Shown: in pieces, positions 1 through 46,771 of the stretch
Layout of the letters: each line of letters begins with the position of its first letter
How positions within the stretch are numbered: the stretch's first letter is position 1
From: Bacillota bacterium
GTDB lineage: Bacteria; Bacillota; Clostridia; Caldicoprobacterales; Xylanivirgaceae
Length of the DNA stretch: 46,771 bases
Assembly (NCBI GenBank): GCA_023621995.1
Contig: JAMOAB010000073.1
Coordinates: 1 to 46,771 of the forward strand
Direction of reading: 5' to 3'
Notes under the pieces: model-generated
Told to the model about the DNA's origin: nothing
The model's input: the letters and a program-made list of their open reading frames with translations, nothing else
The model's database searches: none
Program-made: the position numbers and the translations under genes

Positions 1-396
1 GAGTATGAAGAGACTTATGGATTTAAGAACGATATAGCTAAGTTAATGAGTATTATTAGAGTAGAGAGTAAATTCAACCCTAACTGTACAAGCTATGCAG
101 GAGCAAAAGGCTTAATGCAGTTGATGGATGCCACAGGACAAGCCTATGCTAAAAAGTTAGGATTTAAAGAGTACAAGCCTTATGACCCAGAGCAAAATAT
201 TAGAGTAGCATGGTACTACTATAATGTAAACAAAGAAAAAATGGGGGAGGACAAGGCTATAGTAGCTTATAACCAAGGATATAGGAATTTAACTAAAGCA
301 GTACAAGTATCAAGGGGAAATCCAAGAAGTTATCTAAATAAAGTAAAAACCCACAATGATAGATATTCTACAAAGTTAAAGGAAGTTCTACCTTAA
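1..396 (+). CDS. lytic transglycosylase (SLT-type), 5' end outside window
   Basis: The frame is open from base 1, so this is the C-terminal part of a longer protein. Visible residues carry the soluble lytic transglycosylase core: RVESKFNP, whose Glu fits the catalytic acid, then AGAKGLMQLM, and later AYNQGY. The enzyme family cleaves the MurNAc-GlcNAc bond of peptidoglycan. Here it could be a virion-associated wall-opening enzyme or part of a larger tail protein; the missing N-terminus prevents a choice. The ATG at 46 lies inside the catalytic region and is not a credible start. The gene ends just before an extended -10 promoter. Confidence 0.8.
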   Translation, partial: EYEETYGFKNDIAKLMSIIRVESKFNPNCTSYAGAKGLMQLMDATGQAYAKKLGFKEYKPYDPEQNIRVAWYYYNVNKEKMGEDKAIVAYNQGYRNLTKAVQVSRGNPRSYLNKVKTHNDRYSTKLKEVLP

Positions 397-400
397 TTTA

Positions 401-420
401 ATTTGCTTACTTGTTATAAT
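401..420 (+). promoter_or_regulatory. extended -10 promoter upstream of dUTPase/reductase genes
   Basis: TGT-TATAAT lies at 412-420, and the same TGCTTACTTGTTATAAT string recurs at the promoter near 5321. No good -35 hexamer sits 17 bases upstream (about 392-397), as is common for TGn-TATAAT promoters. It would drive the HNH-dUTPase and reductase genes. Confidence 0.6.
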
Positions 421-487
421 AGTTGTTGAGTTAGTAAAGTTATACTATAATAATAAATACACAGGAAAATAAAGGGGGAAAATCAAA

Positions 488-1504
488 ATGAAATTAAAGG
501 AGTCACAAAATGAGGTATGGAAACCAATACCAGAGTATGAGGAGCATTACCTAGTAAGTAATTTAGGAAGAATTAAAAGTATAAAATTCGGCAAGGAAAA
601 AATCTTGAAAGGAAAAATAACGGGGGATTATGTAGAAATAGATTTAAGGAAGCCAGGTTACTTAGTTAGAACAGTCAGAGTTCACAGATTAGTAGCAGAA
701 CTATTTCTAGATAATCCAAATGAATACCCTGTAGTAAATCATAAAGATGGGGATAAACATAATAACATGGCAAGTAACCTAGAGTGGTGTGACTACTCTC
801 ATAACAACAGAGAAGCCTATAGACTTGGACTAAATAAAACTAGACCTATCATTCAAAAGGACATTGAAGGGAATATAATTAAAAGATGGGGCTCTGTAAA
901 AGAAGCTAGTGAAGCCTTAAATATAAGTGGCTCTAACATATCTAAATGTGCTAGAGGACAGGTAAACACAAGTGGGGGATATACATGGGAATATAGTTAC
1001 AGGGGATTTGAAAAAGTAAGTACAGAAGCAATTTTAGCTAACTTAACAAGAGTCAAAGAGGAAGGAAAGCCGAATGTCTTTGCATCTGATAGAGTGATAA
1101 TGCCACTTAGAGGGACTAAGCACTCTGCTGGATATGATATTTTCAGTCCAATTCCACAGGATATAGTAATCCCACCTAATAAGAAAGTACTTATTTGGTC
1201 TAATATTAAGGCTTACATGCAGGAAATGGAAGTCTTAGTGGCTGTAGTAAGAAGTTCAATGGGAATTAAATTAGACCTCACTTTAGCTAATACTTTAGGT
1301 ATTATTGATATGGATTACTATAATAATCCTAAGAATGAAGGAAATATAGGGATTTGTTTAAAGAATACAGGGGATAAAGATGTTATTATCAAATATGGGG
1401 ATGCTATTGGACAAGTGATTTTCCTTCCTTATTTAGTATCTGATAACTGTAATACAGACAATGACAGAGTTGGGGGAATAGGCTCAACTACTAAAACTAA
1501 TTAA
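488..1504 (+). CDS. HNH homing endonuclease fused to dUTPase
   Basis: Two unrelated proteins share one open frame. Residues 1-170 look like a homing endonuclease: a NUMOD4-like start (WKPIPEYEEHYLVSNLGRIK), an HNH core with VNHKDGDKHNNMASNLEW, and a NUMOD1-like DNA-binding segment (SVKEASEALNIS). Residues 172-338 are a trimeric dUTPase, which hydrolyses dUTP to dUMP and PPi. All five motifs are visible: SAGYDIFSP, RSSMGIK, GIIDMDYYNN, GDAIGQVIF and RVGGIGSTT. The dUTPase begins RGFEKVS, which resembles the normal N-terminus of clostridial dUTPases, so the endonuclease seems joined exactly at the former start codon. No internal start with a ribosome site is visible. Start chosen for AAAGGGGGA about 9 bases upstream. 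The reductase gene follows after 15 bases. Confidence 0.85.
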   Translation: MKLKESQNEVWKPIPEYEEHYLVSNLGRIKSIKFGKEKILKGKITGDYVEIDLRKPGYLVRTVRVHRLVAELFLDNPNEYPVVNHKDGDKHNNMASNLEWCDYSHNNREAYRLGLNKTRPIIQKDIEGNIIKRWGSVKEASEALNISGSNISKCARGQVNTSGGYTWEYSYRGFEKVSTEAILANLTRVKEEGKPNVFASDRVIMPLRGTKHSAGYDIFSPIPQDIVIPPNKKVLIWSNIKAYMQEMEVLVAVVRSSMGIKLDLTLANTLGIIDMDYYNNPKNEGNIGICLKNTGDKDVIIKYGDAIGQVIFLPYLVSDNCNTDNDRVGGIGSTTKTN

Positions 1505-1519
1505 GGGGGAATATAGAGC

Positions 1520-4501
1520 ATGTTAGCAAAGTATAAGAACAGGTTATTATCAAAAGAATTTTTAAGTAACTATCCAGACTTCCCAGAACATATGACAGAG
1601 ATAGGGAAATTTGTATACTTGAGAACTTACTCAAGATGGCTTCCAGAAGAGCAGAGAAGAGAGACATGGAAGGAAACTTGTACTAGAGCAGTTGAGTATA
1701 ACTGTTCTTTAGCAAAAACTTCAAGACAAGAAGCAGAGGAGTTATTTGATGCTATGTTTAATCTAAAACAAGCATTAAGTGGAAGAACTTTATGGGTAGG
1801 AGGAACGGAAGTAGCAGAGAAGTATCCTCTATCAAACTTTAATTGCTTTAGAAGGGACACCGAGTTTCTAACTAAGGAAGGGATAAAAACTTTTTATGAT
1901 TTTGAGGATGGAGACATAGTAGAAGTTTTGAATGGAAACGGAGCTTGGAGTCCGTCAGTAGTTAGAAATTATGGAAAGCAAAAACTATTAAAATTAGTAG
2001 TTCAAAGACAAGGAACTAAATACACAGAGGATATATATGTTACAGGTAATCATATATGGTTTGTAAAAAAAGGAAATGAAAAGAGATATGTAGAAGTAAC
2101 TACTAGTAATTTAAAACCTGGTGATAAATTAAGAAGAAAAGTTAGATACGAGAATACTAATCTAAATATGTGCAACATAGGGATACAACATGGTATAGTA
2201 TTTGGAGATGGAACTTTTGATAAGAAAAAGGGACATTGTAGAGTATCTCTAATAGGGAAAAAACAAGATTACATTAAGTATTTTAATAATGCACCTACAA
2301 CTACAGAAGGGCATAGGGACTCAATTTTAGTTTATGGATTACCATATTACTTTAAGGATTTACCTCCAATAAATGCGAATGTTGAGTATATAAAAGGATT
2401 TATATATGGACTATTATTAACAGATGGTAGATTGGGGAGTAGCGTTAGACTAGGGCAGAAGAATTTAGAAGTAGTAAAACATTTACAGAGTATGTGTGAG
2501 ATTATAGGATTGACAACATCTAAGATAGTGGAAGTAAGTAGAACTAACAATAACTTTGGGGACTATGAAAATACCTATGAGTTTACTATTCATAAGGAAA
2601 CTTTAAGAAAACATGGTATGCTTGTAAGTAAAGCAGAAGAAAGAGAGTGGATAGTAAAAGAAGTATTAGAAACGGATTTATTAGAGGATGTATGGTGTGT
2701 AGAAGAGCCTAAAACTAACTCATTCACATTAAGAGGGGGAATACACACTCATAATTGTGCTTTCACTGTAATGGATAGTATAGAAGCAATAAGAGACCTA
2801 TTCTACTTACTAATGGTAGGAACAGGAGTGGGATTTAGGATACTAAAAGAAGATGTAGATAAATTTCCTAGAGTAAAGCAGAATGTAAAATTAACTCATA
2901 AAGAGTATGTTCCAAAACCTAAGATGCTTAGAGATGAATTATCATCACTAGAGTTCTCTGGAAATTCCCCTAAAGCTACTATTAGAATAGGGGACTCAAA
3001 AGAAGGATGGGTACAAGGGATAACTCATTATTTTGAAGTAATGACAAACCCTCTAATAAGAGTTGATGAGATTGAAATAGATTATGACTCTGTAAGACCA
3101 AAAGGAGAGAGACTTAAGACATTTGGAGGGACAGCCAGTGGATATGAGAGCTTACGAACTATGTTCCAGAAGATACACAATGTAATTACTACAGATATGT
3201 ATGCACCTAAACCAGAGAATGGGAAGTTAAGACCTATTCACCTTTTAGATATTTGTAATATCATAGGGGAGAATGTAGTAGTTGGAGGAGTTCGTAGAAC
3301 TAGTGAGATAGCTCTTTTAGATGAGGATGATATAGAGTCTATAGAAGCTAAATTAAATTTAACTCCAGAGAAATATCATAGGTTTATGAGTAATAATAGT
3401 ATTTACTATACTAAGAAACCTACAAGAGAGAAATTAGCATGGCAGTTCCAAGTACTAAAAGAAACAGGAGAGCCCGGTTTTGTAAATGCAGTAGAGGGTA
3501 AGAGAAGAAACCCTAATTTCAATGGAATTAATCCATGTGCAGAAGTACTTCTTGACAAAAACCAGACTTGTAATTTAACTACGGTTAATGTATTAGCATT
3601 TGTTTATTATAAAGATGGAAAAGCCCATTTAGACTTAGAAGGACTATTGCAAGCTCAAAGAAGGAGTGCAAGAGCTGGATTAAGAATGACAGAAGTAAAA
3701 TTAGAGCTCCCTAATTGGAATTACAAGCAGAAGAGAGATAGATTATTAGGTTGCTCAGTAACAGGCTTTAAAGATGCTATGGAAGCTCTAGGATACACTA
3801 AAGAGCAAGAGCAGGAGCTTGAGAGACTACTAAGAGATACAGCTAGAGAAGAAGCTAATAAGTATGCTGATGAATTAGGAATTAATAGACCTTTATTAGT
3901 TACAGCAGTTAAACCAGAAGGTACATTGTCTCAAGTATTTGGAGGAGTTAGTTCTGGATTACACCATGCTCACAGTCCATACTACATTAGAAGAATTAGA
4001 ATTAATGCCCATGACCCACTTTGTAAGACACTAGAAGCTAGTGGATGGGAGTTAAAGAATGAAGTAGGACAGGGAGAAGAATTTGGGACTCCAGTAATGA
4101 CTAAAGTAGTTGAATTTCCAATGTCCAGTCCAGCTAAGAGGACTAAGTATCAAGTATCTGCATTGGAGCAACTAGAGACCTACTACAGCTTCCAAGAGCA
4201 CTATACAGAGCATAATAGCTCCAATACCATTAGTGTAAAGAATGATGAGTGGGAAGATGTAGAACAGTATATTTGGGATAATTGGGACAGGACGTTAGCA
4301 GTATCATTCTTGAGTCTTACAGACCATATTTATCCATTAGCTCCTTACGAAGCTATTGATAAGGAAGAATATGAGCAAAGACTGGCTAATATGAAACCTA
4401 TTAATACAGAATTACTAAGACTCTTTGAAGTGGGCAATAGCGATGAAGCTGATTTAGGGGATAATGATGAGTGTGCTAGTGGAGTTTGTCCTATTAGATA
4501 A
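1520..4501 (+). CDS. adenosylcobalamin-dependent ribonucleotide reductase (class II) with intein
   Basis: Reduces ribonucleotides to deoxyribonucleotides for phage DNA synthesis. Removing the intein (residues 109-412) leaves 689 residues, close to monomeric RtpR/NrdJ reductases (about 740). Seen in the extein: NPCAEVLL then TCNLTTVN, whose cysteines are 11 apart as in the radical and redox pair C408/C419 of the Lactobacillus enzyme; VKPEGTLSQVFGG near the substrate phosphate site; and a C-terminal CASGVC for re-reduction. The cysteine directly after the intein (C413, context N-CAFTVMD) fits the other redox cysteine (C119 equivalent). A class II enzyme needs coenzyme B12 and no oxygen, fitting an anaerobic host. 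Ribosome site AAGGGGGA; terminator directly after the gene. Confidence 0.9.
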   Translation: MLAKYKNRLLSKEFLSNYPDFPEHMTEIGKFVYLRTYSRWLPEEQRRETWKETCTRAVEYNCSLAKTSRQEAEELFDAMFNLKQALSGRTLWVGGTEVAEKYPLSNFNCFRRDTEFLTKEGIKTFYDFEDGDIVEVLNGNGAWSPSVVRNYGKQKLLKLVVQRQGTKYTEDIYVTGNHIWFVKKGNEKRYVEVTTSNLKPGDKLRRKVRYENTNLNMCNIGIQHGIVFGDGTFDKKKGHCRVSLIGKKQDYIKYFNNAPTTTEGHRDSILVYGLPYYFKDLPPINANVEYIKGFIYGLLLTDGRLGSSVRLGQKNLEVVKHLQSMCEIIGLTTSKIVEVSRTNNNFGDYENTYEFTIHKETLRKHGMLVSKAEEREWIVKEVLETDLLEDVWCVEEPKTNSFTLRGGIHTHNCAFTVMDSIEAIRDLFYLLMVGTGVGFRILKEDVDKFPRVKQNVKLTHKEYVPKPKMLRDELSSLEFSGNSPKATIRIGDSKEGWVQGITHYFEVMTNPLIRVDEIEIDYDSVRPKGERLKTFGGTASGYESLRTMFQKIHNVITTDMYAPKPENGKLRPIHLLDICNIIGENVVVGGVRRTSEIALLDEDDIESIEAKLNLTPEKYHRFMSNNSIYYTKKPTREKLAWQFQVLKETGEPGFVNAVEGKRRNPNFNGINPCAEVLLDKNQTCNLTTVNVLAFVYYKDGKAHLDLEGLLQAQRRSARAGLRMTEVKLELPNWNYKQKRDRLLGCSVTGFKDAMEALGYTKEQEQELERLLRDTAREEANKYADELGINRPLLVTAVKPEGTLSQVFGGVSSGLHHAHSPYYIRRIRINAHDPLCKTLEASGWELKNEVGQGEEFGTPVMTKVVEFPMSSPAKRTKYQVSALEQLETYYSFQEHYTEHNSSNTISVKNDEWEDVEQYIWDNWDRTLAVSFLSLTDHIYPLAPYEAIDKEEYEQRLANMKPINTELLRLFEVGNSDEADLGDNDECASGVCPIR
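1844..2755 (+). mobile_element. intein with LAGLIDADG endonuclease in the reductase gene
   Basis: 304 codons. It begins with Cys (CFRRDTEFLTKEG, splicing block A) and ends IHTHN followed by Cys, a canonical C-terminal junction. VTGNHIWF fits block B. GIVFGDGTF and GLLLTDGRL are the two LAGLIDADG helices, so this is a full intein able to home at DNA level. Splicing would give SNFN-CAFTVMD, restoring the reductase next to an essential cysteine. Confidence 0.92.
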
Positions 4502-4508
4502 CAACTAT

Positions 4509-4530
4509 GGGGAGGTTATCCTCTCCTTTT
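4509..4530 (+). terminator. rho-independent terminator after reductase gene
   Basis: Seven-base stem GGGGAGG (4509-4515) with CCTCTCC (4520-4526), one G-U pair, loop TTAT, then TTTT. Confidence 0.7.
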
Positions 4531-4568
4531 ATTATGATGATGTGGACTTTAAATAAAGGAGAGATGAT

Positions 4569-4715
4569 ATGTTAAAATTCCTAAAGAGATTAAAATGTAA
4601 GCACGATTATAGAGTTATAGAAGTAATATACGGAGATAGGATTAATTATTTAGGGGCTAGGAATATACAAAGATGCACTAAATGTGGTAAGGAGATTTTA
4701 GGAGGAAAATTATAA
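4569..4715 (+). CDS. small zinc-ribbon-like protein, 48 aa
   Basis: Short frame starting MLKFLKRLKCKHDY and ending RCTKCGKEILGGKL, preceded by AAAGGAGAG at a suitable distance. One cysteine and a histidine near the N-terminus (CKH) and a CTKCGK pair about 30 residues later could bind one metal ion. Small proteins of this kind are common in phages of Firmicutes and their role is unknown. It lies between the reductase terminator and the kinase gene, whose ribosome site directly follows the stop codon, suggesting joint translation. Confidence 0.65.
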   Translation: MLKFLKRLKCKHDYRVIEVIYGDRINYLGARNIQRCTKCGKEILGGKL

Positions 4716-4727
4716 GGGGGAAATAAG

Positions 4728-5306
4728 ATGAAGAATAAAGTTATAATTATTGAAGGAGCACAGGGAGTAGGTAAGGGAACAATAACTAATATACTTAGGG
4801 AACAGATGCCTTATACAAACCTACTAAGACTATCTGGAACTAGTGATAAGACAGCAGAAGGAAAGAATAAAGTATACAACATTAGGGTAGCAGAATTAGA
4901 TATGATAAGAAATAGTAGATTTTGTGATATAAACTTTATATTAGATAGAAGCTATTTATCGGAAGTAGTATATTGTAAAATTGGCTATAAAGATTATACA
5001 TTTGAAGAAGAGAGCCTTAATCTTAATAACTTCTTAAATGAATTGACTAATTATTATGATGTCTATGTAATAGTACTTACAGCTACTCCAGAGGAGTTTG
5101 AGAAAAGGTTAAAAAGAGACAAGCCAGAGTTCTTAAATTTAAAGTTCAATCCGGATAGTAGTATTAGACAGCAGAAAGCATATTTAGAAGAGATGCGTAA
5201 CTTAAAGAGAACTTACCCTGCAATTAATTGTTATGAAGTTCCTACTAGTGGTAGAGACCCTTATGATATAGCTTATGATATATTAAGTGTAGTGAGGAGA
5301 GATTAA
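4728..5306 (+). CDS. deoxynucleoside/thymidylate kinase-like P-loop protein
   Basis: 192 residues. A Walker A loop GAQGVGKGT is at residues 10-18 after a short beta strand (VIIIE). ILDRSYLSEVVY about 60 residues further fits the DR(S/Y) motif of the thymidylate kinase and deoxynucleoside kinase superfamily. EEFEKRLKRDKPEF resembles their lid region with basic residues. The enzyme would phosphorylate a nucleoside or nucleoside monophosphate, consistent with neighbours making dNTPs (reductase, dUTPase, deoxyribosyltransferase). The exact substrate cannot be read from the sequence. Ribosome site AAGGGGGAA precedes the ATG. Confidence 0.72.
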   Translation: MKNKVIIIEGAQGVGKGTITNILREQMPYTNLLRLSGTSDKTAEGKNKVYNIRVAELDMIRNSRFCDINFILDRSYLSEVVYCKIGYKDYTFEEESLNLNNFLNELTNYYDVYVIVLTATPEEFEKRLKRDKPEFLNLKFNPDSSIRQQKAYLEEMRNLKRTYPAINCYEVPTSGRDPYDIAYDILSVVRRD

Positions 5307-5308
5307 AG

Positions 5309-5337
5309 TTGACAAACATATGCTTACTTGTTATAAT
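5309..5337 (+). promoter_or_regulatory. consensus sigma-A promoter
   Basis: TTGACA (5309-5314), 17-base spacer, TATAAT (5332-5337) with an extended TGT. The -10 lies in the near-palindrome CTTGTTATAATAAG, which could also bind a regulator. It drives the cluster from 5367. Confidence 0.85.
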
Positions 5338-5366
5338 AAGTATACCTAATTTAAGGAGGGAAAATA

Positions 5367-5729
5367 ATGTATATTGAAAACGAGCCTAAAGTAGAAGAGA
5401 TAATCTATGAGGACACAGTAATAAACTTCTGTCCTATAGGGAAGAGTCTCTACAGAAACAATTTAACTATCATAATTCATCCAGACAAGATTCTTCCAGA
5501 TTATATTGAGGTGCATAAAGAAATAAGAGAACTTGAAGGTAAAAGCCTTATTATTGAAGAAGTAGTAGATTTAGTATTAGATATTATAAAGAGATATAAT
5601 CCTCATAGAGCTAAAGTAACAACTATTGTAGATGATGCTAACCACCCTAAAGTAACTATTTCAAAGACATATGTAAGACCAGAAGAAATAACTTTAAAGG
5701 GGTGTAATTGTGAAAAAGAAAGCTGTTAA
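5367..5729 (+). CDS. unassigned protein, possibly tunnelling-fold (QueF-like)
   Basis: 120 residues. The order of segments, FCPIGKS, a strand, HPDKILPDYIEV, GKSLIIEEVVDLVLDIIK (a helix) and two strands (AKVTTIV, PKVTISKTYV), recalls the T-fold of QueF-type nitrile reductases, where CP and ESKSL motifs are key. The match is loose and the usual QueF glycine/arginine motif (RGG) is missing. It ends with a cysteine-rich tail (GCNCEKESC). First gene after a consensus promoter; the next gene starts inside its 3' end. A role in deazaguanine or pterin chemistry is only a guess. Confidence 0.45.
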   Translation: MYIENEPKVEEIIYEDTVINFCPIGKSLYRNNLTIIIHPDKILPDYIEVHKEIRELEGKSLIIEEVVDLVLDIIKRYNPHRAKVTTIVDDANHPKVTISKTYVRPEEITLKGCNCEKESC

Positions 5730-6198
5730 AGCTCCTTCTAAACCTAAGAAGCAGAAGATACAAGTTAAGGAAGCTGATGGAAAAGTTAAAGTGATAGGGG
5801 AATATGACCCTAACACAAAGATTTTCACTTGTAAGAGAAGAAGAAGTGAACACTTAATGAGGAAATGGATGGCGTGGGGATTAGATGCAAAGGCTGTAGA
5901 CTTCTTATCCAAAGAACGTGCTATAGTACATTTAAAAGATACAGAAAGTAAATGGGAATATAAGTGTGAAGCCATAGACTTTAAGATAAAAGGAAAACTG
6001 GAAGAGTTCCACCAACACAGACCTCAATACTTCTTACCTTTAGAGGAGTGGGAAGTAGTTAAAGCAAAGAATAGAAGTATGGTAATAGAGTGTTTAGAGA
6101 AAGACTGCAAACATAACTTTGGAAACCAATGTATGAGAGGAGTCATTAGGCTGGGAGAAAAGGGGGAATGTGTGAGCTATGAAGAGAAATTTGAATAA
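5710..6198 (+). CDS. basic protein with C-terminal Cys motif, function unknown
   Basis: Starts at GTG 5710, 20 bases inside the previous gene, with an AAAGGGG site upstream. The N-terminus is very basic (KKKAVKAPSKPKKQK), suggesting nucleic-acid contact or disorder. The C-terminus has CLEKDCKHNFGNQC then a fourth cysteine (GECVSYEE), a spacing like the small DUF1540-type metal-binding motifs. Overlap with the genes before and after (ligase start at 6179) indicates translational coupling. I do not recognise the central part. Confidence 0.55.
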   Translation: MKKKAVKAPSKPKKQKIQVKEADGKVKVIGEYDPNTKIFTCKRRRSEHLMRKWMAWGLDAKAVDFLSKERAIVHLKDTESKWEYKCEAIDFKIKGKLEEFHQHRPQYFLPLEEWEVVKAKNRSMVIECLEKDCKHNFGNQCMRGVIRLGEKGECVSYEEKFE

Positions 6199-7417
6199 TA
6201 TTATAGTAGATAATGGGAGAATCATAGATAAAGATACTGGGGAAATATTAGGAGTAACATCCCCTAAATTCTCCAACTGGGATTATGTTAAGTACCTAGA
6301 GGAGTTTAATACAACTAAGGAAGTAAGATTTTTAGAGCCAATGACAGCTCAAGAACTTGATGATGACAAGCTCCAGAAGCATTTAGCAGAGAATAAGGTA
6401 GTAGGGGAGCAAAAATTTGATGGACATAGGGGATTAGTATTTATAACATCTAAAGGAAATAGGATATTTAGTAGAAGAGTCAGTAAACAAACAGGATGGT
6501 ATGCAGAGAATACAGACTGTATGCCACATATTAGAGACATAGTAGTTCCAGAGGATTTGTATGGAACTGTAATTGATGGAGAGATATTATTACCTATAGA
6601 GAATTGTTCGTGTAGACAAGTACAGAGTGTAACTGGAGCTCTCCCAGAGACAGCTATTAAGTATCAATTAGAGAATGGATTTGCTTATTTAAGTGCCTTT
6701 GACATCTTATACTATAAAGGGATTAATATTCAAAAGATGCCTTTATGGAAGAGGAAAGTATACCTATGGGAAGTGCTTCTAAAGATTAAATCAGACTTTA
6801 TTAGTATGTGTACTTTATACTGTAATCAAGAGACTATGGACTACTTAAAGTTTAAGTGGAAAGAGTACGGAGCAGACCAAGAGCTAATTGATAGTCTAGT
6901 ATTAGTACATGACTTTGAACAGCAGTTTAGAGAGTTCCTAAAGGAAAGTAAAGAAGGACTAATAATCAAGGACATTGAGGGGATATATGAGCAGAAGAGA
7001 AGTAAAGCATTTGTTAAGATGAAAGCTCATAAGACCTATGATGTAGTTATTATGGGATATGAAGAGCCTACTAGAGAGTACACAGGTAAGGAATTAGACA
7101 CATGGGAATATTTTGACTATGATGGAACTCCTGTAACCAAGTATTATTACAATAACTGGATAGGGGCAGTAATCTTTGGGGTATGGAAAGATGGAAAGCT
7201 TATAGAAGTAGGAAGAACTTCTGGAATGGATGAAGAGACTAGACAGCTTCTGTCAGAGAATAGAGAAGAGTATCTAGGGCAAGTAATAGAAGTAGAAGCA
7301 CAAGGAATAATTAATAAGGATACTGGAAGCCTACAGCATCCTAGGTTTATATGTATGAGACCAGATAAATCAAGTGAGATGTGTACCTTTGAAGCTCACA
7401 TAAGGGAGGAAAAATAA
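6179..7417 (+). CDS. ATP-dependent DNA ligase
   Basis: 412 residues with the nucleotidyltransferase motifs of ATP-dependent ligases: GEQKFDGHRG with the AMP-accepting lysine at residue 79, SRRVS (motif Ia-like), VIDGEILLP, EGLIIKDIEG and FVKMKAHKTYD. The C-terminal part (about 290 onward) should be the OB-fold domain. It seals nicks using ATP, likely in phage replication. The start at 6179 overlaps the previous gene by 20 bases and follows AAAAGGGGGAA. The stop overlaps the next start (TAATG). An RNA ligase is less likely given the overall motif spacing but is not excluded. Confidence 0.85.
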   Translation: MKRNLNNIIVDNGRIIDKDTGEILGVTSPKFSNWDYVKYLEEFNTTKEVRFLEPMTAQELDDDKLQKHLAENKVVGEQKFDGHRGLVFITSKGNRIFSRRVSKQTGWYAENTDCMPHIRDIVVPEDLYGTVIDGEILLPIENCSCRQVQSVTGALPETAIKYQLENGFAYLSAFDILYYKGINIQKMPLWKRKVYLWEVLLKIKSDFISMCTLYCNQETMDYLKFKWKEYGADQELIDSLVLVHDFEQQFREFLKESKEGLIIKDIEGIYEQKRSKAFVKMKAHKTYDVVIMGYEEPTREYTGKELDTWEYFDYDGTPVTKYYYNNWIGAVIFGVWKDGKLIEVGRTSGMDEETRQLLSENREEYLGQVIEVEAQGIINKDTGSLQHPRFICMRPDKSSEMCTFEAHIREEK

Positions 7418-7716
7418 TGACAACAGAATTGTGGTTAAAGAGTGGAGAAGCATTACAGTTCTTTGGAGGAATATTTATGATAGTAACATATATACCTCAA
7501 ATAAGGATGTTACTGAAAACAAAATCAGCAGAAAATCAAAGTAAGTCATTCTGGATATTACTAATAGTATCCTTAAGTACTTTCACTTACAATGCAGTTT
7601 TATTGTACATCTTTAAAGGAGTGCTGTCAGTACTAGTTACTCAAGCATTAAACTTAATTTTAGCATTAATCATATTAGCATTACTAATTAAGTATTCTAA
7701 GAAGGGGAGAAAATAA
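7417..7716 (+). CDS. PQ-loop (SemiSWEET-like) membrane protein
   Basis: 99 residues with three hydrophobic segments (about 12-30, 43-62, 66-92). The first two flank MIVTYIPQIRMLLKTKS, containing the proline-glutamine PQ motif, and SAENQSKSFW follows as in single-repeat SemiSWEET/MtN3 proteins. Those dimerise to move sugars or similar small molecules across the membrane. The gene is coupled to the ligase by TAATG and is followed 2 bases later by a nucleoside deoxyribosyltransferase, so a nucleoside or sugar substrate is conceivable but unproven. Rare cargo for a phage. Confidence 0.72.
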   Translation: MTTELWLKSGEALQFFGGIFMIVTYIPQIRMLLKTKSAENQSKSFWILLIVSLSTFTYNAVLLYIFKGVLSVLVTQALNLILALIILALLIKYSKKGRK

Positions 7717-7717
7717 T

Positions 7718-8212
7718 ATGAAAGCATATTTAGCAACTAACTTTTTTGACTTATTTGGATTTGAGGGAACAGCAAAGATAGCAGAGAGGATACGAGAAGC
7801 ATTTCCTCAATTAGAGTTATATGTTCCCCAAGAGAACAAGGAAATTAATGACAAGAAGAATAATGATGACATCATAACAGATATAGCTATCTATAAAGCA
7901 GATGCTAGGGAGTTATTATCTAGCCAGATTTTAATAGCTTATTTAGATGGAGTGGAGATAGACGCAGGAGTAGCAGGAGAAATAGGAATGTTTGTAGGCT
8001 CATTAGAGACTCTTAAGGCTTTAGGAATTAGACATACGCCTAAGATAGTAATAGGACTTTATACAGACATGAGACAACATGGAACTGGAGATAACCATAT
8101 GTATAGGAACTTATTCATAAAGGGAGCTATAAATGAGTGGGGATGTGTAGTAGAGACTGTAGATGAAGTAATAAAGTTAATGGATGACTTTATAACTAAT
8201 TATCCAGTATAG
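7718..8212 (+). CDS. nucleoside 2-deoxyribosyltransferase-like protein
   Basis: 164 residues. It starts MKAYLATNFFD, typical of the Rossmann-like deoxyribosyltransferase family. IAYLDGVEIDAGVAGEIGM matches the family motif in which D and E act in base and sugar binding. DNHMYRNLFIKGAI is a typical C-terminal element. The family exchanges bases between deoxyribonucleosides, or hydrolyses nucleotides in relatives. With the reductase, kinase and dUTPase genes upstream it fits deoxynucleotide salvage. Ribosome site AAGGGGAG before the ATG. Last gene before the terminator-promoter unit leading to the head genes. Confidence 0.8.
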   Translation: MKAYLATNFFDLFGFEGTAKIAERIREAFPQLELYVPQENKEINDKKNNDDIITDIAIYKADARELLSSQILIAYLDGVEIDAGVAGEIGMFVGSLETLKALGIRHTPKIVIGLYTDMRQHGTGDNHMYRNLFIKGAINEWGCVVETVDEVIKLMDDFITNYPV

Positions 8213-8231
8213 AGAGATTGTCAAGACCCTC

Positions 8232-8260
8232 TTTAAATATTTTATAATTAATGGTACAAT
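8232..8260 (+). promoter_or_regulatory. promoter of the packaging/head operon, overlapping a terminator
   Basis: TGG-TACAAT extended -10 at 8252-8260 with TTTAAA at 8232-8237, 17 bases apart. An alternative is TTGTCA (8218) with TATAAT (8243). The region resembles 15346-15386 (GTCAAG, TTTAAA, TTTTATA, TACAAT in the same order), suggesting a shared class of promoter. Confidence 0.55.
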
Positions 8261-8295
8261 AAGCCTAGATAGAATTTATCTTGGCTTATTTTTTA
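8258..8295 (+). terminator. terminator upstream of terminase gene
   Basis: AATAAGCC (8258-8265) pairs with GGCTTATT (8283-8290), with an inner stem AGATA/TATCT, followed by a T run. The 5' arm overlaps the -10, so a transcript started here lacks that arm and escapes, while read-through from upstream would stop. Confidence 0.75.
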
Positions 8296-8314
8296 TGCTT
8301 TTAAAGGAGGAATT

Positions 8315-11300
8315 ATGATGGCAAAGATAACAACCACAGAGTTAGTTAATAAGATATTTGCTTTTTGTGAAGCCTATTCTGGAATTGAGCTTTTCCCATA
8401 TCAAGCACAGTTTGGGAAGAGAATAATAAGGTCTGTATTGGAGAATGATGGGGAAGAGATAACAGCTCTTTTCGCAAGACAATGTTTAGTAGGAGATACA
8501 TTAGTTCACATGGCAGATGGAACTAAAAAGCCTATAAAAGAAGTTGAAGTAGGAGAGAAAGTATTAGCATTTGATTATAACACCCTAGTAGAGAGGGAAG
8601 TAATTGACAGTTATAGAGTCGGAAAGAGAGAAGTTTACCGATTAAGATTAAAGAGTGGGTACGAAATTGAATGTACACCAAACCACAGATTTTTAGATAG
8701 AGGAACTAAGATGTTTAAAGAGTTAGCTAGATTTGAAGCAGGAGATGAGATAGGCTACTTAGATGAGAATGGAAAGACTAAATTCTCAAGAATTAAGAGT
8801 ATAACATTTATGGGAGAAAAGGAGACTTATGACCTTGAAGTAGAAGGAGCAGAAAACTTCTTAGCTAATAATATACTAGTGCATAATAGTGGGAAATCAG
8901 AGACAGTAGCTACAATATCTGGAGGATTAGCAATTATTTTACCTATATTAGCTAATATGCCTATGTTTGTTACTGATAGAAGATTGGATATGTTCAAGAA
9001 TGGGATAATGATAGGTATATTTGCACCTACATTAAGACAAGCTCAAATAACATTCTCAAGAATGAAGAAGAGAATGAATAGTATTCATGCTCAAGCTATC
9101 TTATCCGACCCAGAGATAAATATAAGTTTTGATGTATCAAATGGACAGAATATAATTCTTTCTAATGGCTCACTTATTAGTTCACAGTCAGCTAGTGAGG
9201 GCTCTAATATAGAAGGTGACTCATATATGCTTATTATAGTGGATGAGTCACAGGATGTTGGAAACTTCAAGTACTCTAAATGTCTATCAGAGGACACAGA
9301 AGTGTGGTTACCCAATGGCTCCAAGGCAACTATTAAAGATGTTGTAGAGAATAAGATGGATGTAGTGACATTAGATGGGATTAGGACTCCAGATGAGTTT
9401 TATAATAATGGAATACAGCCTGTATATGAACTTACCTTATCTAATGGGAGAAAGATTGAAGCAACAGAAAACCATCAATTCTATGTTAGAAGAAGAATAG
9501 GGAATAGAGTTCCTAAATGGGATACTGTGAGTAATATAGAAGTTGGGGATACCATAGCAGTACCAAAAGAAATGCCTTACTTTGGGGATAAGTATAATCA
9601 AAGACAAGGGCAACTTGTAGGATTTATGCTAGGGGATGGATGCATGACGGGGGATAGTCCAATGATATGTGTAAATAAGAAAGTAAGAGACTATATCATC
9701 CCCTATTTACTTAGAGATTTTGAAAATACTGAATACAAAGAAACAACTTACAATGAGCAGAAAGATTTAAGTGAAGGTTATTTTAAGAGAATTAGTAGGA
9801 AAGGTAATAAAGAAGGGGAGCTAAAGTTATTTTTAAAGGAGTTAGGGATTTGGGGATTAAAAGGCTCTGAAAAAACAATTACTCCCCAGATATTTAATGC
9901 TAGTAAATCATTTTTAAAAGGACTAGTAATGGGTTTAATAGAAAGTGATGGAAGTGTATCTAATAATGAGATAGTATTTAGTAATACTTCTGAAAGCCTT
10001 GTTAGAGGATTTCAAGATATACTTCTTAAATTTGGAGTACCTAGTAGAGTTAGTGTAAGAGAGCAGAATGGCGATTTTGGAAAAAATCCTAAACCTATAT
10101 GGAGTTGCACTATCAAGAGTAAAGAGGGGATATTAAAGTTCTTTGGTGAGTTTGAACTATTTACTAAACAGAAAAAACTAGTCCAATTAGTAAGAAAAAT
10201 CGAAGCTAAGAATGGAAATAGAAAAGTAGTGAATGATGTAAGGAGAGGTAAATTTAGAGATGATATATATTTTGAGAGAGTTGTTAGCAAAAAGTTAATA
10301 GGAGAAAAGCCAACTTACTGCTTGAAAGTAGAGGGAAGAAACTTTATAGCTAACGGGATTGTATCGTCTAACTCAATCTCACCCATGGGAGCTTTCTACA
10401 ATGCTACTAAGATACTTATAGGAACATCAACAACTCAAAAAGGCTTCTTCTATGAGTCTATTGAGAGAAATAAGAAGGAATATGCTAATGGAGGAAAGAG
10501 AAATCACTTTGAGTATAATTATAAAACAGTAATTAAGTATAACCCTAAGTATGAGAAGTATATAGAAGGAGAGAAGAAGAGAATAGGAGAACATTCAATA
10601 ACGGGGGATAGAAATGTTACAGTTAGGATAAATGGATTGATTACTACAATACCTATAGAGGAGCTTTATAACTTATTTAGTAATGCTAGTAATCAAGGGG
10701 AAGGAAAGGTAGCACCTACAAATTTAGAGGCTCTTTCAGCTTCAAAAGGTAAAGTAATAAATAGTTTATTTGACCTAAAGGAATATCATTTAACTCCGAA
10801 GCAAATACCTATTATAAAAGCTCTGCAAGAAATAGGGCATACAAATTACAATTATAAACAATTGATAGCAGAAAAAACAGGATTGAGCTTAAATAGAGTA
10901 TCTCATGTATTAGCCTATGTTAGAAAATTAATGAAGCAGGGATATTATTATGAAATAGTACCTGAATGGAATAAGGTAACTAATATTATCAAACATAAAA
11001 ATAAACATAATATTTATAGAATGAGTAATGGGCAGGGAGAAATAGTAGTTACTGAATGTCACTCTTTAATGGAAGTAGCAAAGGATGGACTAAGAGAAGT
11101 TAAACCACTACAAGCATCTGATTTGTATAGGATAAGAGAAATCCCGATTGACAGTTATTTAGACTTTGTGGATTTTAATTTCCTTTTAGATTTGAATACT
11201 GAAATATATAATGAACATAGTTTTACTCAATTTGTAAAAGAAGATGGATTTATAAAGTTAGTATCTAGGAGAGATAAAACCCCTAGTATAAGGATAAGGG

Positions 11301-13693
11301 AGAAACTTGAAGTAGGCTCCGAAGAATATAAAGCCTTTTGTAGGATACTTGGAGCTTATGTTTCAGAAGGACATGTTTTACAAAGAGATTTAACCGCAGG
11401 AATTTCAAGTAATAATATTGAATGGATTCGTCAGTTACAGAAGGATGTGCAACTAGTGTTTAATTATAATGCTCCTATAGTTATTAGCAATAAATTAAAC
11501 TCTAAAGGGGAAAATTATGATGAAACGTACAGACTTTGCTTAAATAGGAAATTAATTGGAATTATTTTAAAAATATTATGTGGGCAGGGAAGTCATAATA
11601 AAAAGATACCTAATTTCTTATTTAACGTAAGTGGAGATAATGTAAAAGATTTCTTAAAGTATTTAGTTGAAGGTGATGGATATAAGATAAAAGGAGAAAG
11701 TAACTTTGGATACATTACTGCTTCACTTCAATTAGCTAGTGGATTACAATTATTACTAACCCAATTAGGGAGAAGTGTCCATGTACAAAGGAATAAAAAT
11801 GGGTATTATATATTAAAAACTCAAGAAGAGGGGATTTTAAATAGACGAACTAAGTTAGAGTTAGAATTATTAGGTAAGAATAATTATGAATATGTCTATG
11901 ACTTGGAAGTGGAAAATGCTCATACATTTGTAGATAGTTTAGGACAAGTGTTGCTTCATAACTCGGATGAGTTCCAAATGTCTTATAATTTAAAGTGGAT
12001 ATTAGAGAGAGGTATGTTTGTTAGTGGGAAGTTATTTGATGAGTTAGCAGACCCTCATAGGGGACTCTCTATAATGGATACTAAGAACTCCCATGTAGTA
12101 GGAATAGACTTAGGAAAGAAACAAGATAGTACAGTTATAACAGTATTAGAAGTAGACTGGGATAATCCTACAATAGTAGATAAAGCACAGGAAGCAGGAG
12201 TACCAGATTATATAGCCTATCCAGTATTCATTAAAGCATGGAAAGAGATACAGGGAGACAACTGGAATGAGCAGTATGACATTATAATGGACTTTCTAAG
12301 TAACTTTAATGTAGTAAGAATAGTAATGGATGCTACAGGAGTAGGGGATGCAATATATGATAGATTAAGAGCTAACTTAAATTATGAAGTAGTTCCTTAT
12401 GTACTTAGTAGACAATCTAAGAGTGATTTATACAAGCACTTAAATTCAGAGTTCAGAGCTAAGAGAGTTCGCTATCCAGCAGATGAAGAGACAAGGGAGA
12501 CAATAGAGTTCAAAAAATTTCAACAGCAATTCTTAGATTTAGAGAAGGGATATAGTGGGCAGTTAATGGTAGTATCTCACCCAAATATAGCAGGAGCACA
12601 TGATGACTACTGCTTATCTCTAAACACTGAAATACTAACAAAACGAGGTTTCTTAAAGTACAACGAACTTACAGAAAATGATTTAGTAGCTAAAGTTGAA
12701 AATAACAAGATAACCTATGTAAAACCAAACAAAGTAATAATAAAGGATTATAAAGGGAAGATGTATAGATTTAAGTCTAAAGATTTATGTTTAGAAGTTA
12801 CAGAGAACCATAAGATGTTATTAAGAGATAAGGCTAAGAGGGAATTAATAACATTATCTCAAGAGTTAACTTTAAAAAGTAGTAAAACCTTATATAGTAA
12901 CTTTAGTATTCCAGTAGCCCCAATTCAAGATGAAAAGGAATACCCTATATCAGATGAATTATTAAAATTATGTGCATGGTTAATTACAGAAGGTTGGATA
13001 AATAAAGATAATAAATACAACTCATATAGATACTCCGTAGCCCAATCAAGTAATAAAGAAGGACATAATAGAATAAGTTCCTATATAGCTAAGCTAGAGT
13101 TAGAGCCTTACGTATATACAAGAGGAGACGGAGTAACTTATTGGACATTCCATAAGAAAGATAATGAATTGTTTGATAACATACTAAAAGAAGGTATTCA
13201 CAGAATACCTAGAGAGTGGCTAAGTAATTTATCACAAAGACAACTAAAGTTATTATTAGATGAACTTATGTTAGGGGATGGGACATTATCAAGGAATACT
13301 TACCACACAAAAAGTTTAGAGTTAGCTAGAGATTTTCAAGAGTTAGCTCATAAAGTTGGGATAAAAACATCTATTAGAAAGCAAGTTAGACAGAATAATC
13401 ATACTATGTACGCTTGTTATTTAATGAAGCAAGATGAAACTAGAATACAATCTTATGATGTATATAACTATAAAGGTAAAGTTTGGTGTGTTAATGTAGA
13501 TAATGGATTTATAGTAACTAGATGTGACAATAAAATAGCTGTAACAGGAAATTGTGATAGCTTGGCTCTAGCAGTATGGGGAGCTAAAGGGGATGAAGTG
13601 TATAGACCAGTAACAGAGAAAGAGAATATATATAAGAAAGCATCATCTAATTTTGTTCAAGCAATAAACAGATTTACAGCTAAAAGAAGATAA
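8315..13693 (+). CDS. terL: terminase large subunit carrying four inteins
   Basis: ATPase-nuclease that cuts and packages phage DNA. The 1792-codon frame holds 1269 intein codons; the spliced protein would be 523 residues, a usual TerL size. Extein motifs: Walker A FARQ-SGKSE (split by intein 1), Walker B YMLIIVDESQD, a coupling region KSISPMGAFYNA (split by intein 2), IGTSTTQKG, the RNase H-like nuclease motif GIDLGKKQDST, VRIVMDATGVGD, and HDDY-CDSLALA (split by intein 4). Intein 3 lies between ATPase and nuclease domains (GEH-SDEFQMS). ATG codons at 8315 and 8318 both follow AAAGGAGG; 8318 has better spacing (7 bases). No small terminase gene is recognisable next to it. The portal gene follows 14 bases later. 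Confidence 0.95.
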   Translation: MMAKITTTELVNKIFAFCEAYSGIELFPYQAQFGKRIIRSVLENDGEEITALFARQCLVGDTLVHMADGTKKPIKEVEVGEKVLAFDYNTLVEREVIDSYRVGKREVYRLRLKSGYEIECTPNHRFLDRGTKMFKELARFEAGDEIGYLDENGKTKFSRIKSITFMGEKETYDLEVEGAENFLANNILVHNSGKSETVATISGGLAIILPILANMPMFVTDRRLDMFKNGIMIGIFAPTLRQAQITFSRMKKRMNSIHAQAILSDPEINISFDVSNGQNIILSNGSLISSQSASEGSNIEGDSYMLIIVDESQDVGNFKYSKCLSEDTEVWLPNGSKATIKDVVENKMDVVTLDGIRTPDEFYNNGIQPVYELTLSNGRKIEATENHQFYVRRRIGNRVPKWDTVSNIEVGDTIAVPKEMPYFGDKYNQRQGQLVGFMLGDGCMTGDSPMICVNKKVRDYIIPYLLRDFENTEYKETTYNEQKDLSEGYFKRISRKGNKEGELKLFLKELGIWGLKGSEKTITPQIFNASKSFLKGLVMGLIESDGSVSNNEIVFSNTSESLVRGFQDILLKFGVPSRVSVREQNGDFGKNPKPIWSCTIKSKEGILKFFGEFELFTKQKKLVQLVRKIEAKNGNRKVVNDVRRGKFRDDIYFERVVSKKLIGEKPTYCLKVEGRNFIANGIVSSNSISPMGAFYNATKILIGTSTTQKGFFYESIERNKKEYANGGKRNHFEYNYKTVIKYNPKYEKYIEGEKKRIGEHSITGDRNVTVRINGLITTIPIEELYNLFSNASNQGEGKVAPTNLEALSASKGKVINSLFDLKEYHLTPKQIPIIKALQEIGHTNYNYKQLIAEKTGLSLNRVSHVLAYVRKLMKQGYYYEIVPEWNKVTNIIKHKNKHNIYRMSNGQGEIVVTECHSLMEVAKDGLREVKPLQASDLYRIREIPIDSYLDFVDFNFLLDLNTEIYNEHSFTQFVKEDGFIKLVSRRDKTPSIRIREKLEVGSEEYKAFCRILGAYVSEGHVLQRDLTAGISSNNIEWIRQLQKDVQLVFNYNAPIVISNKLNSKGENYDETYRLCLNRKLIGIILKILCGQGSHNKKIPNFLFNVSGDNVKDFLKYLVEGDGYKIKGESNFGYITASLQLASGLQLLLTQLGRSVHVQRNKNGYYILKTQEEGILNRRTKLELELLGKNNYEYVYDLEVENAHTFVDSLGQVLLHNSDEFQMSYNLKWILERGMFVSGKLFDELADPHRGLSIMDTKNSHVVGIDLGKKQDSTVITVLEVDWDNPTIVDKAQEAGVPDYIAYPVFIKAWKEIQGDNWNEQYDIIMDFLSNFNVVRIVMDATGVGDAIYDRLRANLNYEVVPYVLSRQSKSDLYKHLNSEFRAKRVRYPADEETRETIEFKKFQQQFLDLEKGYSGQLMVVSHPNIAGAHDDYCLSLNTEILTKRGFLKYNELTENDLVAKVENNKITYVKPNKVIIKDYKGKMYRFKSKDLCLEVTENHKMLLRDKAKRELITLSQELTLKSSKTLYSNFSIPVAPIQDEKEYPISDELLKLCAWLITEGWINKDNKYNSYRYSVAQSSNKEGHNRISSYIAKLELEPYVYTRGDGVTYWTFHKKDNELFDNILKEGIHRIPREWLSNLSQRQLKLLLDELMLGDGTLSRNTYHTKSLELARDFQELAHKVGIKTSIRKQVRQNNHTMYACYLMKQDETRIQSYDVYNYKGKVWCVNVDNGFIVTRCDNKIAVTGNCDSLALAVWGAKGDEVYRPVTEKENIYKKASSNFVQAINRFTAKRR
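8483..8887 (+). mobile_element. TerL intein 1 (mini-intein) in Walker A
   Basis: 135 codons. It begins CLVGDTLVHMADGTKKPI, has CTPNHRFL as block B and ends NNILVHN followed by Ser. No LAGLIDADG or HNH segment is present, so it is a Hint-only mini-intein that can splice but not home by itself. Splicing restores FARQ-SGKSE, the ATP-binding loop; without it TerL cannot bind ATP. Confidence 0.93.
9281..10372 (+). mobile_element. TerL intein 2 after Walker B, with LAGLIDADG endonuclease
   Basis: 364 codons from CLSEDTEVWLPNGS to ANGIVSSN, followed by Ser. Block B is ATENHQFY. LVGFMLGDGCM and GLVMGLIESDGSV are the two endonuclease helices. The residue before the terminal Asn is Ser, not the usual His. 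Splicing gives NFKYSK-SISPMG, 14 residues after the DESQD motif. Confidence 0.9.
10595..11962 (+). mobile_element. TerL intein 3, Ser-initiated, with LAGLIDADG endonuclease
   Basis: 456 codons, the longest of the set. It begins with Ser (SITGDRNVTVRINGL), a known alternative first residue, and ends QVLLHN followed by Ser. VTECHSLMEV fits block B. ILGAYVSEGHV and YLVEGDGYKI fit the endonuclease helices. About 100 residues with helical, winged-helix-like character separate block A from block B, longer than in the other inteins, possibly an extra DNA-recognition domain. Splicing gives RIGEH-SDEFQ. Confidence 0.88.
12611..13552 (+). mobile_element. TerL intein 4 in the nuclease HDD motif, with LAGLIDADG endonuclease
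   Basis: 314 codons from CLSLNTEILTKRGF to KIAVTGN, followed by Cys. VTENHKMLL is block B; LCAWLITEGWI and LLLDELMLGDGTL are endonuclease helices. The penultimate residue is Gly rather than His. Splicing restores HDDY-CDSLALA, the metal-binding motif of the nuclease active site. Confidence 0.9.
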
Positions 13694-13707
13694 GGAGGAG
13701 ATAAATT

Positions 13708-15306
13708 ATGGCTTATGATTTTGTCAGTAAAACGAGCTTTACAGATATGATGAATATTAGTCTCTTAAGTTTAGGGGAACAATTAAATCCAGAAGATGTT
13801 AAGAGATTATCTGAATATCGTAGGAAGTGGAATTTCTATGAAGGTTATCATTGGGAGGAGCTACCTCCAAGTGGGAAAGCAGAAGTAACAAAGAATTACT
13901 GTAGAGCATTTGTTAATAAGTTTGTAGCGTTTGAGCTAGGGAAGGGATTTAGCATAAAAATGAAACCTCATGTAGAGGAAGCAATAGTACCTTACTTAAA
14001 TGAAGTATGGGATGATAATAAAAAAGAGCAGTTCTGTTTAGAGTTAGGGCAAACTAAGAGTGTAACAGGAGATGCGTGGATACAAGTAACTTTCCAACCT
14101 AAGTTTAATGATGATGGTACTCTTAATCCAAATTTCTATGACCCATACGATGAGTACGAGAAGGGGAGAGTAAGAGTAGTAGTAGTACCCCCTCATATAT
14201 GCTTCCCAGAGTATGATGATGGATATGATAAGGAAGTAATGAGAAAGTTCACTATCATGTATCCTATTAGACAAAATCCAGATGAGCCTAGTAAGACCAG
14301 AACACTTGTATATAAACAAGTGTGGTATAGAGATAGAGTGGAAGTGTACTATGGAAAAGACTTAGCAGGGACTTATGTAAATAAATATGGAATTATTCCT
14401 TTCTTTCATTGTAAGAACTTACCCCTAGCTGGAAGGAATACTGGAGCAAGTGATTTAGATGACCTTATTCCACTAAATGTAGAGCTTAATTTGAAGAGTT
14501 CAGATGTATCTGAAATTATAGACTACCACAGTGCTCCAGTAACAGTAGTGTATGGAGCAAGAATAGGGCAACTTGAAAAGGGAGCTAATAAAGTATGGGG
14601 AGGGCTACCAAAGGATGGAAAAGTAGAGAACCTAGAACTAAGAGGAGACCTTTCAGCAAGTACTAACTATATTCAAGACCTTAAACGAGCTATGCACGAA
14701 ATAGGAGGAATACCAGAAGGAGCATTAGGAAAGGAGACAGCTATTAGTAATACATCTGGAGTAGCACTTCAAGTAACAATGCTACCTCTTATAGAGAAAG
14801 TACAACAGAAGAGAGCTCTAACAGCTCAATGTCTTAGAGAAGTTAATAAGTTCATTATTAAGATAGGATTAGAAGAGGGACTAATAGACGCAGACCTATC
14901 AAAGTGGAGGAAGGATGACAGATATTCAAAGGACATCTACCAAAATGAAATAATCTTTGAGGATAACTTACCAAAAGATAAGTTAGTAGAGATACAAGCT
15001 ATCCAATTAGAGATGAAGTTAGGACTTGAAGATAGAGAAGGTGGAATGAAGAGGTTAGGAAAGAAAGACATCCAGAGAAGATTAGAAGAGATAGATAGAG
15101 ATAGAGAAGAGTACCCAGAGATATATGGACTTCCTACAGAGGAAGAGAAAGAAGCTATGAAACAAGGTTTAGAGTTTAAGAAAAAACAATCTAAAGAAAA
15201 AGATATTATGAAGAGAGACCTCAATGAGAATAAAGCTAATAATGATGGACAAGTCAATGCAGGATTTACCAATTCTCCAGAGAAACAACAGAGTACTAAC
15301 TCTTAG
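13708..15306 (+). CDS. portal protein
   Basis: 532 residues. It follows the terminase gene directly and has the SPP1 gp6-like portal character: WNFYEGYHWEELP near the start, FVNKFVAFELGKGFSIKM, IPFFHCKNLPLAGRNTGASDLDDLIPLNVELN and GIPEGALGKETAISNTSGVALQ. The last about 80 residues are charged and helical, ending in an Asn/Gln-rich tail. Twelve subunits form the ring through which DNA enters the head. Ribosome site AAGGAGG upstream. The stop codon lies in the loop of a 27-base hairpin. Confidence 0.9.
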   Translation: MAYDFVSKTSFTDMMNISLLSLGEQLNPEDVKRLSEYRRKWNFYEGYHWEELPPSGKAEVTKNYCRAFVNKFVAFELGKGFSIKMKPHVEEAIVPYLNEVWDDNKKEQFCLELGQTKSVTGDAWIQVTFQPKFNDDGTLNPNFYDPYDEYEKGRVRVVVVPPHICFPEYDDGYDKEVMRKFTIMYPIRQNPDEPSKTRTLVYKQVWYRDRVEVYYGKDLAGTYVNKYGIIPFFHCKNLPLAGRNTGASDLDDLIPLNVELNLKSSDVSEIIDYHSAPVTVVYGARIGQLEKGANKVWGGLPKDGKVENLELRGDLSASTNYIQDLKRAMHEIGGIPEGALGKETAISNTSGVALQVTMLPLIEKVQQKRALTAQCLREVNKFIIKIGLEEGLIDADLSKWRKDDRYSKDIYQNEIIFEDNLPKDKLVEIQAIQLEMKLGLEDREGGMKRLGKKDIQRRLEEIDRDREEYPEIYGLPTEEEKEAMKQGLEFKKKQSKEKDIMKRDLNENKANNDGQVNAGFTNSPEKQQSTNS

Positions 15307-15325
15307 TGAGTTAGTACTTCTTCTC
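15292..15325 (+). terminator. hairpin at end of portal gene, probable terminator
   Basis: AGTACTAACTC (15292-15302) and GAGTTAGTACT (15308-15318) are perfect inverted repeats with a 5-base loop containing the portal stop codon, then a T-rich stretch TCTTCTCTT. The weak T run makes it a moderate terminator. Confidence 0.55.
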
Positions 15326-15357
15326 TTGTAATAATAAAACTTTTTCTGTCAAGTGGG

Positions 15358-15386
15358 TTGTTTAAAATAATTTTATATAGTACAAT
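15358..15386 (+). promoter_or_regulatory. promoter for the scaffold and capsid genes
   Basis: TTGTTT (15358-15363), 17 bases, TACAAT (15381-15386). The flanks share GTCAAG, TTTAAA and TTTTATA with the promoter before terL. It lies about 100 bases before the 52-aa gene, leaving a long leader in which I see no other structure. Confidence 0.6.
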
Positions 15387-15491
15387 TACTATTGATAAGA
15401 ATTATCATTAGATGTATTGTGGTTTTAATGTAGAATTAATTTTGTCCTCATTACTTATTATATAAATTAAAATCCAAAGGAGGTAATTTGC

Positions 15492-15650
15492 ATGGCTAAA
15501 GACCTATATCATGGAGATGGCAATTCAACAGTAAGAAGTTCTATTCCTACTAAAATTAAGAATAAGGCTGGAAAGACTGACCCAGAGATAAAAAATGCTG
15601 GGAAATTGCTAAAAACCAAGAAGAAAGTTCAAAAAGGCTGGAGTAAGTAA
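15492..15650 (+). CDS. small basic head-region protein, 52 aa
   Basis: Frame MAKDLYHGDGNSTVRSS to KKVQKGWSK, preceded by AAAGGAGGT 10 bases upstream. Fifteen lysines or arginines make it strongly basic. It sits between portal and scaffold under its own promoter. I do not recognise it; a small head or DNA-binding protein is possible. Confidence 0.6.
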   Translation: MAKDLYHGDGNSTVRSSIPTKIKNKAGKTDPEIKNAGKLLKTKKKVQKGWSK

Positions 15651-15689
15651 TCCAGTAAATACAATTAAATTTTATAAGGAGGATTTATT

Positions 15690-16460
15690 ATGAAAACCAA
15701 CAAGACATTATTGGAGAAAGTGTTAGAGAGATTAAACATGGGAATTAGACAAACACTTGCTGATGAAGGAGAGGGGGAAGGTAATACTCCAGCACAGCCA
15801 GATGGAGGAAACCAAGACCCAACACCTAACACTCCACCGACTCAACCTAATATAGATTTTGAGAGCTTAATTGCTAAAGCTCGTAAGGAAGAAAAAGAAA
15901 AACTCTACCCAGAAATCACTAAGTTGAAGGAAGAAGTGGAGAAGAAGGTGGCTCGAATTAATGAGTTGTTATTAGCTATAGGAGAGAAGGATGAAATCAT
16001 ATCTCAAAAAGATAAAGAGATAAAAGAGTTAAAAAATAACTCTAAAAAGTCAGATAGTCAAGAAGTGAAAGATTTAAAGATAAAAATTACAGAGCTAGAG
16101 AATAAACTAGCAGAGAAAGATAGAGAGATAAATACAATTAAATTAGCTAGTTATAGGGACAAGAAGATAGCAGAAGCAGGAGGAGAATTAATCCCAGAAT
16201 TAGTTACTGGAAATAGTGAAGAGGAAATTGACTTATCAATAGAGAAAGCTAAAGAACGATATAGAGAAATCGTTAGTAAAATAACTTCTCAACAGTCAAT
16301 AAAACCTCAAAATTCTAATAACATACCTCCAGCAAACCCTAACACTAGCACATTTACTAACAGTCAAGTAAGTACACAAAGTTTAAGTGGACTTAATCTT
16401 ATGACCCCAGAGGGAAGAGCAGAGTATGAAAGGATACGAAAACAACTGGGGCTAAAATAA
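15690..16460 (+). CDS. head scaffold protein
   Basis: 256 residues, directly before the capsid gene as scaffolds are. After an acidic, Pro/Gln/Asn-rich stretch (30-52) there is a long charged coiled coil (about 58-152, KLKEEVEKKVARINELL and similar heptads), then AEAGGELIPELVTGNSEEEID, and a short C-terminal segment (MTPEGRAEYERIRKQLGL) that may bind the capsid protein. Scaffolds guide capsid assembly and leave before packaging. No protease motif seen. Ribosome site AAGGAGG. Confidence 0.8.
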   Translation: MKTNKTLLEKVLERLNMGIRQTLADEGEGEGNTPAQPDGGNQDPTPNTPPTQPNIDFESLIAKARKEEKEKLYPEITKLKEEVEKKVARINELLLAIGEKDEIISQKDKEIKELKNNSKKSDSQEVKDLKIKITELENKLAEKDREINTIKLASYRDKKIAEAGGELIPELVTGNSEEEIDLSIEKAKERYREIVSKITSQQSIKPQNSNNIPPANPNTSTFTNSQVSTQSLSGLNLMTPEGRAEYERIRKQLGLK

Positions 16461-16487
16461 TGGACAATTAAAAGGAGGAGAATAAAT

Positions 16488-17531
16488 ATGAATAAATTAC
16501 TTAAATTATTCATTAGAACAGCTAGAGCTGATGAAATCAATACAGTAACTCAACCTACTGGCACACAACTAGATGGAGGTACTGCTATCAAATTAGACAA
16601 CCATGTTAGAACTGTTTACTCAAAGGAAATCGAATTTAAGGCTATGCCTATTATGAGATTTGTTCAATTTGCTAAAGTTAAAACTGAATTAGGGACTCAA
16701 CCCGGTCTTACAATTCAGATGATGACTTATAACAACTTGAAAAAAGGTGGAGCATTAACAGAGGGAGTAAGAATGTCTCCACAAAGTTTAAGCTCAACAA
16801 TGAAGTCCATTACTGTAGGTGAAAGAGGAAATGCTGTAGCTGTTTCAGAACTAGCATTAAAAGCATCTTTTACAGACATTATGGCAGATGCTACAACTCT
16901 ATTATCACGTGATGTTGCTTTAACACTTGATACAGAGTTAAGAGATACAGCTCTTTCTGGAGCTAATGTAATCTATGGTAGAAAAGCTGATGAAGCTAAA
17001 ATAGATTCTAGGGCTGATATTACAAAAGATAACGTATTAACAGTAGCTACAATTAAGGATGCTGTAGAGATATTAGCTACAAACAATACTCCTAAGTTCC
17101 AAGGAGCTTATTATATTTGTTTCGTACATCCACATCAATCAAGAGTTCTTAGAGACGACCCTGCATGGGTAGAAGCATCTAAGTATGGAGCTCCAGACCA
17201 ATTATTTACTGGAGAAATCGGTAGGATTGACGATGTTCGTTTCATTGAGACTACCTTAATGTGTAATGGAGCTGTGGGGAAAGATGACCCAGCTTACAAA
17301 GCAGAATTGTTATTAGACCCAGATGGTACTGCTGACTCTGGAGATGAAGTTCCAGTATATCAAGCTGTTCTATTTGGAGAAGATTACTATGCTTATGCTG
17401 TAGGACTTCCAGTAGAGCTAAGAGACAACGGAGTTACAGACTTCGGTAGAGAGCATGGATTAGCTTGGTATGCAATTTGGGGAACAGGATTACTTCACCC
17501 AGAGAGAGGAGTAGTTATAGAGACTGCTTAA
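16488..17531 (+). CDS. major capsid protein (N4 gp56-like family)
   Basis: 347 residues with the HK97-type order of this family: MRFVQFAKVKTELG, GGALTEGVRMSPQSLSS, GNAVAVSELALKASF, DVALTLDTELRDTAL, YYICFVHPHQSRVLRDDPAW, GEIGRIDDVRFIET and DYYAYAVGLPVELR. Codon use is richer in GCT, CGT and ATC than in neighbours, as expected for the most highly translated gene. The first about 15 residues (MNKLLKLFIRTARA) are basic and hydrophobic. Ribosome site AAAGGAGGAG; a strong terminator hairpin follows. Confidence 0.9.
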   Translation: MNKLLKLFIRTARADEINTVTQPTGTQLDGGTAIKLDNHVRTVYSKEIEFKAMPIMRFVQFAKVKTELGTQPGLTIQMMTYNNLKKGGALTEGVRMSPQSLSSTMKSITVGERGNAVAVSELALKASFTDIMADATTLLSRDVALTLDTELRDTALSGANVIYGRKADEAKIDSRADITKDNVLTVATIKDAVEILATNNTPKFQGAYYICFVHPHQSRVLRDDPAWVEASKYGAPDQLFTGEIGRIDDVRFIETTLMCNGAVGKDDPAYKAELLLDPDGTADSGDEVPVYQAVLFGEDYYAYAVGLPVELRDNGVTDFGREHGLAWYAIWGTGLLHPERGVVIETA

Positions 17532-17541
17532 AATATAAACT

Positions 17542-17580
17542 AGGGGATGGGGAGGATATTTCCTCTTCCCCTTTACTTTA
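17542..17580 (+). terminator. terminator after capsid gene
   Basis: AGGGG plus GGGGAGGA (17542-17556) pair with TCCTCTTCCCCTT (17561-17573) around loop TATT, followed by TTACTTTA. Outer and inner stems are separated by a small bulge. It may act as a partial terminator so that capsid exceeds tail transcripts. Confidence 0.65.
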
Positions 17581-17598
17581 GTAAAGGAGGAGTTTATA

Positions 17599-17934
17599 AT
17601 GGCGAAAAAAGATTTTGATAAAGTAAAATGTCAATATTGTGGAAAAGAATTTTCTAAAGCTGGTATAGCTAATCACGAAAAGGCTTGTTCTGAAAACCCA
17701 GAGAATAAAGTTGAAGAAACTGTAGTAGAGCCAGAAGTAACAGTAGAACCAGTATTAGAAGTAAAAGAAGAGAGAAAAGTAGTAGAGCCTGAAATGTGTG
17801 ACATTAAACTAAAAGAAAAAGTAGACTGTTACATTGGTGATAGGTACTACAGATTTAAGAAGGGAGAAGTAGCTAGAGTACCTGTAAATGTTAAGGAAAT
17901 ACTTAAGAGAGCAGGATTACTTGAAGCTATTTAA
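17599..17934 (+). CDS. zinc-finger protein of the head-tail region
   Basis: 111 residues. A C2HC finger is near the N-terminus: CQYCGKEFSKAGIANHEKAC. An acidic Val/Glu-rich linker follows (50-75), then a compact C-terminal part (DRYYRFKKGEVARVPVNVKEILKRAGLLEAI) that resembles the short domain of phage head-completion proteins lying after the capsid gene. Exact role unknown. Ribosome site AAAGGAGGAG. Confidence 0.6.
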   Translation: MAKKDFDKVKCQYCGKEFSKAGIANHEKACSENPENKVEETVVEPEVTVEPVLEVKEERKVVEPEMCDIKLKEKVDCYIGDRYYRFKKGEVARVPVNVKEILKRAGLLEAI

Positions 17935-17952
17935 TAGAGGGGATGGATACAA

Positions 17953-18717
17953 GTGCTGGATTATCAAAGTACAGTTGAGTATCTTAGAAAGTCATTAGCA
18001 TTAAAAGACCCACAGATAGAGACTGATGAAGCATATAAATTTACTGATGACGACCTCTGGGACATTATTCAGTTAGTTATCCCTAATCATAACCCCTCCT
18101 ATACTGTTGAAAATTTCCCAGAGAATGAGAAGTATTTTGCTATACTACTTGCTAAAAAGGAAATTTACTATAGACTAGCTGTGGCGAGTGCTCCATTTTA
18201 CCCATTACAGGCAGAAGGGGCAGAGCTAAGAAAAGACTATAGATTTGAACATTATATGAGCCTTATTAGAAGAGTGGAAGTAGAGTACACTCAAATGTGG
18301 GAGCAGTTCAATAGTAATAGAGTGATAAGTACTGAAAATGGGAATGTAGGAGACCTTATATTAAGGAGTAAGCATTTCACTCCAAGGAACTACAATTTAG
18401 CTTCTAAACCTACAGTAGAGCTTAATATAGATGCTGTAGGGAGTAATTCAGTAGATATTAGCTGGAATAAGTTTGATACTTCTACTGGGATGTTCTGTAG
18501 TTACTCAATATATGTTAGTGAAAATCCTATATATGATGAGTATGAGGATACCATTAGTAAAGAAGCTAAGAAGGTAGCTGAAATAAAGGACATTCATAGA
18601 ACTAAGTTTAGAATTAAGGACTTAAACCCTAACACTCATTACTATATAGCAGTAGTTAGTGAGGACTTAAATAAGTTAAAAGGAATATCAGAACAAGAAA
18701 TAGATACTACATTATAG
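17953..18717 (+). CDS. head-tail connector with fibronectin type III domain
   Basis: 254 residues starting at GTG with AGAGGGGAT upstream. The N-terminal about 140 residues are helical (TDDDLWDIIQLVIPNH, FAILLAKKEIYYRLAV), as in connector proteins placed after the capsid gene. The C-terminal about 100 residues form a fibronectin III fold: KPTVELNIDAVGSNSVDISW, SYSIYVSEN and LNPNTHYYIAVVSE. Phage FnIII domains decorate virion surfaces and may contact carbohydrate. Confidence 0.65.
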   Translation: MLDYQSTVEYLRKSLALKDPQIETDEAYKFTDDDLWDIIQLVIPNHNPSYTVENFPENEKYFAILLAKKEIYYRLAVASAPFYPLQAEGAELRKDYRFEHYMSLIRRVEVEYTQMWEQFNSNRVISTENGNVGDLILRSKHFTPRNYNLASKPTVELNIDAVGSNSVDISWNKFDTSTGMFCSYSIYVSENPIYDEYEDTISKEAKKVAEIKDIHRTKFRIKDLNPNTHYYIAVVSEDLNKLKGISEQEIDTTL

Positions 18718-18729
18718 GGAGGGGTATAA

Positions 18730-19158
18730 ATGAGACAAGAAGAGATAAATGAAATATCTCAAGCCTTCCTAGATGCTTGGAAAGAGTTCTTTGGAGCTCC
18801 AATGCTCTATATACCTTTTGATAGTTCATCTTCAAACCCTCATCCCATTTACAATGAGAGTAGGAATAAGAAGTATGATGAAGCTAATGCAGTAGAGTTT
18901 TATGGGACATTAAAAGAGAGAGAAATGCAGGATGTAACAGCTCCTACAGGAAAGAAAATCGAGAAGCACTATGAGATTACTTTAGTAACTCAAGAGCTAA
19001 TAGATAAGGGAGTTAATTATATTGACACCAATGCTATAATTAGATTTACAGATAGATTTGGAAAGGTATATGACTTAGAGATTTATGATGATTTTCAGAA
19101 AGTTCAACTAGTAGATAATAAAATCTTTACTAAATTGAAGGTGAAGCATTATGGCTAG
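18730..19158 (+). CDS. head closure (stopper)-like protein
   Basis: 142 residues in the position of the stopper protein. It is rich in short beta segments (AVEFYGTLKERE, KHYEITLVTQELI, KVYDLEIYDDF, NKIFTKLKVKHYG). No catalytic motif is present. It overlaps the next gene by 8 bases, so translation is coupled. The name rests on order and fold impression. Confidence 0.55.
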   Translation: MRQEEINEISQAFLDAWKEFFGAPMLYIPFDSSSSNPHPIYNESRNKKYDEANAVEFYGTLKEREMQDVTAPTGKKIEKHYEITLVTQELIDKGVNYIDTNAIIRFTDRFGKVYDLEIYDDFQKVQLVDNKIFTKLKVKHYG

Positions 19159-19624
19159 ATACATTCAATTAGTAGGGGATTGGAGAAAGTTAAGGCATAA
19201 ATTTGATAGACTATCCGATTTAGGGCAGTATATGGCAGACCAAGCTATTAGAGAGTTAGCAGAAGATGTTAGAGAAGCTTTACATGAGGAAGTAAATTCT
19301 TCCCCTCCACCACCTAATGCTCCATCTACAGAGAAGAGGAAAGGACATAATACTCCACTTTTAGAGACTGGAGGATTTATGGAAGAGGACTCTATAGAGG
19401 TAGCTGAGATTGCTTTAAGTGACAGAACAGCTTACATTATTAAGGGAAATTCTAAAAAGATACATGAAAGAAGTGGGGAGAATTATGAAACAATACTAGG
19501 AATACTTAATGAAGGAACACACACTATACCTAGTAGACCAGTAATAGATATAACTTATGACAGGATGAAGAGTAGGATAGAAGCATTAGCAATAAAGAAA
19601 GCTAAGGATTACTATAATAGATAG
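19151..19624 (+). CDS. HK97 gp10-like neck/tail protein
   Basis: 157 residues. LGQYMADQAIRELAEDVREALHEEV (helix), then SSPPPPNAPST, NTPLLETGGF, and NEGTHTIPSRPVIDITYDRM match the pattern of the gp10/minor tail component family, in which an LxxTG..L and P.RP element recur. It probably joins head and tail. Followed by the tail terminator candidate 11 bases later. Confidence 0.7.
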   Translation: MARYIQLVGDWRKLRHKFDRLSDLGQYMADQAIRELAEDVREALHEEVNSSPPPPNAPSTEKRKGHNTPLLETGGFMEEDSIEVAEIALSDRTAYIIKGNSKKIHERSGENYETILGILNEGTHTIPSRPVIDITYDRMKSRIEALAIKKAKDYYNR

Positions 19625-19635
19625 GGGGTATATAG

Positions 19636-20211
19636 ATGATTACTGACTTTTCTCAATGTGATGAAGCATTAATAAACAAGTTAAAAGGACTTATTATAGA
19701 GGGAGAAGAAGTTCCAGTACTCTATATAAACCCAGAAAAAGAGTTTGTAATTTCTAAATACCCGTCAATAGTAATCTATCGTTCAGGAGTGTATCCTGAT
19801 AACTATAGATGGACTAATGATAAATTTTACGACAATTTAACTTTTAGTGAAGATGGAACACCCCTATCAGTAGATGAAAGAGAAGCACCTATACCCTACA
19901 ACCTGTACTATGGAATAAGAATATATTACAAGTATCAAGAAGATGGAGCAAGATTAAGTACTTACATTAATTCAGTACTTAAGAGAGGAGCTTTCGTAGA
20001 AATAGGAGGAGACAAATACGATATAGTATTTGTATCCTATAAAAATCCTAATGCTACTTATAAAGACTTTGGGGAGCAGAGGGAAAAAGATGATAGAGAA
20101 TTTGTGGAACAGTATCTATACAGACTAGAGATGGAGTTAGATATATCACAAAGGACTACTAAGAGATTATCCGAAGGGCTTATTATAAATACTGATACTA
20201 AACAACCTTAA
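19636..20211 (+). CDS. tail terminator/completion-like protein
   Basis: 191 residues between the gp10-like gene and the sheath, the usual place of the tail terminator. Pattern of beta strands and helices: YPSIVIYRSGVYPDN, PYNLYYGIRIYYKYQE, DKYDIVFVSYKNPN and EQYLYRLEMELDIS, the last resembling the closing strand of such proteins. Assigned from position and general look only. Confidence 0.55.
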   Translation: MITDFSQCDEALINKLKGLIIEGEEVPVLYINPEKEFVISKYPSIVIYRSGVYPDNYRWTNDKFYDNLTFSEDGTPLSVDEREAPIPYNLYYGIRIYYKYQEDGARLSTYINSVLKRGAFVEIGGDKYDIVFVSYKNPNATYKDFGEQREKDDREFVEQYLYRLEMELDISQRTTKRLSEGLIINTDTKQP

Positions 20212-20225
20212 AGGAGGTATTTAAG

Positions 20226-20399
20226 ATGGTGGAAATTTTAAACAGACTAAGACAACCACTTGTACTAAACTTGAATGATGGGACTAGTAAGCATATTTTA
20301 GCTAAAGGTAAGGCTGAAATTACTAGTGAGCAATTCAAGAGTAGAGAAGTTAAAGCCCATTTAGAGAAGGGCAATATTATAGTTCTGAAAATGAACTAA
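20226..20399 (+). CDS. small tail-region protein, 57 aa
   Basis: Frame MVEILNRLRQPLVLNLND to KGNIIVLKMN, preceded by AAAGGAGGT. Sequence suggests a small beta-rich protein (PLVLNL, TSKHILAKGKAEI, GNIIVLKM). Small frames of this type often sit before the sheath gene in myophages of Firmicutes; function unknown. Confidence 0.7.
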   Translation: MVEILNRLRQPLVLNLNDGTSKHILAKGKAEITSEQFKSREVKAHLEKGNIIVLKMN

Positions 20400-20425
20400 T
20401 TAAGTGAAAAGGAGGAATAAGAACT

Positions 20426-21856
20426 ATGGAAACTTTACATCCAGGTCTTTATTTTCAAGAAGTAGCAGGGACTCCTCCAGTAGAAGGAATATCTACAGCC
20501 ACAGCGGGATTTGTAGGTATAACTTCAAAAGGAAGAGTTGGCGAAGCAGTACTAGTTACTAACTGGAGTCAATTCGTAAATGAATTTGGAGGATTTATAA
20601 ATGACTCTTACCTAGCTTATTCAGTAAGAGGATTTTTTGAGAATGGTGGCTCAAGGGCATATATAGTAAGAGCAGTACATTATGATGTAAGTGCAGAGAC
20701 AGGAGCACATACTAAAACATCTGATGTAGCTTCTACACAATTATTTGCAGGAGAAACACCTGTAGCAACTATTAATGCTAAGAATGATGGAGCATGGGGA
20801 AATGATATTGAAGTAGAAGTAGTAGAGGGGAAAAAGGAAGGTAGATTTACTCTTAACGTTTACTACAAAGGAAGATTAGAGGAAGCATATTTAGAGACAA
20901 ATATGCGTAATTTAGAGATTGAAGTAGAAAAATCTAGATTAATAGACATTATATCTATTTCAGATACTAACCCAGATGTATCTCCTAAACAAAGTCTAGA
21001 GGGAGGAGTAGATGGATTAGATGGGATAAATGATGAGGATTATCTATATAGTTTAGAAGCATTTAACCCAGTACCAATAAACTTACTAGCTATACCAGGT
21101 GAAACTTCTAAAATAATCCAGATGGGAATGTTTAAGTATGCAGAGGATAGAGGGGATGTATTCGCTATAACAGAAATCCCAATGGGACTAAATGTTAATG
21201 ATGCAAGGGATTATGCTATAGGAATGGAAACAGAGTTTGGAGCAATTTATTACCCATTTATTCAAGTAGCTGACCCTATTGGATTTGGGAAAAATCCAAC
21301 TAAGCTAGTACCTCCTAGTGGTCACATCATTGGAGCTATTGCTCGTACAGATAACTCTGTAGGAGTATGGAGAGCCCCAGCAGGAACAGATGTTAAACTA
21401 TTAGGAACTATCGGATTAGAGTACAATATGTCAGATGCAGAGCAAGACATCCTTAATCCAGTGAACATTAATGCTATTAGGGCATTTGATGGAGAAGGAA
21501 TTTGTATCTGGGGGACTAGAACATTATCTAGTGGAGATTATAAATATATTCCAGTAAGAAGATTAGTAAACTTTATTGAGCAATCCTTAAAGGCTAACAT
21601 GCTTTGGACAGTATTTAAACCTAATGATGAAAAGTTATGGGGAATGATTAAGTCATCAGTAGAGGGCTTCTTAAGTACTATCTGGGCTCAAGGAGGACTA
21701 AAAGGAGCAAGTGCTAGTGAAGCTTTCTTTGTTAAGTGTGATGCAGAGTTGAATACTCCAGATGTAGTAGACCAAGGCAGAACTTATGTTGACATCGGAA
21801 TAGCCCCACAAAAACCAGCAGAGTTTATTGTATTTAGAATTTCTCTAAAACGATAG
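20426..21856 (+). CDS. contractile tail sheath protein
   Basis: 476 residues. It starts METLHPGLYFQEVAGTPPVEG, the N-terminal arm typical of sheaths. TATAGFVGITSKGRVGEAVLV, FGGFINDSYLAYSVRGFFENGGSRAYIVR, and a C-terminal domain with FIEQSLKANMLWTVFKPND and VDIGIAPQKPAEFIVFRI are hallmark regions. It shows that this is a contractile phage. Subunits form the outer tube that shortens during DNA injection. Ribosome site AAAGGAGG. Confidence 0.95.
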   Translation: METLHPGLYFQEVAGTPPVEGISTATAGFVGITSKGRVGEAVLVTNWSQFVNEFGGFINDSYLAYSVRGFFENGGSRAYIVRAVHYDVSAETGAHTKTSDVASTQLFAGETPVATINAKNDGAWGNDIEVEVVEGKKEGRFTLNVYYKGRLEEAYLETNMRNLEIEVEKSRLIDIISISDTNPDVSPKQSLEGGVDGLDGINDEDYLYSLEAFNPVPINLLAIPGETSKIIQMGMFKYAEDRGDVFAITEIPMGLNVNDARDYAIGMETEFGAIYYPFIQVADPIGFGKNPTKLVPPSGHIIGAIARTDNSVGVWRAPAGTDVKLLGTIGLEYNMSDAEQDILNPVNINAIRAFDGEGICIWGTRTLSSGDYKYIPVRRLVNFIEQSLKANMLWTVFKPNDEKLWGMIKSSVEGFLSTIWAQGGLKGASASEAFFVKCDAELNTPDVVDQGRTYVDIGIAPQKPAEFIVFRISLKR

Positions 21857-21878
21857 TTAAAGGAGGAGGAGATAGGCT

Positions 21879-22403
21879 ATGAATAAATTATTGAGAGAAG
21901 CATTAGCTAGTGGCTTTGGCTCTGGCTTAAAGTTTGCAGATACAGAAAGACATGACCCATATAAGTCTTTTAGATTTGAAGTCGAAATTAGTGGACATAT
22001 GGTATTCGCTAGAGCAGGATTTCAAAAAGTCTCTGGACTTAAAATGAATACTGATGTAATAGAGTACAGAGAGGGCGGAGATAACTTAACAGTATCAAAA
22101 TCCCCTGGTCTTACTAAGTTTGAACCTATCACATTAGAAAGAGGTATGTCAGAGGATACAGATATGTGGGATTGGGCTTCAAAGATATTCCACATTGATG
22201 AGACAGCTCATGAGCAAGTTAAATATAGAGCTAATGTGAAGATTAAGTTAAAAGGTAGAAATGGAGAAGTTGTAAAGGCATGGGAAATTCCTAATGCTTG
22301 GATTTCAAGATATGAGACTGGCGAATTTGATGCTATGGGCAACAATGTAATGATAGAAACTATAGAATTACAACATGAAGGTTGGAAAAAGATATATGGA
22401 TAA
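21879..22403 (+). CDS. tail tube protein (T4 gp19-like)
   Basis: 174 residues directly after the sheath. HDPYKSFRFEVEISG, ARAGFQKVSGLKMNTDVIEYREGG, KSPGLTKFEPITLERGM and WKIYG-like end are typical of the gp19 inner tube family. Hexamer rings stack to form the tube. Ribosome site AAAGGAGGAGG. Confidence 0.92.
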   Translation: MNKLLREALASGFGSGLKFADTERHDPYKSFRFEVEISGHMVFARAGFQKVSGLKMNTDVIEYREGGDNLTVSKSPGLTKFEPITLERGMSEDTDMWDWASKIFHIDETAHEQVKYRANVKIKLKGRNGEVVKAWEIPNAWISRYETGEFDAMGNNVMIETIELQHEGWKKIYG

Positions 22404-22421
22404 TTTAATGTTGTAATTGTA

Positions 22422-22450
22422 TTGTTCAAAATCCCTCTATATGTTATAAT
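22422..22450 (+). promoter_or_regulatory. promoter of free-standing HNH gene, within an inverted repeat
   Basis: TTGTTC (22422-22427), 17 bases, TATAAT (22445-22450) with extended TGT. The -10 sits in the loop between CCCTCTATATG (22432-22442) and CATATAGGGGG (22453-22463), ten of eleven bases complementary. The repeat could be an operator or a weak hairpin for read-through transcripts. Confidence 0.65.
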
Positions 22451-22471
22451 AAGCATATAGGGGGAATTTAT

Positions 22472-23143
22472 ATGAATAAGAAAACTATTGAAAAAGAAAT
22501 GTTGTACAAGCTCTATATAGGGGAGCAAATGTCTATGAGTGAAATAGCTAAAGAACTAAATATAAGTAAAGCTACTGTACAAAGGAAATTAAAGAAATTT
22601 GAAATACCTATAAGGGATATTAGTGAAGCTAAGAAAGGCAGGAGTAATGGGCAGGAGGGAACTCTAAGGAAGGATTTAGATAAGGAAGCCATAATAGAAG
22701 CCTATAATGATATGACTAGTATGCGACAGTTATGCATAGATTTTGATGTATCATACAAAACACTTAGGAAGTACTTTGAAATATGGGGAGTTGAAATTAG
22801 ACCTCACGATGTACAAACCACTTACCATAATAAAGTATATAAGACTGGGAAGAATTACAGACCTAGACAAGCTCCTACACATGAAGTACCTAAAAAGAGG
22901 AAGAAGAATTATGGGGCTCAAAATAAGAACTATCACCACATTTATCATAGAGTAGCTTTTAGTACTTATCCTCATGAATGTTGTGTATGTGGATATAATG
23001 AATTTACTGAAATATTAGAAGTACATCATATTGATGGGGATAGAAGCAACAATGAACCAGAAAATCTTAGAATAATTTGTCCTAACTGTCATAGAGCATT
23101 AACTAAAGGTTTAATAGAGTTAAAAGATAAAGTTCAAGTTTAA
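22472..23143 (+). CDS. free-standing HNH homing endonuclease
   Basis: 223 residues. N-terminal helix-turn-helix segments (MSMSEIAKELNISKATVQRKL; then SMRQLCIDFDVSYKTLRKYF) give DNA recognition. The C-terminus is an HNH nuclease with two Cys pairs: CCVCGYNEF, then LEVHHIDGDRSNNEPENLRIICPNC. It has its own promoter before it and a terminator after it, so it is a self-contained insert between tail tube and tail chaperone genes. Likely a selfish gene homing into that junction in related phages. Confidence 0.88.
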   Translation: MNKKTIEKEMLYKLYIGEQMSMSEIAKELNISKATVQRKLKKFEIPIRDISEAKKGRSNGQEGTLRKDLDKEAIIEAYNDMTSMRQLCIDFDVSYKTLRKYFEIWGVEIRPHDVQTTYHNKVYKTGKNYRPRQAPTHEVPKKRKKNYGAQNKNYHHIYHRVAFSTYPHECCVCGYNEFTEILEVHHIDGDRSNNEPENLRIICPNCHRALTKGLIELKDKVQV

Positions 23144-23156
23144 TAAATAAAATTCG

Positions 23157-23190
23157 AGCAGGGACTATTGTAAAATTCCCCTGCTTGTTT
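23157..23190 (+). terminator. terminator after HNH gene
   Basis: AGCAGGG (23157-23163) pairs with CCCTGCT (23179-23185), followed by TGTTTT. The loop contains the -35 of the next promoter. Confidence 0.65.
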
Positions 23191-23196
23191 TATAAT
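23168..23196 (+). promoter_or_regulatory. promoter for tail chaperone and tape measure genes
   Basis: TTGTAA (23168-23173), 17 bases, TATAAT (23191-23196). The -10 follows directly on the T run of the terminator, so stop and start signals share about 40 bases. Confidence 0.7.
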
Positions 23197-23247
23197 GAAG
23201 GTATGGAATATGTATATTAACAAGCTAAAATTAAAGGAGGAAGTAAG

Positions 23248-24018
23248 ATGTCAGAAAACATTAAAACTATTATGGAAGGGTTAGGGGAAAATGAATTTAT
23301 ATTACCAGTAGGATATAAGGATAAGGATGGAGTAGTTCATAGAACTGTAACACTTAGACCTATGACTGGAGAGACAGAAGAAGCTATAGCAGACCCTAAA
23401 GTTAGGGACAATGGAGGAAAGATAATTACAGCTCTATTAGAGAGTGTAATAGAGAAAATAGGGACTTTACCTAGAGTGACAAAAGACACTATTAGAGACC
23501 TTACTACTATTGATAGGGACTTTCTTTTAATTAAGAACAGACAAGTATCTTTAGGAGATAATATTAGCTACACTGATATTTGCCCTCATTGTAGAGCAAA
23601 GAATGAAATCCATGTAAACTTAGCTAATATTGAGCCAAAGTACTTAGAGAATGAAGAAGATAGAGAGCTAACATTCGATTTACCTATCGGATACAAAGAT
23701 GCTAATGGAACTGTTCATAAGGAAATTACAATTACTCTACCCACAGGAAGAGTACAAGAGAGAGTAGCACAGATGGTTAGAGCTAATCCAGCTCAAGCAA
23801 CTACAATTATGTTACAGTTAATTACATTAAAGTTAGGCACATTAGAGTTTATTAATCCAGATGTGTTTAAAAAGATGACTAAGAAGGATAGAGATTTTAT
23901 TTCTAACAAGTTATCTGAATTGGAGGTAGGAGTTAAGTTCGATACAGAAGTCATGTGTTCTGAATGTGGCTCTGAATTTGAAACTTCAATTCCGTTACAA
24001 TCATTATTGGGGGAATAA
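23248..24018 (+). CDS. tail assembly chaperone (short product), duplicated Cys motif
   Basis: 256 residues just before the tape measure gene. The protein is an internal duplication: LPVGYKDKDGVVHRTVTLRP / LPIGYKDANGTVHKEITITL, then IDRDFLLIKNRQVSLGD / KDRDFISNKLSELEVG, each half ending in a CxxC (CPHC, CSEC). This resembles T4 gp26/gp51-type baseplate and tail assembly proteins of myophages. The stop at 24016-24018 is followed in the -1 frame by a long protein-like extension, see the next entry. Ribosome site AAAGGAGGAAG. Its promoter lies 50 bases upstream. Confidence 0.72.
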   Translation: MSENIKTIMEGLGENEFILPVGYKDKDGVVHRTVTLRPMTGETEEAIADPKVRDNGGKIITALLESVIEKIGTLPRVTKDTIRDLTTIDRDFLLIKNRQVSLGDNISYTDICPHCRAKNEIHVNLANIEPKYLENEEDRELTFDLPIGYKDANGTVHKEITITLPTGRVQERVAQMVRANPAQATTIMLQLITLKLGTLEFINPDVFKKMTKKDRDFISNKLSELEVGVKFDTEVMCSECGSEFETSIPLQSLLGE

Positions 24019-24200
24019 CAAGCCTTGACGAGCTTTACAATGAAGTTCATATAATAGCTTATTACTATAAGTGGGGAGAGAAAGATATACTGTCTCTCCC
24101 CATTTTTAAAAGGCAAAAGTATATTAGCCTTATAGAAAGGCAAGTCAAGGCTGAAAATCAAGTAGATGATGGAGATGAAGCCCACTATGATGATTACTAA
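24009..24200 (+). CDS. -1 frameshift extension of tail chaperone
   Basis: In the -1 frame the sequence stays open from about 23985 to the stop at 24198-24200 and reads GGITSLDELYNEVHIIAYYY, then KWGEKDILSLPIFKRQKYI, ending in an acidic tail. This resembles the second domain of the same T4-like chaperone family. No ATG, GTG or TTG precedes it in frame. The overlap contains TTG GGG GAA TAA, a run of five G just before the stop where a ribosome could slip back one base. A fused protein would be about 317 residues. Frameshifted chaperones before the tape measure gene are a general tailed-phage feature. Confidence 0.72.
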   Translation, partial: GGITSLDELYNEVHIIAYYYKWGEKDILSLPIFKRQKYISLIERQVKAENQVDDGDEAHYDDY

Positions 24201-24232
24201 CCTCCAAAATGTATAAAGGGAGGAGGAAGTAT

Positions 24233-27200
24233 ATGCTAGACCATTTAGGACTAGGGATAGTCCTTACAATGCAGGATGATTTTACCCCTCAAGCTAATAA
24301 GGCTGTTCAAGCTATGGATAGGATGTCTAATAGGGCTGAACAGTTGGAGAGGGATATGCAGAGGAGTATGAGTAACCTCCAAAATATAATGTTAGCTGGA
24401 TTTTCCCTTAATCAAGTCGGAGGAGAATTTGAGAGAACAGGAAAGAAAATATTAGGAGCTATACAGAATACTTTTACTGGATTAGGGAGAGTGGGAAAAG
24501 AATTTGAGACTCTAAAGAATACTATGGAAGTATTCTTTAGAGAGTCTACAGATGAAGCTATGAAATGGGGAGTAGATTTAGCCAGTAAGACCCCTTTTGA
24601 AATCAAGCCAGTACTTGAGGCTATGAGTTCATTTAAAGCCATCCAGATAGATGTTAGAAAGCAATTTGAGTACACTAATGCAGAAGGAAAGAAAGCACAA
24701 AAATCTTTTATGGAGTTCGTAGGAGATTTAGGAGCTTTTAGACCAGACAAGGGTGTAGAAGGTGCTATGATGGCTATACGAAACTATATTGGAGGAAATA
24801 AGAGGTCTCTAAGACAGTTATTTGACGTTGATGAGAGACTTATAATAGGAAGAGAATTTGATACCTCTAATATGGATAATTTCCAAAAGGACTTTGTTGA
24901 ATTTGTTAATAAATTAGCTCCAGATATGATGAAAAACTTAGAAGGAACAGCAGACCAATTACTCTCAAACTTAAGGGATAAGTGGACATGGTTTGTTTAC
25001 CAGATAGGGGAGAGTGGAGCTTTTGATGCTATGAAGAAAACCCTTATGGATATAACAGGGATAATAGATGAAATTGATTTAGATAAGACAGCTAAAGTTA
25101 TTGGAGAAATATTCACATCACTATGGAAGCCTATAGACAAAGTTATACAAGGAATAGCAAGATTAGTTAAAGGGGTACTAGAGTTCACAGAGCAACATCC
25201 TATGATAGCTAAGATAGCTATAGGATTTACAGCAATATCTGGAGCTCTATCAGTAATATCTGGAACTATTATGAAGCTAACAGGGAACTTTTTAATACTA
25301 TCTACATCTATAATATCAGCTTATGCTAACTTACAAGTATTGGGAACTTTGAATAAAGTCTCAATATTCTCTGGATTGAATCTACAGATAGGAGCAGTTA
25401 TTAGGAATTTAGGACTATTAGGAATAATTGCAGGGATAGTAGCTATAGGATTTAAGAGGAATATAGATGGAATTAGAGATAGATGGGAAACATTACAGAC
25501 AGCATGGAAACAGTCTGGAGAAATTCTGGAAATGGGAGCAAGTAGAGGAATTAGAAACTTTGAAACGGTATTTGATAAAACAATAGATAATATCACCACT
25601 AAGTTAATGAGATTTAGACTTATTGGAACAGTAATATTCACCACCTTATTTGGAAAGACAGTTAATGGGGTATTGCAGTATACTCAAAAGGACATTGAGA
25701 ACTTAAGTGTAATGGGATTATTACCTTTTGCTCAAACAATGGCTATGATAAGAGGAAGAGTTAAGAGCTTTTTTAAAGGATTTAAAAATGGAATTACTAC
25801 GGCTTATGAAGTAGCAAAGAACTTCTTAGACTTTGTTCTAATACCTATAAAGGCTATATTTGAGTCATTATCAAAGTTAGCCCCTATTAAGGCTATATCT
25901 AATCTCTTTGGAGTGAAGAGTGAAAAGGGAATAGGATTAAAGGATGCTCAAAAAAGTATGGCTCAATTTGAGAAGTTAGGGGAGATAGCTGGAGGACTTA
26001 TAGGAACTCTAATAGGCTTTAAAGTAGTAGGCTCTTTAACAAGTATTATTACTAAACCATTTAAAGGACTATTTGATATATTAGAAAAGACTAAAGGGGC
26101 TACAGATAAGTTAAAGGATGGTTTGGAAAAGACTATTGGAAAAGGCTCTGTATTTAGTAGAATTGGAGGATTTTTTCAAGGAGCTAAAGAAAGATGGACT
26201 AGAGCTAAAAACCACTTCAATAACTTCTTAGATGAGAGGTCAGAGTTACCAAAGGCAAGTGCAAGTAGTTATGAAGGATATGATAGAGTATTGTATTCTA
26301 ATGTACCTAAGAACTTTAGAGACTATAATCTAAAAGATGGGGCTAACCCATATGACCTATATACAAAGCAACCAAAAGGATTAAGGGGAAGATTGTCTCA
26401 AGCTCTATTTGGAGCTAAATACTATACCCCATCTAAAGATGGAAGTGGGATGGAGTATGTAGGAAGATATGGAGGAAGATTGACACAATTTAGAGATGAT
26501 ACTCAAACTAGATTATCTTCTCAAAGTTTAGGAATTAATCCACCTACTGTAGCTGATATAAAAAGGATATACGGAGGAGATATAGCTTCTTGGAAAAGAG
26601 ACAGAGCTATATTCGTATCCCAAGACAAAAAAGTAGGAAGTATGATGGATATAGCAGGAAGTGACTACTCACAGATTGAAGAAAACCTAAGAAGAAGTAG
26701 AGATGCTAGAATACAAGAGTTAATTTCAAACCCTAAATTTAGAAGAAATGCTTATAGAGATGCAGGAGTAAGTGGAAGGTCATTTAACATGAAAGAAGCA
26801 GATAGAATTAGCTTTTTAACCAGATATGCTTATGATGACCCACTAGTGCAACAAAGAAGTAAAGAACTACAGGATATAAGGAACTATGCTAATACTAACG
26901 CTCCAATATTTCAAGCTAAACAAAGTAAATTAAGTCAGTTCCTATTTGGACAGAGAATATATACTCCAGAGCAGGATGAGCGAGGAAGATGGTATGAGAG
27001 AACTGTAGCTCGTAGAGGAGGAATTTTCAGAAACCCAGCTAATGATATGGTGTTTAATGATAAAGGAGATGTATCATTAAGAGGTAGAGCTAGAAGAATG
27101 GGAGGTGCAATAGCCAACTCAAGATTAGGAAGAGCAGTAGGAGGAGCTACTAGTGGAATTAGAGGAGGACTAGGAAGTCTATTTGAAGGAGCTCAAAGAG

Positions 27201-28390
27201 GAGCTGGAGCTGTAGGAGGATTTTTCGGAAGGATAGCCAATGCACCTTTAAATGCTTTAAACAGACAGAGAGCTCGATTAGGATGGGATGCTCTATCCTA
27301 TAGAGACATAGGAAGAGGAATATTTGGAAGAGCTCAATATGACGAAGAAGGAAACATGGTAAATAGAGGAGGACTATTAAGTAGAGCAGGTAGAGGAGTT
27401 CGTGCTGTAGGAAGAGGAGCAGGAAAAGTTGCTAGAGGAATAGGAGCAGTAGGAAGAGGAGTAATGGGAGTACTTCCTTTTGCATCTGGAGCTTTTGCTA
27501 TAGGAAGAATGGGCTATAGTGCAATAAGTAGACTAGGAGGAGACAAAGGCTTTGAAGGAGGAGTAGAAATTCTTAGGAAAAAAATAGCCAACATGGACTT
27601 TAAAGAAGTATTCGATAAGTTCACAGCAGAATTCAAGAAGAACATAAAAGTTTTCCTCCCATTAGCAAAAGATGTATTCAAGCAGATTGCTAAAGCGATG
27701 CCACCTATTCTAGCAGAAGGATGGGAAGGTATAAAAGCAGGAGCTTCACTTGCTTGGCAATGGATTACTACACAAGGATTTGATTTGCTAAAAAGTTTTA
27801 CAGGAAAAGCTGTAAAGTGGCTAATAAAAACAGGAATACCAATGTTCATTAAAGCCTTACTTGGAATAGGAAAATGGCTAGTTACTAAAGGAATACCAAG
27901 TCTGTTGAAGATAGTAAGTAAACTGGCAATAGACATAGGAAAAGGACTGTATAAAGGAGTATTGAGTGTATTAAGTGGAATAGGAACAGCTCTAGGAAAG
28001 ATAATGATGAAAGGGCTAAAAGGAGCTCTGAAATTGTTATTACCTAAACCATTAGAAGAGCCTGTATTTAAAGCTCTAGGACTAGACTACCACCATCAAG
28101 GACTATGGATGTCAAAAGATGAACACCCTGCTATCATAAAGAAAGATGAGACAGTATTACCTCCAGACAAGTCTAGGAAGCTAGATAACTTCTTAGAGAA
28201 TACCCCAGTATCCTCAAGAGCAGGACAAAATCAACCACAGCAAGTAGACAACTCAATTAACATAGATAAAGTAGAAATTATAGTACAAGCTGATAAGTTA
28301 TCAAGAGCTGATGCAAGAAATCAAGCTAAAATGATACTTGAGGAGTTTAAAAAGTTACAAAAAGAAAAGAATATAAGGCAGTATGTTTAA
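24233..28390 (+). CDS. tape measure protein
   Basis: 1385 residues from ATG 24233, chosen because GGGAGGAGG lies 5-10 bases upstream (an upstream ATG at 24209 precedes this site). The N-terminus has the tape measure domain (TPFEIKPVLEAMSSFKAIQID). Several hydrophobic stretches occur at about 330-360, 390-410 and 1100-1120. The middle is Gly/Arg-rich and contains three copies of a motif of the type FG..-YTP..D..G..-Y-GG (see repeat entry). Late LGLDYHHQGLWMSKDEHPA and ETVLPPDKS resemble C-terminal tape measure motifs. Its length sets tail length, roughly 0.15 nm per residue, so around 200 nm. Confidence 0.9.
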   Translation: MLDHLGLGIVLTMQDDFTPQANKAVQAMDRMSNRAEQLERDMQRSMSNLQNIMLAGFSLNQVGGEFERTGKKILGAIQNTFTGLGRVGKEFETLKNTMEVFFRESTDEAMKWGVDLASKTPFEIKPVLEAMSSFKAIQIDVRKQFEYTNAEGKKAQKSFMEFVGDLGAFRPDKGVEGAMMAIRNYIGGNKRSLRQLFDVDERLIIGREFDTSNMDNFQKDFVEFVNKLAPDMMKNLEGTADQLLSNLRDKWTWFVYQIGESGAFDAMKKTLMDITGIIDEIDLDKTAKVIGEIFTSLWKPIDKVIQGIARLVKGVLEFTEQHPMIAKIAIGFTAISGALSVISGTIMKLTGNFLILSTSIISAYANLQVLGTLNKVSIFSGLNLQIGAVIRNLGLLGIIAGIVAIGFKRNIDGIRDRWETLQTAWKQSGEILEMGASRGIRNFETVFDKTIDNITTKLMRFRLIGTVIFTTLFGKTVNGVLQYTQKDIENLSVMGLLPFAQTMAMIRGRVKSFFKGFKNGITTAYEVAKNFLDFVLIPIKAIFESLSKLAPIKAISNLFGVKSEKGIGLKDAQKSMAQFEKLGEIAGGLIGTLIGFKVVGSLTSIITKPFKGLFDILEKTKGATDKLKDGLEKTIGKGSVFSRIGGFFQGAKERWTRAKNHFNNFLDERSELPKASASSYEGYDRVLYSNVPKNFRDYNLKDGANPYDLYTKQPKGLRGRLSQALFGAKYYTPSKDGSGMEYVGRYGGRLTQFRDDTQTRLSSQSLGINPPTVADIKRIYGGDIASWKRDRAIFVSQDKKVGSMMDIAGSDYSQIEENLRRSRDARIQELISNPKFRRNAYRDAGVSGRSFNMKEADRISFLTRYAYDDPLVQQRSKELQDIRNYANTNAPIFQAKQSKLSQFLFGQRIYTPEQDERGRWYERTVARRGGIFRNPANDMVFNDKGDVSLRGRARRMGGAIANSRLGRAVGGATSGIRGGLGSLFEGAQRGAGAVGGFFGRIANAPLNALNRQRARLGWDALSYRDIGRGIFGRAQYDEEGNMVNRGGLLSRAGRGVRAVGRGAGKVARGIGAVGRGVMGVLPFASGAFAIGRMGYSAISRLGGDKGFEGGVEILRKKIANMDFKEVFDKFTAEFKKNIKVFLPLAKDVFKQIAKAMPPILAEGWEGIKAGASLAWQWITTQGFDLLKSFTGKAVKWLIKTGIPMFIKALLGIGKWLVTKGIPSLLKIVSKLAIDIGKGLYKGVLSVLSGIGTALGKIMMKGLKGALKLLLPKPLEEPVFKALGLDYHHQGLWMSKDEHPAIIKKDETVLPPDKSRKLDNFLENTPVSSRAGQNQPQQVDNSINIDKVEIIVQADKLSRADARNQAKMILEEFKKLQKEKNIRQYV
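26380..27400. repeat. three diverged protein repeats inside tape measure
   Basis: Repeated segments near 26392 (LSQALFGAKYYTPSKDGSG), 26929 (LSQFLFGQRIYTPEQDERG) and 27304 (GRGIFGRAQYDEEGN), each followed by a Tyr/Arg stretch and GG. Spacing is about 540 and 370 bases. They look like decayed duplications rather than precise repeats. Confidence 0.55.
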
Positions 28391-28399
28391 ATAATCTAG

Positions 28400-28460
28400 G
28401 ATACCTCTCTATTAAAATATAAGAATTTATCTTATAATAATAGTAGAGGTATCTTTGTTT
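28400..28460 (+). terminator. terminator with promoter -10 in its loop
   Basis: GATACCTCT (28400-28408) pairs with AGAGGTATC (28445-28453), followed by TTTGTTT. The 36-base loop contains TATAAT at 28433-28438. Transcripts started here would begin at the 3' arm and avoid the hairpin. Confidence 0.6.
28433..28438 (+). promoter_or_regulatory. -10 element for baseplate genes
   Basis: TATAAT in context ATCTTATAATAATAG. No clear -35 hexamer 17 bases upstream (TATTAA at 28410). Proposed from the repeated terminator-promoter arrangement. Confidence 0.45.
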
Positions 28461-28475
28461 GATGGGAGGGATATT

Positions 28476-28856
28476 ATGAGAAAAGTAACTAAGGGAAAAT
28501 TAGGAGAACTTACATTCCAACTTAACCCTTCAAATATGCAGTATGATGCAGGAGGAGTATGGGCTCAAATAAATAGCCCTGGTATGAGTAAACCTATATT
28601 ATCTTATAGTTATGGAAAACCTAGAGTATTTACATTTGAATTATGGATAAATAAAAGACACGAAGCTCCCGTAGATATGGCTCATGTGTTCAATACTCTT
28701 CACAAATATAGACTTTCTAAAGAGCCCGTTATATTCGCATATGGCTCATTTGTATGTAAAGTGATAGTACTTGAGTGTCCATTTAATATTGAAGCGTGGA
28801 ATAAGAATTTAAGTATTACGGAGATGAAAATACCTGTTACATTACAGGCATTATAA
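28476..28856 (+). CDS. CIS tube-like baseplate/tube initiator protein
   Basis: 126 residues from ATG 28476, which follows GGGAGGG; the reading frame upstream lacks a good start. GELTFQLNPSNMQYDAGG, SYSYGKPRVFTFELWINKR and VIFAYGSFVCKVIVLEC match the pattern of the contractile injection system tube-initiator family that adapts hub to tube. It is followed by a LysM-type gene, so the two may form what is one protein elsewhere. Confidence 0.6.
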   Translation: MRKVTKGKLGELTFQLNPSNMQYDAGGVWAQINSPGMSKPILSYSYGKPRVFTFELWINKRHEAPVDMAHVFNTLHKYRLSKEPVIFAYGSFVCKVIVLECPFNIEAWNKNLSITEMKIPVTLQAL

Positions 28857-28867
28857 GGAGGGATAAT

Positions 28868-29155
28868 ATGATTTTTAAAGGAAGTAGGTATGAAGGGAAC
28901 TATCTATATTATGATGAAGAATATGGAGTAAGTTACTTATCTCCATTAGATAAGAATATACCACCTCACCCCTCCGATTTTGTGTATCAATATAAGGCAG
29001 GAGATAGACTAGATATATTAGCTAAAGAGTTCTATGGAAATCCTCAAAAGAAATGGATTATCCTTTTAGCTAACCCTCAATATGCAACTGAATTGGATAT
29101 AAAAGTAGGAGATATATTAAACATCCCTAATCCAGAAAGGATGGATATAAGGTGA
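28868..29155 (+). CDS. LysM-like baseplate protein
   Basis: 95 residues. The C-terminal half is a LysM-like fold: YQYKAGDRLDILAKEFYG, KKWIILLANPQ, LDIKVGDILNIPNPE. In T4 (gp53) and related contractile systems a LysM protein joins hub and wedge. It overlaps the next start by 4 bases (GTGAGTATG region), indicating coupling. Confidence 0.75.
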   Translation: MIFKGSRYEGNYLYYDEEYGVSYLSPLDKNIPPHPSDFVYQYKAGDRLDILAKEFYGNPQKKWIILLANPQYATELDIKVGDILNIPNPERMDIR

Positions 29156-30036
29156 GTATGTTATTATCTAGAGAAGTACTGTTAGAGCCTTATTATGAGA
29201 TACACATAAATGGGAAGAAATTAGGAGATGACCTAAAGAAGTATATCACTCAAGTAGAAGTAGAGGAGTCGGATAGTGAAGCCGATTTAGGGAGAGTTAC
29301 AGTAGCAGATAAGGACTTCATATTTTCAAACAATATAGAGCTAACAAAGAAAGCCCCTATAAAGATATATATGGGACATAAGAAGAAATTTAGACTCATG
29401 CTGGATGGAGAGATAACTCACATAGAAGCAGACTTTGGAGAGGATGGAGTGCCCTATATAACCATAGGAGCTATAGATAATACCAATAAAATGACTACTA
29501 AAAAGAAGTCAAGAGTATTTAAGAATAAGACTGTAGCAGATGTAGTTAGGGCAATAGCAAAAGAGTATGGATTTAAACCTAAAGTACAGGATACAAAACC
29601 TATTTTAGACCAGATAACACAAGAGAATGAAACAGATGCTCAATTCTTATCTAAACTAGCAGATGATGAAGCATATAAGCTGTATATAATTACAGAGACT
29701 AATGAATTATACTTTGGGGATAAAATACGTGATTTTAAGGTAGAGGAGAATATCTACTATAATAGTGGAGACAATACTATAATATCTTTTAGACCTACAT
29801 TTGTAGAGAAAAATAAACCAGAGAATGTAGAATCCAAATCAAGTAATATTTCAGATACTACAGGAAAAACAGTAACAAAAAAGAAACCAGCAACAAAAAA
29901 GACTACAGGAAAACCAGCAACAAAAAAGACTACAGGAAAACCAGCAACAAAAAAGACTACAGCTACATCTAAAGCAGGAGGAAGAGGAAGAGTTGGAATA
30001 TCTACAGTAACTGGAGCAGTTATAAGACCTAGATAG
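29152..30036 (+). CDS. baseplate hub protein, N-terminal part (gpD/gp27-like)
   Basis: 294 residues. YYEIHINGKKLGDDLKKYIT, LGRVTVADKD, LMLDGEITHIEADFGEDG, TVADVVRAIAKEYGFKP and NETDAQFLSKLADDEAYKLYI are typical of late-control D/XkdQ-type hub proteins. In related phages a strand-rich C-terminal part continues; here the protein instead ends in a basic linker with three KPATKKTTG repeats, and the missing part appears in the next gene. It probably forms the ring on which the spike sits. Confidence 0.75.
   Translation: MSMLLSREVLLEPYYEIHINGKKLGDDLKKYITQVEVEESDSEADLGRVTVADKDFIFSNNIELTKKAPIKIYMGHKKKFRLMLDGEITHIEADFGEDGVPYITIGAIDNTNKMTTKKKSRVFKNKTVADVVRAIAKEYGFKPKVQDTKPILDQITQENETDAQFLSKLADDEAYKLYIITETNELYFGDKIRDFKVEENIYYNSGDNTIISFRPTFVEKNKPENVESKSSNISDTTGKTVTKKKPATKKTTGKPATKKTTGKPATKKTTATSKAGGRGRVGISTVTGAVIRPR
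29884..29964. repeat. tandem 27-base repeat, three copies
   Basis: Units at 29884-29910, 29911-29937 and 29938-29964 (last three bases differ) encode KPATKKTTG. Copies are near identical at DNA level, so copy number may vary. They form a Lys/Thr/Pro disordered linker. Confidence 0.9.
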
Positions 30037-30047
30037 GAGGGATAGTA

Positions 30048-30554
30048 ATGGCAGGAATAAATAAAACATCAAAAAATACAAATGTAAATAAACCCGCTAC
30101 TAATAAAGTAAATGCTCAAGTGAAAAAGGATGTAGAAAGAAGAGTTAATGAGTACATTGAGGGAGCAATTCAAGTAATACCTAACTGTGATTACAGATGT
30201 AAGAAGATTTATGGAGTAAATGGAGTGGGAAGTATATTTAGTGGCAACTATTATGTGCAGAAAGTAACCCATACAATTTCAGATGTTTACACAGTAAATA
30301 TGGAAGTTACTCAAGTGGGGCAATTATCAGTGAATACACCTGGTACAAAGACACGAACAAAGCCGGTTAAACAAGACCCCCCAAAAGTACCAGAAGCACC
30401 TAAATATCAAGTGATAACTATAAAAAGAGGGGATACTTTATGGGCTTTATCTAGGAAGTATGGGACTACAGTACAGGAACTAGCTAAAATTAATAACATT
30501 AAAAATCCAGATTTAATCTATGCTGGAGCACCTTTAAAAGTACCAGCTAAGTAA
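30048..30554 (+). CDS. hub C-terminal part with LysM domain
   Basis: 168 residues starting 12 bases after the hub N-terminal gene with GGAGGGA upstream. The middle (GVNGVGSIFSGNYYVQKVTH, TISDVYTVNMEVTQVG) is the C-terminal strand region normally fused to gpD-like hubs. A Pro/Lys linker leads to a LysM domain (QVITIKRGDTLWALSRKYGT, LAKINNIKNPDLIYAGAPL), which binds peptidoglycan GlcNAc chains. Together with the preceding gene it looks like one hub protein split in two. Confidence 0.72.
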   Translation: MAGINKTSKNTNVNKPATNKVNAQVKKDVERRVNEYIEGAIQVIPNCDYRCKKIYGVNGVGSIFSGNYYVQKVTHTISDVYTVNMEVTQVGQLSVNTPGTKTRTKPVKQDPPKVPEAPKYQVITIKRGDTLWALSRKYGTTVQELAKINNIKNPDLIYAGAPLKVPAK

Positions 30555-30565
30555 GGAGGTATAAA

Positions 30566-31054
30566 ATGGCTTACTTTGGAAAATATAGAGCAGAAGTAGT
30601 AGATGTAGCAGACCCAGAACAGAGAGGTAGGATAAGAGTTAAATGCCCAGAAGTTTTAGGGACTCAAATATCCAGATGGGCTTTACCTTGCTTTCCTCCT
30701 AATACTTTTACAGTACCAGCTAAAGGAACTTTAGTTTGGGTAGAGTTTGAGGGAGGAAGGAAGGACAGTCCAATATGGACAGGAGTATTCTACACTAAAG
30801 ACCAATGGAAGAGTAAATTTGGGACTTATAATCCTAATAGTTACATTATAAAGGCACTAGGGGATACTTGGATAGTATCAGCCAAGAGTGGAATATATAT
30901 TAAAGCACTAGGAGCTAATGTAGATATAAATACTTCACCGGATACAGGAATTACTAAGTTAGGAAACATTCAATCACTAGGAATTACAGCAATAGGAGAC
31001 ATTCATGCTACTGGAAATATTACAGATAAAGATGGGGAAGTTCATAGTCACTAA
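30566..31054 (+). CDS. baseplate spike (gpV/gp5-like OB fold)
   Basis: 162 residues. KYRAEVVDVADPEQRGRIRVKCPEV is the OB-fold start of spike proteins, followed by WALPCFPPNTFTVPAKGTLVWVEFEGG and PIWTGVFY. The C-terminus (AIGDIHATGNITDKDGEVHSH) is the membrane-piercing beta helix, whose terminal HSH may bind a metal ion at the tip. Ribosome site AAGGAGGT. Confidence 0.85.
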   Translation: MAYFGKYRAEVVDVADPEQRGRIRVKCPEVLGTQISRWALPCFPPNTFTVPAKGTLVWVEFEGGRKDSPIWTGVFYTKDQWKSKFGTYNPNSYIIKALGDTWIVSAKSGIYIKALGANVDINTSPDTGITKLGNIQSLGITAIGDIHATGNITDKDGEVHSH

Positions 31055-31069
31055 TAAGGAGGTAAGATT

Positions 31070-31471
31070 ATGGCAGGACAAAAGGGATTTACAGGAATAT
31101 CATTCCCATTTAGATTTGATGGAAGAGGGGGAGTAGCAACCTCTACAACCTCCATTACAGACTTTTCTCACATTAAGGAGAGTATTATGCAGATTATACT
31201 AACTCAAGTTGGAGAGAGAAGGATGGAGCTAGAGTTTGGCTCAGAAGTAAGAGACCACCTATTCTCTATGTCAGATGATGAGACTGATATTGCTATACTA
31301 AAGTTTAAGATACAAGAAGCAATAGAGAAATATGAGAAGAGAGTTGAGATTAATAATATAGAAATTATCCATGATGAAAGTATTGCAGGAGAAGGAACTT
31401 GGATAGTGGAGATAGATTTTAAAGTTATAAAGTACTTGAAAAATGACACAGTAAGAATTAAACTAAACTAA
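31070..31471 (+). CDS. baseplate wedge protein (gp25-like)
   Basis: 133 residues with the gp25/gpW pattern: GISFPFRFDGRGGVATST, HIKESIMQIILTQVGERRM-ELEFGSEVRDHLF and IQEAIEKYEKRVEI. It helps trigger sheath assembly. Located between spike and baseplate J as usual. Ribosome site AAGGAGGT. Confidence 0.88.
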   Translation: MAGQKGFTGISFPFRFDGRGGVATSTTSITDFSHIKESIMQIILTQVGERRMELEFGSEVRDHLFSMSDDETDIAILKFKIQEAIEKYEKRVEINNIEIIHDESIAGEGTWIVEIDFKVIKYLKNDTVRIKLN

Positions 31472-31492
31472 AGAAAGAGAGGAGGTAAAGAT

Positions 31493-32716
31493 ATGGCAGA
31501 ATTAAGGGCTAATGATTATGTAACAAAAGATTATGAAGGATTTAGACAGTTAATGTTAGACTTAATTCCACAATATGCCCCAGAGTGGACAGATACATCT
31601 CAATCAGACTTTGGAGTAGTGCTTATAGAGCTTCTAGCTAACGGATTAGACATCTTATCATACTATCAAGATAAAAACTTTAATGAGTCTTTCTTGGCTA
31701 CAGCAAAGACTAGAAAAGCAGTAATTAATCTTTGTAGGATGTTAGGTTATGAACTAGCTCACCAAACTCCAGCTATCCATAAAATAGAATTTACAAAAGA
31801 TGAAAGCTTTATAGATGATACTATTATAATCCCTAAAGGTACTAAAATAGGTACTGACCCAAAAGTAGGGGCTCAAGTAGTGTTTGAGTTATTAGAAGGA
31901 GATGTAATCCTTCCAGCAGGAGTAACTACAGCTACAGCTTTAGCTACTCATGGAATAACTGTTACAGACAATATTCTAGGGACTTCTGATGGTACTGAAT
32001 TTCAGACTTTTAAGTTAATGTACCCAGATGTATTAAAAGATACCCTACAAGTAGTTACTATTGAAAATGGAAGAGAAGTGGCTTGGGAAAGAGTGGAGGA
32101 CTTTCTAAGTTCAGAACAGGAAGATAGGCATTACACTATCAGTACTAATGAAGCAAATGAGATGTTTGTACATTTCGGAAATGGATTGTCAGGAAGAATA
32201 CCTACAAAGGATACAGTAATAAAAGCTCACTACAGAGTTGGAGGAGGAACTATAGGAAATGTAGGTTTGAATACTATAAATTCATTTGTAGACGAAGAGT
32301 ATGCAGGAGTAACCTTTAAGAATATAGAGCTATATATTAGAGGGGAAGATGTAGAGGATATAGAACACGCAAAACTAGTAGCTCCTAGACACTTTAGGAA
32401 CGCTGGGAGGGCAGTAACTAAGTTAGACTTTGAAGATATTGTAATGGAAATAGAGGGAGTATCTAAAGCAAAATGTATAGAGACATTCAATGAAAATAGA
32501 GACTTACACATTTATGTAGTACCTACAGACTTTGGAGCATTAACAGCAGGGCTGGAAAAAAAGATACTAGATAAATTAAATAAAGTAAAGCTAGTACATG
32601 ACAACCCTATATTATTTAGTACAGATTACACAGAGTTTACAATAGATTTACAAGTAATTACTTACTCTAACTATATTAATTCAGATGTAACTAATAGAGT
32701 TAAGGAAGCAATGTAA
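31493..32716 (+). CDS. baseplate J/gp47-like wedge protein, 3' end disrupted
   Basis: 407 residues. DYEGFRQLMLDLIPQYAPEWTDTSQSDFGVVLIELLANGLDILSYYQD is the family start; EMFVHFGNGLSGRIP, KAHYRVGGGTIGNVG and LDFEDIVMEIEGVSKAKC are further hallmarks. The frame stops at 32714 after RVKEAM, although the family normally continues with a helix, a glycine-rich turn and a last strand. That last piece is present out of frame just downstream (next entry), so a small out-of-frame deletion is likely. Ribosome site AGGAGGT. Confidence 0.85.
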   Translation: MAELRANDYVTKDYEGFRQLMLDLIPQYAPEWTDTSQSDFGVVLIELLANGLDILSYYQDKNFNESFLATAKTRKAVINLCRMLGYELAHQTPAIHKIEFTKDESFIDDTIIIPKGTKIGTDPKVGAQVVFELLEGDVILPAGVTTATALATHGITVTDNILGTSDGTEFQTFKLMYPDVLKDTLQVVTIENGREVAWERVEDFLSSEQEDRHYTISTNEANEMFVHFGNGLSGRIPTKDTVIKAHYRVGGGTIGNVGLNTINSFVDEEYAGVTFKNIELYIRGEDVEDIEHAKLVAPRHFRNAGRAVTKLDFEDIVMEIEGVSKAKCIETFNENRDLHIYVVPTDFGALTAGLEKKILDKLNKVKLVHDNPILFSTDYTEFTIDLQVITYSNYINSDVTNRVKEAM

Positions 32717-32814
32717 TAGTAAATTCTCCTCTAACTGATATAGAAGTTCCAGAGAATAGTGTGGCTAAGTTAAAGGAAGTCATCGTAAGCACTACTGGAG
32801 GAGTTGATATATAA
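32713..32814 (+). pseudogene. out-of-frame C-terminal remnant of baseplate J
   Basis: In the -1 frame relative to the J gene, 33 codons read VIVNSPLTDIEVPENSVAKL and on to TTGGVDI, then TAA overlapping the ATG of the gpI gene (TAATG). This is the expected J terminus with the expected coupling to the next gene. No slippery heptamer joins the two frames, and about 30-40 residues that family members have between these parts are missing. Confidence 0.75.
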
Positions 32815-33839
32815 TGATTAAGAACTTTTCAGAGCAATTATATCAAATGCTCCCACCTATATATAGGAAAGAAGATGCAAATATAAAGCCTTATAAAGAG
32901 CCTTTAAAGAGATATTTAAAGATATTAAGTGAAGGAGGATTTGAGGTATTACTTAAATCTATCGAGGAGTTTCTATTTATACGTGATATAGATAATGTAG
33001 ACAGTAAGTATTTACCTCTTATTGCAAAGACTTTGGGACTAGATTTTCCTTACAATATGACAGATAAAGAGAGAAGGAAGTATCTCAAGATTATTCCTTC
33101 TCTCTATAAGTCAAAGGGAACAGCAGACTCGTTTAACTTCCTTGCTAGGGAGATTTTCAGTACTAAGACTAAAATCAATACTAGAGCAGAAGTCTATAAG
33201 GAAGGGATGACTCCAAAAGAGTGGAGAAGGATATTCTTAGATATAGAAGTAGATGGAGCATTACCAGACCTACAGAGGAAAGAGGAGAACTTTAGGAAGT
33301 TCGTTGAGATAATAAGACCAGTAAATAGGATATTAGTTATCAACCTTATTTTAGTTTACTTTACTGAATATAAGTTTGCAGAGAGAGTTAGAGACTCATT
33401 TAATTCTGAAATTATTATTGATAATTCAAAGCTAGATAGGTTTATAAGTAATTTAAAAGATGAAGTGGATATTAGCATTTTAAAACTTAAAGTAGAAACA
33501 GAAATTTCTCATTTAAAGCCTTATGATTATAGAGACCCTTTTTATCTAAACTCTAGTAATTTAAACAATTTAAGGTTTGGATTAAGCTCATTCAATAGTT
33601 TAGTTAAGATAAAGGAGCAACCTCTATTAGAGACAGTTAAGAAGTATGTAGAGGGAATTAGTTTTGAAGCTATCACAGAGAGTGTTACTAATGATAGTTA
33701 CACATCAATAGTTAAAGATGCTTCCCCACAAACTAAGTTCACAGTAGTAAAACCATCTAACTTATCGGGCACAGCAAAGTTAGTTACAAGCTTCTATACA
33801 ACCCATTACACCCCAAAAGAAATGACTTTAAATTATTAG
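32814..33839 (+). CDS. tail protein I (P2 gpI-like)
   Basis: 341 residues. The start (SEQLYQMLPPIYRKED), LPLIAKTLGLDFPYNMTDKERRKYLKIIPSLYKSKGT and WRRIFLDIEVDG with FVEIIRPVNRILVI are typical of gpI-like baseplate proteins that lie after J. The last about 150 residues are specific to this phage and probably connect to the fibre network. The start overlaps the J remnant stop by one base, supporting ancestral coupling. Confidence 0.8.
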   Translation: MIKNFSEQLYQMLPPIYRKEDANIKPYKEPLKRYLKILSEGGFEVLLKSIEEFLFIRDIDNVDSKYLPLIAKTLGLDFPYNMTDKERRKYLKIIPSLYKSKGTADSFNFLAREIFSTKTKINTRAEVYKEGMTPKEWRRIFLDIEVDGALPDLQRKEENFRKFVEIIRPVNRILVINLILVYFTEYKFAERVRDSFNSEIIIDNSKLDRFISNLKDEVDISILKLKVETEISHLKPYDYRDPFYLNSSNLNNLRFGLSSFNSLVKIKEQPLLETVKKYVEGISFEAITESVTNDSYTSIVKDASPQTKFTVVKPSNLSGTAKLVTSFYTTHYTPKEMTLNY

Positions 33840-33846
33840 TGGTGTA

Positions 33847-33875
33847 TTGTAAATATAGACTTACTAAGGTATAAT
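33847..33875 (+). promoter_or_regulatory. promoter before distal tail/fibre genes
   Basis: TTGTAA (33847-33852), 17-base spacer, TATAAT (33870-33875). It starts 8 bases after the gpI stop codon and could give fibre genes independent expression. Confidence 0.7.
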
Positions 33876-33910
33876 ATAATTAGATTATAAATGTTAAGGA
33901 GGGGATATAA

Positions 33911-34504
33911 ATGTTTAAAGATAATTTTATAAATAAAATCTCCTCTTCCGATAGCTTAGTGTTAGCACCAGCTATCGAAGAAGAGGTAATGAACACAAAT
34001 TTTGATGAGAGAAAGCATTGGAAAGTAACTGATAAAATTACTTATCCAGATGGAAGAGTGGAAGTTAGGAACTATGTCAATACAGTAGTAGATGATTGCT
34101 CAAGACTTATTGCAAGTCTTATGAAGGGACAGGATGGGTATAAAGGAATAACTTACTGGGCAGTAGGAAGTGGAGCAGGAACATGGGATAATGCTAATCC
34201 ACCAGAACCCACAGTAGGAGACACTAAGCTATTTAATGAAACATTTAGAAAGGCTATTAATGCAAGTGATATTACATTCCTAGACTCTAGTGATAATCCT
34301 ACTACAAGTGTCACCAATAAGTTACAAATAAAATTATTATTCACAGAAGAAGAAGCTAATGGAGAGTTAAGAGAGTTTGGACTGTTTGGGGGAAATGCTA
34401 CAGCTACAAAAAATAGTGGAATTATGATTAATAGAAAAACTCATGGATTAATTTATAAGACCTCTGGAATGACATTAGAAAGAACTATAAGAATAGTATT
34501 CTAA
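33911..34504 (+). CDS. distal tail / fibre-connecting protein
   Basis: 197 residues. WKVTDKITYPDGRVEVR, NTVVDDCSRLIASLMKG, ITYWAVGSGAGTWDN, LREFGLFGGNA and MTLERTIRIVF form a pattern seen in phage tail collar or baseplate fibre-attachment proteins. No receptor-binding motif is clear. Ends 18 bases before the DGR target gene and lies under its own promoter. Confidence 0.55.
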   Translation: MFKDNFINKISSSDSLVLAPAIEEEVMNTNFDERKHWKVTDKITYPDGRVEVRNYVNTVVDDCSRLIASLMKGQDGYKGITYWAVGSGAGTWDNANPPEPTVGDTKLFNETFRKAINASDITFLDSSDNPTTSVTNKLQIKLLFTEEEANGELREFGLFGGNATATKNSGIMINRKTHGLIYKTSGMTLERTIRIVF

Positions 34505-34522
34505 TAGAGGAGGAAGTGGATT

Positions 34523-36646
34523 ATGCCAGATTTTAGTTATAAAAGTAAATTTAATAAAGAAGCCAACTTCGTCAGTATACGGTTTGGGGCAGATGCACCT
34601 CTACTAGAGACGGAATTAAATGAAATGCAGGACATACAAAGACATAGGCTAAAGTCAGCCTTAAAAGCCATTGTACAAGATGGATTATTGGCGGGTGGAA
34701 GTTTAACTTATGATGGAAGTAAGTTTATTATAGAAAATACAGATGCTATTATTGATGGAGAAGTGTATCATATTTCTCATTTAGAAATTACAGTTAGTGA
34801 TGGGGAAGATGTATACTTAAAAGTTTGGGAGAAGGATATATCATATCAATCTACAATAAAGAAATATGGAAATGAGCAAGAAGTAACCATACCTAATGAA
34901 ATATTTGATGAAAGAGTAAATCAAGAAACCTCTAGAAGAGTAGCATTAGTTTATGATTTAACTAAAGTTAAAGATGGTAATGGAAAGTTTTTAAAATTAG
35001 GAAGAATATCTGGGGGAAGTTTTATAAAAGAAGTACAAGAAATAGCAAATCTTACAGAACTTGCTGATATTAGTCAATTAGGTAGTCTAAAAGATGATTT
35101 AGATGAACATAAGGCAGAAATTACGACTGAAGAAGGTCGACATGGGTTAAGGTACTGGAATGATAAACTTGAATTTTTTGATGGTTCAGATTGGATTGAA
35201 ATTAAAACTGGTGGCGGTGGTGTTCCTCCATCTAATGTCATCAATCCATCTATCATTGTTGGGAATTCCCAACTTACAATCAAATGGGATGACCCTGAAG
35301 ATACTGTTGTTGATGGTCAAACAATTTCAACATGGGCAGGAACAAAGCTTGTAAGAAAAGCTGGAAGTTACCCAACTAATGAAAAAGATGGGATTGTTCT
35401 TGTTGACAATAAAGTAAGGGGTGCTTATTTTTCAACTGGATTTGTTGATTCAGGACTAACTAATGGGGTGACTTATTACTATCAACTATTTCCATATTCC
35501 GACCAAGGTGCAGTAAATAGAAATGAAGCAAATAGGCTTTCTGGCACACCACAACCTTATAAAATTTATGGTGTAGCAATTGACCTTACAAACAGCAACC
35601 CTGAAACAGCAGTAACTTATACAGATGATGCTGTTGGCATGACTGGCGGTTCTTCTGCCTGGGATAGCATGGCAATATTCAAGGACATAAAACCTTGTGT
35701 ACTTAAAAATGGAGTTGTTCAATATTATTTAGACCCCAACGATTTTACAAAAAAGGTTGATGGTACACCAGCAGATATTGAAAGTGGTAATGATGGGGAT
35801 GTAATGATTGAAATTCCCAAGACAGGATTTTTAATATCAACTGTCGGAAACATTTTAACTGTAAAAGTAACAGATAACCCAAATAATCCTAATTTTAAAT
35901 ATTATGCCCACACCAGGGTTACAGAAGGCGATAGGGATAAACTTTACATTGGAGCTTACCTGGGTTGGAAAGATGGCAGTAATAAATTAAGAAGTTTGAG
36001 TGGTAAAACACCAACTGCTTCACAAACGATTGGAACGTTCAGAACACAGGCAAAAGCAAATGGTTCAGGTTATGACTTGGTTTCCTTCTACCCTTTGACT
36101 TTACTTCAATGCTTATACTTAATTAGGTATAAAAATCTTGATTCCCAAACTGCACTTGGTAGGGGTTATGTAGATGGAAATAGTGCTGCAACTAATACTG
36201 GTGGAACGAATGCAAAAGGAATGTTCTTTGGAGAAACAACAGGTAAGCAACAAATGAAATTCCTGGGGATTGAAGATTTTTGGGGCAACCTTCGCTGGTG
36301 GATTGATGGCTTGTATAGTGATGCGAATAGAAACATAATGACAGCCTTTAAAGATTTCAATGATACTGGAAGTGGATACACTAATAGAGGTCAGGGAGCA
36401 ACATCAGATATATATGGATATATGAGTAAACCACAAGGATTTACTGAAGCTGGATTTGTTCTAAAGGAAAATAATGGTTCTGAAACAACTTACTTTTGTG
36501 ATTACGCTTATTTGAGCACTTCCCGCTTGCCTTATTTCGGTGGTAATTGGAATTTTGGTTCTCGTGCGGGTGCTTTCTATCTTAGTGTGTATCATGATGC
36601 TTCGTATTCGGATTCCCATCTGGGCGGTCGCTTGATGTATTTATAG
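34523..36646 (+). CDS. DGR variable tail fibre protein with C-type lectin-like domain
   Basis: 707 residues. Residues 1-190: fibre attachment part (FGADAPLLETELNEMQDIQR). About 228-345: fibronectin III-like domain (SQLTIKWDDPED, GLTNGVTYYYQLFPYSD). About 347-707: lectin/formylglycine-enzyme-like fold with GIEDFWGNLRWWIDGL and a C-terminal GGNWNFGSRAGAFYL. Codons 661-707 form the variable repeat. Most replaced residues are Asn in the template (AAT/AAC) and become Tyr, Ser, Phe, Arg, Asp or His, as in known DGR targets. From about 35110 onward glycine codons switch from GGA to GGT, so the 3' two-thirds look imported with the retroelement. Likely the receptor-binding fibre tip. Confidence 0.92.
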   Translation: MPDFSYKSKFNKEANFVSIRFGADAPLLETELNEMQDIQRHRLKSALKAIVQDGLLAGGSLTYDGSKFIIENTDAIIDGEVYHISHLEITVSDGEDVYLKVWEKDISYQSTIKKYGNEQEVTIPNEIFDERVNQETSRRVALVYDLTKVKDGNGKFLKLGRISGGSFIKEVQEIANLTELADISQLGSLKDDLDEHKAEITTEEGRHGLRYWNDKLEFFDGSDWIEIKTGGGGVPPSNVINPSIIVGNSQLTIKWDDPEDTVVDGQTISTWAGTKLVRKAGSYPTNEKDGIVLVDNKVRGAYFSTGFVDSGLTNGVTYYYQLFPYSDQGAVNRNEANRLSGTPQPYKIYGVAIDLTNSNPETAVTYTDDAVGMTGGSSAWDSMAIFKDIKPCVLKNGVVQYYLDPNDFTKKVDGTPADIESGNDGDVMIEIPKTGFLISTVGNILTVKVTDNPNNPNFKYYAHTRVTEGDRDKLYIGAYLGWKDGSNKLRSLSGKTPTASQTIGTFRTQAKANGSGYDLVSFYPLTLLQCLYLIRYKNLDSQTALGRGYVDGNSAATNTGGTNAKGMFFGETTGKQQMKFLGIEDFWGNLRWWIDGLYSDANRNIMTAFKDFNDTGSGYTNRGQGATSDIYGYMSKPQGFTEAGFVLKENNGSETTYFCDYAYLSTSRLPYFGGNWNFGSRAGAFYLSVYHDASYSDSHLGGRLMYL
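36502..36643 (+). repeat. DGR variable repeat (VR)
   Basis: Aligned without gaps to the template 208 bases downstream. Over the first 133 positions all 22 differences fall where the template has A (14 to G, 6 to T, 2 to C). Only the last few bases (36635, 36639) differ at template T. The segment covers the final 47 codons. Confidence 0.96.
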
Positions 36647-36657
36647 GGTTAATATAT

Positions 36658-36884
36658 GGGCAATGGTAAAGATTGGATTTCATTACCTGCTTAAAAAATA
36701 GTAGAAAGTTTACACTAATTTGAACACTTCCCACTTACCTAATTTCAGTGGTAATTGGAATAATGGTTCTAATGCAGGTACTTTCTATCTTAATGTGAAT
36801 CATGATACTTCGAATTCGAATTCCAATCTGGGCAGTCACTTATTGTTTTTAAGCTTAAATTTTTCCCACTGACTTCCATTGCCC
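36658..36884. repeat. 9-base inverted repeat flanking the template
   Basis: GGGCAATGG at 36658-36666 and CCATTGCCC at 36876-36884 are exact reverse complements on either side of the TR. In RNA they could close a stem around the template. Confidence 0.6.
36710..36851 (+). repeat. DGR template repeat (TR)
   Basis: Non-coding donor copy lying between the fibre gene and the reverse transcriptase. If read in the frame of the VR it would give 12 Asn codons in 46, ten of which are changed in the VR. Known DGRs transcribe this RNA, copy it with adenine-specific errors and overwrite the VR. Confidence 0.95.
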
Positions 36885-36992
36885 TGGCTCTTGCCAAAAC
36901 ATAAAAATTTTTTAAGCTGTATTAGTAGACTTGAAAATTAAGTTTCAAGTTCGAAAATTCGGCATTAAAAACATCAAAGTAGGGGTTATTTC

Positions 36993-38054
36993 ATGAAAAG
37001 ATATGGAAATTTATATTCCAAAATCTATGACATGGAGAACCTTAAACTGGCACATAAAAATGCAAGGAAAGACAAATTATTTTATAGAGAAGTTAAGATG
37101 GTTGATAGTGATAAAGAATATTATTTAACACAAATTCAAGAAATGCTGAAGAATAAAACCTATGAAGTGAGTGAATACACTGTTTCAGTGATTTCAGATA
37201 AGGGAAAAGAAAGAGAACTTTATAAACTTCCATATTACCCTGATAGAATTGTTCAGTGGGCAATTATGTTACAAATTGAATTTGTATTTCTACAAGTATT
37301 CACTGATTTTACATGTGCTTCTTTAAAAGGCAGGGGTATTCACAAAGCTTCAGCACTTCTTGATAAGTATATGGGGGATAAAATTGGAACAGCATACACT
37401 TTAAAAATAGACATTAATAAATTTTATCCAAGCATTAACCATGACATCTTGAAAAGATTATTAAGAAAGAAATTCAAAGATGCAGACCTTCTTGAATTGT
37501 TGGATAAGATTATTGATAGTATTTCAGGTGATAAAGGTGTTCCAATAGGTTCTTATCTTTCCCAATACCTTGCTAATTTTTATCTTGCATACTTTGACCA
37601 TTGGCTAAAAGAACAAATGGGTGTTCAATATGTCATAAGATATATGGATGATATTGTTATCTTACATCATTCTAAAAAGTTTCTTCACTGGTTGAAAAGA
37701 AAGATAGATAATTATTTAAAACAAGAACTTGAATTGACTGTAAAAGATAATTGGCAAGTGTTTCCTACTGCAATCAGGGGAATTGATTTTGTAGGATATC
37801 GGCATTTTTATGGTTATAAATTATTAAGAAAATCAACTTGTAAAAGATTTAAGAAAAAGATGACTGCAATTAAAAAGAAATGTGATGCTGGTCAAAAGAT
37901 AACTTATTCAGAATGGTGTTCAGCTAATTCATATAAGGGTTGGTTAAAGTGGTGCGATAGTTATAGATTAAGTCAAAAGTACATTGCACCTATTCAAAAA
38001 TATTTGGATGATTATTACATTACTGAAATTAAAGAAAGGAAGGTTAACAAATGA
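36993..38054 (+). CDS. DGR reverse transcriptase
   Basis: 353 residues. Catalytic carboxylates: D140 in LKIDINKFYPSIN and YMDD at 217-220. PIGSYLSQYLANFYL (184-198) has the GxxxSQ signature of DGR enzymes, where group II intron and retron enzymes differ. No maturase, HNH or other domain follows. It copies the TR transcript with errors at adenines and supplies cDNA for replacing the VR. It starts 142 bases after the TR and its TGA overlaps the next start (ATGA). GGT-rich codon use matches the 3' part of the fibre gene. Confidence 0.95.
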   Translation: MKRYGNLYSKIYDMENLKLAHKNARKDKLFYREVKMVDSDKEYYLTQIQEMLKNKTYEVSEYTVSVISDKGKERELYKLPYYPDRIVQWAIMLQIEFVFLQVFTDFTCASLKGRGIHKASALLDKYMGDKIGTAYTLKIDINKFYPSINHDILKRLLRKKFKDADLLELLDKIIDSISGDKGVPIGSYLSQYLANFYLAYFDHWLKEQMGVQYVIRYMDDIVILHHSKKFLHWLKRKIDNYLKQELELTVKDNWQVFPTAIRGIDFVGYRHFYGYKLLRKSTCKRFKKKMTAIKKKCDAGQKITYSEWCSANSYKGWLKWCDSYRLSQKYIAPIQKYLDDYYITEIKERKVNK

Positions 38055-38311
38055 AAGATATGGGTATTGTAAGGGGTTCTGCTACCCAAGCAGTTCCTTT
38101 AATCATTGGTAAAGATACTGTCTATGTGCATACTGACATCACCCCTGTTGAGGGTGAAGAAGGTCTATTCCAATACCATGAAGTTCAGTATGAAAAAGAT
38201 GAATACATCAAAATGTTGGCTGAACAGAGCAATTTACAAGGTAATTATTTATTAGATGTTGATTATAGGTTATCACTTGTAGAAAAGGGGGTAAATATAA
38301 ATGACCTATAA
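38051..38311 (+). CDS. 86-aa protein coupled to reverse transcriptase, unknown
   Basis: Starts MKDMGIVRGSATQAVPLIIG and continues with DTVYVHTDI, FQYHEVQYEKDEYIKMLAEQ and YRLSLVEKGVNINDL. Overlaps the reverse transcriptase stop by 4 bases and shares its GGT-rich codon use, so it belongs to the imported block. It is shorter than, and not helical enough for, the usual Avd accessory protein (about 120 residues, four helices). The sequence also resembles small tail-fibre-associated proteins of Firmicute phages. Either role is possible. Confidence 0.6.
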   Translation: MKDMGIVRGSATQAVPLIIGKDTVYVHTDITPVEGEEGLFQYHEVQYEKDEYIKMLAEQSNLQGNYLLDVDYRLSLVEKGVNINDL

Positions 38312-38450
38312 ACTATGCAAAACAATTATTAAAAACAAAACTTATATATCAAAAGAGGACATGGGGATTAAGCTAGATGTATTTTTACTCAACAATAGAA
38401 TTACACAGGAAGAATACAACGAATTAGTAAATCTACTTAATGAAGATTAG
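38301..38450 (+). CDS. small XkdX-like protein, 49 aa
   Basis: MTYKLCKTIIKNKTYIS to TQEEYNELVNLLNED, starting 10 bases inside the previous gene after AAAAGGGGGT. Pattern of two short helices (MGIKLDVFLLNNRITQEEYNELVNLL) resembles XkdX-type proteins found between fibre and lysis genes of Firmicute phages. Codon use returns to that of the main phage genome, so this is the first native gene after the imported block. Confidence 0.6.
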   Translation: MTYKLCKTIIKNKTYISKEDMGIKLDVFLLNNRITQEEYNELVNLLNED

Positions 38451-38457
38451 GATTATT

Positions 38458-38613
38458 ATGCGACAGTAGGTAATGTGCATTGATTAAGAATGGGCAAAAT
38501 CGCATTAGGAGAGTATTCAATCAGCGTTCCAGTAGCCTTAAAAAGATGATGTACTAGGTGATTTAAATGCTGTAGGCTTAGATGGCTATGGAAACCCTAT
38601 TGTAATGGAGTAG
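38458..38613 (+). pseudogene. protein-like frame with five in-frame stops
   Basis: One frame from ATG 38458 to TAG 38611-38613 reads, with stops marked x, VMCIDxEWAKSH, xESIQSAFQxPx, then KDDVLGDLNAVGLDGYGNP. Stops lie at 38467, 38485, 38506, 38533 and 38539. The last third is convincing protein. It is most simply a decayed gene, perhaps the end of a gene displaced by the DGR block. The family is not recognised. Confidence 0.5.
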
Positions 38614-38620
38614 AAGAATT

Positions 38621-38645
38621 AGGGAGGATAATACCTCCCTTTTTC
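38621..38645 (+). terminator. terminator after fibre/DGR region
   Basis: AGGGAGG (38621-38627), loop ATAATA, CCTCCCT (38634-38640), then TTTT. Confidence 0.8.
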
Positions 38646-38768
38646 TATGTCAAATACCTTGTTAAATTTAACAATTTATATTAAAATTAAGGTAGACATA
38701 AATGACTCTCTTATAGTTAGTGCAACTCTGTATTGAACTGGCTGAATTTAATACAGGAGGTAATAAGA

Positions 38769-39113
38769 ATGGACTTTGAAACAATAATAAAGACTTACGG
38801 AGCAATAGGAGCAGGAGGACTAGCACTAGTAGTACTAATATGGCTGTTAATATATTTAGTAACTAAAATTGACCCACTATTAAACCAAATTAGGAAAGAT
38901 AATGAAGCCCATAAAGAAGTGATAAAAAATAACACAGAAGCTATCAAAGAAGTATCAAGGAGCAACCAAAATGTTGCTCAAGCACTAGCCTTATTAGACA
39001 ACTCTTTTGGCTCTTTTGTTAGAATTATGGAGAAGCATGATATGAGGGCTGAAAGCATAGAGAATGAAATTATTAGGATTAGAGAAAGTACAAAAAATTG
39101 TAACAAAAATTAA
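38769..39113 (+). CDS. membrane-anchored coiled-coil protein (UviB/BhlA holin-like)
   Basis: 114 residues from ATG 38769, after AGGAGGT. The open frame extends further upstream but only this start has a good ribosome site. One transmembrane helix near the N-terminus (GAIGAGGLALVVLIWLLIYL), then a charged helical tail (DPLLNQIRKDNEAHKEVIKNN). Single-span holin-like proteins of Clostridium plasmids and Bacillus phages have this plan. It opens the lysis module. Confidence 0.6.
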   Translation: MDFETIIKTYGAIGAGGLALVVLIWLLIYLVTKIDPLLNQIRKDNEAHKEVIKNNTEAIKEVSRSNQNVAQALALLDNSFGSFVRIMEKHDMRAESIENEIIRIRESTKNCNKN

Positions 39114-39247
39114 GGAGGGGTAATAAGTGAGTAAAAGGGGGAGTGTTGCATAGACCTTGAAAAGCTAAAGATACTTTATATGAAACACCTAAAGAAAGAG
39201 ATGAATTAGGTAGATTTAAACCTAATATGAAAGGAGAGTGATGCCTT
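39114..39247 (+). other. gap with broken short frames before amidase
   Basis: A ribosome site (AAGGAGGGG) precedes GTG 39127, whose frame MSKRGSVA stops at once at TAG. Protein-like pieces appear in other frames (DLEKLKILYMKHLKKEMN and DTLYETPKERDELGRFKPN), both short and interrupted. I see a decayed small gene, not an intact one. Confidence 0.4.
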
Positions 39248-40057
39248 ATGACATTATCTAATAAGTATTTAATTGCTTTAGATGATGGTCATTAGCTTCA
39301 TGGGATGGAAACAGCAGGGAAAAGAACACCTACACTACCTAATGGACTTAAATCCAAAGAGACAGGGAAGAACTTCATGCACGAAAATGAGTTCAATAGA
39401 GCTGTAGTAAGTAAGTTAGATGTAATCTTAAGGAGATGTGGATTTAAGACACTATTAGTAGCTCCTACAGATGAAGATGTACCACTAAAGACTAGAACAG
39501 GTTTAGCTAATGCTAAGAAAGCAGATGCTTATGTAAGTATCCATGCAAATGCTTTTGATAGTAAGTTTGATGGAAATGACCCAGAAGGAGTAGAGACTTA
39601 CCACTACCAAAATTCCGTTGAAGGAAAGAAATTAGCAACATTAGTGCATAAGCACTTAATTCAAGGAACTAAGCAAAAGGATAGAGGAGTTAAATCAGCA
39701 AATTTCCATGTACTAAGAGAAACTAATATGGTGGCAATATTAGTTGAAGCTGGATTTATGGATAACCTTTATGAAGCTAAATTACTTCTTAGTGACTCTT
39801 TTAGGGAGGAAGTAGCTACAGAGGTTGCAAAGGGAATTTGCGAGTATTTCAATGTTCCTTATGTACCAAAAAAGGAGGTAATACAAATGCCTAATATATC
39901 AAAACCAGGTAATAACGTACCTAGCTCTTGGGCTCAAGAAAGTTGGAACTGGGCTAAACAAGTTGGACTTTTAGATGGGACAAGACCTAAAGACCCTATT
40001 ACTAGGGAGGAGATGGCTGTAGTACTAAAAAGGCTTGTAGATAAGAGGATGATATAA
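39248..40057 (+). CDS. N-acetylmuramoyl-L-alanine amidase with in-frame TAG (bypass or broken)
   Basis: Endolysin of the Amidase_3 type, cutting the lactyl-peptide bond. From ATG 39248 (AAAGGAGAG upstream) it reads NKYLIALDDGH, then TAG CTT CAT (39293-39301), then GMETAGKRTPTLPNGLKSKE. Without these nine bases the motif DDGH-GMETAGKRTP is normal; the His is a zinc ligand. Further motifs: HENEFNRAV (second ligand region), VSIHANAF and ILVEAGFMDN with the catalytic Glu. Residues beyond about 220 form an SLH-like cell-wall segment. As CAT precedes the stop and CAT ends the insert, a ribosome hop from CAT to CAT would restore the enzyme. A start at ATG 39305 would lack the first zinc ligand. Confidence 0.75.
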
Positions 40058-40058
40058 T

Positions 40059-40652
40059 ATGTATCGACAAGAGTTTATTAATAGGATTAAGGATGGAGCT
40101 ATAAGAGGATGGAATGACTATAAAGTTCTTCCTTCCCTCACTATAGCTCAAGCAATACTAGAAACAGGATGGGGAAAGACAGCTATAGGAAATAACATAT
40201 TTGGGATAAAAGCAGACTCAAATTGGAGTGGCAAAAAGAAACTAGTAAGGACTCACGAATATGTAAATGGACAGAAGATATATGTAGATGCTTACTTTAG
40301 AGACTACGATAGTATATATGAGTCACTAGAGGATAGATTTAAGTTCTTGCAGAAACCTAGATATAGTAAAGTAGTAGGAGAGAAGGACTACAAGAAAGCC
40401 TGTATAGAGATACAGAAAGCTGAATATGCTACAGACCCTAATTACTCCAGTAAGCTCATTAGCATTATAGAGCAGTATAATCTGTACGAATATGATAAAG
40501 AAGCCTTAAAACCTCAAAATGATGCTCCTAGTGAGTGGGCTAAAGGAGATTGGGAGTGGGCTAAATTAAAGGGACTGTTAGATGGAACTAGACCTAAAGA
40601 TAATTTGACTAGAGAAGAGTTTGCAATAATATTAAAAAGGATGGTGAAATAA
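40059..40652 (+). CDS. endo-beta-N-acetylglucosaminidase-type endolysin
   Basis: 197 residues. FINRIKDGAIRGWNDYKVLPSLTIAQAILETGWGKTAIGNNIFGIKAD is the FlgJ/lysozyme-4 glucosaminidase core with catalytic Glu in LETGWG; YVDAYFRDYDSIYESLEDR follows. The last about 40 residues (SEWAKGDWEWAKLKGLLDGT, TREEFAIILKRMV) repeat the C-terminus of the amidase next door, so both enzymes probably bind the same wall polymer. One base separates it from the amidase stop. Confidence 0.85.
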   Translation: MYRQEFINRIKDGAIRGWNDYKVLPSLTIAQAILETGWGKTAIGNNIFGIKADSNWSGKKKLVRTHEYVNGQKIYVDAYFRDYDSIYESLEDRFKFLQKPRYSKVVGEKDYKKACIEIQKAEYATDPNYSSKLISIIEQYNLYEYDKEALKPQNDAPSEWAKGDWEWAKLKGLLDGTRPKDNLTREEFAIILKRMVK

Positions 40653-40979
40653 ATGAGTGAGTTTACTCAAGAAGATTTAGACAAAATAAAAGAGGTATTA
40701 GCTAAAGAAAGTAAACCTAAGAGGAAGAGGAAGCGAATGAAGACTGGGAAGAAAGCCTTATTCTTAGCTTTTGGAATATGTGCTGTACTTACACTATTCA
40801 CAATGGCTATGATTTACTTAGGGAAAGACACTACATCATTAACTATATTAGCTTCAGCAGGAGTAGGTATATTGCCTGTAATGTACAATATCTATGAGAA
40901 GCAAGAGACACAGATTAATTTAAAACATATGGAGAAGAATTATATTCCAGATTATGATGAAAGGAATGGGATTTACTAA
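40653..40979 (+). CDS. two-span holin-like membrane protein
   Basis: 108 residues. A charged basic start (SKPKRKRKRMKTGKK) precedes two hydrophobic segments (ALFLAFGICAVLTLFTMAMIYL, and TILASAGVGILPVMYNIY), with a charged tail. Size, topology and position after two endolysins suit a holin. Starts one base after the glucosaminidase stop; its TAATG overlaps the next gene. Confidence 0.6.
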   Translation: MSEFTQEDLDKIKEVLAKESKPKRKRKRMKTGKKALFLAFGICAVLTLFTMAMIYLGKDTTSLTILASAGVGILPVMYNIYEKQETQINLKHMEKNYIPDYDERNGIY

Positions 40980-41338
40980 TGCTAGATTTTAATATCATTT
41001 ATGCGATTTTAATTGCAGTAGCAATCGTTGTTTATGTGAAATTTGTGAAACCTTATTTAAAGGAGAAAAACTTAGACTTCTACGAGGAAGTTAAATTATT
41101 CCTATTAATATCTGGATATGCCTTTAGAGATGACAAAATAAAGGCTATAGCAGAGATAACACTAGAAATAGTAAAGAGTTTAGAGGAGCTAACATTAGCA
41201 TCAAATGAAAAGCATCATATAGCAGTAGATAAAGTATTTAGAGAGTTATTAGACAAGTTTAATATTGAAATGAAAGAGGAAGTAATCGAAGGGATTGTAA
41301 GAATAGCTGTATCACAATTACCTCCAACTAATAAATAG
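40979..41338 (+). CDS. LLH-type holin
   Basis: 119 residues. One N-terminal membrane helix (FNIIYAILIAVAIVVYVKFV), then a soluble helical domain (AIAEITLEIVKSLEEL, then VFRELLDKFNIEMKEEVIEGIVRIAVSQL) as in holins of the LLH family. Last gene of the lysis module, followed by a strong hairpin. Confidence 0.75.
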   Translation: MLDFNIIYAILIAVAIVVYVKFVKPYLKEKNLDFYEEVKLFLLISGYAFRDDKIKAIAEITLEIVKSLEELTLASNEKHHIAVDKVFRELLDKFNIEMKEEVIEGIVRIAVSQLPPTNK

Positions 41339-41348
41339 CAGTGTATAG

Positions 41349-41390
41349 AAATCCACTTATGAGTTAATAATACTTGTAAGTGGATTTTCT
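41349..41390 (+). terminator. terminator after lysis genes
   Basis: Eleven-base perfect stem AAATCCACTTA (41349-41359) with TAAGTGGATTT (41377-41387), then TCTT. Its 3' edge touches the -35 of the next promoter. Confidence 0.75.
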
Positions 41391-41418
41391 TGTCATATAT
41401 TTGCTCATATGTTATAAT
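41390..41418 (+). promoter_or_regulatory. promoter of helicase gene
   Basis: TTGTCA (41390-41395), 17 bases, TATAAT (41413-41418) with extended TGT. Confidence 0.8.
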
Positions 41419-41442
41419 ATCTATAAGAAGGAGTGATTGGGA

Positions 41443-42945
41443 ATGATAGAAGTAATTAAAGGAGGTATGAAAGTACTTCAAAATGTATCAAGTGAGGAAA
41501 TGGCACGTATAAAGAAGGAGCTCACTTTAGATAACCCAGCTTATCAGCAAGTGAAGAAGTTCAGTAGATACAACTATACCTCTGTACCTCCTTACTTAAC
41601 TTTCTACAGTACAGTAGATGGGAAGCTAATAGTACCAAGAGGATACAAGATACCTTTTGAGCATAAAGTTATTAGAGATGATAGGATTGAGAGGAAAGTA
41701 CTGTATCCTAAATTTAGACTAGAGTTAAGAGAAACACAGAAGGAAGCCTATGAAGCATGGGAAGAAGATACAGAGAACGGAATGATAGTACTCCAGACAG
41801 GGAAGGGAAAGAGTATTTTAGGATGCTACCTAGCTTATGTAACAAAGCAAAAAGCACTAATAATAGTACAGAAGAATGACCTTGTAACTTCATGGACTAA
41901 TGATATAGAGTTATGCTTCGGACTTAAGAAAGAAAAAGTTGGATTAATAAAAGCTGGAGAATTTAGAATAGGTAAGCAATTTACACTTACTACTATCCAA
42001 ACATTAAGTAAACTAGACCCACAAAAGAAGAGAGAATTATATGATACATTTGGAATAGTTATACAAGATGAGGTGCAACATTCCCCAGCAAAATCTTATG
42101 ATGTCTTAAAATTCTTTCAAGCTAAGTACCTTATAGGACTAACAGCTACAGATATGAGAACAGATGGACTAGATAAAGTAATGTACTGGATGTTCGGAAA
42201 TGTAGCTTATAGAGGGGAAATTGATGAGAATGATAAAGATATAATGCCTTATAGTGTAGTGATAAAAGAGTCAGATATAAAGTACAATCCTCCAGACACT
42301 TACTTATACAGAAATACAGAAGTAGATGCAGAAACAGCAGAGCAACTAAAAAGAGCTGGAAAGAGAGTAAAGAGGAAACCATTAAGTATACATGAGCTAA
42401 GAGAAGTAGTTCAGAAGAGTGATAAATTTAATACTTTAGTAGCCAATGATATAATTAAAGAATACAACCTTAAAAAGTCCTGTGTTGCATTTTTCCATAC
42501 TAAGGAGTATGTTAGGGCTATGAAGGATAAATTAATCAGTCTAGGAGTAAATAAAGACCATATACAGCTATTTTATGGAGATAGTAAAGAGAAAGAAAGT
42601 ATATTAATGCAAAGAGCAGAAAATAAAGAAGTTCTTATTACTTTAGCAACATATAGTAAATTAGGTGAGGGAAGTAACATAAAAGCATTTGAAAGAGGAT
42701 TTTTAGTTACATCTATAAACAATGAAGTAGGTGTTATACAAAGTGTAGGAAGATTAAGAAGGACTAAGGAAGGGAAAGAGGATGTTGTAATATATGATTA
42801 TCACCACCCAAATATTAAGGGAATGAAAAACCACCTTAATACAAGATTAAAAGTATACAAGGAACAGAAAGCCAAAATAATATGGGAAGATAAACCTAAT
42901 AATTCTAAAGGTACTCTAATAAGAGGATGGAAAAAGGGAAGGTGA
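41443..42945 (+). CDS. SF2 DEAD/DEAH-type helicase (UvsW-like)
   Basis: 500 residues from ATG 41443; AGAAGGAG is suitably placed, whereas the upstream TTG at 41437 is too close to it. Motifs: Q-rich LRETQKEAYEAW, Walker A LQTGKGKS, Walker B IVIQDEVQHS (DExQ), GLTAT (motif III-like), and in the second RecA domain CVAFFHTKEYVRAM, TLATYSKLGEGSNI and QSVGRLRRT (motif VI). Phage members of this group unwind recombination or origin R-loop intermediates. Own promoter and terminator make it a single-gene unit between lysis genes and the AT-rich gap. Confidence 0.85.
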   Translation: MIEVIKGGMKVLQNVSSEEMARIKKELTLDNPAYQQVKKFSRYNYTSVPPYLTFYSTVDGKLIVPRGYKIPFEHKVIRDDRIERKVLYPKFRLELRETQKEAYEAWEEDTENGMIVLQTGKGKSILGCYLAYVTKQKALIIVQKNDLVTSWTNDIELCFGLKKEKVGLIKAGEFRIGKQFTLTTIQTLSKLDPQKKRELYDTFGIVIQDEVQHSPAKSYDVLKFFQAKYLIGLTATDMRTDGLDKVMYWMFGNVAYRGEIDENDKDIMPYSVVIKESDIKYNPPDTYLYRNTEVDAETAEQLKRAGKRVKRKPLSIHELREVVQKSDKFNTLVANDIIKEYNLKKSCVAFFHTKEYVRAMKDKLISLGVNKDHIQLFYGDSKEKESILMQRAENKEVLITLATYSKLGEGSNIKAFERGFLVTSINNEVGVIQSVGRLRRTKEGKEDVVIYDYHHPNIKGMKNHLNTRLKVYKEQKAKIIWEDKPNNSKGTLIRGWKKGR

Positions 42946-42960
42946 TGAGCCTTTCCTTTT
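42936..42960 (+). terminator. terminator overlapping helicase stop
   Basis: GGGAAGG (42936-42942) pairs with CCTTTCC (42950-42956) through one G-U, then TTTT. The stop codon lies in the loop. Confidence 0.7.
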
Positions 42961-43181
42961 ATTATAAACATCTAAGGAAATAAAATCAACTAAAATTGAC
43001 TAGTGCCTTAAAGCTAGATATTTTAAGGGCTAAAGTGGATATTGCTGTTATTATATATATATATTTATTATATATTATAATTATTTATATATATAATTAT
43101 ATTTATATAATAACCGAAACATTCACCTAAACCCAGTAAAATCAATGTGTTCAAGGATTTCTTAAAATTTAGCAGATTTAC
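42961..43181. other. AT-rich non-coding region, possible replication origin
   Basis: No gene. A 66-base run without G or C lies at 43048-43113, made of overlapping TATATA and TTATTATA-like units with self-complementary parts. Upstream, CCTTAAA (43006-43012) and TTTAAGG (43022-43028) form a short inverted repeat. The gap lies between helicase and the early-type gene block. Such tracts serve as easily melted origins elsewhere. No clear iterons were found. Confidence 0.4.
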
Positions 43182-43210
43182 TTGACTTATAGTTGCTATT
43201 AGTATATAAT
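43182..43210 (+). promoter_or_regulatory. consensus promoter of early-type gene block
   Basis: TTGACT (43182-43187), 17 bases, TATAAT (43205-43210). One of the strongest promoters in the window. Confidence 0.85.
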
Positions 43211-43251
43211 AGACTTGTACTAAAACAGATTAAATAAGGGGGGAAATGGTG

Positions 43252-43716
43252 ATGGCTAAAGCTAATCTGAAAAAGAAAACTACAGTAGTAGCTAGGAGTG
43301 CAGAAGATATAGTACATGAATTGACAGTATTAAAGGACAGAAAGAAAGACATAGATAAAAGAGAGAAAGAGCTAAAAGAACAACTGGGAACTATCTTAGA
43401 AGGAGAAGGAGTTAAAGACTCAAAGGGAAGTTTTAAATTAGTTGTAGGGGACAAGTTAGTTCAAAAACAAGCGAGAAAATCTGTTAAGTTAAACAGAGAG
43501 AAAGCAGAAGAGTTCTTCAAGTCTATTGGAATATGGGAAGAAGTAATCGAGATTAAAGAGGAAATCAATGAGGACTTTGTAGAACAAGCATTATTAGCAG
43601 AGAAGTTCACAATGGAAGAGTTAGAGAAAATTTCGGATATTAAAGTTTCTTATGCTATAGTTATTAATGACTATAAACCAGAAGAAGAGGAAATGCCAGA
43701 AGTTCAAGTTAATTAA
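43252..43716 (+). CDS. coiled-coil early protein, unknown
   Basis: 154 residues from ATG 43252, chosen over ATG 43246 because AAGGGGGG ends 3 bases before the latter. Residues 15-50 form a charged coiled coil (ELTVLKDRKKDIDKREKELKE). A central part (GSFKLVVGDKLVQKQARKSVKLNREKAEEFF) is followed by helical acidic segments and an acidic end (EEEEMPEVQVN). The plan recalls Gam-like or other DNA-end-associated phage proteins, without a decisive motif. First gene after a consensus promoter. Confidence 0.55.
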   Translation: MAKANLKKKTTVVARSAEDIVHELTVLKDRKKDIDKREKELKEQLGTILEGEGVKDSKGSFKLVVGDKLVQKQARKSVKLNREKAEEFFKSIGIWEEVIEIKEEINEDFVEQALLAEKFTMEELEKISDIKVSYAIVINDYKPEEEEMPEVQVN

Positions 43717-43738
43717 ATTTAGAAGGGAGGGAGCATGG

Positions 43739-44071
43739 ATGCCACTATTACCAGAAGGAAAAGAATACAACATCAGAGGAAAAAAGATGACTCTCTACCC
43801 TATCTCATACTTAGCAAAGCGATTAAGTGAAGAATTGGGGGATGAAAGAACTACTCAAACTATTAGGAAGTGGGAGAGAGCAGGAGTAATTCCTCCAGCA
43901 ATCTTTAGAGTAGGAGGAAAGAGGTTATATCATAAGAAGCAAGTTGATGTAATATGTAGATGTGCTAAGGAAGCAGGAATAAGACAGGGAGTATCTTTAG
44001 CATTAACGGATTTTTCAGTAAAAGTGTGGGAGCAGATGAGAGAAGTCAATAAGAAATTATTAGGAAAATAA
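43739..44071 (+). CDS. MerR-like helix-turn-helix DNA-binding protein
   Basis: 110 residues from ATG 43739, after GAAGGGAGGG. An ATG at 43735 is in another frame. LAKRLSEELGDERTTQTIRKWERAGVIPPAIFRVGGKRLYHKKQVDVI has the helix, helix, wing pattern of MerR/excisionase-type regulators. It could be a transcription regulator, an excisionase or a small terminase; position in the early block favours regulator. Confidence 0.6.
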   Translation: MPLLPEGKEYNIRGKKMTLYPISYLAKRLSEELGDERTTQTIRKWERAGVIPPAIFRVGGKRLYHKKQVDVICRCAKEAGIRQGVSLALTDFSVKVWEQMREVNKKLLGK

Positions 44072-44085
44072 AGGGGATGAAGTAA

Positions 44086-44310
44086 ATGGATAGTAGAATT
44101 ATTGAAGTAACACAAAACATGATGAGGAAGCTATATAAGCTGGGAGAAGATTATGAGCCAATTACTTGTAATGTAAAGAAAAATGCTGTAGAGATGGTAA
44201 TGTCTAATGGACTTGTAGAATTAAAAGCAAAGTTTCCTAGAAGTATCATTGAAGATAATATAGCTTTAAGATACAACCCAGATAGTAAAGATGAGCTTGA
44301 AGTTTTTTAG
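44086..44310 (+). CDS. 74-aa unknown protein
   Basis: Frame MDSRIIEVTQNMMRKLYKLG through AVEMVMSNGLVELKAKFPRS to SKDELEVF, after AAAGGGGATG. Spacing of 14 bases from the previous gene suggests an operon. Alternating hydrophobic residues suggest a small alpha/beta protein. No known family recognised. Confidence 0.6.
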   Translation: MDSRIIEVTQNMMRKLYKLGEDYEPITCNVKKNAVEMVMSNGLVELKAKFPRSIIEDNIALRYNPDSKDELEVF

Positions 44311-44384
44311 GTTATTAGAACAAATCAATAATATCTTATATAAGGACGAGAAAAGCTTTATTCACATGAAGGAGAGTGTTGTTA

Positions 44385-45113
44385 ATGAAAGAGGTAAAAA
44401 GAATAGGAGTTACTGAGATTTTAGGAAGAGAAATTGTGTTCTATGGTAACTGGGAAGAACCATTGTTTTATGCTGGTGATGTGGCAATGTGGCTAGATGA
44501 AAGGGACGGATATACTGTTGCGAGAAAGGTTGACGACGACGAAAAGCTGATACACACAATCTGTGTAGGAGGTCAAAACCGAGAAGTTACAATGCTTACA
44601 GAAGATGGTCTCTATGAGGCTCTTATGTATTCAAGAAAACCAATTGCAAAAGAATTGAGAAAACAAATCAAGGCATATCTAAAACAAATCAGGAGAACAG
44701 GCGGTGCAGTAGAAGAAGGCAGAGAAGAAGAGTTTGTAAATATGTACTTTCCATCATTCAGTGATGATGTAAAACTAGCTATGATTCAAGACCTACTTAA
44801 AAAAAATAAGGAGCTAAAGCCTAAGGCTGATTACCATGATGAAGTACTAAGACCGAAATACTTAAAAACCACAACTGATATAGCAAAAGATTTGGGAATG
44901 TCAGCACAAAAATTAAACAAAATATTGCATGGGAAAAGAATTATATACCCCAAGCGAGTTAATGGCAAGATAAAAGGATGGTATTTGTATGCAGAATATG
45001 AGGACAAAATACCAGAGTATGCAGACTATCACATTACACAATATAATCAAACGCTAAAGTGGACAGAAAAAGGCAGAAAATGGATAATAGAGCTATTAGA
45101 TGAAGAACAATAG
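44385..45113 (+). CDS. BRO-N / KilA-C antirepressor
   Basis: 242 residues from ATG 44385 with AAGGAGAG upstream. N-terminus is a BRO-N domain: GREIVFYGNWEEPLFYAGDVAMWLDE, then DDDEKLIHTICVGGQNREVTMLTEDGLYEALMYSRKPIAKELRKQI. The C-terminal half is a KilA-C (phage antirepressor) domain: LAMIQDLLKKNKELKPKADYHDEVL, TTDIAKDLGMSAQKLNKIL. Such proteins inactivate phage repressors. Codons (GAC GAC GAC GAA, GGC, ACG) differ from neighbours, pointing to recent acquisition. It suggests a temperate lifestyle now or in the past. Confidence 0.85.
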   Translation: MKEVKRIGVTEILGREIVFYGNWEEPLFYAGDVAMWLDERDGYTVARKVDDDEKLIHTICVGGQNREVTMLTEDGLYEALMYSRKPIAKELRKQIKAYLKQIRRTGGAVEEGREEEFVNMYFPSFSDDVKLAMIQDLLKKNKELKPKADYHDEVLRPKYLKTTTDIAKDLGMSAQKLNKILHGKRIIYPKRVNGKIKGWYLYAEYEDKIPEYADYHITQYNQTLKWTEKGRKWIIELLDEEQ

Positions 45114-45117
45114 GCTT

Positions 45118-45156
45118 GTGGAGTGCCTAAAACTCCACTTAAAAGAAAGCTTTTAA
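45118..45156 (+). terminator. hairpins after antirepressor gene
   Basis: GTGGAG (45118-45123) pairs with CTCCAC (45133-45138), then TTAAAAG (45139-45145) with CTTTTAA (45150-45156). A weak terminator or leader structure. Confidence 0.4.
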
Positions 45157-45200
45157 TGGAGGATGAGGAATAATGCAAAAGTATATAGGAGTTAGTATTA

Positions 45201-45281
45201 ATGTTCAAAAGTAATGTTGTACATGCTAAGTTCCAGTTAGAGAACTTAGTGAAACAAGAGAGACTATTAAGGAGGTATTAA
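45201..45281 (+). CDS. possible 26-aa leader peptide
   Basis: Frame MFKSNVVHAKFQLENLVKQE and RLLRRY. A TAGGAG lies 10 bases upstream, and its 3' end covers the ribosome site of the next gene. A 13-codon frame (MQKYIGVSINVQK, from 45174) precedes it. Both may be remnants of one broken small gene. Confidence 0.25.
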   Translation: MFKSNVVHAKFQLENLVKQERLLRRY

Positions 45282-45282
45282 T

Positions 45283-45651
45283 GTGGCTAAGAAATTACCC
45301 AGTAAAAAGAAAGTAACACCTAAAAATCACGAAGAAGCTCATGTAGATATGATAGTAGAGAAAAGAGAGTATGATGGAAGCAAAACTATTGTGAAAGAAA
45401 AAGGAGTAGTACAGGAGAATGAGAACAATCTTATAAATACTATCCAAGAAGGGAAAGCAATAGTAGGTCTATCAAAAGGACTTACAATCAACCTTCAAAA
45501 TTATGAGTCAGCAAGAATTAATTGTTGGATAAGTAGAGTATCAGATGATGATGAAGTGTCAGTAATGGATACATTAGTACAAATTAGTGAAATGTTAGAT
45601 GAACAGTTACAGTATGAAGTGGATGAAATTGAAGAAATGAAAAATAGATAA
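45283..45651 (+). CDS. 122-aa early protein, unknown
   Basis: GTG start at 45283, set 8 bases after AAGGAGGT (the ATG two bases earlier is in another frame). A basic N-terminus (KKLPSKKKVTPK) is followed by NLINTIQEGKAIVGLSKGLTINLQNYESARINCWISRV, then an acidic helical C-terminus (LVQISEMLDEQLQYEVDEIEE). The middle recalls a conserved protein of Firmicute phages found near single-strand-binding or recombination genes, but I cannot name it. Confidence 0.55.
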   Translation: MAKKLPSKKKVTPKNHEEAHVDMIVEKREYDGSKTIVKEKGVVQENENNLINTIQEGKAIVGLSKGLTINLQNYESARINCWISRVSDDDEVSVMDTLVQISEMLDEQLQYEVDEIEEMKNR

Positions 45652-45717
45652 ATAAGTTTCCCTCCTTTACAGTTTCCTAAATTTATAGTAGGATTAGAGT
45701 AATGGAGGGATTTTATT

Positions 45718-46359
45718 ATGGGAAGAAGAAAGGGTAGCAAGTCATATTCAAAGGAAGAACTAAAGGAATTTATAGATAAGTTCATAAGTATAAATAATAG
45801 AGTTCCAGAGAGAAGAGACTTTGAGAATAACCCAGACTATCCATCATGGAGACAGTATGTAACTAATTGGGGGAGCTGGGGACAAGCAATAGTGGATTTA
45901 GGATATAGGGATTCTAAGAAAGAGAAGAAGCAATTAAAAAATTATAAGTGCTTAGAGTGTGGGGGAGAATTTGAGTCATATCACAAAAGAAAATATTGCA
46001 GTATTAAATGTAGGGATGAATATAATAGGAAACAACCTAAAGCTAAAGCAAGATTAACCAAAGAGAACTATAGAGCCATAGCATTTAGAACTTATGAGTG
46101 GAAATGCGAGATATGTGGGATGGAGGAAGATGTAGAATATTTATATGGTAAGAGTAAGTCAGTAGAGTTCCCTACTATATTAGATGTTCACCATATAGAC
46201 TCTGATAGGAATAATAACAACTACAGGAACTTATCTGTACTATGTCCAACTTGTCATGCAAAAGTACACAGAGGTATAATAGTTAATTTAAGAAGAGACA
46301 AGCCATTTTTGAAATTGAAATGGGACAAACTATCTTTAGAGGAGTTCAATAATAAGTAA
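45718..46359 (+). CDS. HNH homing endonuclease
   Basis: 213 residues. N-terminal homing-endonuclease-associated repeat (INNRVPERRDFENNPDYPSW, NWGSWGQAIVDLGY) for DNA contact, then a zinc-finger-like CLECGGEFESYHKRKYCSIKC, then the HNH domain (CEICGMEEDVEYL, DVHHIDSDRNNNNYRNLSVL, CPTC). Preceded by ATGGAGGGA and followed by a terminator, so it is a self-contained unit like the HNH gene at 22472. Third HNH protein of the window. Confidence 0.88.
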   Translation: MGRRKGSKSYSKEELKEFIDKFISINNRVPERRDFENNPDYPSWRQYVTNWGSWGQAIVDLGYRDSKKEKKQLKNYKCLECGGEFESYHKRKYCSIKCRDEYNRKQPKAKARLTKENYRAIAFRTYEWKCEICGMEEDVEYLYGKSKSVEFPTILDVHHIDSDRNNNNYRNLSVLCPTCHAKVHRGIIVNLRRDKPFLKLKWDKLSLEEFNNK

Positions 46360-46360
46360 T

Positions 46361-46390
46361 AAAAGAGGGTAAATTTTCCCCTCTTTTTTT
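46361..46390 (+). terminator. terminator after HNH gene
   Basis: AAAAGAGGG (46361-46369) pairs with CCCTCTTTT (46379-46387), with further T residues to 46390. Confidence 0.85.
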
Positions 46391-46405
46391 ATGAATAAAA
46401 TTAAC

Positions 46406-46435
46406 TTGACAACACATAATAATGTATGTTACAAT
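46406..46435 (+). promoter_or_regulatory. promoter of ribbon-helix-helix gene
   Basis: TTGACA (46406-46411), 18 bases, TACAAT (46430-46435) with extended TGT. The spacer is an imperfect palindrome AACACATAATAATGTATGTT (7 of 10 pairs), a candidate operator for the encoded protein. Confidence 0.75.
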
Positions 46436-46491
46436 GAATTAGAATTTAAAAACAAATTAAAACTAATATTAGAAATTAAGGAGGAATAAGT

Positions 46492-46695
46492 ATGTCAGAT
46501 TTATTTAAAAACTTAGCTGTAAGAGAGTTAGCACCCCAAAGAACAGTATCTTTATATAAAGACCAAGAGGAACTTATTGCTAAGATAGGTGAGGAGCATA
46601 ACATAAATATAAAGATATCAACATTAATTAGAGAAGGAGTAGACCTAGCATTAAGGGAAATAGAAAAACACTTAAATAATAATAAAGATAATTAG
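46492..46695 (+). CDS. ribbon-helix-helix DNA-binding protein
   Basis: 67 residues. RTVSLYKDQEELIAKIGEEH and KISTLIREGVDLALREI fit the strand, helix, helix pattern of CopG/Arc-type repressors; the strand would be RTVSLY. Such proteins dimerise and bind short palindromes, often their own promoters. Ribosome site AAGGAGGAA. Followed 11 bases later by the gene cut at the window end. Confidence 0.7.
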   Translation: MSDLFKNLAVRELAPQRTVSLYKDQEELIAKIGEEHNINIKISTLIREGVDLALREIEKHLNNNKDN

Positions 46696-46706
46696 GAGGA
46701 AATACG

Positions 46707-46771
46707 ATGGCTAACAAAGATTTATCGAAGCTAAAGTCAAAGTATGACAATTTTGAGATGAAGCCCAAAAA
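46707..46771 (+). CDS. protein start cut by window end, unknown
   Basis: Starts MANKDLSKLKSKYDNFEMK after TAGGAGGAAATACG and runs open to the last base. Same operon as the ribbon-helix-helix gene. Too little sequence for a function. Confidence 0.6.
   Translation, partial: MANKDLSKLKSKYDNFEMKPK

Follow-up and report, generated by a model that had tools for sequence, protein, structure and literature searches.

Inteins in terminases and other multi-intein genes

The closest described systems are the large terminases (TerL) of mycobacteriophages, in which inteins occupy seven different sites, none of them outside the ATPase domain (Kelley et al. 2016, PMC5050341); the five inteins that were assayed spliced fast, and endonuclease activity was demonstrated. 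In 2021, two inteins were described in the TerL of a crAss-like phage, which belongs to a group whose genomes contain as many as three inteins and 14 introns, an abundance that the authors called unprecedented (PMC7886860). The ribonucleotide reductase (RNR) of Trichodesmium erythraeum is on record as a gene with four inteins (Liu et al. 2003, cited in PMC1635734 and PMC4649490), and the haloarchaeal helicase MCM has four intein sites, with homing interference measured in this gene (PMC10643990).

Here we analyze a TerL gene with four predicted inteins that is encoded in a stretch of 46,771 nucleotides from a Bacillota bacterium assembly (hereinafter, the window). Like the mycobacteriophage TerL, this protein has inteins in the vicinity of the P-loop and of the Walker B and C motifs; it differs in that a single gene carries all four inteins, including one in the nuclease HDD motif, and no multi-intein TerL is noted in the available part of that study (PMC5050341). 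With the crAss-like phage it shares the presence of several in-frame inteins in the TerL of an uncultured phage with an intein-rich genome, whereas the crAss-like TerL inteins are of the Hint-Hop type, accompanied by TAG recoding, and number two in TerL and at most three per genome, compared to four and at least eight here (PMC7886860). The haloarchaeal MCM, although an archaeal helicase, resembles this TerL in that several nearby homing sites in one conserved gene are filled in varying combinations (PMC10643990). In contrast, the Trichodesmium RNR is a bacterial gene that also contains group II introns and is neither a phage gene nor a terminase. A homologous intein (41% identity) lies at exactly the second of the four sites in the TerL of Bacteroides phage BS162P1 (OP172706, L101), but it is the single intein of a more distant TerL (~34%).

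We also found a phage gene outside the terminases that is apparently comparable in intein number, namely, a glycosyltransferase-like ORF of 1853 codons (L104, IMG/VR 3300044580_000126, positions 3451-9009) with what appear to be four Hint/LAGLIDADG inserts, the junctions of which were read from this sequence alone; these inserts are the nearest relatives of intein 4 that were found (25-28%). The third insert of this ORF has a non-standard C-terminal junction (GKSNWTCRSD). The original prediction that four inteins in one terminase gene are exceptional has to be qualified, given the precedents of four per gene in the Trichodesmium RNR and apparently in L104, and the published TerL with two. The gene encodes the most intein-laden terminase among the sequences searched, extreme in the number of inteins and with an additional site in the nuclease domain; the mechanism is familiar.

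The TerL gene and its four inserts

The ORF at positions 8315-13693 of the window is a single unbroken frame of 1792 codons, and the probability that a stop-free frame of this length appears by chance is about 1e-70 at the base composition of the window. Four in-frame segments (aa 57-191, 323-686, 761-1216 and 1433-1746; Table 1) account for 70.8% of the codons, and joining the exteins after their removal yields a TerL of 523 aa. In profile searches, the spliced protein matches Terminase_6C above the cut-off and Terminase_6N weakly; annotated terminases of Streptomyces phages are 36-37% identical to it, and its nuclease domain matches the TerL nuclease 5tge (phmmer). Judging by sequence, the spliced product is a T4-like/Terminase_6 large terminase that consists of an ATPase domain with Walker A and B motifs and an RNase H-like nuclease domain, with the portal protein gene adjacent.

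Table 1. Coordinates of the TerL exteins, the inteins and the neighboring portal gene in the window (a slash marks a splice junction)
Feature	Position	Strand	Remarks
RNR intein, 304 aa, LAGLIDADG-like	1844..2755	+	NFN/CFRRDT...THN/CAFTV; ribonucleotide reductase ORF 1520-4501
TerL extein 1 (aa 1-56)	8315..8482	+	stops within Walker A, ...ALFARQ
Intein 1, 135-aa mini-intein	8483..8887	+	Cys1; block B TPNH; HN/S; inside Walker A, RQ/SGKS
TerL extein 2	8888..9280	+	SGKSETVA...Walker B LIIVDE...FKYSK
Intein 2, 364 aa, Hint + LAGLIDADG	9281..10372	+	Cys1; TENH; end SSN/S; soon after Walker B
TerL extein 3	10373..10594	+	
Intein 3, 456 aa, Hint + LAGLIDADG	10595..11962	+	Ser1; TECH; HN/S
TerL extein 4	11963..12610	+	SDEFQMSYNLKW..., RNase H-like nuclease domain to AHDDY; PF17289 Terminase_6C
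Intein 4, 314 aa, Hint + LAGLIDADG	12611..13552	+	Cys1; TENH; end TGN/C; inside nuclease HDDY/CDSLA
TerL extein 5	13553..13693	+	CDSLALAVWG... to stop
Portal protein gene	13708..15306	+	directly 3' of TerL; phrog_64 3.8e-48

Searched segment by segment, each of the four inserts gives at least one match above the cut-off to an NCBIfam intein end domain or to PF14890 (Intein_splicing). The PF14890 profile exceeds its cut-off in inteins 1 (67.1 bits) and 2 (61.6 bits), falls slightly under the cut-off of 35.8 bits in intein 3 (34.9 bits) and is weak in intein 4 (17.4 bits). The NCBIfam intein_Nterm profile scores above the cut-off in inteins 1, 2 and 4 (30.5 bits in the latter) and has no match in intein 3, and intein_Cterm does so in inteins 1, 2 and 3 (22.1 bits in intein 3). 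LAGLIDADG_3 was detected above the cut-off in inteins 2 (46.9 bits), 3 (28.5 bits) and 4 (44.5 bits), with the recognizable helix pairs FMLGDG and LIESDG, YVSEG and LVEGDG, and LITEG and LMLGDG, respectively; each of these helices contains an acidic residue, and the three inteins are accordingly predicted, as candidate homing endonucleases, to cleave DNA. The original prediction that one TerL contains four in-frame inteins, of which three have LAGLIDADG motifs and one is Hint-only, held to the residue, and its lengths of 135, 364, 456 and 314 aa, its share of 71% of the 1792 codons and its product of 523 residues were all reproduced. The top Foldseek matches of an AlphaFold2 model of intein 4 (mean pLDDT 62.5) are the inteins TliVMA (7qss) and PI-SceI; the model of intein 3 is too poor for use (mean pLDDT 49.8).

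The residues at the splice junctions are C..N/S in inteins 1 and 2, S..N/S in intein 3 and C..N/C in intein 4 (first residue, last residue and the +1 position), and block B contains a TxxH motif in all four (Table 1). The penultimate residue is His in inteins 1 and 3, Ser in intein 2 and Gly in intein 4; the penultimate His of block G is variable among inteins. In block F of inteins 2 and 4, there is a Cys where Asp is frequent. These unusual penultimate residues, together with the low profile scores of inteins 3 and 4, could be taken to indicate that at least one intein is splicing-dead, so that the gene is decaying or a helper TerL is supplied by a co-infecting phage. We regard this as very improbable: all 1792 codons are open and the main splice residues intact, the extein DNA is 92% identical to that of the close relative L007 with the motifs conserved, and no second TerL was found in the bin. 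Moreover, three other phages have inteins at site 2 that likewise combine Cys in block F with the absence of the penultimate His, which suggests that the variant in inteins 2 and 4 is a working one, apparently a lineage trait, rather than a sign of decay. The motifs, the profiles and the empty sites in relatives confirm, at the level of sequence comparison, that the four inserts are class-1-type inteins, with splicing predicted for all four.

Intein 3 contains about 100 additional residues between blocks A and B. Within this region, aa 53-130 or thereabouts are partly helical in the poor model and have a winged-helix match under the threshold (HTH_24, E=0.0047); the extra region is possibly a DNA-recognition domain within the Hint region.

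Insertion sites, empty sites and the origin of the inteins

All four inteins interrupt conserved and for the most part catalytic regions of the packaging motor. Site 1 divides Walker A, site 2 lies a dozen residues past Walker B (DESQDVGNFKYSK/SIS), site 3 falls on SDEFQMSY, a conserved motif in the late part of the ATPase domain, and site 4 is within the HDD motif of the nuclease; we take these motif assignments from the alignment and from general knowledge of T4-like terminases. The five residues on each side of junctions 1 to 4 fall in the 97th, 91st, 98th and 96th percentile, respectively, of TerL conservation, and such high conservation around the junctions is what homing into conserved targets predicts. 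The same positions are those where activity should be blocked, and the inteins could accordingly have been turned into regulators, with slow or conditional splicing that prevents TerL from working before late infection or ties packaging to a host signal, in line with the stress response of mycobacterial DnaB inteins (PMC6195587). However, homing equally predicts insertion into conserved motifs, and three of the four inteins retain endonuclease motifs that are typical of mobile elements. Furthermore, there is no sign of a shared need for the inteins, given that three of them are missing from L007 and all four from most of the relatives found, and the assayed mycobacteriophage TerL inteins spliced fast (PMC5050341). 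A delay of terminase activity until late infection, a possibility raised in the original prediction, and the wider reading that four successive splicing steps, each at a position essential for the motor, jointly act as a timer or sensor of DNA packaging are therefore improbable, and we consider it highly probable that the four inteins entered conserved codons by independent homing and that each is removed by protein splicing.

To assess the junctions, the spliced TerL was compared with 67 distinct relatives from IMG/VR, 64-67 of which span each junction, without a gap in the five residues on either side of it in any of them. The 64 at junction 1 include L007, which contributes there not extein but the tail of intein 1. 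The homologues without inteins among these 67 keep no residues of the four segments, and the junctions show no mismatch to the extein alignment.

The most informative relative is L007, which is 92.4% identical to the window at the nucleotide level across 1401 nt of extein. Its DNA matches window blocks 8770-9274, 10370-10597, 11963-12613 and 13553-21530, that is, it lacks inteins 2, 3 and 4, with the breakpoints at the predicted junctions, to the codon. The remnant of intein 1 that is retained on the L007 contig (117 nt) is 99% identical to the window. Co-conversion would be expected to raise the number of mismatches around the insertion sites, but the comparison of the window with L007 showed no clear rise. 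Precise loss of inteins is rare, and it is therefore simpler, and on this comparison probable, that inteins 2, 3 and 4 were gained once the lineage had separated from L007; loss, or replacement by recombination, in L007 is the alternative. This near-identical relative with three empty sites represents a natural experiment on multi-intein invasion of an essential gene, with a bearing on mutual homing interference of neighboring inteins and on the cost to the virus of four obligatory splicing steps.

The four inteins are mutually distant, the main match being 34% over 100 aa, and are therefore not recent duplicates of one another. In other phages, site 1 is occupied in L107, L108, L109 and L110, and homologous inteins are found at site 2 in BS162P1, L107 and L108, so that L107 and L108 carry two inteins each, at sites 1 and 2. 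L109, the TerL of which is about 70% identical to the one analyzed here, has a mini-intein at site 1 that is 51% identical to intein 1; this similarity suggests that intein 1, having lost its endonuclease, has long been inherited vertically. In the scenario that we favor, the inteins are mobile elements that would have entered conserved codons in separate events of endonuclease-driven homing, intein 1 being the old one, deprived of its endonuclease, and inteins 2, 3 and 4 probably arriving after the divergence from L007.

With respect to donors, an IMG/VR search for close relatives yielded no match for intein 2 and distant matches only for inteins 3 and 4, and no close-sequence donor for any of these three was found in IMG/VR. 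Scans of other members of this TerL family with exact patterns or close-relative queries, which would miss many cases, found none in which site 3 or 4 is occupied. A candidate site-3 intein detected by a DNA pattern match (L111) proved to be the native GENSDEFQ sequence, a false positive. The site-4 DNA pattern retrieved two near-identical contigs (L112 and L113) with an intein at HDDF/C of a different terminase; the position of this intein (L112:889-1905) corresponds to site 4. A search of genome contigs with the precursor had a single match, in a Thermosipho bin, to a phage contig that encodes a TerL without an intein; in searches of the host order and phylum, no other TerL of this family with an intein was detected.

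Two other observations pertain to inteins in related genes. MT835482 contains an intein at a further TerL site, and the site-2 intein of L108 (L108:5775-6917) ends in Gln instead of Asn (IISGQ/S), a rarer C-terminal residue.

The phage genome

The end of the window shares an exact 114 bp with the start of C40 (G000:C40), a contig of 43,262 bp from the same bin, and the end of C40 likewise overlaps the start of the window, so that the two contigs can be joined to form a circle of about 89.8 kb; by these overlaps, the phage genome is apparently complete and circular. Its size is similar to that of relatives of 84-94 kb, in which TerL and homologues of C40 genes are located on one contig.

The host bin is fragmented into 175 contigs, and intein content varies between strains, as in relatives such as L007, so one could suspect that intein variants of different strains were joined in one contig during assembly. 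An artefact of this kind is hardly plausible, given that every intein is flanked, in frame, by extein codons unique to it, that the exteins make up one complete TerL with nothing duplicated, and that the two phage contigs circularize by exact 114-bp overlaps; it is possible that the population is mixed for single inteins. The genome encodes at least eight inteins, namely, the four in TerL, one in RNR (Table 1) and three on C40, where DNA polymerase I, an 860-aa protein and a helicase-loader-like ATPase each contain one. For a small genome of about 90 kb, this is an unusually large number of inteins. No RNA introns were detected in the window with Rfam.

Within this genome, the 1792-aa protein would be the precursor of one TerL packaging motor that combines ATPase and nuclease, and the four independent class-1-type inteins would excise themselves and ligate the five exteins into the active TerL. 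Only one TerL copy was found in the host bin, and packaging of the phage DNA presumably requires four successful splicing events because of that; the dependence on four splicing events, also part of the original prediction, is a sound deduction from the sole TerL and the apparently complete, circular genome. For annotation, the case is a warning, in that profile searches show an odd protein of 1800 aa instead of a terminase of 523 aa.

Several other features of the window and the bin were noted. Another phage-like contig of the same bin (L002, G000:C115), the ends of which do not overlap the window, has an intein in its DNA polymerase I. At positions 488-1504 of the window, a single ORF encodes both an HNH/NUMOD4 homing endonuclease (aa 9-168) and a dUTPase (aa 203-317), through either fusion or invasion. 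The window further contains a diversity-generating retroelement (36502-38054) that consists of a reverse transcriptase ORF (36993-38054, phrog_1423), an RT-17 RNA identified with Rfam (36880-36981) and a pair of 142-nt repeats (36502-36643 and 36710-36851, 83%), the first copy of which lies at the 3' end of a tail protein gene (34523-36646).

Follow-up and report, generated by a model that had tools for sequence, protein, structure and literature searches.

The window, a stretch of 46,771 nucleotides from a member of the Bacillota (contig JAMOAB010000073.1 of assembly GCA_023621995.1; here C169), is part of a 3.08-Mb genome of 175 contigs. No terminal overlap of 20 to 50 nt was found in it. 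Profile searches revealed the gene content of a contractile-tailed phage, with genes for a portal protein, a major head protein, tail sheath and tail tube proteins, a tape measure protein, baseplate J and gp25 proteins, an amidase, a glucosaminidase, and a holin. The preliminary description of this DNA placed a complete diversity-generating retroelement (DGR) on the tail fiber gene at positions 34523 to 38054. All of its parts were recovered: a tail fiber target, a variable repeat (VR), a template repeat (TR), and an intact reverse transcriptase (RT). The features of the locus are listed in Table 1.

Table 1. Features of the DGR locus, with positions in the window
Feature	Position	Strand	Remarks
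Target gene, tail fiber protein (707 aa)	34523..36646	+	Open ORF; N-terminal DUF4815-like domain, C-terminal DGR variable-protein domain
Predicted C-type lectin-fold domain (residues 341-707)	35543..36643	+	Ends in the VR
VR	36502..36643	+	Mutagenized zone, 36502-36620
GC-rich guard zone	36621..36631	+	Directly 5' of the IMH; TR adenine/VR guanine at 36626 and 36630
IMH of the VR	36632..36643	+	TTGATGTATTTA; the 7 nt at its 5' end are antisense to part of the spacer element
TR-closing helix, 5' strand	36658..36666	+	GGGCAATGG; between VR and TR; perfect complement of 36876-36884
TR	36710..36851	+	3' end (36840-36851), TTATTGTTTTTA, is IMH*
TR-closing helix, 3' strand	36876..36884	+	CCATTGCCC; just 5' of the first RT-17 hairpin
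Structured spacer RNA, Rfam RT-17 (RF03020)	36880..36981	+	61.3 bits; gathering score, 40.4
Bipartite spacer element	36965..36977	+	TTAAAAACATCAA; in the unpaired spacer tail
DGR-type RT (353 aa)	36993..38054	+	Open ORF; YMDD and IGSYLSQ; PF00078, E 8e-19

The target is a tail fiber gene with a predicted lectin-fold tip

The target gene matched PHROG tail proteins 5302 and 10588, and residues 6 to 100 of its product matched PF16075. The VR reaches to within 3 nt of the ORF end, counting the stop codon, as is characteristic of DGR targets. The preliminary description had assigned a lectin fold to the fiber tip, and the C-terminal domain (residues 341 to 707) was modeled with AlphaFold2 by using an alignment with 39 relatives. 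The model was of high confidence (pLDDT, 96.3; pTM, 0.95). A Foldseek search of the PDB with this model returned TaqVP of Thermus aquaticus (5vf4) as the best match, followed by Mtd, both of which are DGR variable proteins. VIA-align gave a Z score of 25.5 for TaqVP (rmsd, 2.8 over 255 residues) and of about 11 for Mtd. TaqVP is the closest solved fold to the variable domain, but it is the target of another DGR and is 19% identical over the aligned residues. The model and the fold searches together support the predicted fold, and the lectin assignment holds.

VR and TR differ at template adenines and in a short 3' zone

Realignment returned the previously described VR and TR exactly, at an offset of 208 and over 142 columns. 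The repeats had been said to differ at 22 sites, all of them adenine in the template. Twenty-two adenine sites were indeed found (14 A-to-G, 6 A-to-T, and 2 A-to-C differences), but the total was 24, and the statement that all are adenine is not quite right because the remaining two, at 36635 and 36639, are T to A. With random placement, the chance of at least 22 of 24 differences falling on the 40 adenines among the 142 sites is 6e-13. Further inspection revealed that the differences are laid out in three zones. All 19 in the mutagenized zone are at TR adenines, 12, 5, and 2 of them at codon positions 1, 2, and 3, respectively. The guard zone contains two, both A to G, and the other three separate the IMH from IMH* (36634, A to G; 36635 and 36639, T to A). 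This layout explains the two nonadenine differences that were missed earlier, which belong to the IMH/IMH* zone. An IMH in the VR and a differing IMH* in the TR are characteristic of DGRs, and the boundary is common to the relatives.

The zones were also analyzed in relatives aligned on the IMH boundary (position 36632 of the window), with redundant loci retained. As far as position -12, any base could replace a TR adenine and nonadenine differences were nearly absent; from -11 to -1, 101 of 110 TR adenines were G in the VR; and from position 0 onward, VR and TR differed at any base. As judged from these alignments, the A/G of the guard zone is a fixed difference and not random mutation. The VR-TR-RT layout with adenine-specific differences was common to more than 55 loci, some of them redundant, which together contained 1108 A-to-G, 365 A-to-T, 209 A-to-C, and about 53 other differences. 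A whole-genome search revealed no further VR for the window TR; the only strong matches were the TR and VR themselves, and the remaining matches were weak (E of 0.07 or worse).

The DGR-type RT that had been described after the TR retains both YMDD and IGSYLSQ and was assigned to PHROG reverse transcriptase 1423 (E 1e-124). Among solved structures, the nearest in sequence is 8ub7 (E 5e-30), a reverse transcriptase that, at 328 aa, is as long as the bRT of phage BPP-1 (328 aa). An adjacent RT of this type with an intact active site is a further hallmark of DGRs, and, by sequence, the window RT is related to BPP-1 bRT. Related RTs among named genome contigs were mostly from Clostridia and other Firmicutes, the nearest being that of a Tissierellia MAG (82%).

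These data bear on whether the repeats could be an ordinary duplication lying beside an unrelated RT of the retron, group II intron, or defense type. NCBIfam profiles for group II, Drt3a, and retron RTs did produce weak matches, all far below their cutoffs. The adenine bias and its recurrence in the same layout at the more than 55 loci exclude this reading, the DGR variable-protein fold and the match to 8ub7 also argue against it, and we accord it virtually no probability.

Comparison with a close relative points to past retrohoming

One relative (L006) was 94.2% identical to the window over 3110 bp, and its RT was 99% identical. The L006 TR differs from the window TR at 7 sites, and the L006 VR was changed at all 7. 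Six of these changes match the new TR base; the remaining site, at which the L006 TR gained an adenine, has T in the VR. The remaining 18 differences between the two VRs all lie at shared TR adenines. This is the pattern predicted for copying of TR into VR with errors at adenines. Since each of the seven TR changes private to L006 has a counterpart in its VR, TR-to-VR copying must have occurred after L006 and the window separated; the sequences put this separation at about 6% DNA divergence and the homing later. The comparison is indirect evidence of the TR-to-VR information transfer that is characteristic of DGRs. Together with the adenine-specific differences in more than 55 relatives, it supports the past mutagenic retrohoming that the preliminary description had proposed.

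The spacer contains a predicted RT-17 RNA, and a helix may close the TR

The region downstream of the TR exceeded the gathering score of the Rfam family RT-17, and a structured spacer RNA in this place is characteristic of DGRs. Scans of 30 relatives detected RT-17 in 18, in each case between TR and RT. The BPP-1 spacer belongs to the Rfam family Phage_DGR, and that of a second DGR in the same genome, on contig C163, belongs to RT-14. Because all three families match DGR spacers, RT-17 and RT-14 are best read as DGR spacer RNAs. The short Rfam description of RT-17 gives no function, and its name comes only from lying near RTs; here, the family is tied to the TR, the VR, and IMH pairing. Among the papers searched, none contains both RT-17 and DGR as terms, and prior publication is possible.

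In most relatives, the gap between VR and TR can form 8 to 14 perfect pairs with the spacer, usually immediately 5' of the first hairpin, as in the window. The strands of this predicted helix differ in sequence (GGGCAACCAA/TTGGTTGCCC in L007, AGGTAACGGA/TCCGTTACCT in L011, and AGGCAAGTAAAATA/TATTTTACTTGCCT in L025). Covariation was judged by pairing strands with their own or with swapped partners. Own partners paired over a mean of 9.5 nt versus 6.7 nt for swapped partners, and pairing of at least 8 nt was seen in 79% versus 18%. The helix likely holds the TR as a loop and stops the RT at the TR 5' end. An alternative pairing of 11 nt, between 36689-36699 and 36907-36917, is also possible in the window.

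A spacer element matches the VR and then the TR

In the unpaired tail of the spacer, positions 36965-36973 pair with TR 36844-36852 and positions 36971-36977 pair with VR 36632-36638. The reverse complement of this element, TTGATGTTTTTAA, is a chimera that reads TTGATGT as in the VR and then TGTTTTTAA as in the TR. We scored this rule in 39 distinct lineages as the longest spacer match with a single VR-to-TR crossing. The mean was 10.5 nt, compared with 7.3 nt for shuffled and 7.9 nt for swapped spacers, and the VR-then-TR order won over the TR-then-VR order by 30 to 1 (ties in 8 of 39; p 3e-8). At sites that distinguish VR from TR, the spacer agreed with the VR by 42 to 3 at positions 1 and 2 and with the TR by 66 to 5 at positions 6 to 9. 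Because placement was optimized, fair controls for these counts are provided by the scores for reverse order and for shuffled spacers. The rule was not seen throughout: besides the ties, there were four lineages (L009, L030, L071, and L076) in which the best placements lay away from the IMH. The conserved match between IMH and spacer may in part be due to shared ancestry; swapped spacers still outscored shuffled ones.

The rule also extended to other DGRs. Among 30 BPP-1-like lineages, the VR-then-TR order prevailed by 19 to 2 (z 6.7). Swapped spacers in this group (7.9) scored nearly as high as own spacers (8.4) because the IMHs are mostly one sequence, and the group therefore adds less independent weight. 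Among 22 lineages resembling the C163/RT-14 DGR, the count was 15 to 0 (z 12.9), and the rule was not clearly seen in the nearest RT-14 members of that group. In BPP-1 itself, spacer nt 48 to 56 (AGGTGGTCA) are the exact reverse complement of the VR from nt 118; the element ends at A56, and the TR base before nt 118 is G117. We take BPP-1 cDNA to be primed by spacer A56 and to start opposite G117. By analogy with A56, A36977 is the likely priming base in the window.

The element might instead pair with the TR only, for priming, in which case its match to the VR would be a residue of earlier homing events that copied the primer end and would play no part in targeting. Consistent with this, matches are longer on the TR half (a mean of 8.0 nt for TR-only matches versus 6.9 nt for VR-only matches), and priming by an internal spacer adenine within IMH* is established for BPP-1 (PMC12875486). 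Priming alone predicts a full-length match to the TR, however, and the spacer departs toward the VR at 42 of the 45 differing sites at positions 1 and 2. Moreover, in L049 and in L051, each of which contains two VRs, both VRs carry a spacer-matching IMH that the TR lacks. IMH/IMH* differences are also known to stop the TR from acting as a recipient (PMC4891356). We regard priming alone as possible, at a probability appreciable yet well under one half.

As for a bipartite element that also matches its target, open-literature passages on the IMH contained no mention of spacer-IMH complementarity; a prior description in the subscription literature on BPP-1 RNA is possible. The pairing rule is possibly new. 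Its sequence pattern is strong, and from that pattern we infer its function.

The locus has no Avd gene and no conserved hairpin after the VR

No Avd, a component of BPP-1-type cassettes, was found among the proteins scanned, and the interval from VR to RT has room for the TR and spacer only. The profile PF22296, which recognized BPP-1 Avd as a control, detected a single copy in the whole genome, on C163 with the other DGR, and none on the window contig; none was detected in 20 relative phage records, many of them fragments. Avd is essential in BPP-1 (PMC12875486). The DGR type of the window probably dispenses with Avd or uses a different partner.

The C163 DGR has the same VR-TR-RT layout and a target that is of the lectin type by sequence motif, and its VR and TR differ at 14 of 26 TR adenines and nowhere else. 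It differs from the window DGR in having its own Avd and an RT-14 spacer. With Avd and a DGR RT encoded there, Avd might be provided in trans, and the window element would then not be truly Avd-less. Against this, the RT that accompanies Avd on C163 is only 37 to 39% identical to the window RT, and Avd was seen in 0 of the 20 relative records, which cover phages, many of them as fragments. We consider provision in trans unlikely.

We also found no conserved hairpin or cruciform just after the VR (z -0.5 in the window; mean z of -0.37 for the family, with values below -2 in 6 of 39 lineages). Such a hairpin aids homing in BPP-1 (PMC3240598), but it was rejected as a feature of this family. The lack of both Avd and the hairpin would fit a relic in which the RT and repeats persist and homing has ceased. 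We judge this very unlikely: the RT ORF is intact with its YMDD motif, the TR-derived changes in the L006 VR indicate homing since about 6% DNA divergence, and the spacer, helix, and IMH pairing are maintained across lineages.

Discussion

The window almost certainly carries a DGR that belongs to a contractile-tailed Clostridia phage and was active at least until recently; in it, mutagenic copying of the TR varies the lectin tip of the tail fiber. That this is a known kind of system, here lacking Avd and having an RT-17 spacer, is well supported. With the BPP-1 DGR (mtd-avd-TR-brt; NC_005357) it shares a lectin-fold tail protein target, adenine-specific VR/TR differences, IMH and IMH* at the 3' ends, a spacer RNA between TR and RT, a related RT (bRT), and a spacer element antisense to the VR IMH. 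The two also differ. In BPP-1, Avd is encoded between VR and TR, the spacer is of the Phage_DGR family (RF03022), and a stem-loop lies 4 nt past the VR; the window DGR has an RT-17 spacer, with neither Avd nor a conserved stem-loop after the VR.

In the mechanism that we propose, the DGR RT would copy the TR RNA together with its RT-17-type spacer, misreading adenines, and the mutagenized cDNA would replace the VR of the tail fiber gene, so that residues of the C-type lectin tip vary. Spacer positions 36965-36977 would anneal to the TR 3' end and prime at or near A36977, with copying beginning opposite TR C36839. Priming on the TR would tolerate a small mismatch bubble, and pairing would then extend into the VR without mismatch. 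With a primer end that is complementary to the VR IMH and mismatched to the TR IMH*, the primer-cDNA would be able to extend its pairing with the VR but not with the TR. The identity of the gene, its position in the tail fiber, and its fold suggest that host binding would vary as a result.

Taken singly, the locus is one more phage DGR. The comparative set, on the other hand, provides a likely function for Rfam RT-17 and describes a type of DGR in which Avd is absent, the spacer is structured, and a helix closes the TR. How mutagenized cDNA finds the VR while the TR is spared is called "incompletely understood" in a 2026 paper (PMC12875486). The comparison of about 90 relatives suggests, from sequence patterns, a simple pairing rule for where copying starts and how the target is found, and this rule would offer a base-pairing explanation both for finding the VR and for sparing the TR. 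More generally, DGR spacer RNAs may share a bipartite guide, one half of which would anneal to the template 3' end and place the priming adenine, and the overlapping half of which, attached to the cDNA as its RNA end, would be antisense to the target IMH and mismatched to IMH*; we give this proposal an even chance. If it is true, a single short stretch of nucleotides would initiate cDNA synthesis, lengthen the pairing of cDNA with target, and spare the template from rewriting, and the bipartite guide would be common to Avd-less RT-17 elements and BPP-1-like ones.

Related retroelements and the region around the reverse transcriptase

A ATATGGGCAA-like motif is usual in the gap between variable repeat (VR) and template repeat (TR) among related diversity-generating retroelements (DGRs; loci L021, L026, L039 and others), and this motif forms the 5' strand of the helix that closes the TR. 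Directly after the reverse transcriptase (RT) of the window lies an 86-amino-acid ORF, which overlaps the stop end of the RT gene by 4 nt. A Pfam scan of this ORF matched no family, and it therefore is not recognizably Avd.

Three other contigs of the same genome also carry DGR components. On C157, a homing-endonuclease-like ORF (4076-4843) comes after a second DGR target gene that has a VR, and directly after this ORF stands an RT fragment that begins at MDDF, that is, at the YMDD active site; avd, a TR and the N-terminal part of the RT are absent from this locus. Its target closely resembles that of the DGR on C163. The RT on C84, at a locus cut by the contig start, is 59% identical to that of the window, and its RT-17-like spacer scored slightly under the cut-off. 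The same contig carries a type II hammerhead ribozyme.

Features of the phage contig and of other contigs of the same genome
Feature	Location	Remarks
Terminase-type ORF	window 8315-13693	1,792 aa, a single ORF
HNH-endonuclease-type ORFs (n = 3)	window 488-1504, 22472-23143, 45718-46359	
86-aa ORF	window 38051-38311	PHROG 18126 (unknown function)
Second DGR target gene with VR, homing-endonuclease-like ORF, RT fragment	C157 (L097) 2721-5266	
Further DGR	C163 (L095) 2489-5495	Avd, RT-14 spacer, lectin-like target
Third DGR RT with RT-17-like spacer; type II hammerhead ribozyme	C84 (L096) 40-1190 and 3843-3908	

Probable homing elements of the phage

The terminase-type ORF matches the terminase large subunit in two places, residues 160-203 and about 1241-1391; matches of primase type and of thymidylate-synthase type lie between these two or after them. 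This ORF appears to be a terminase split by one or more inteins. One of the three HNH-endonuclease-type ORFs is fused to a dUTPase-like part. Homing elements seem to be abundant in this phage.
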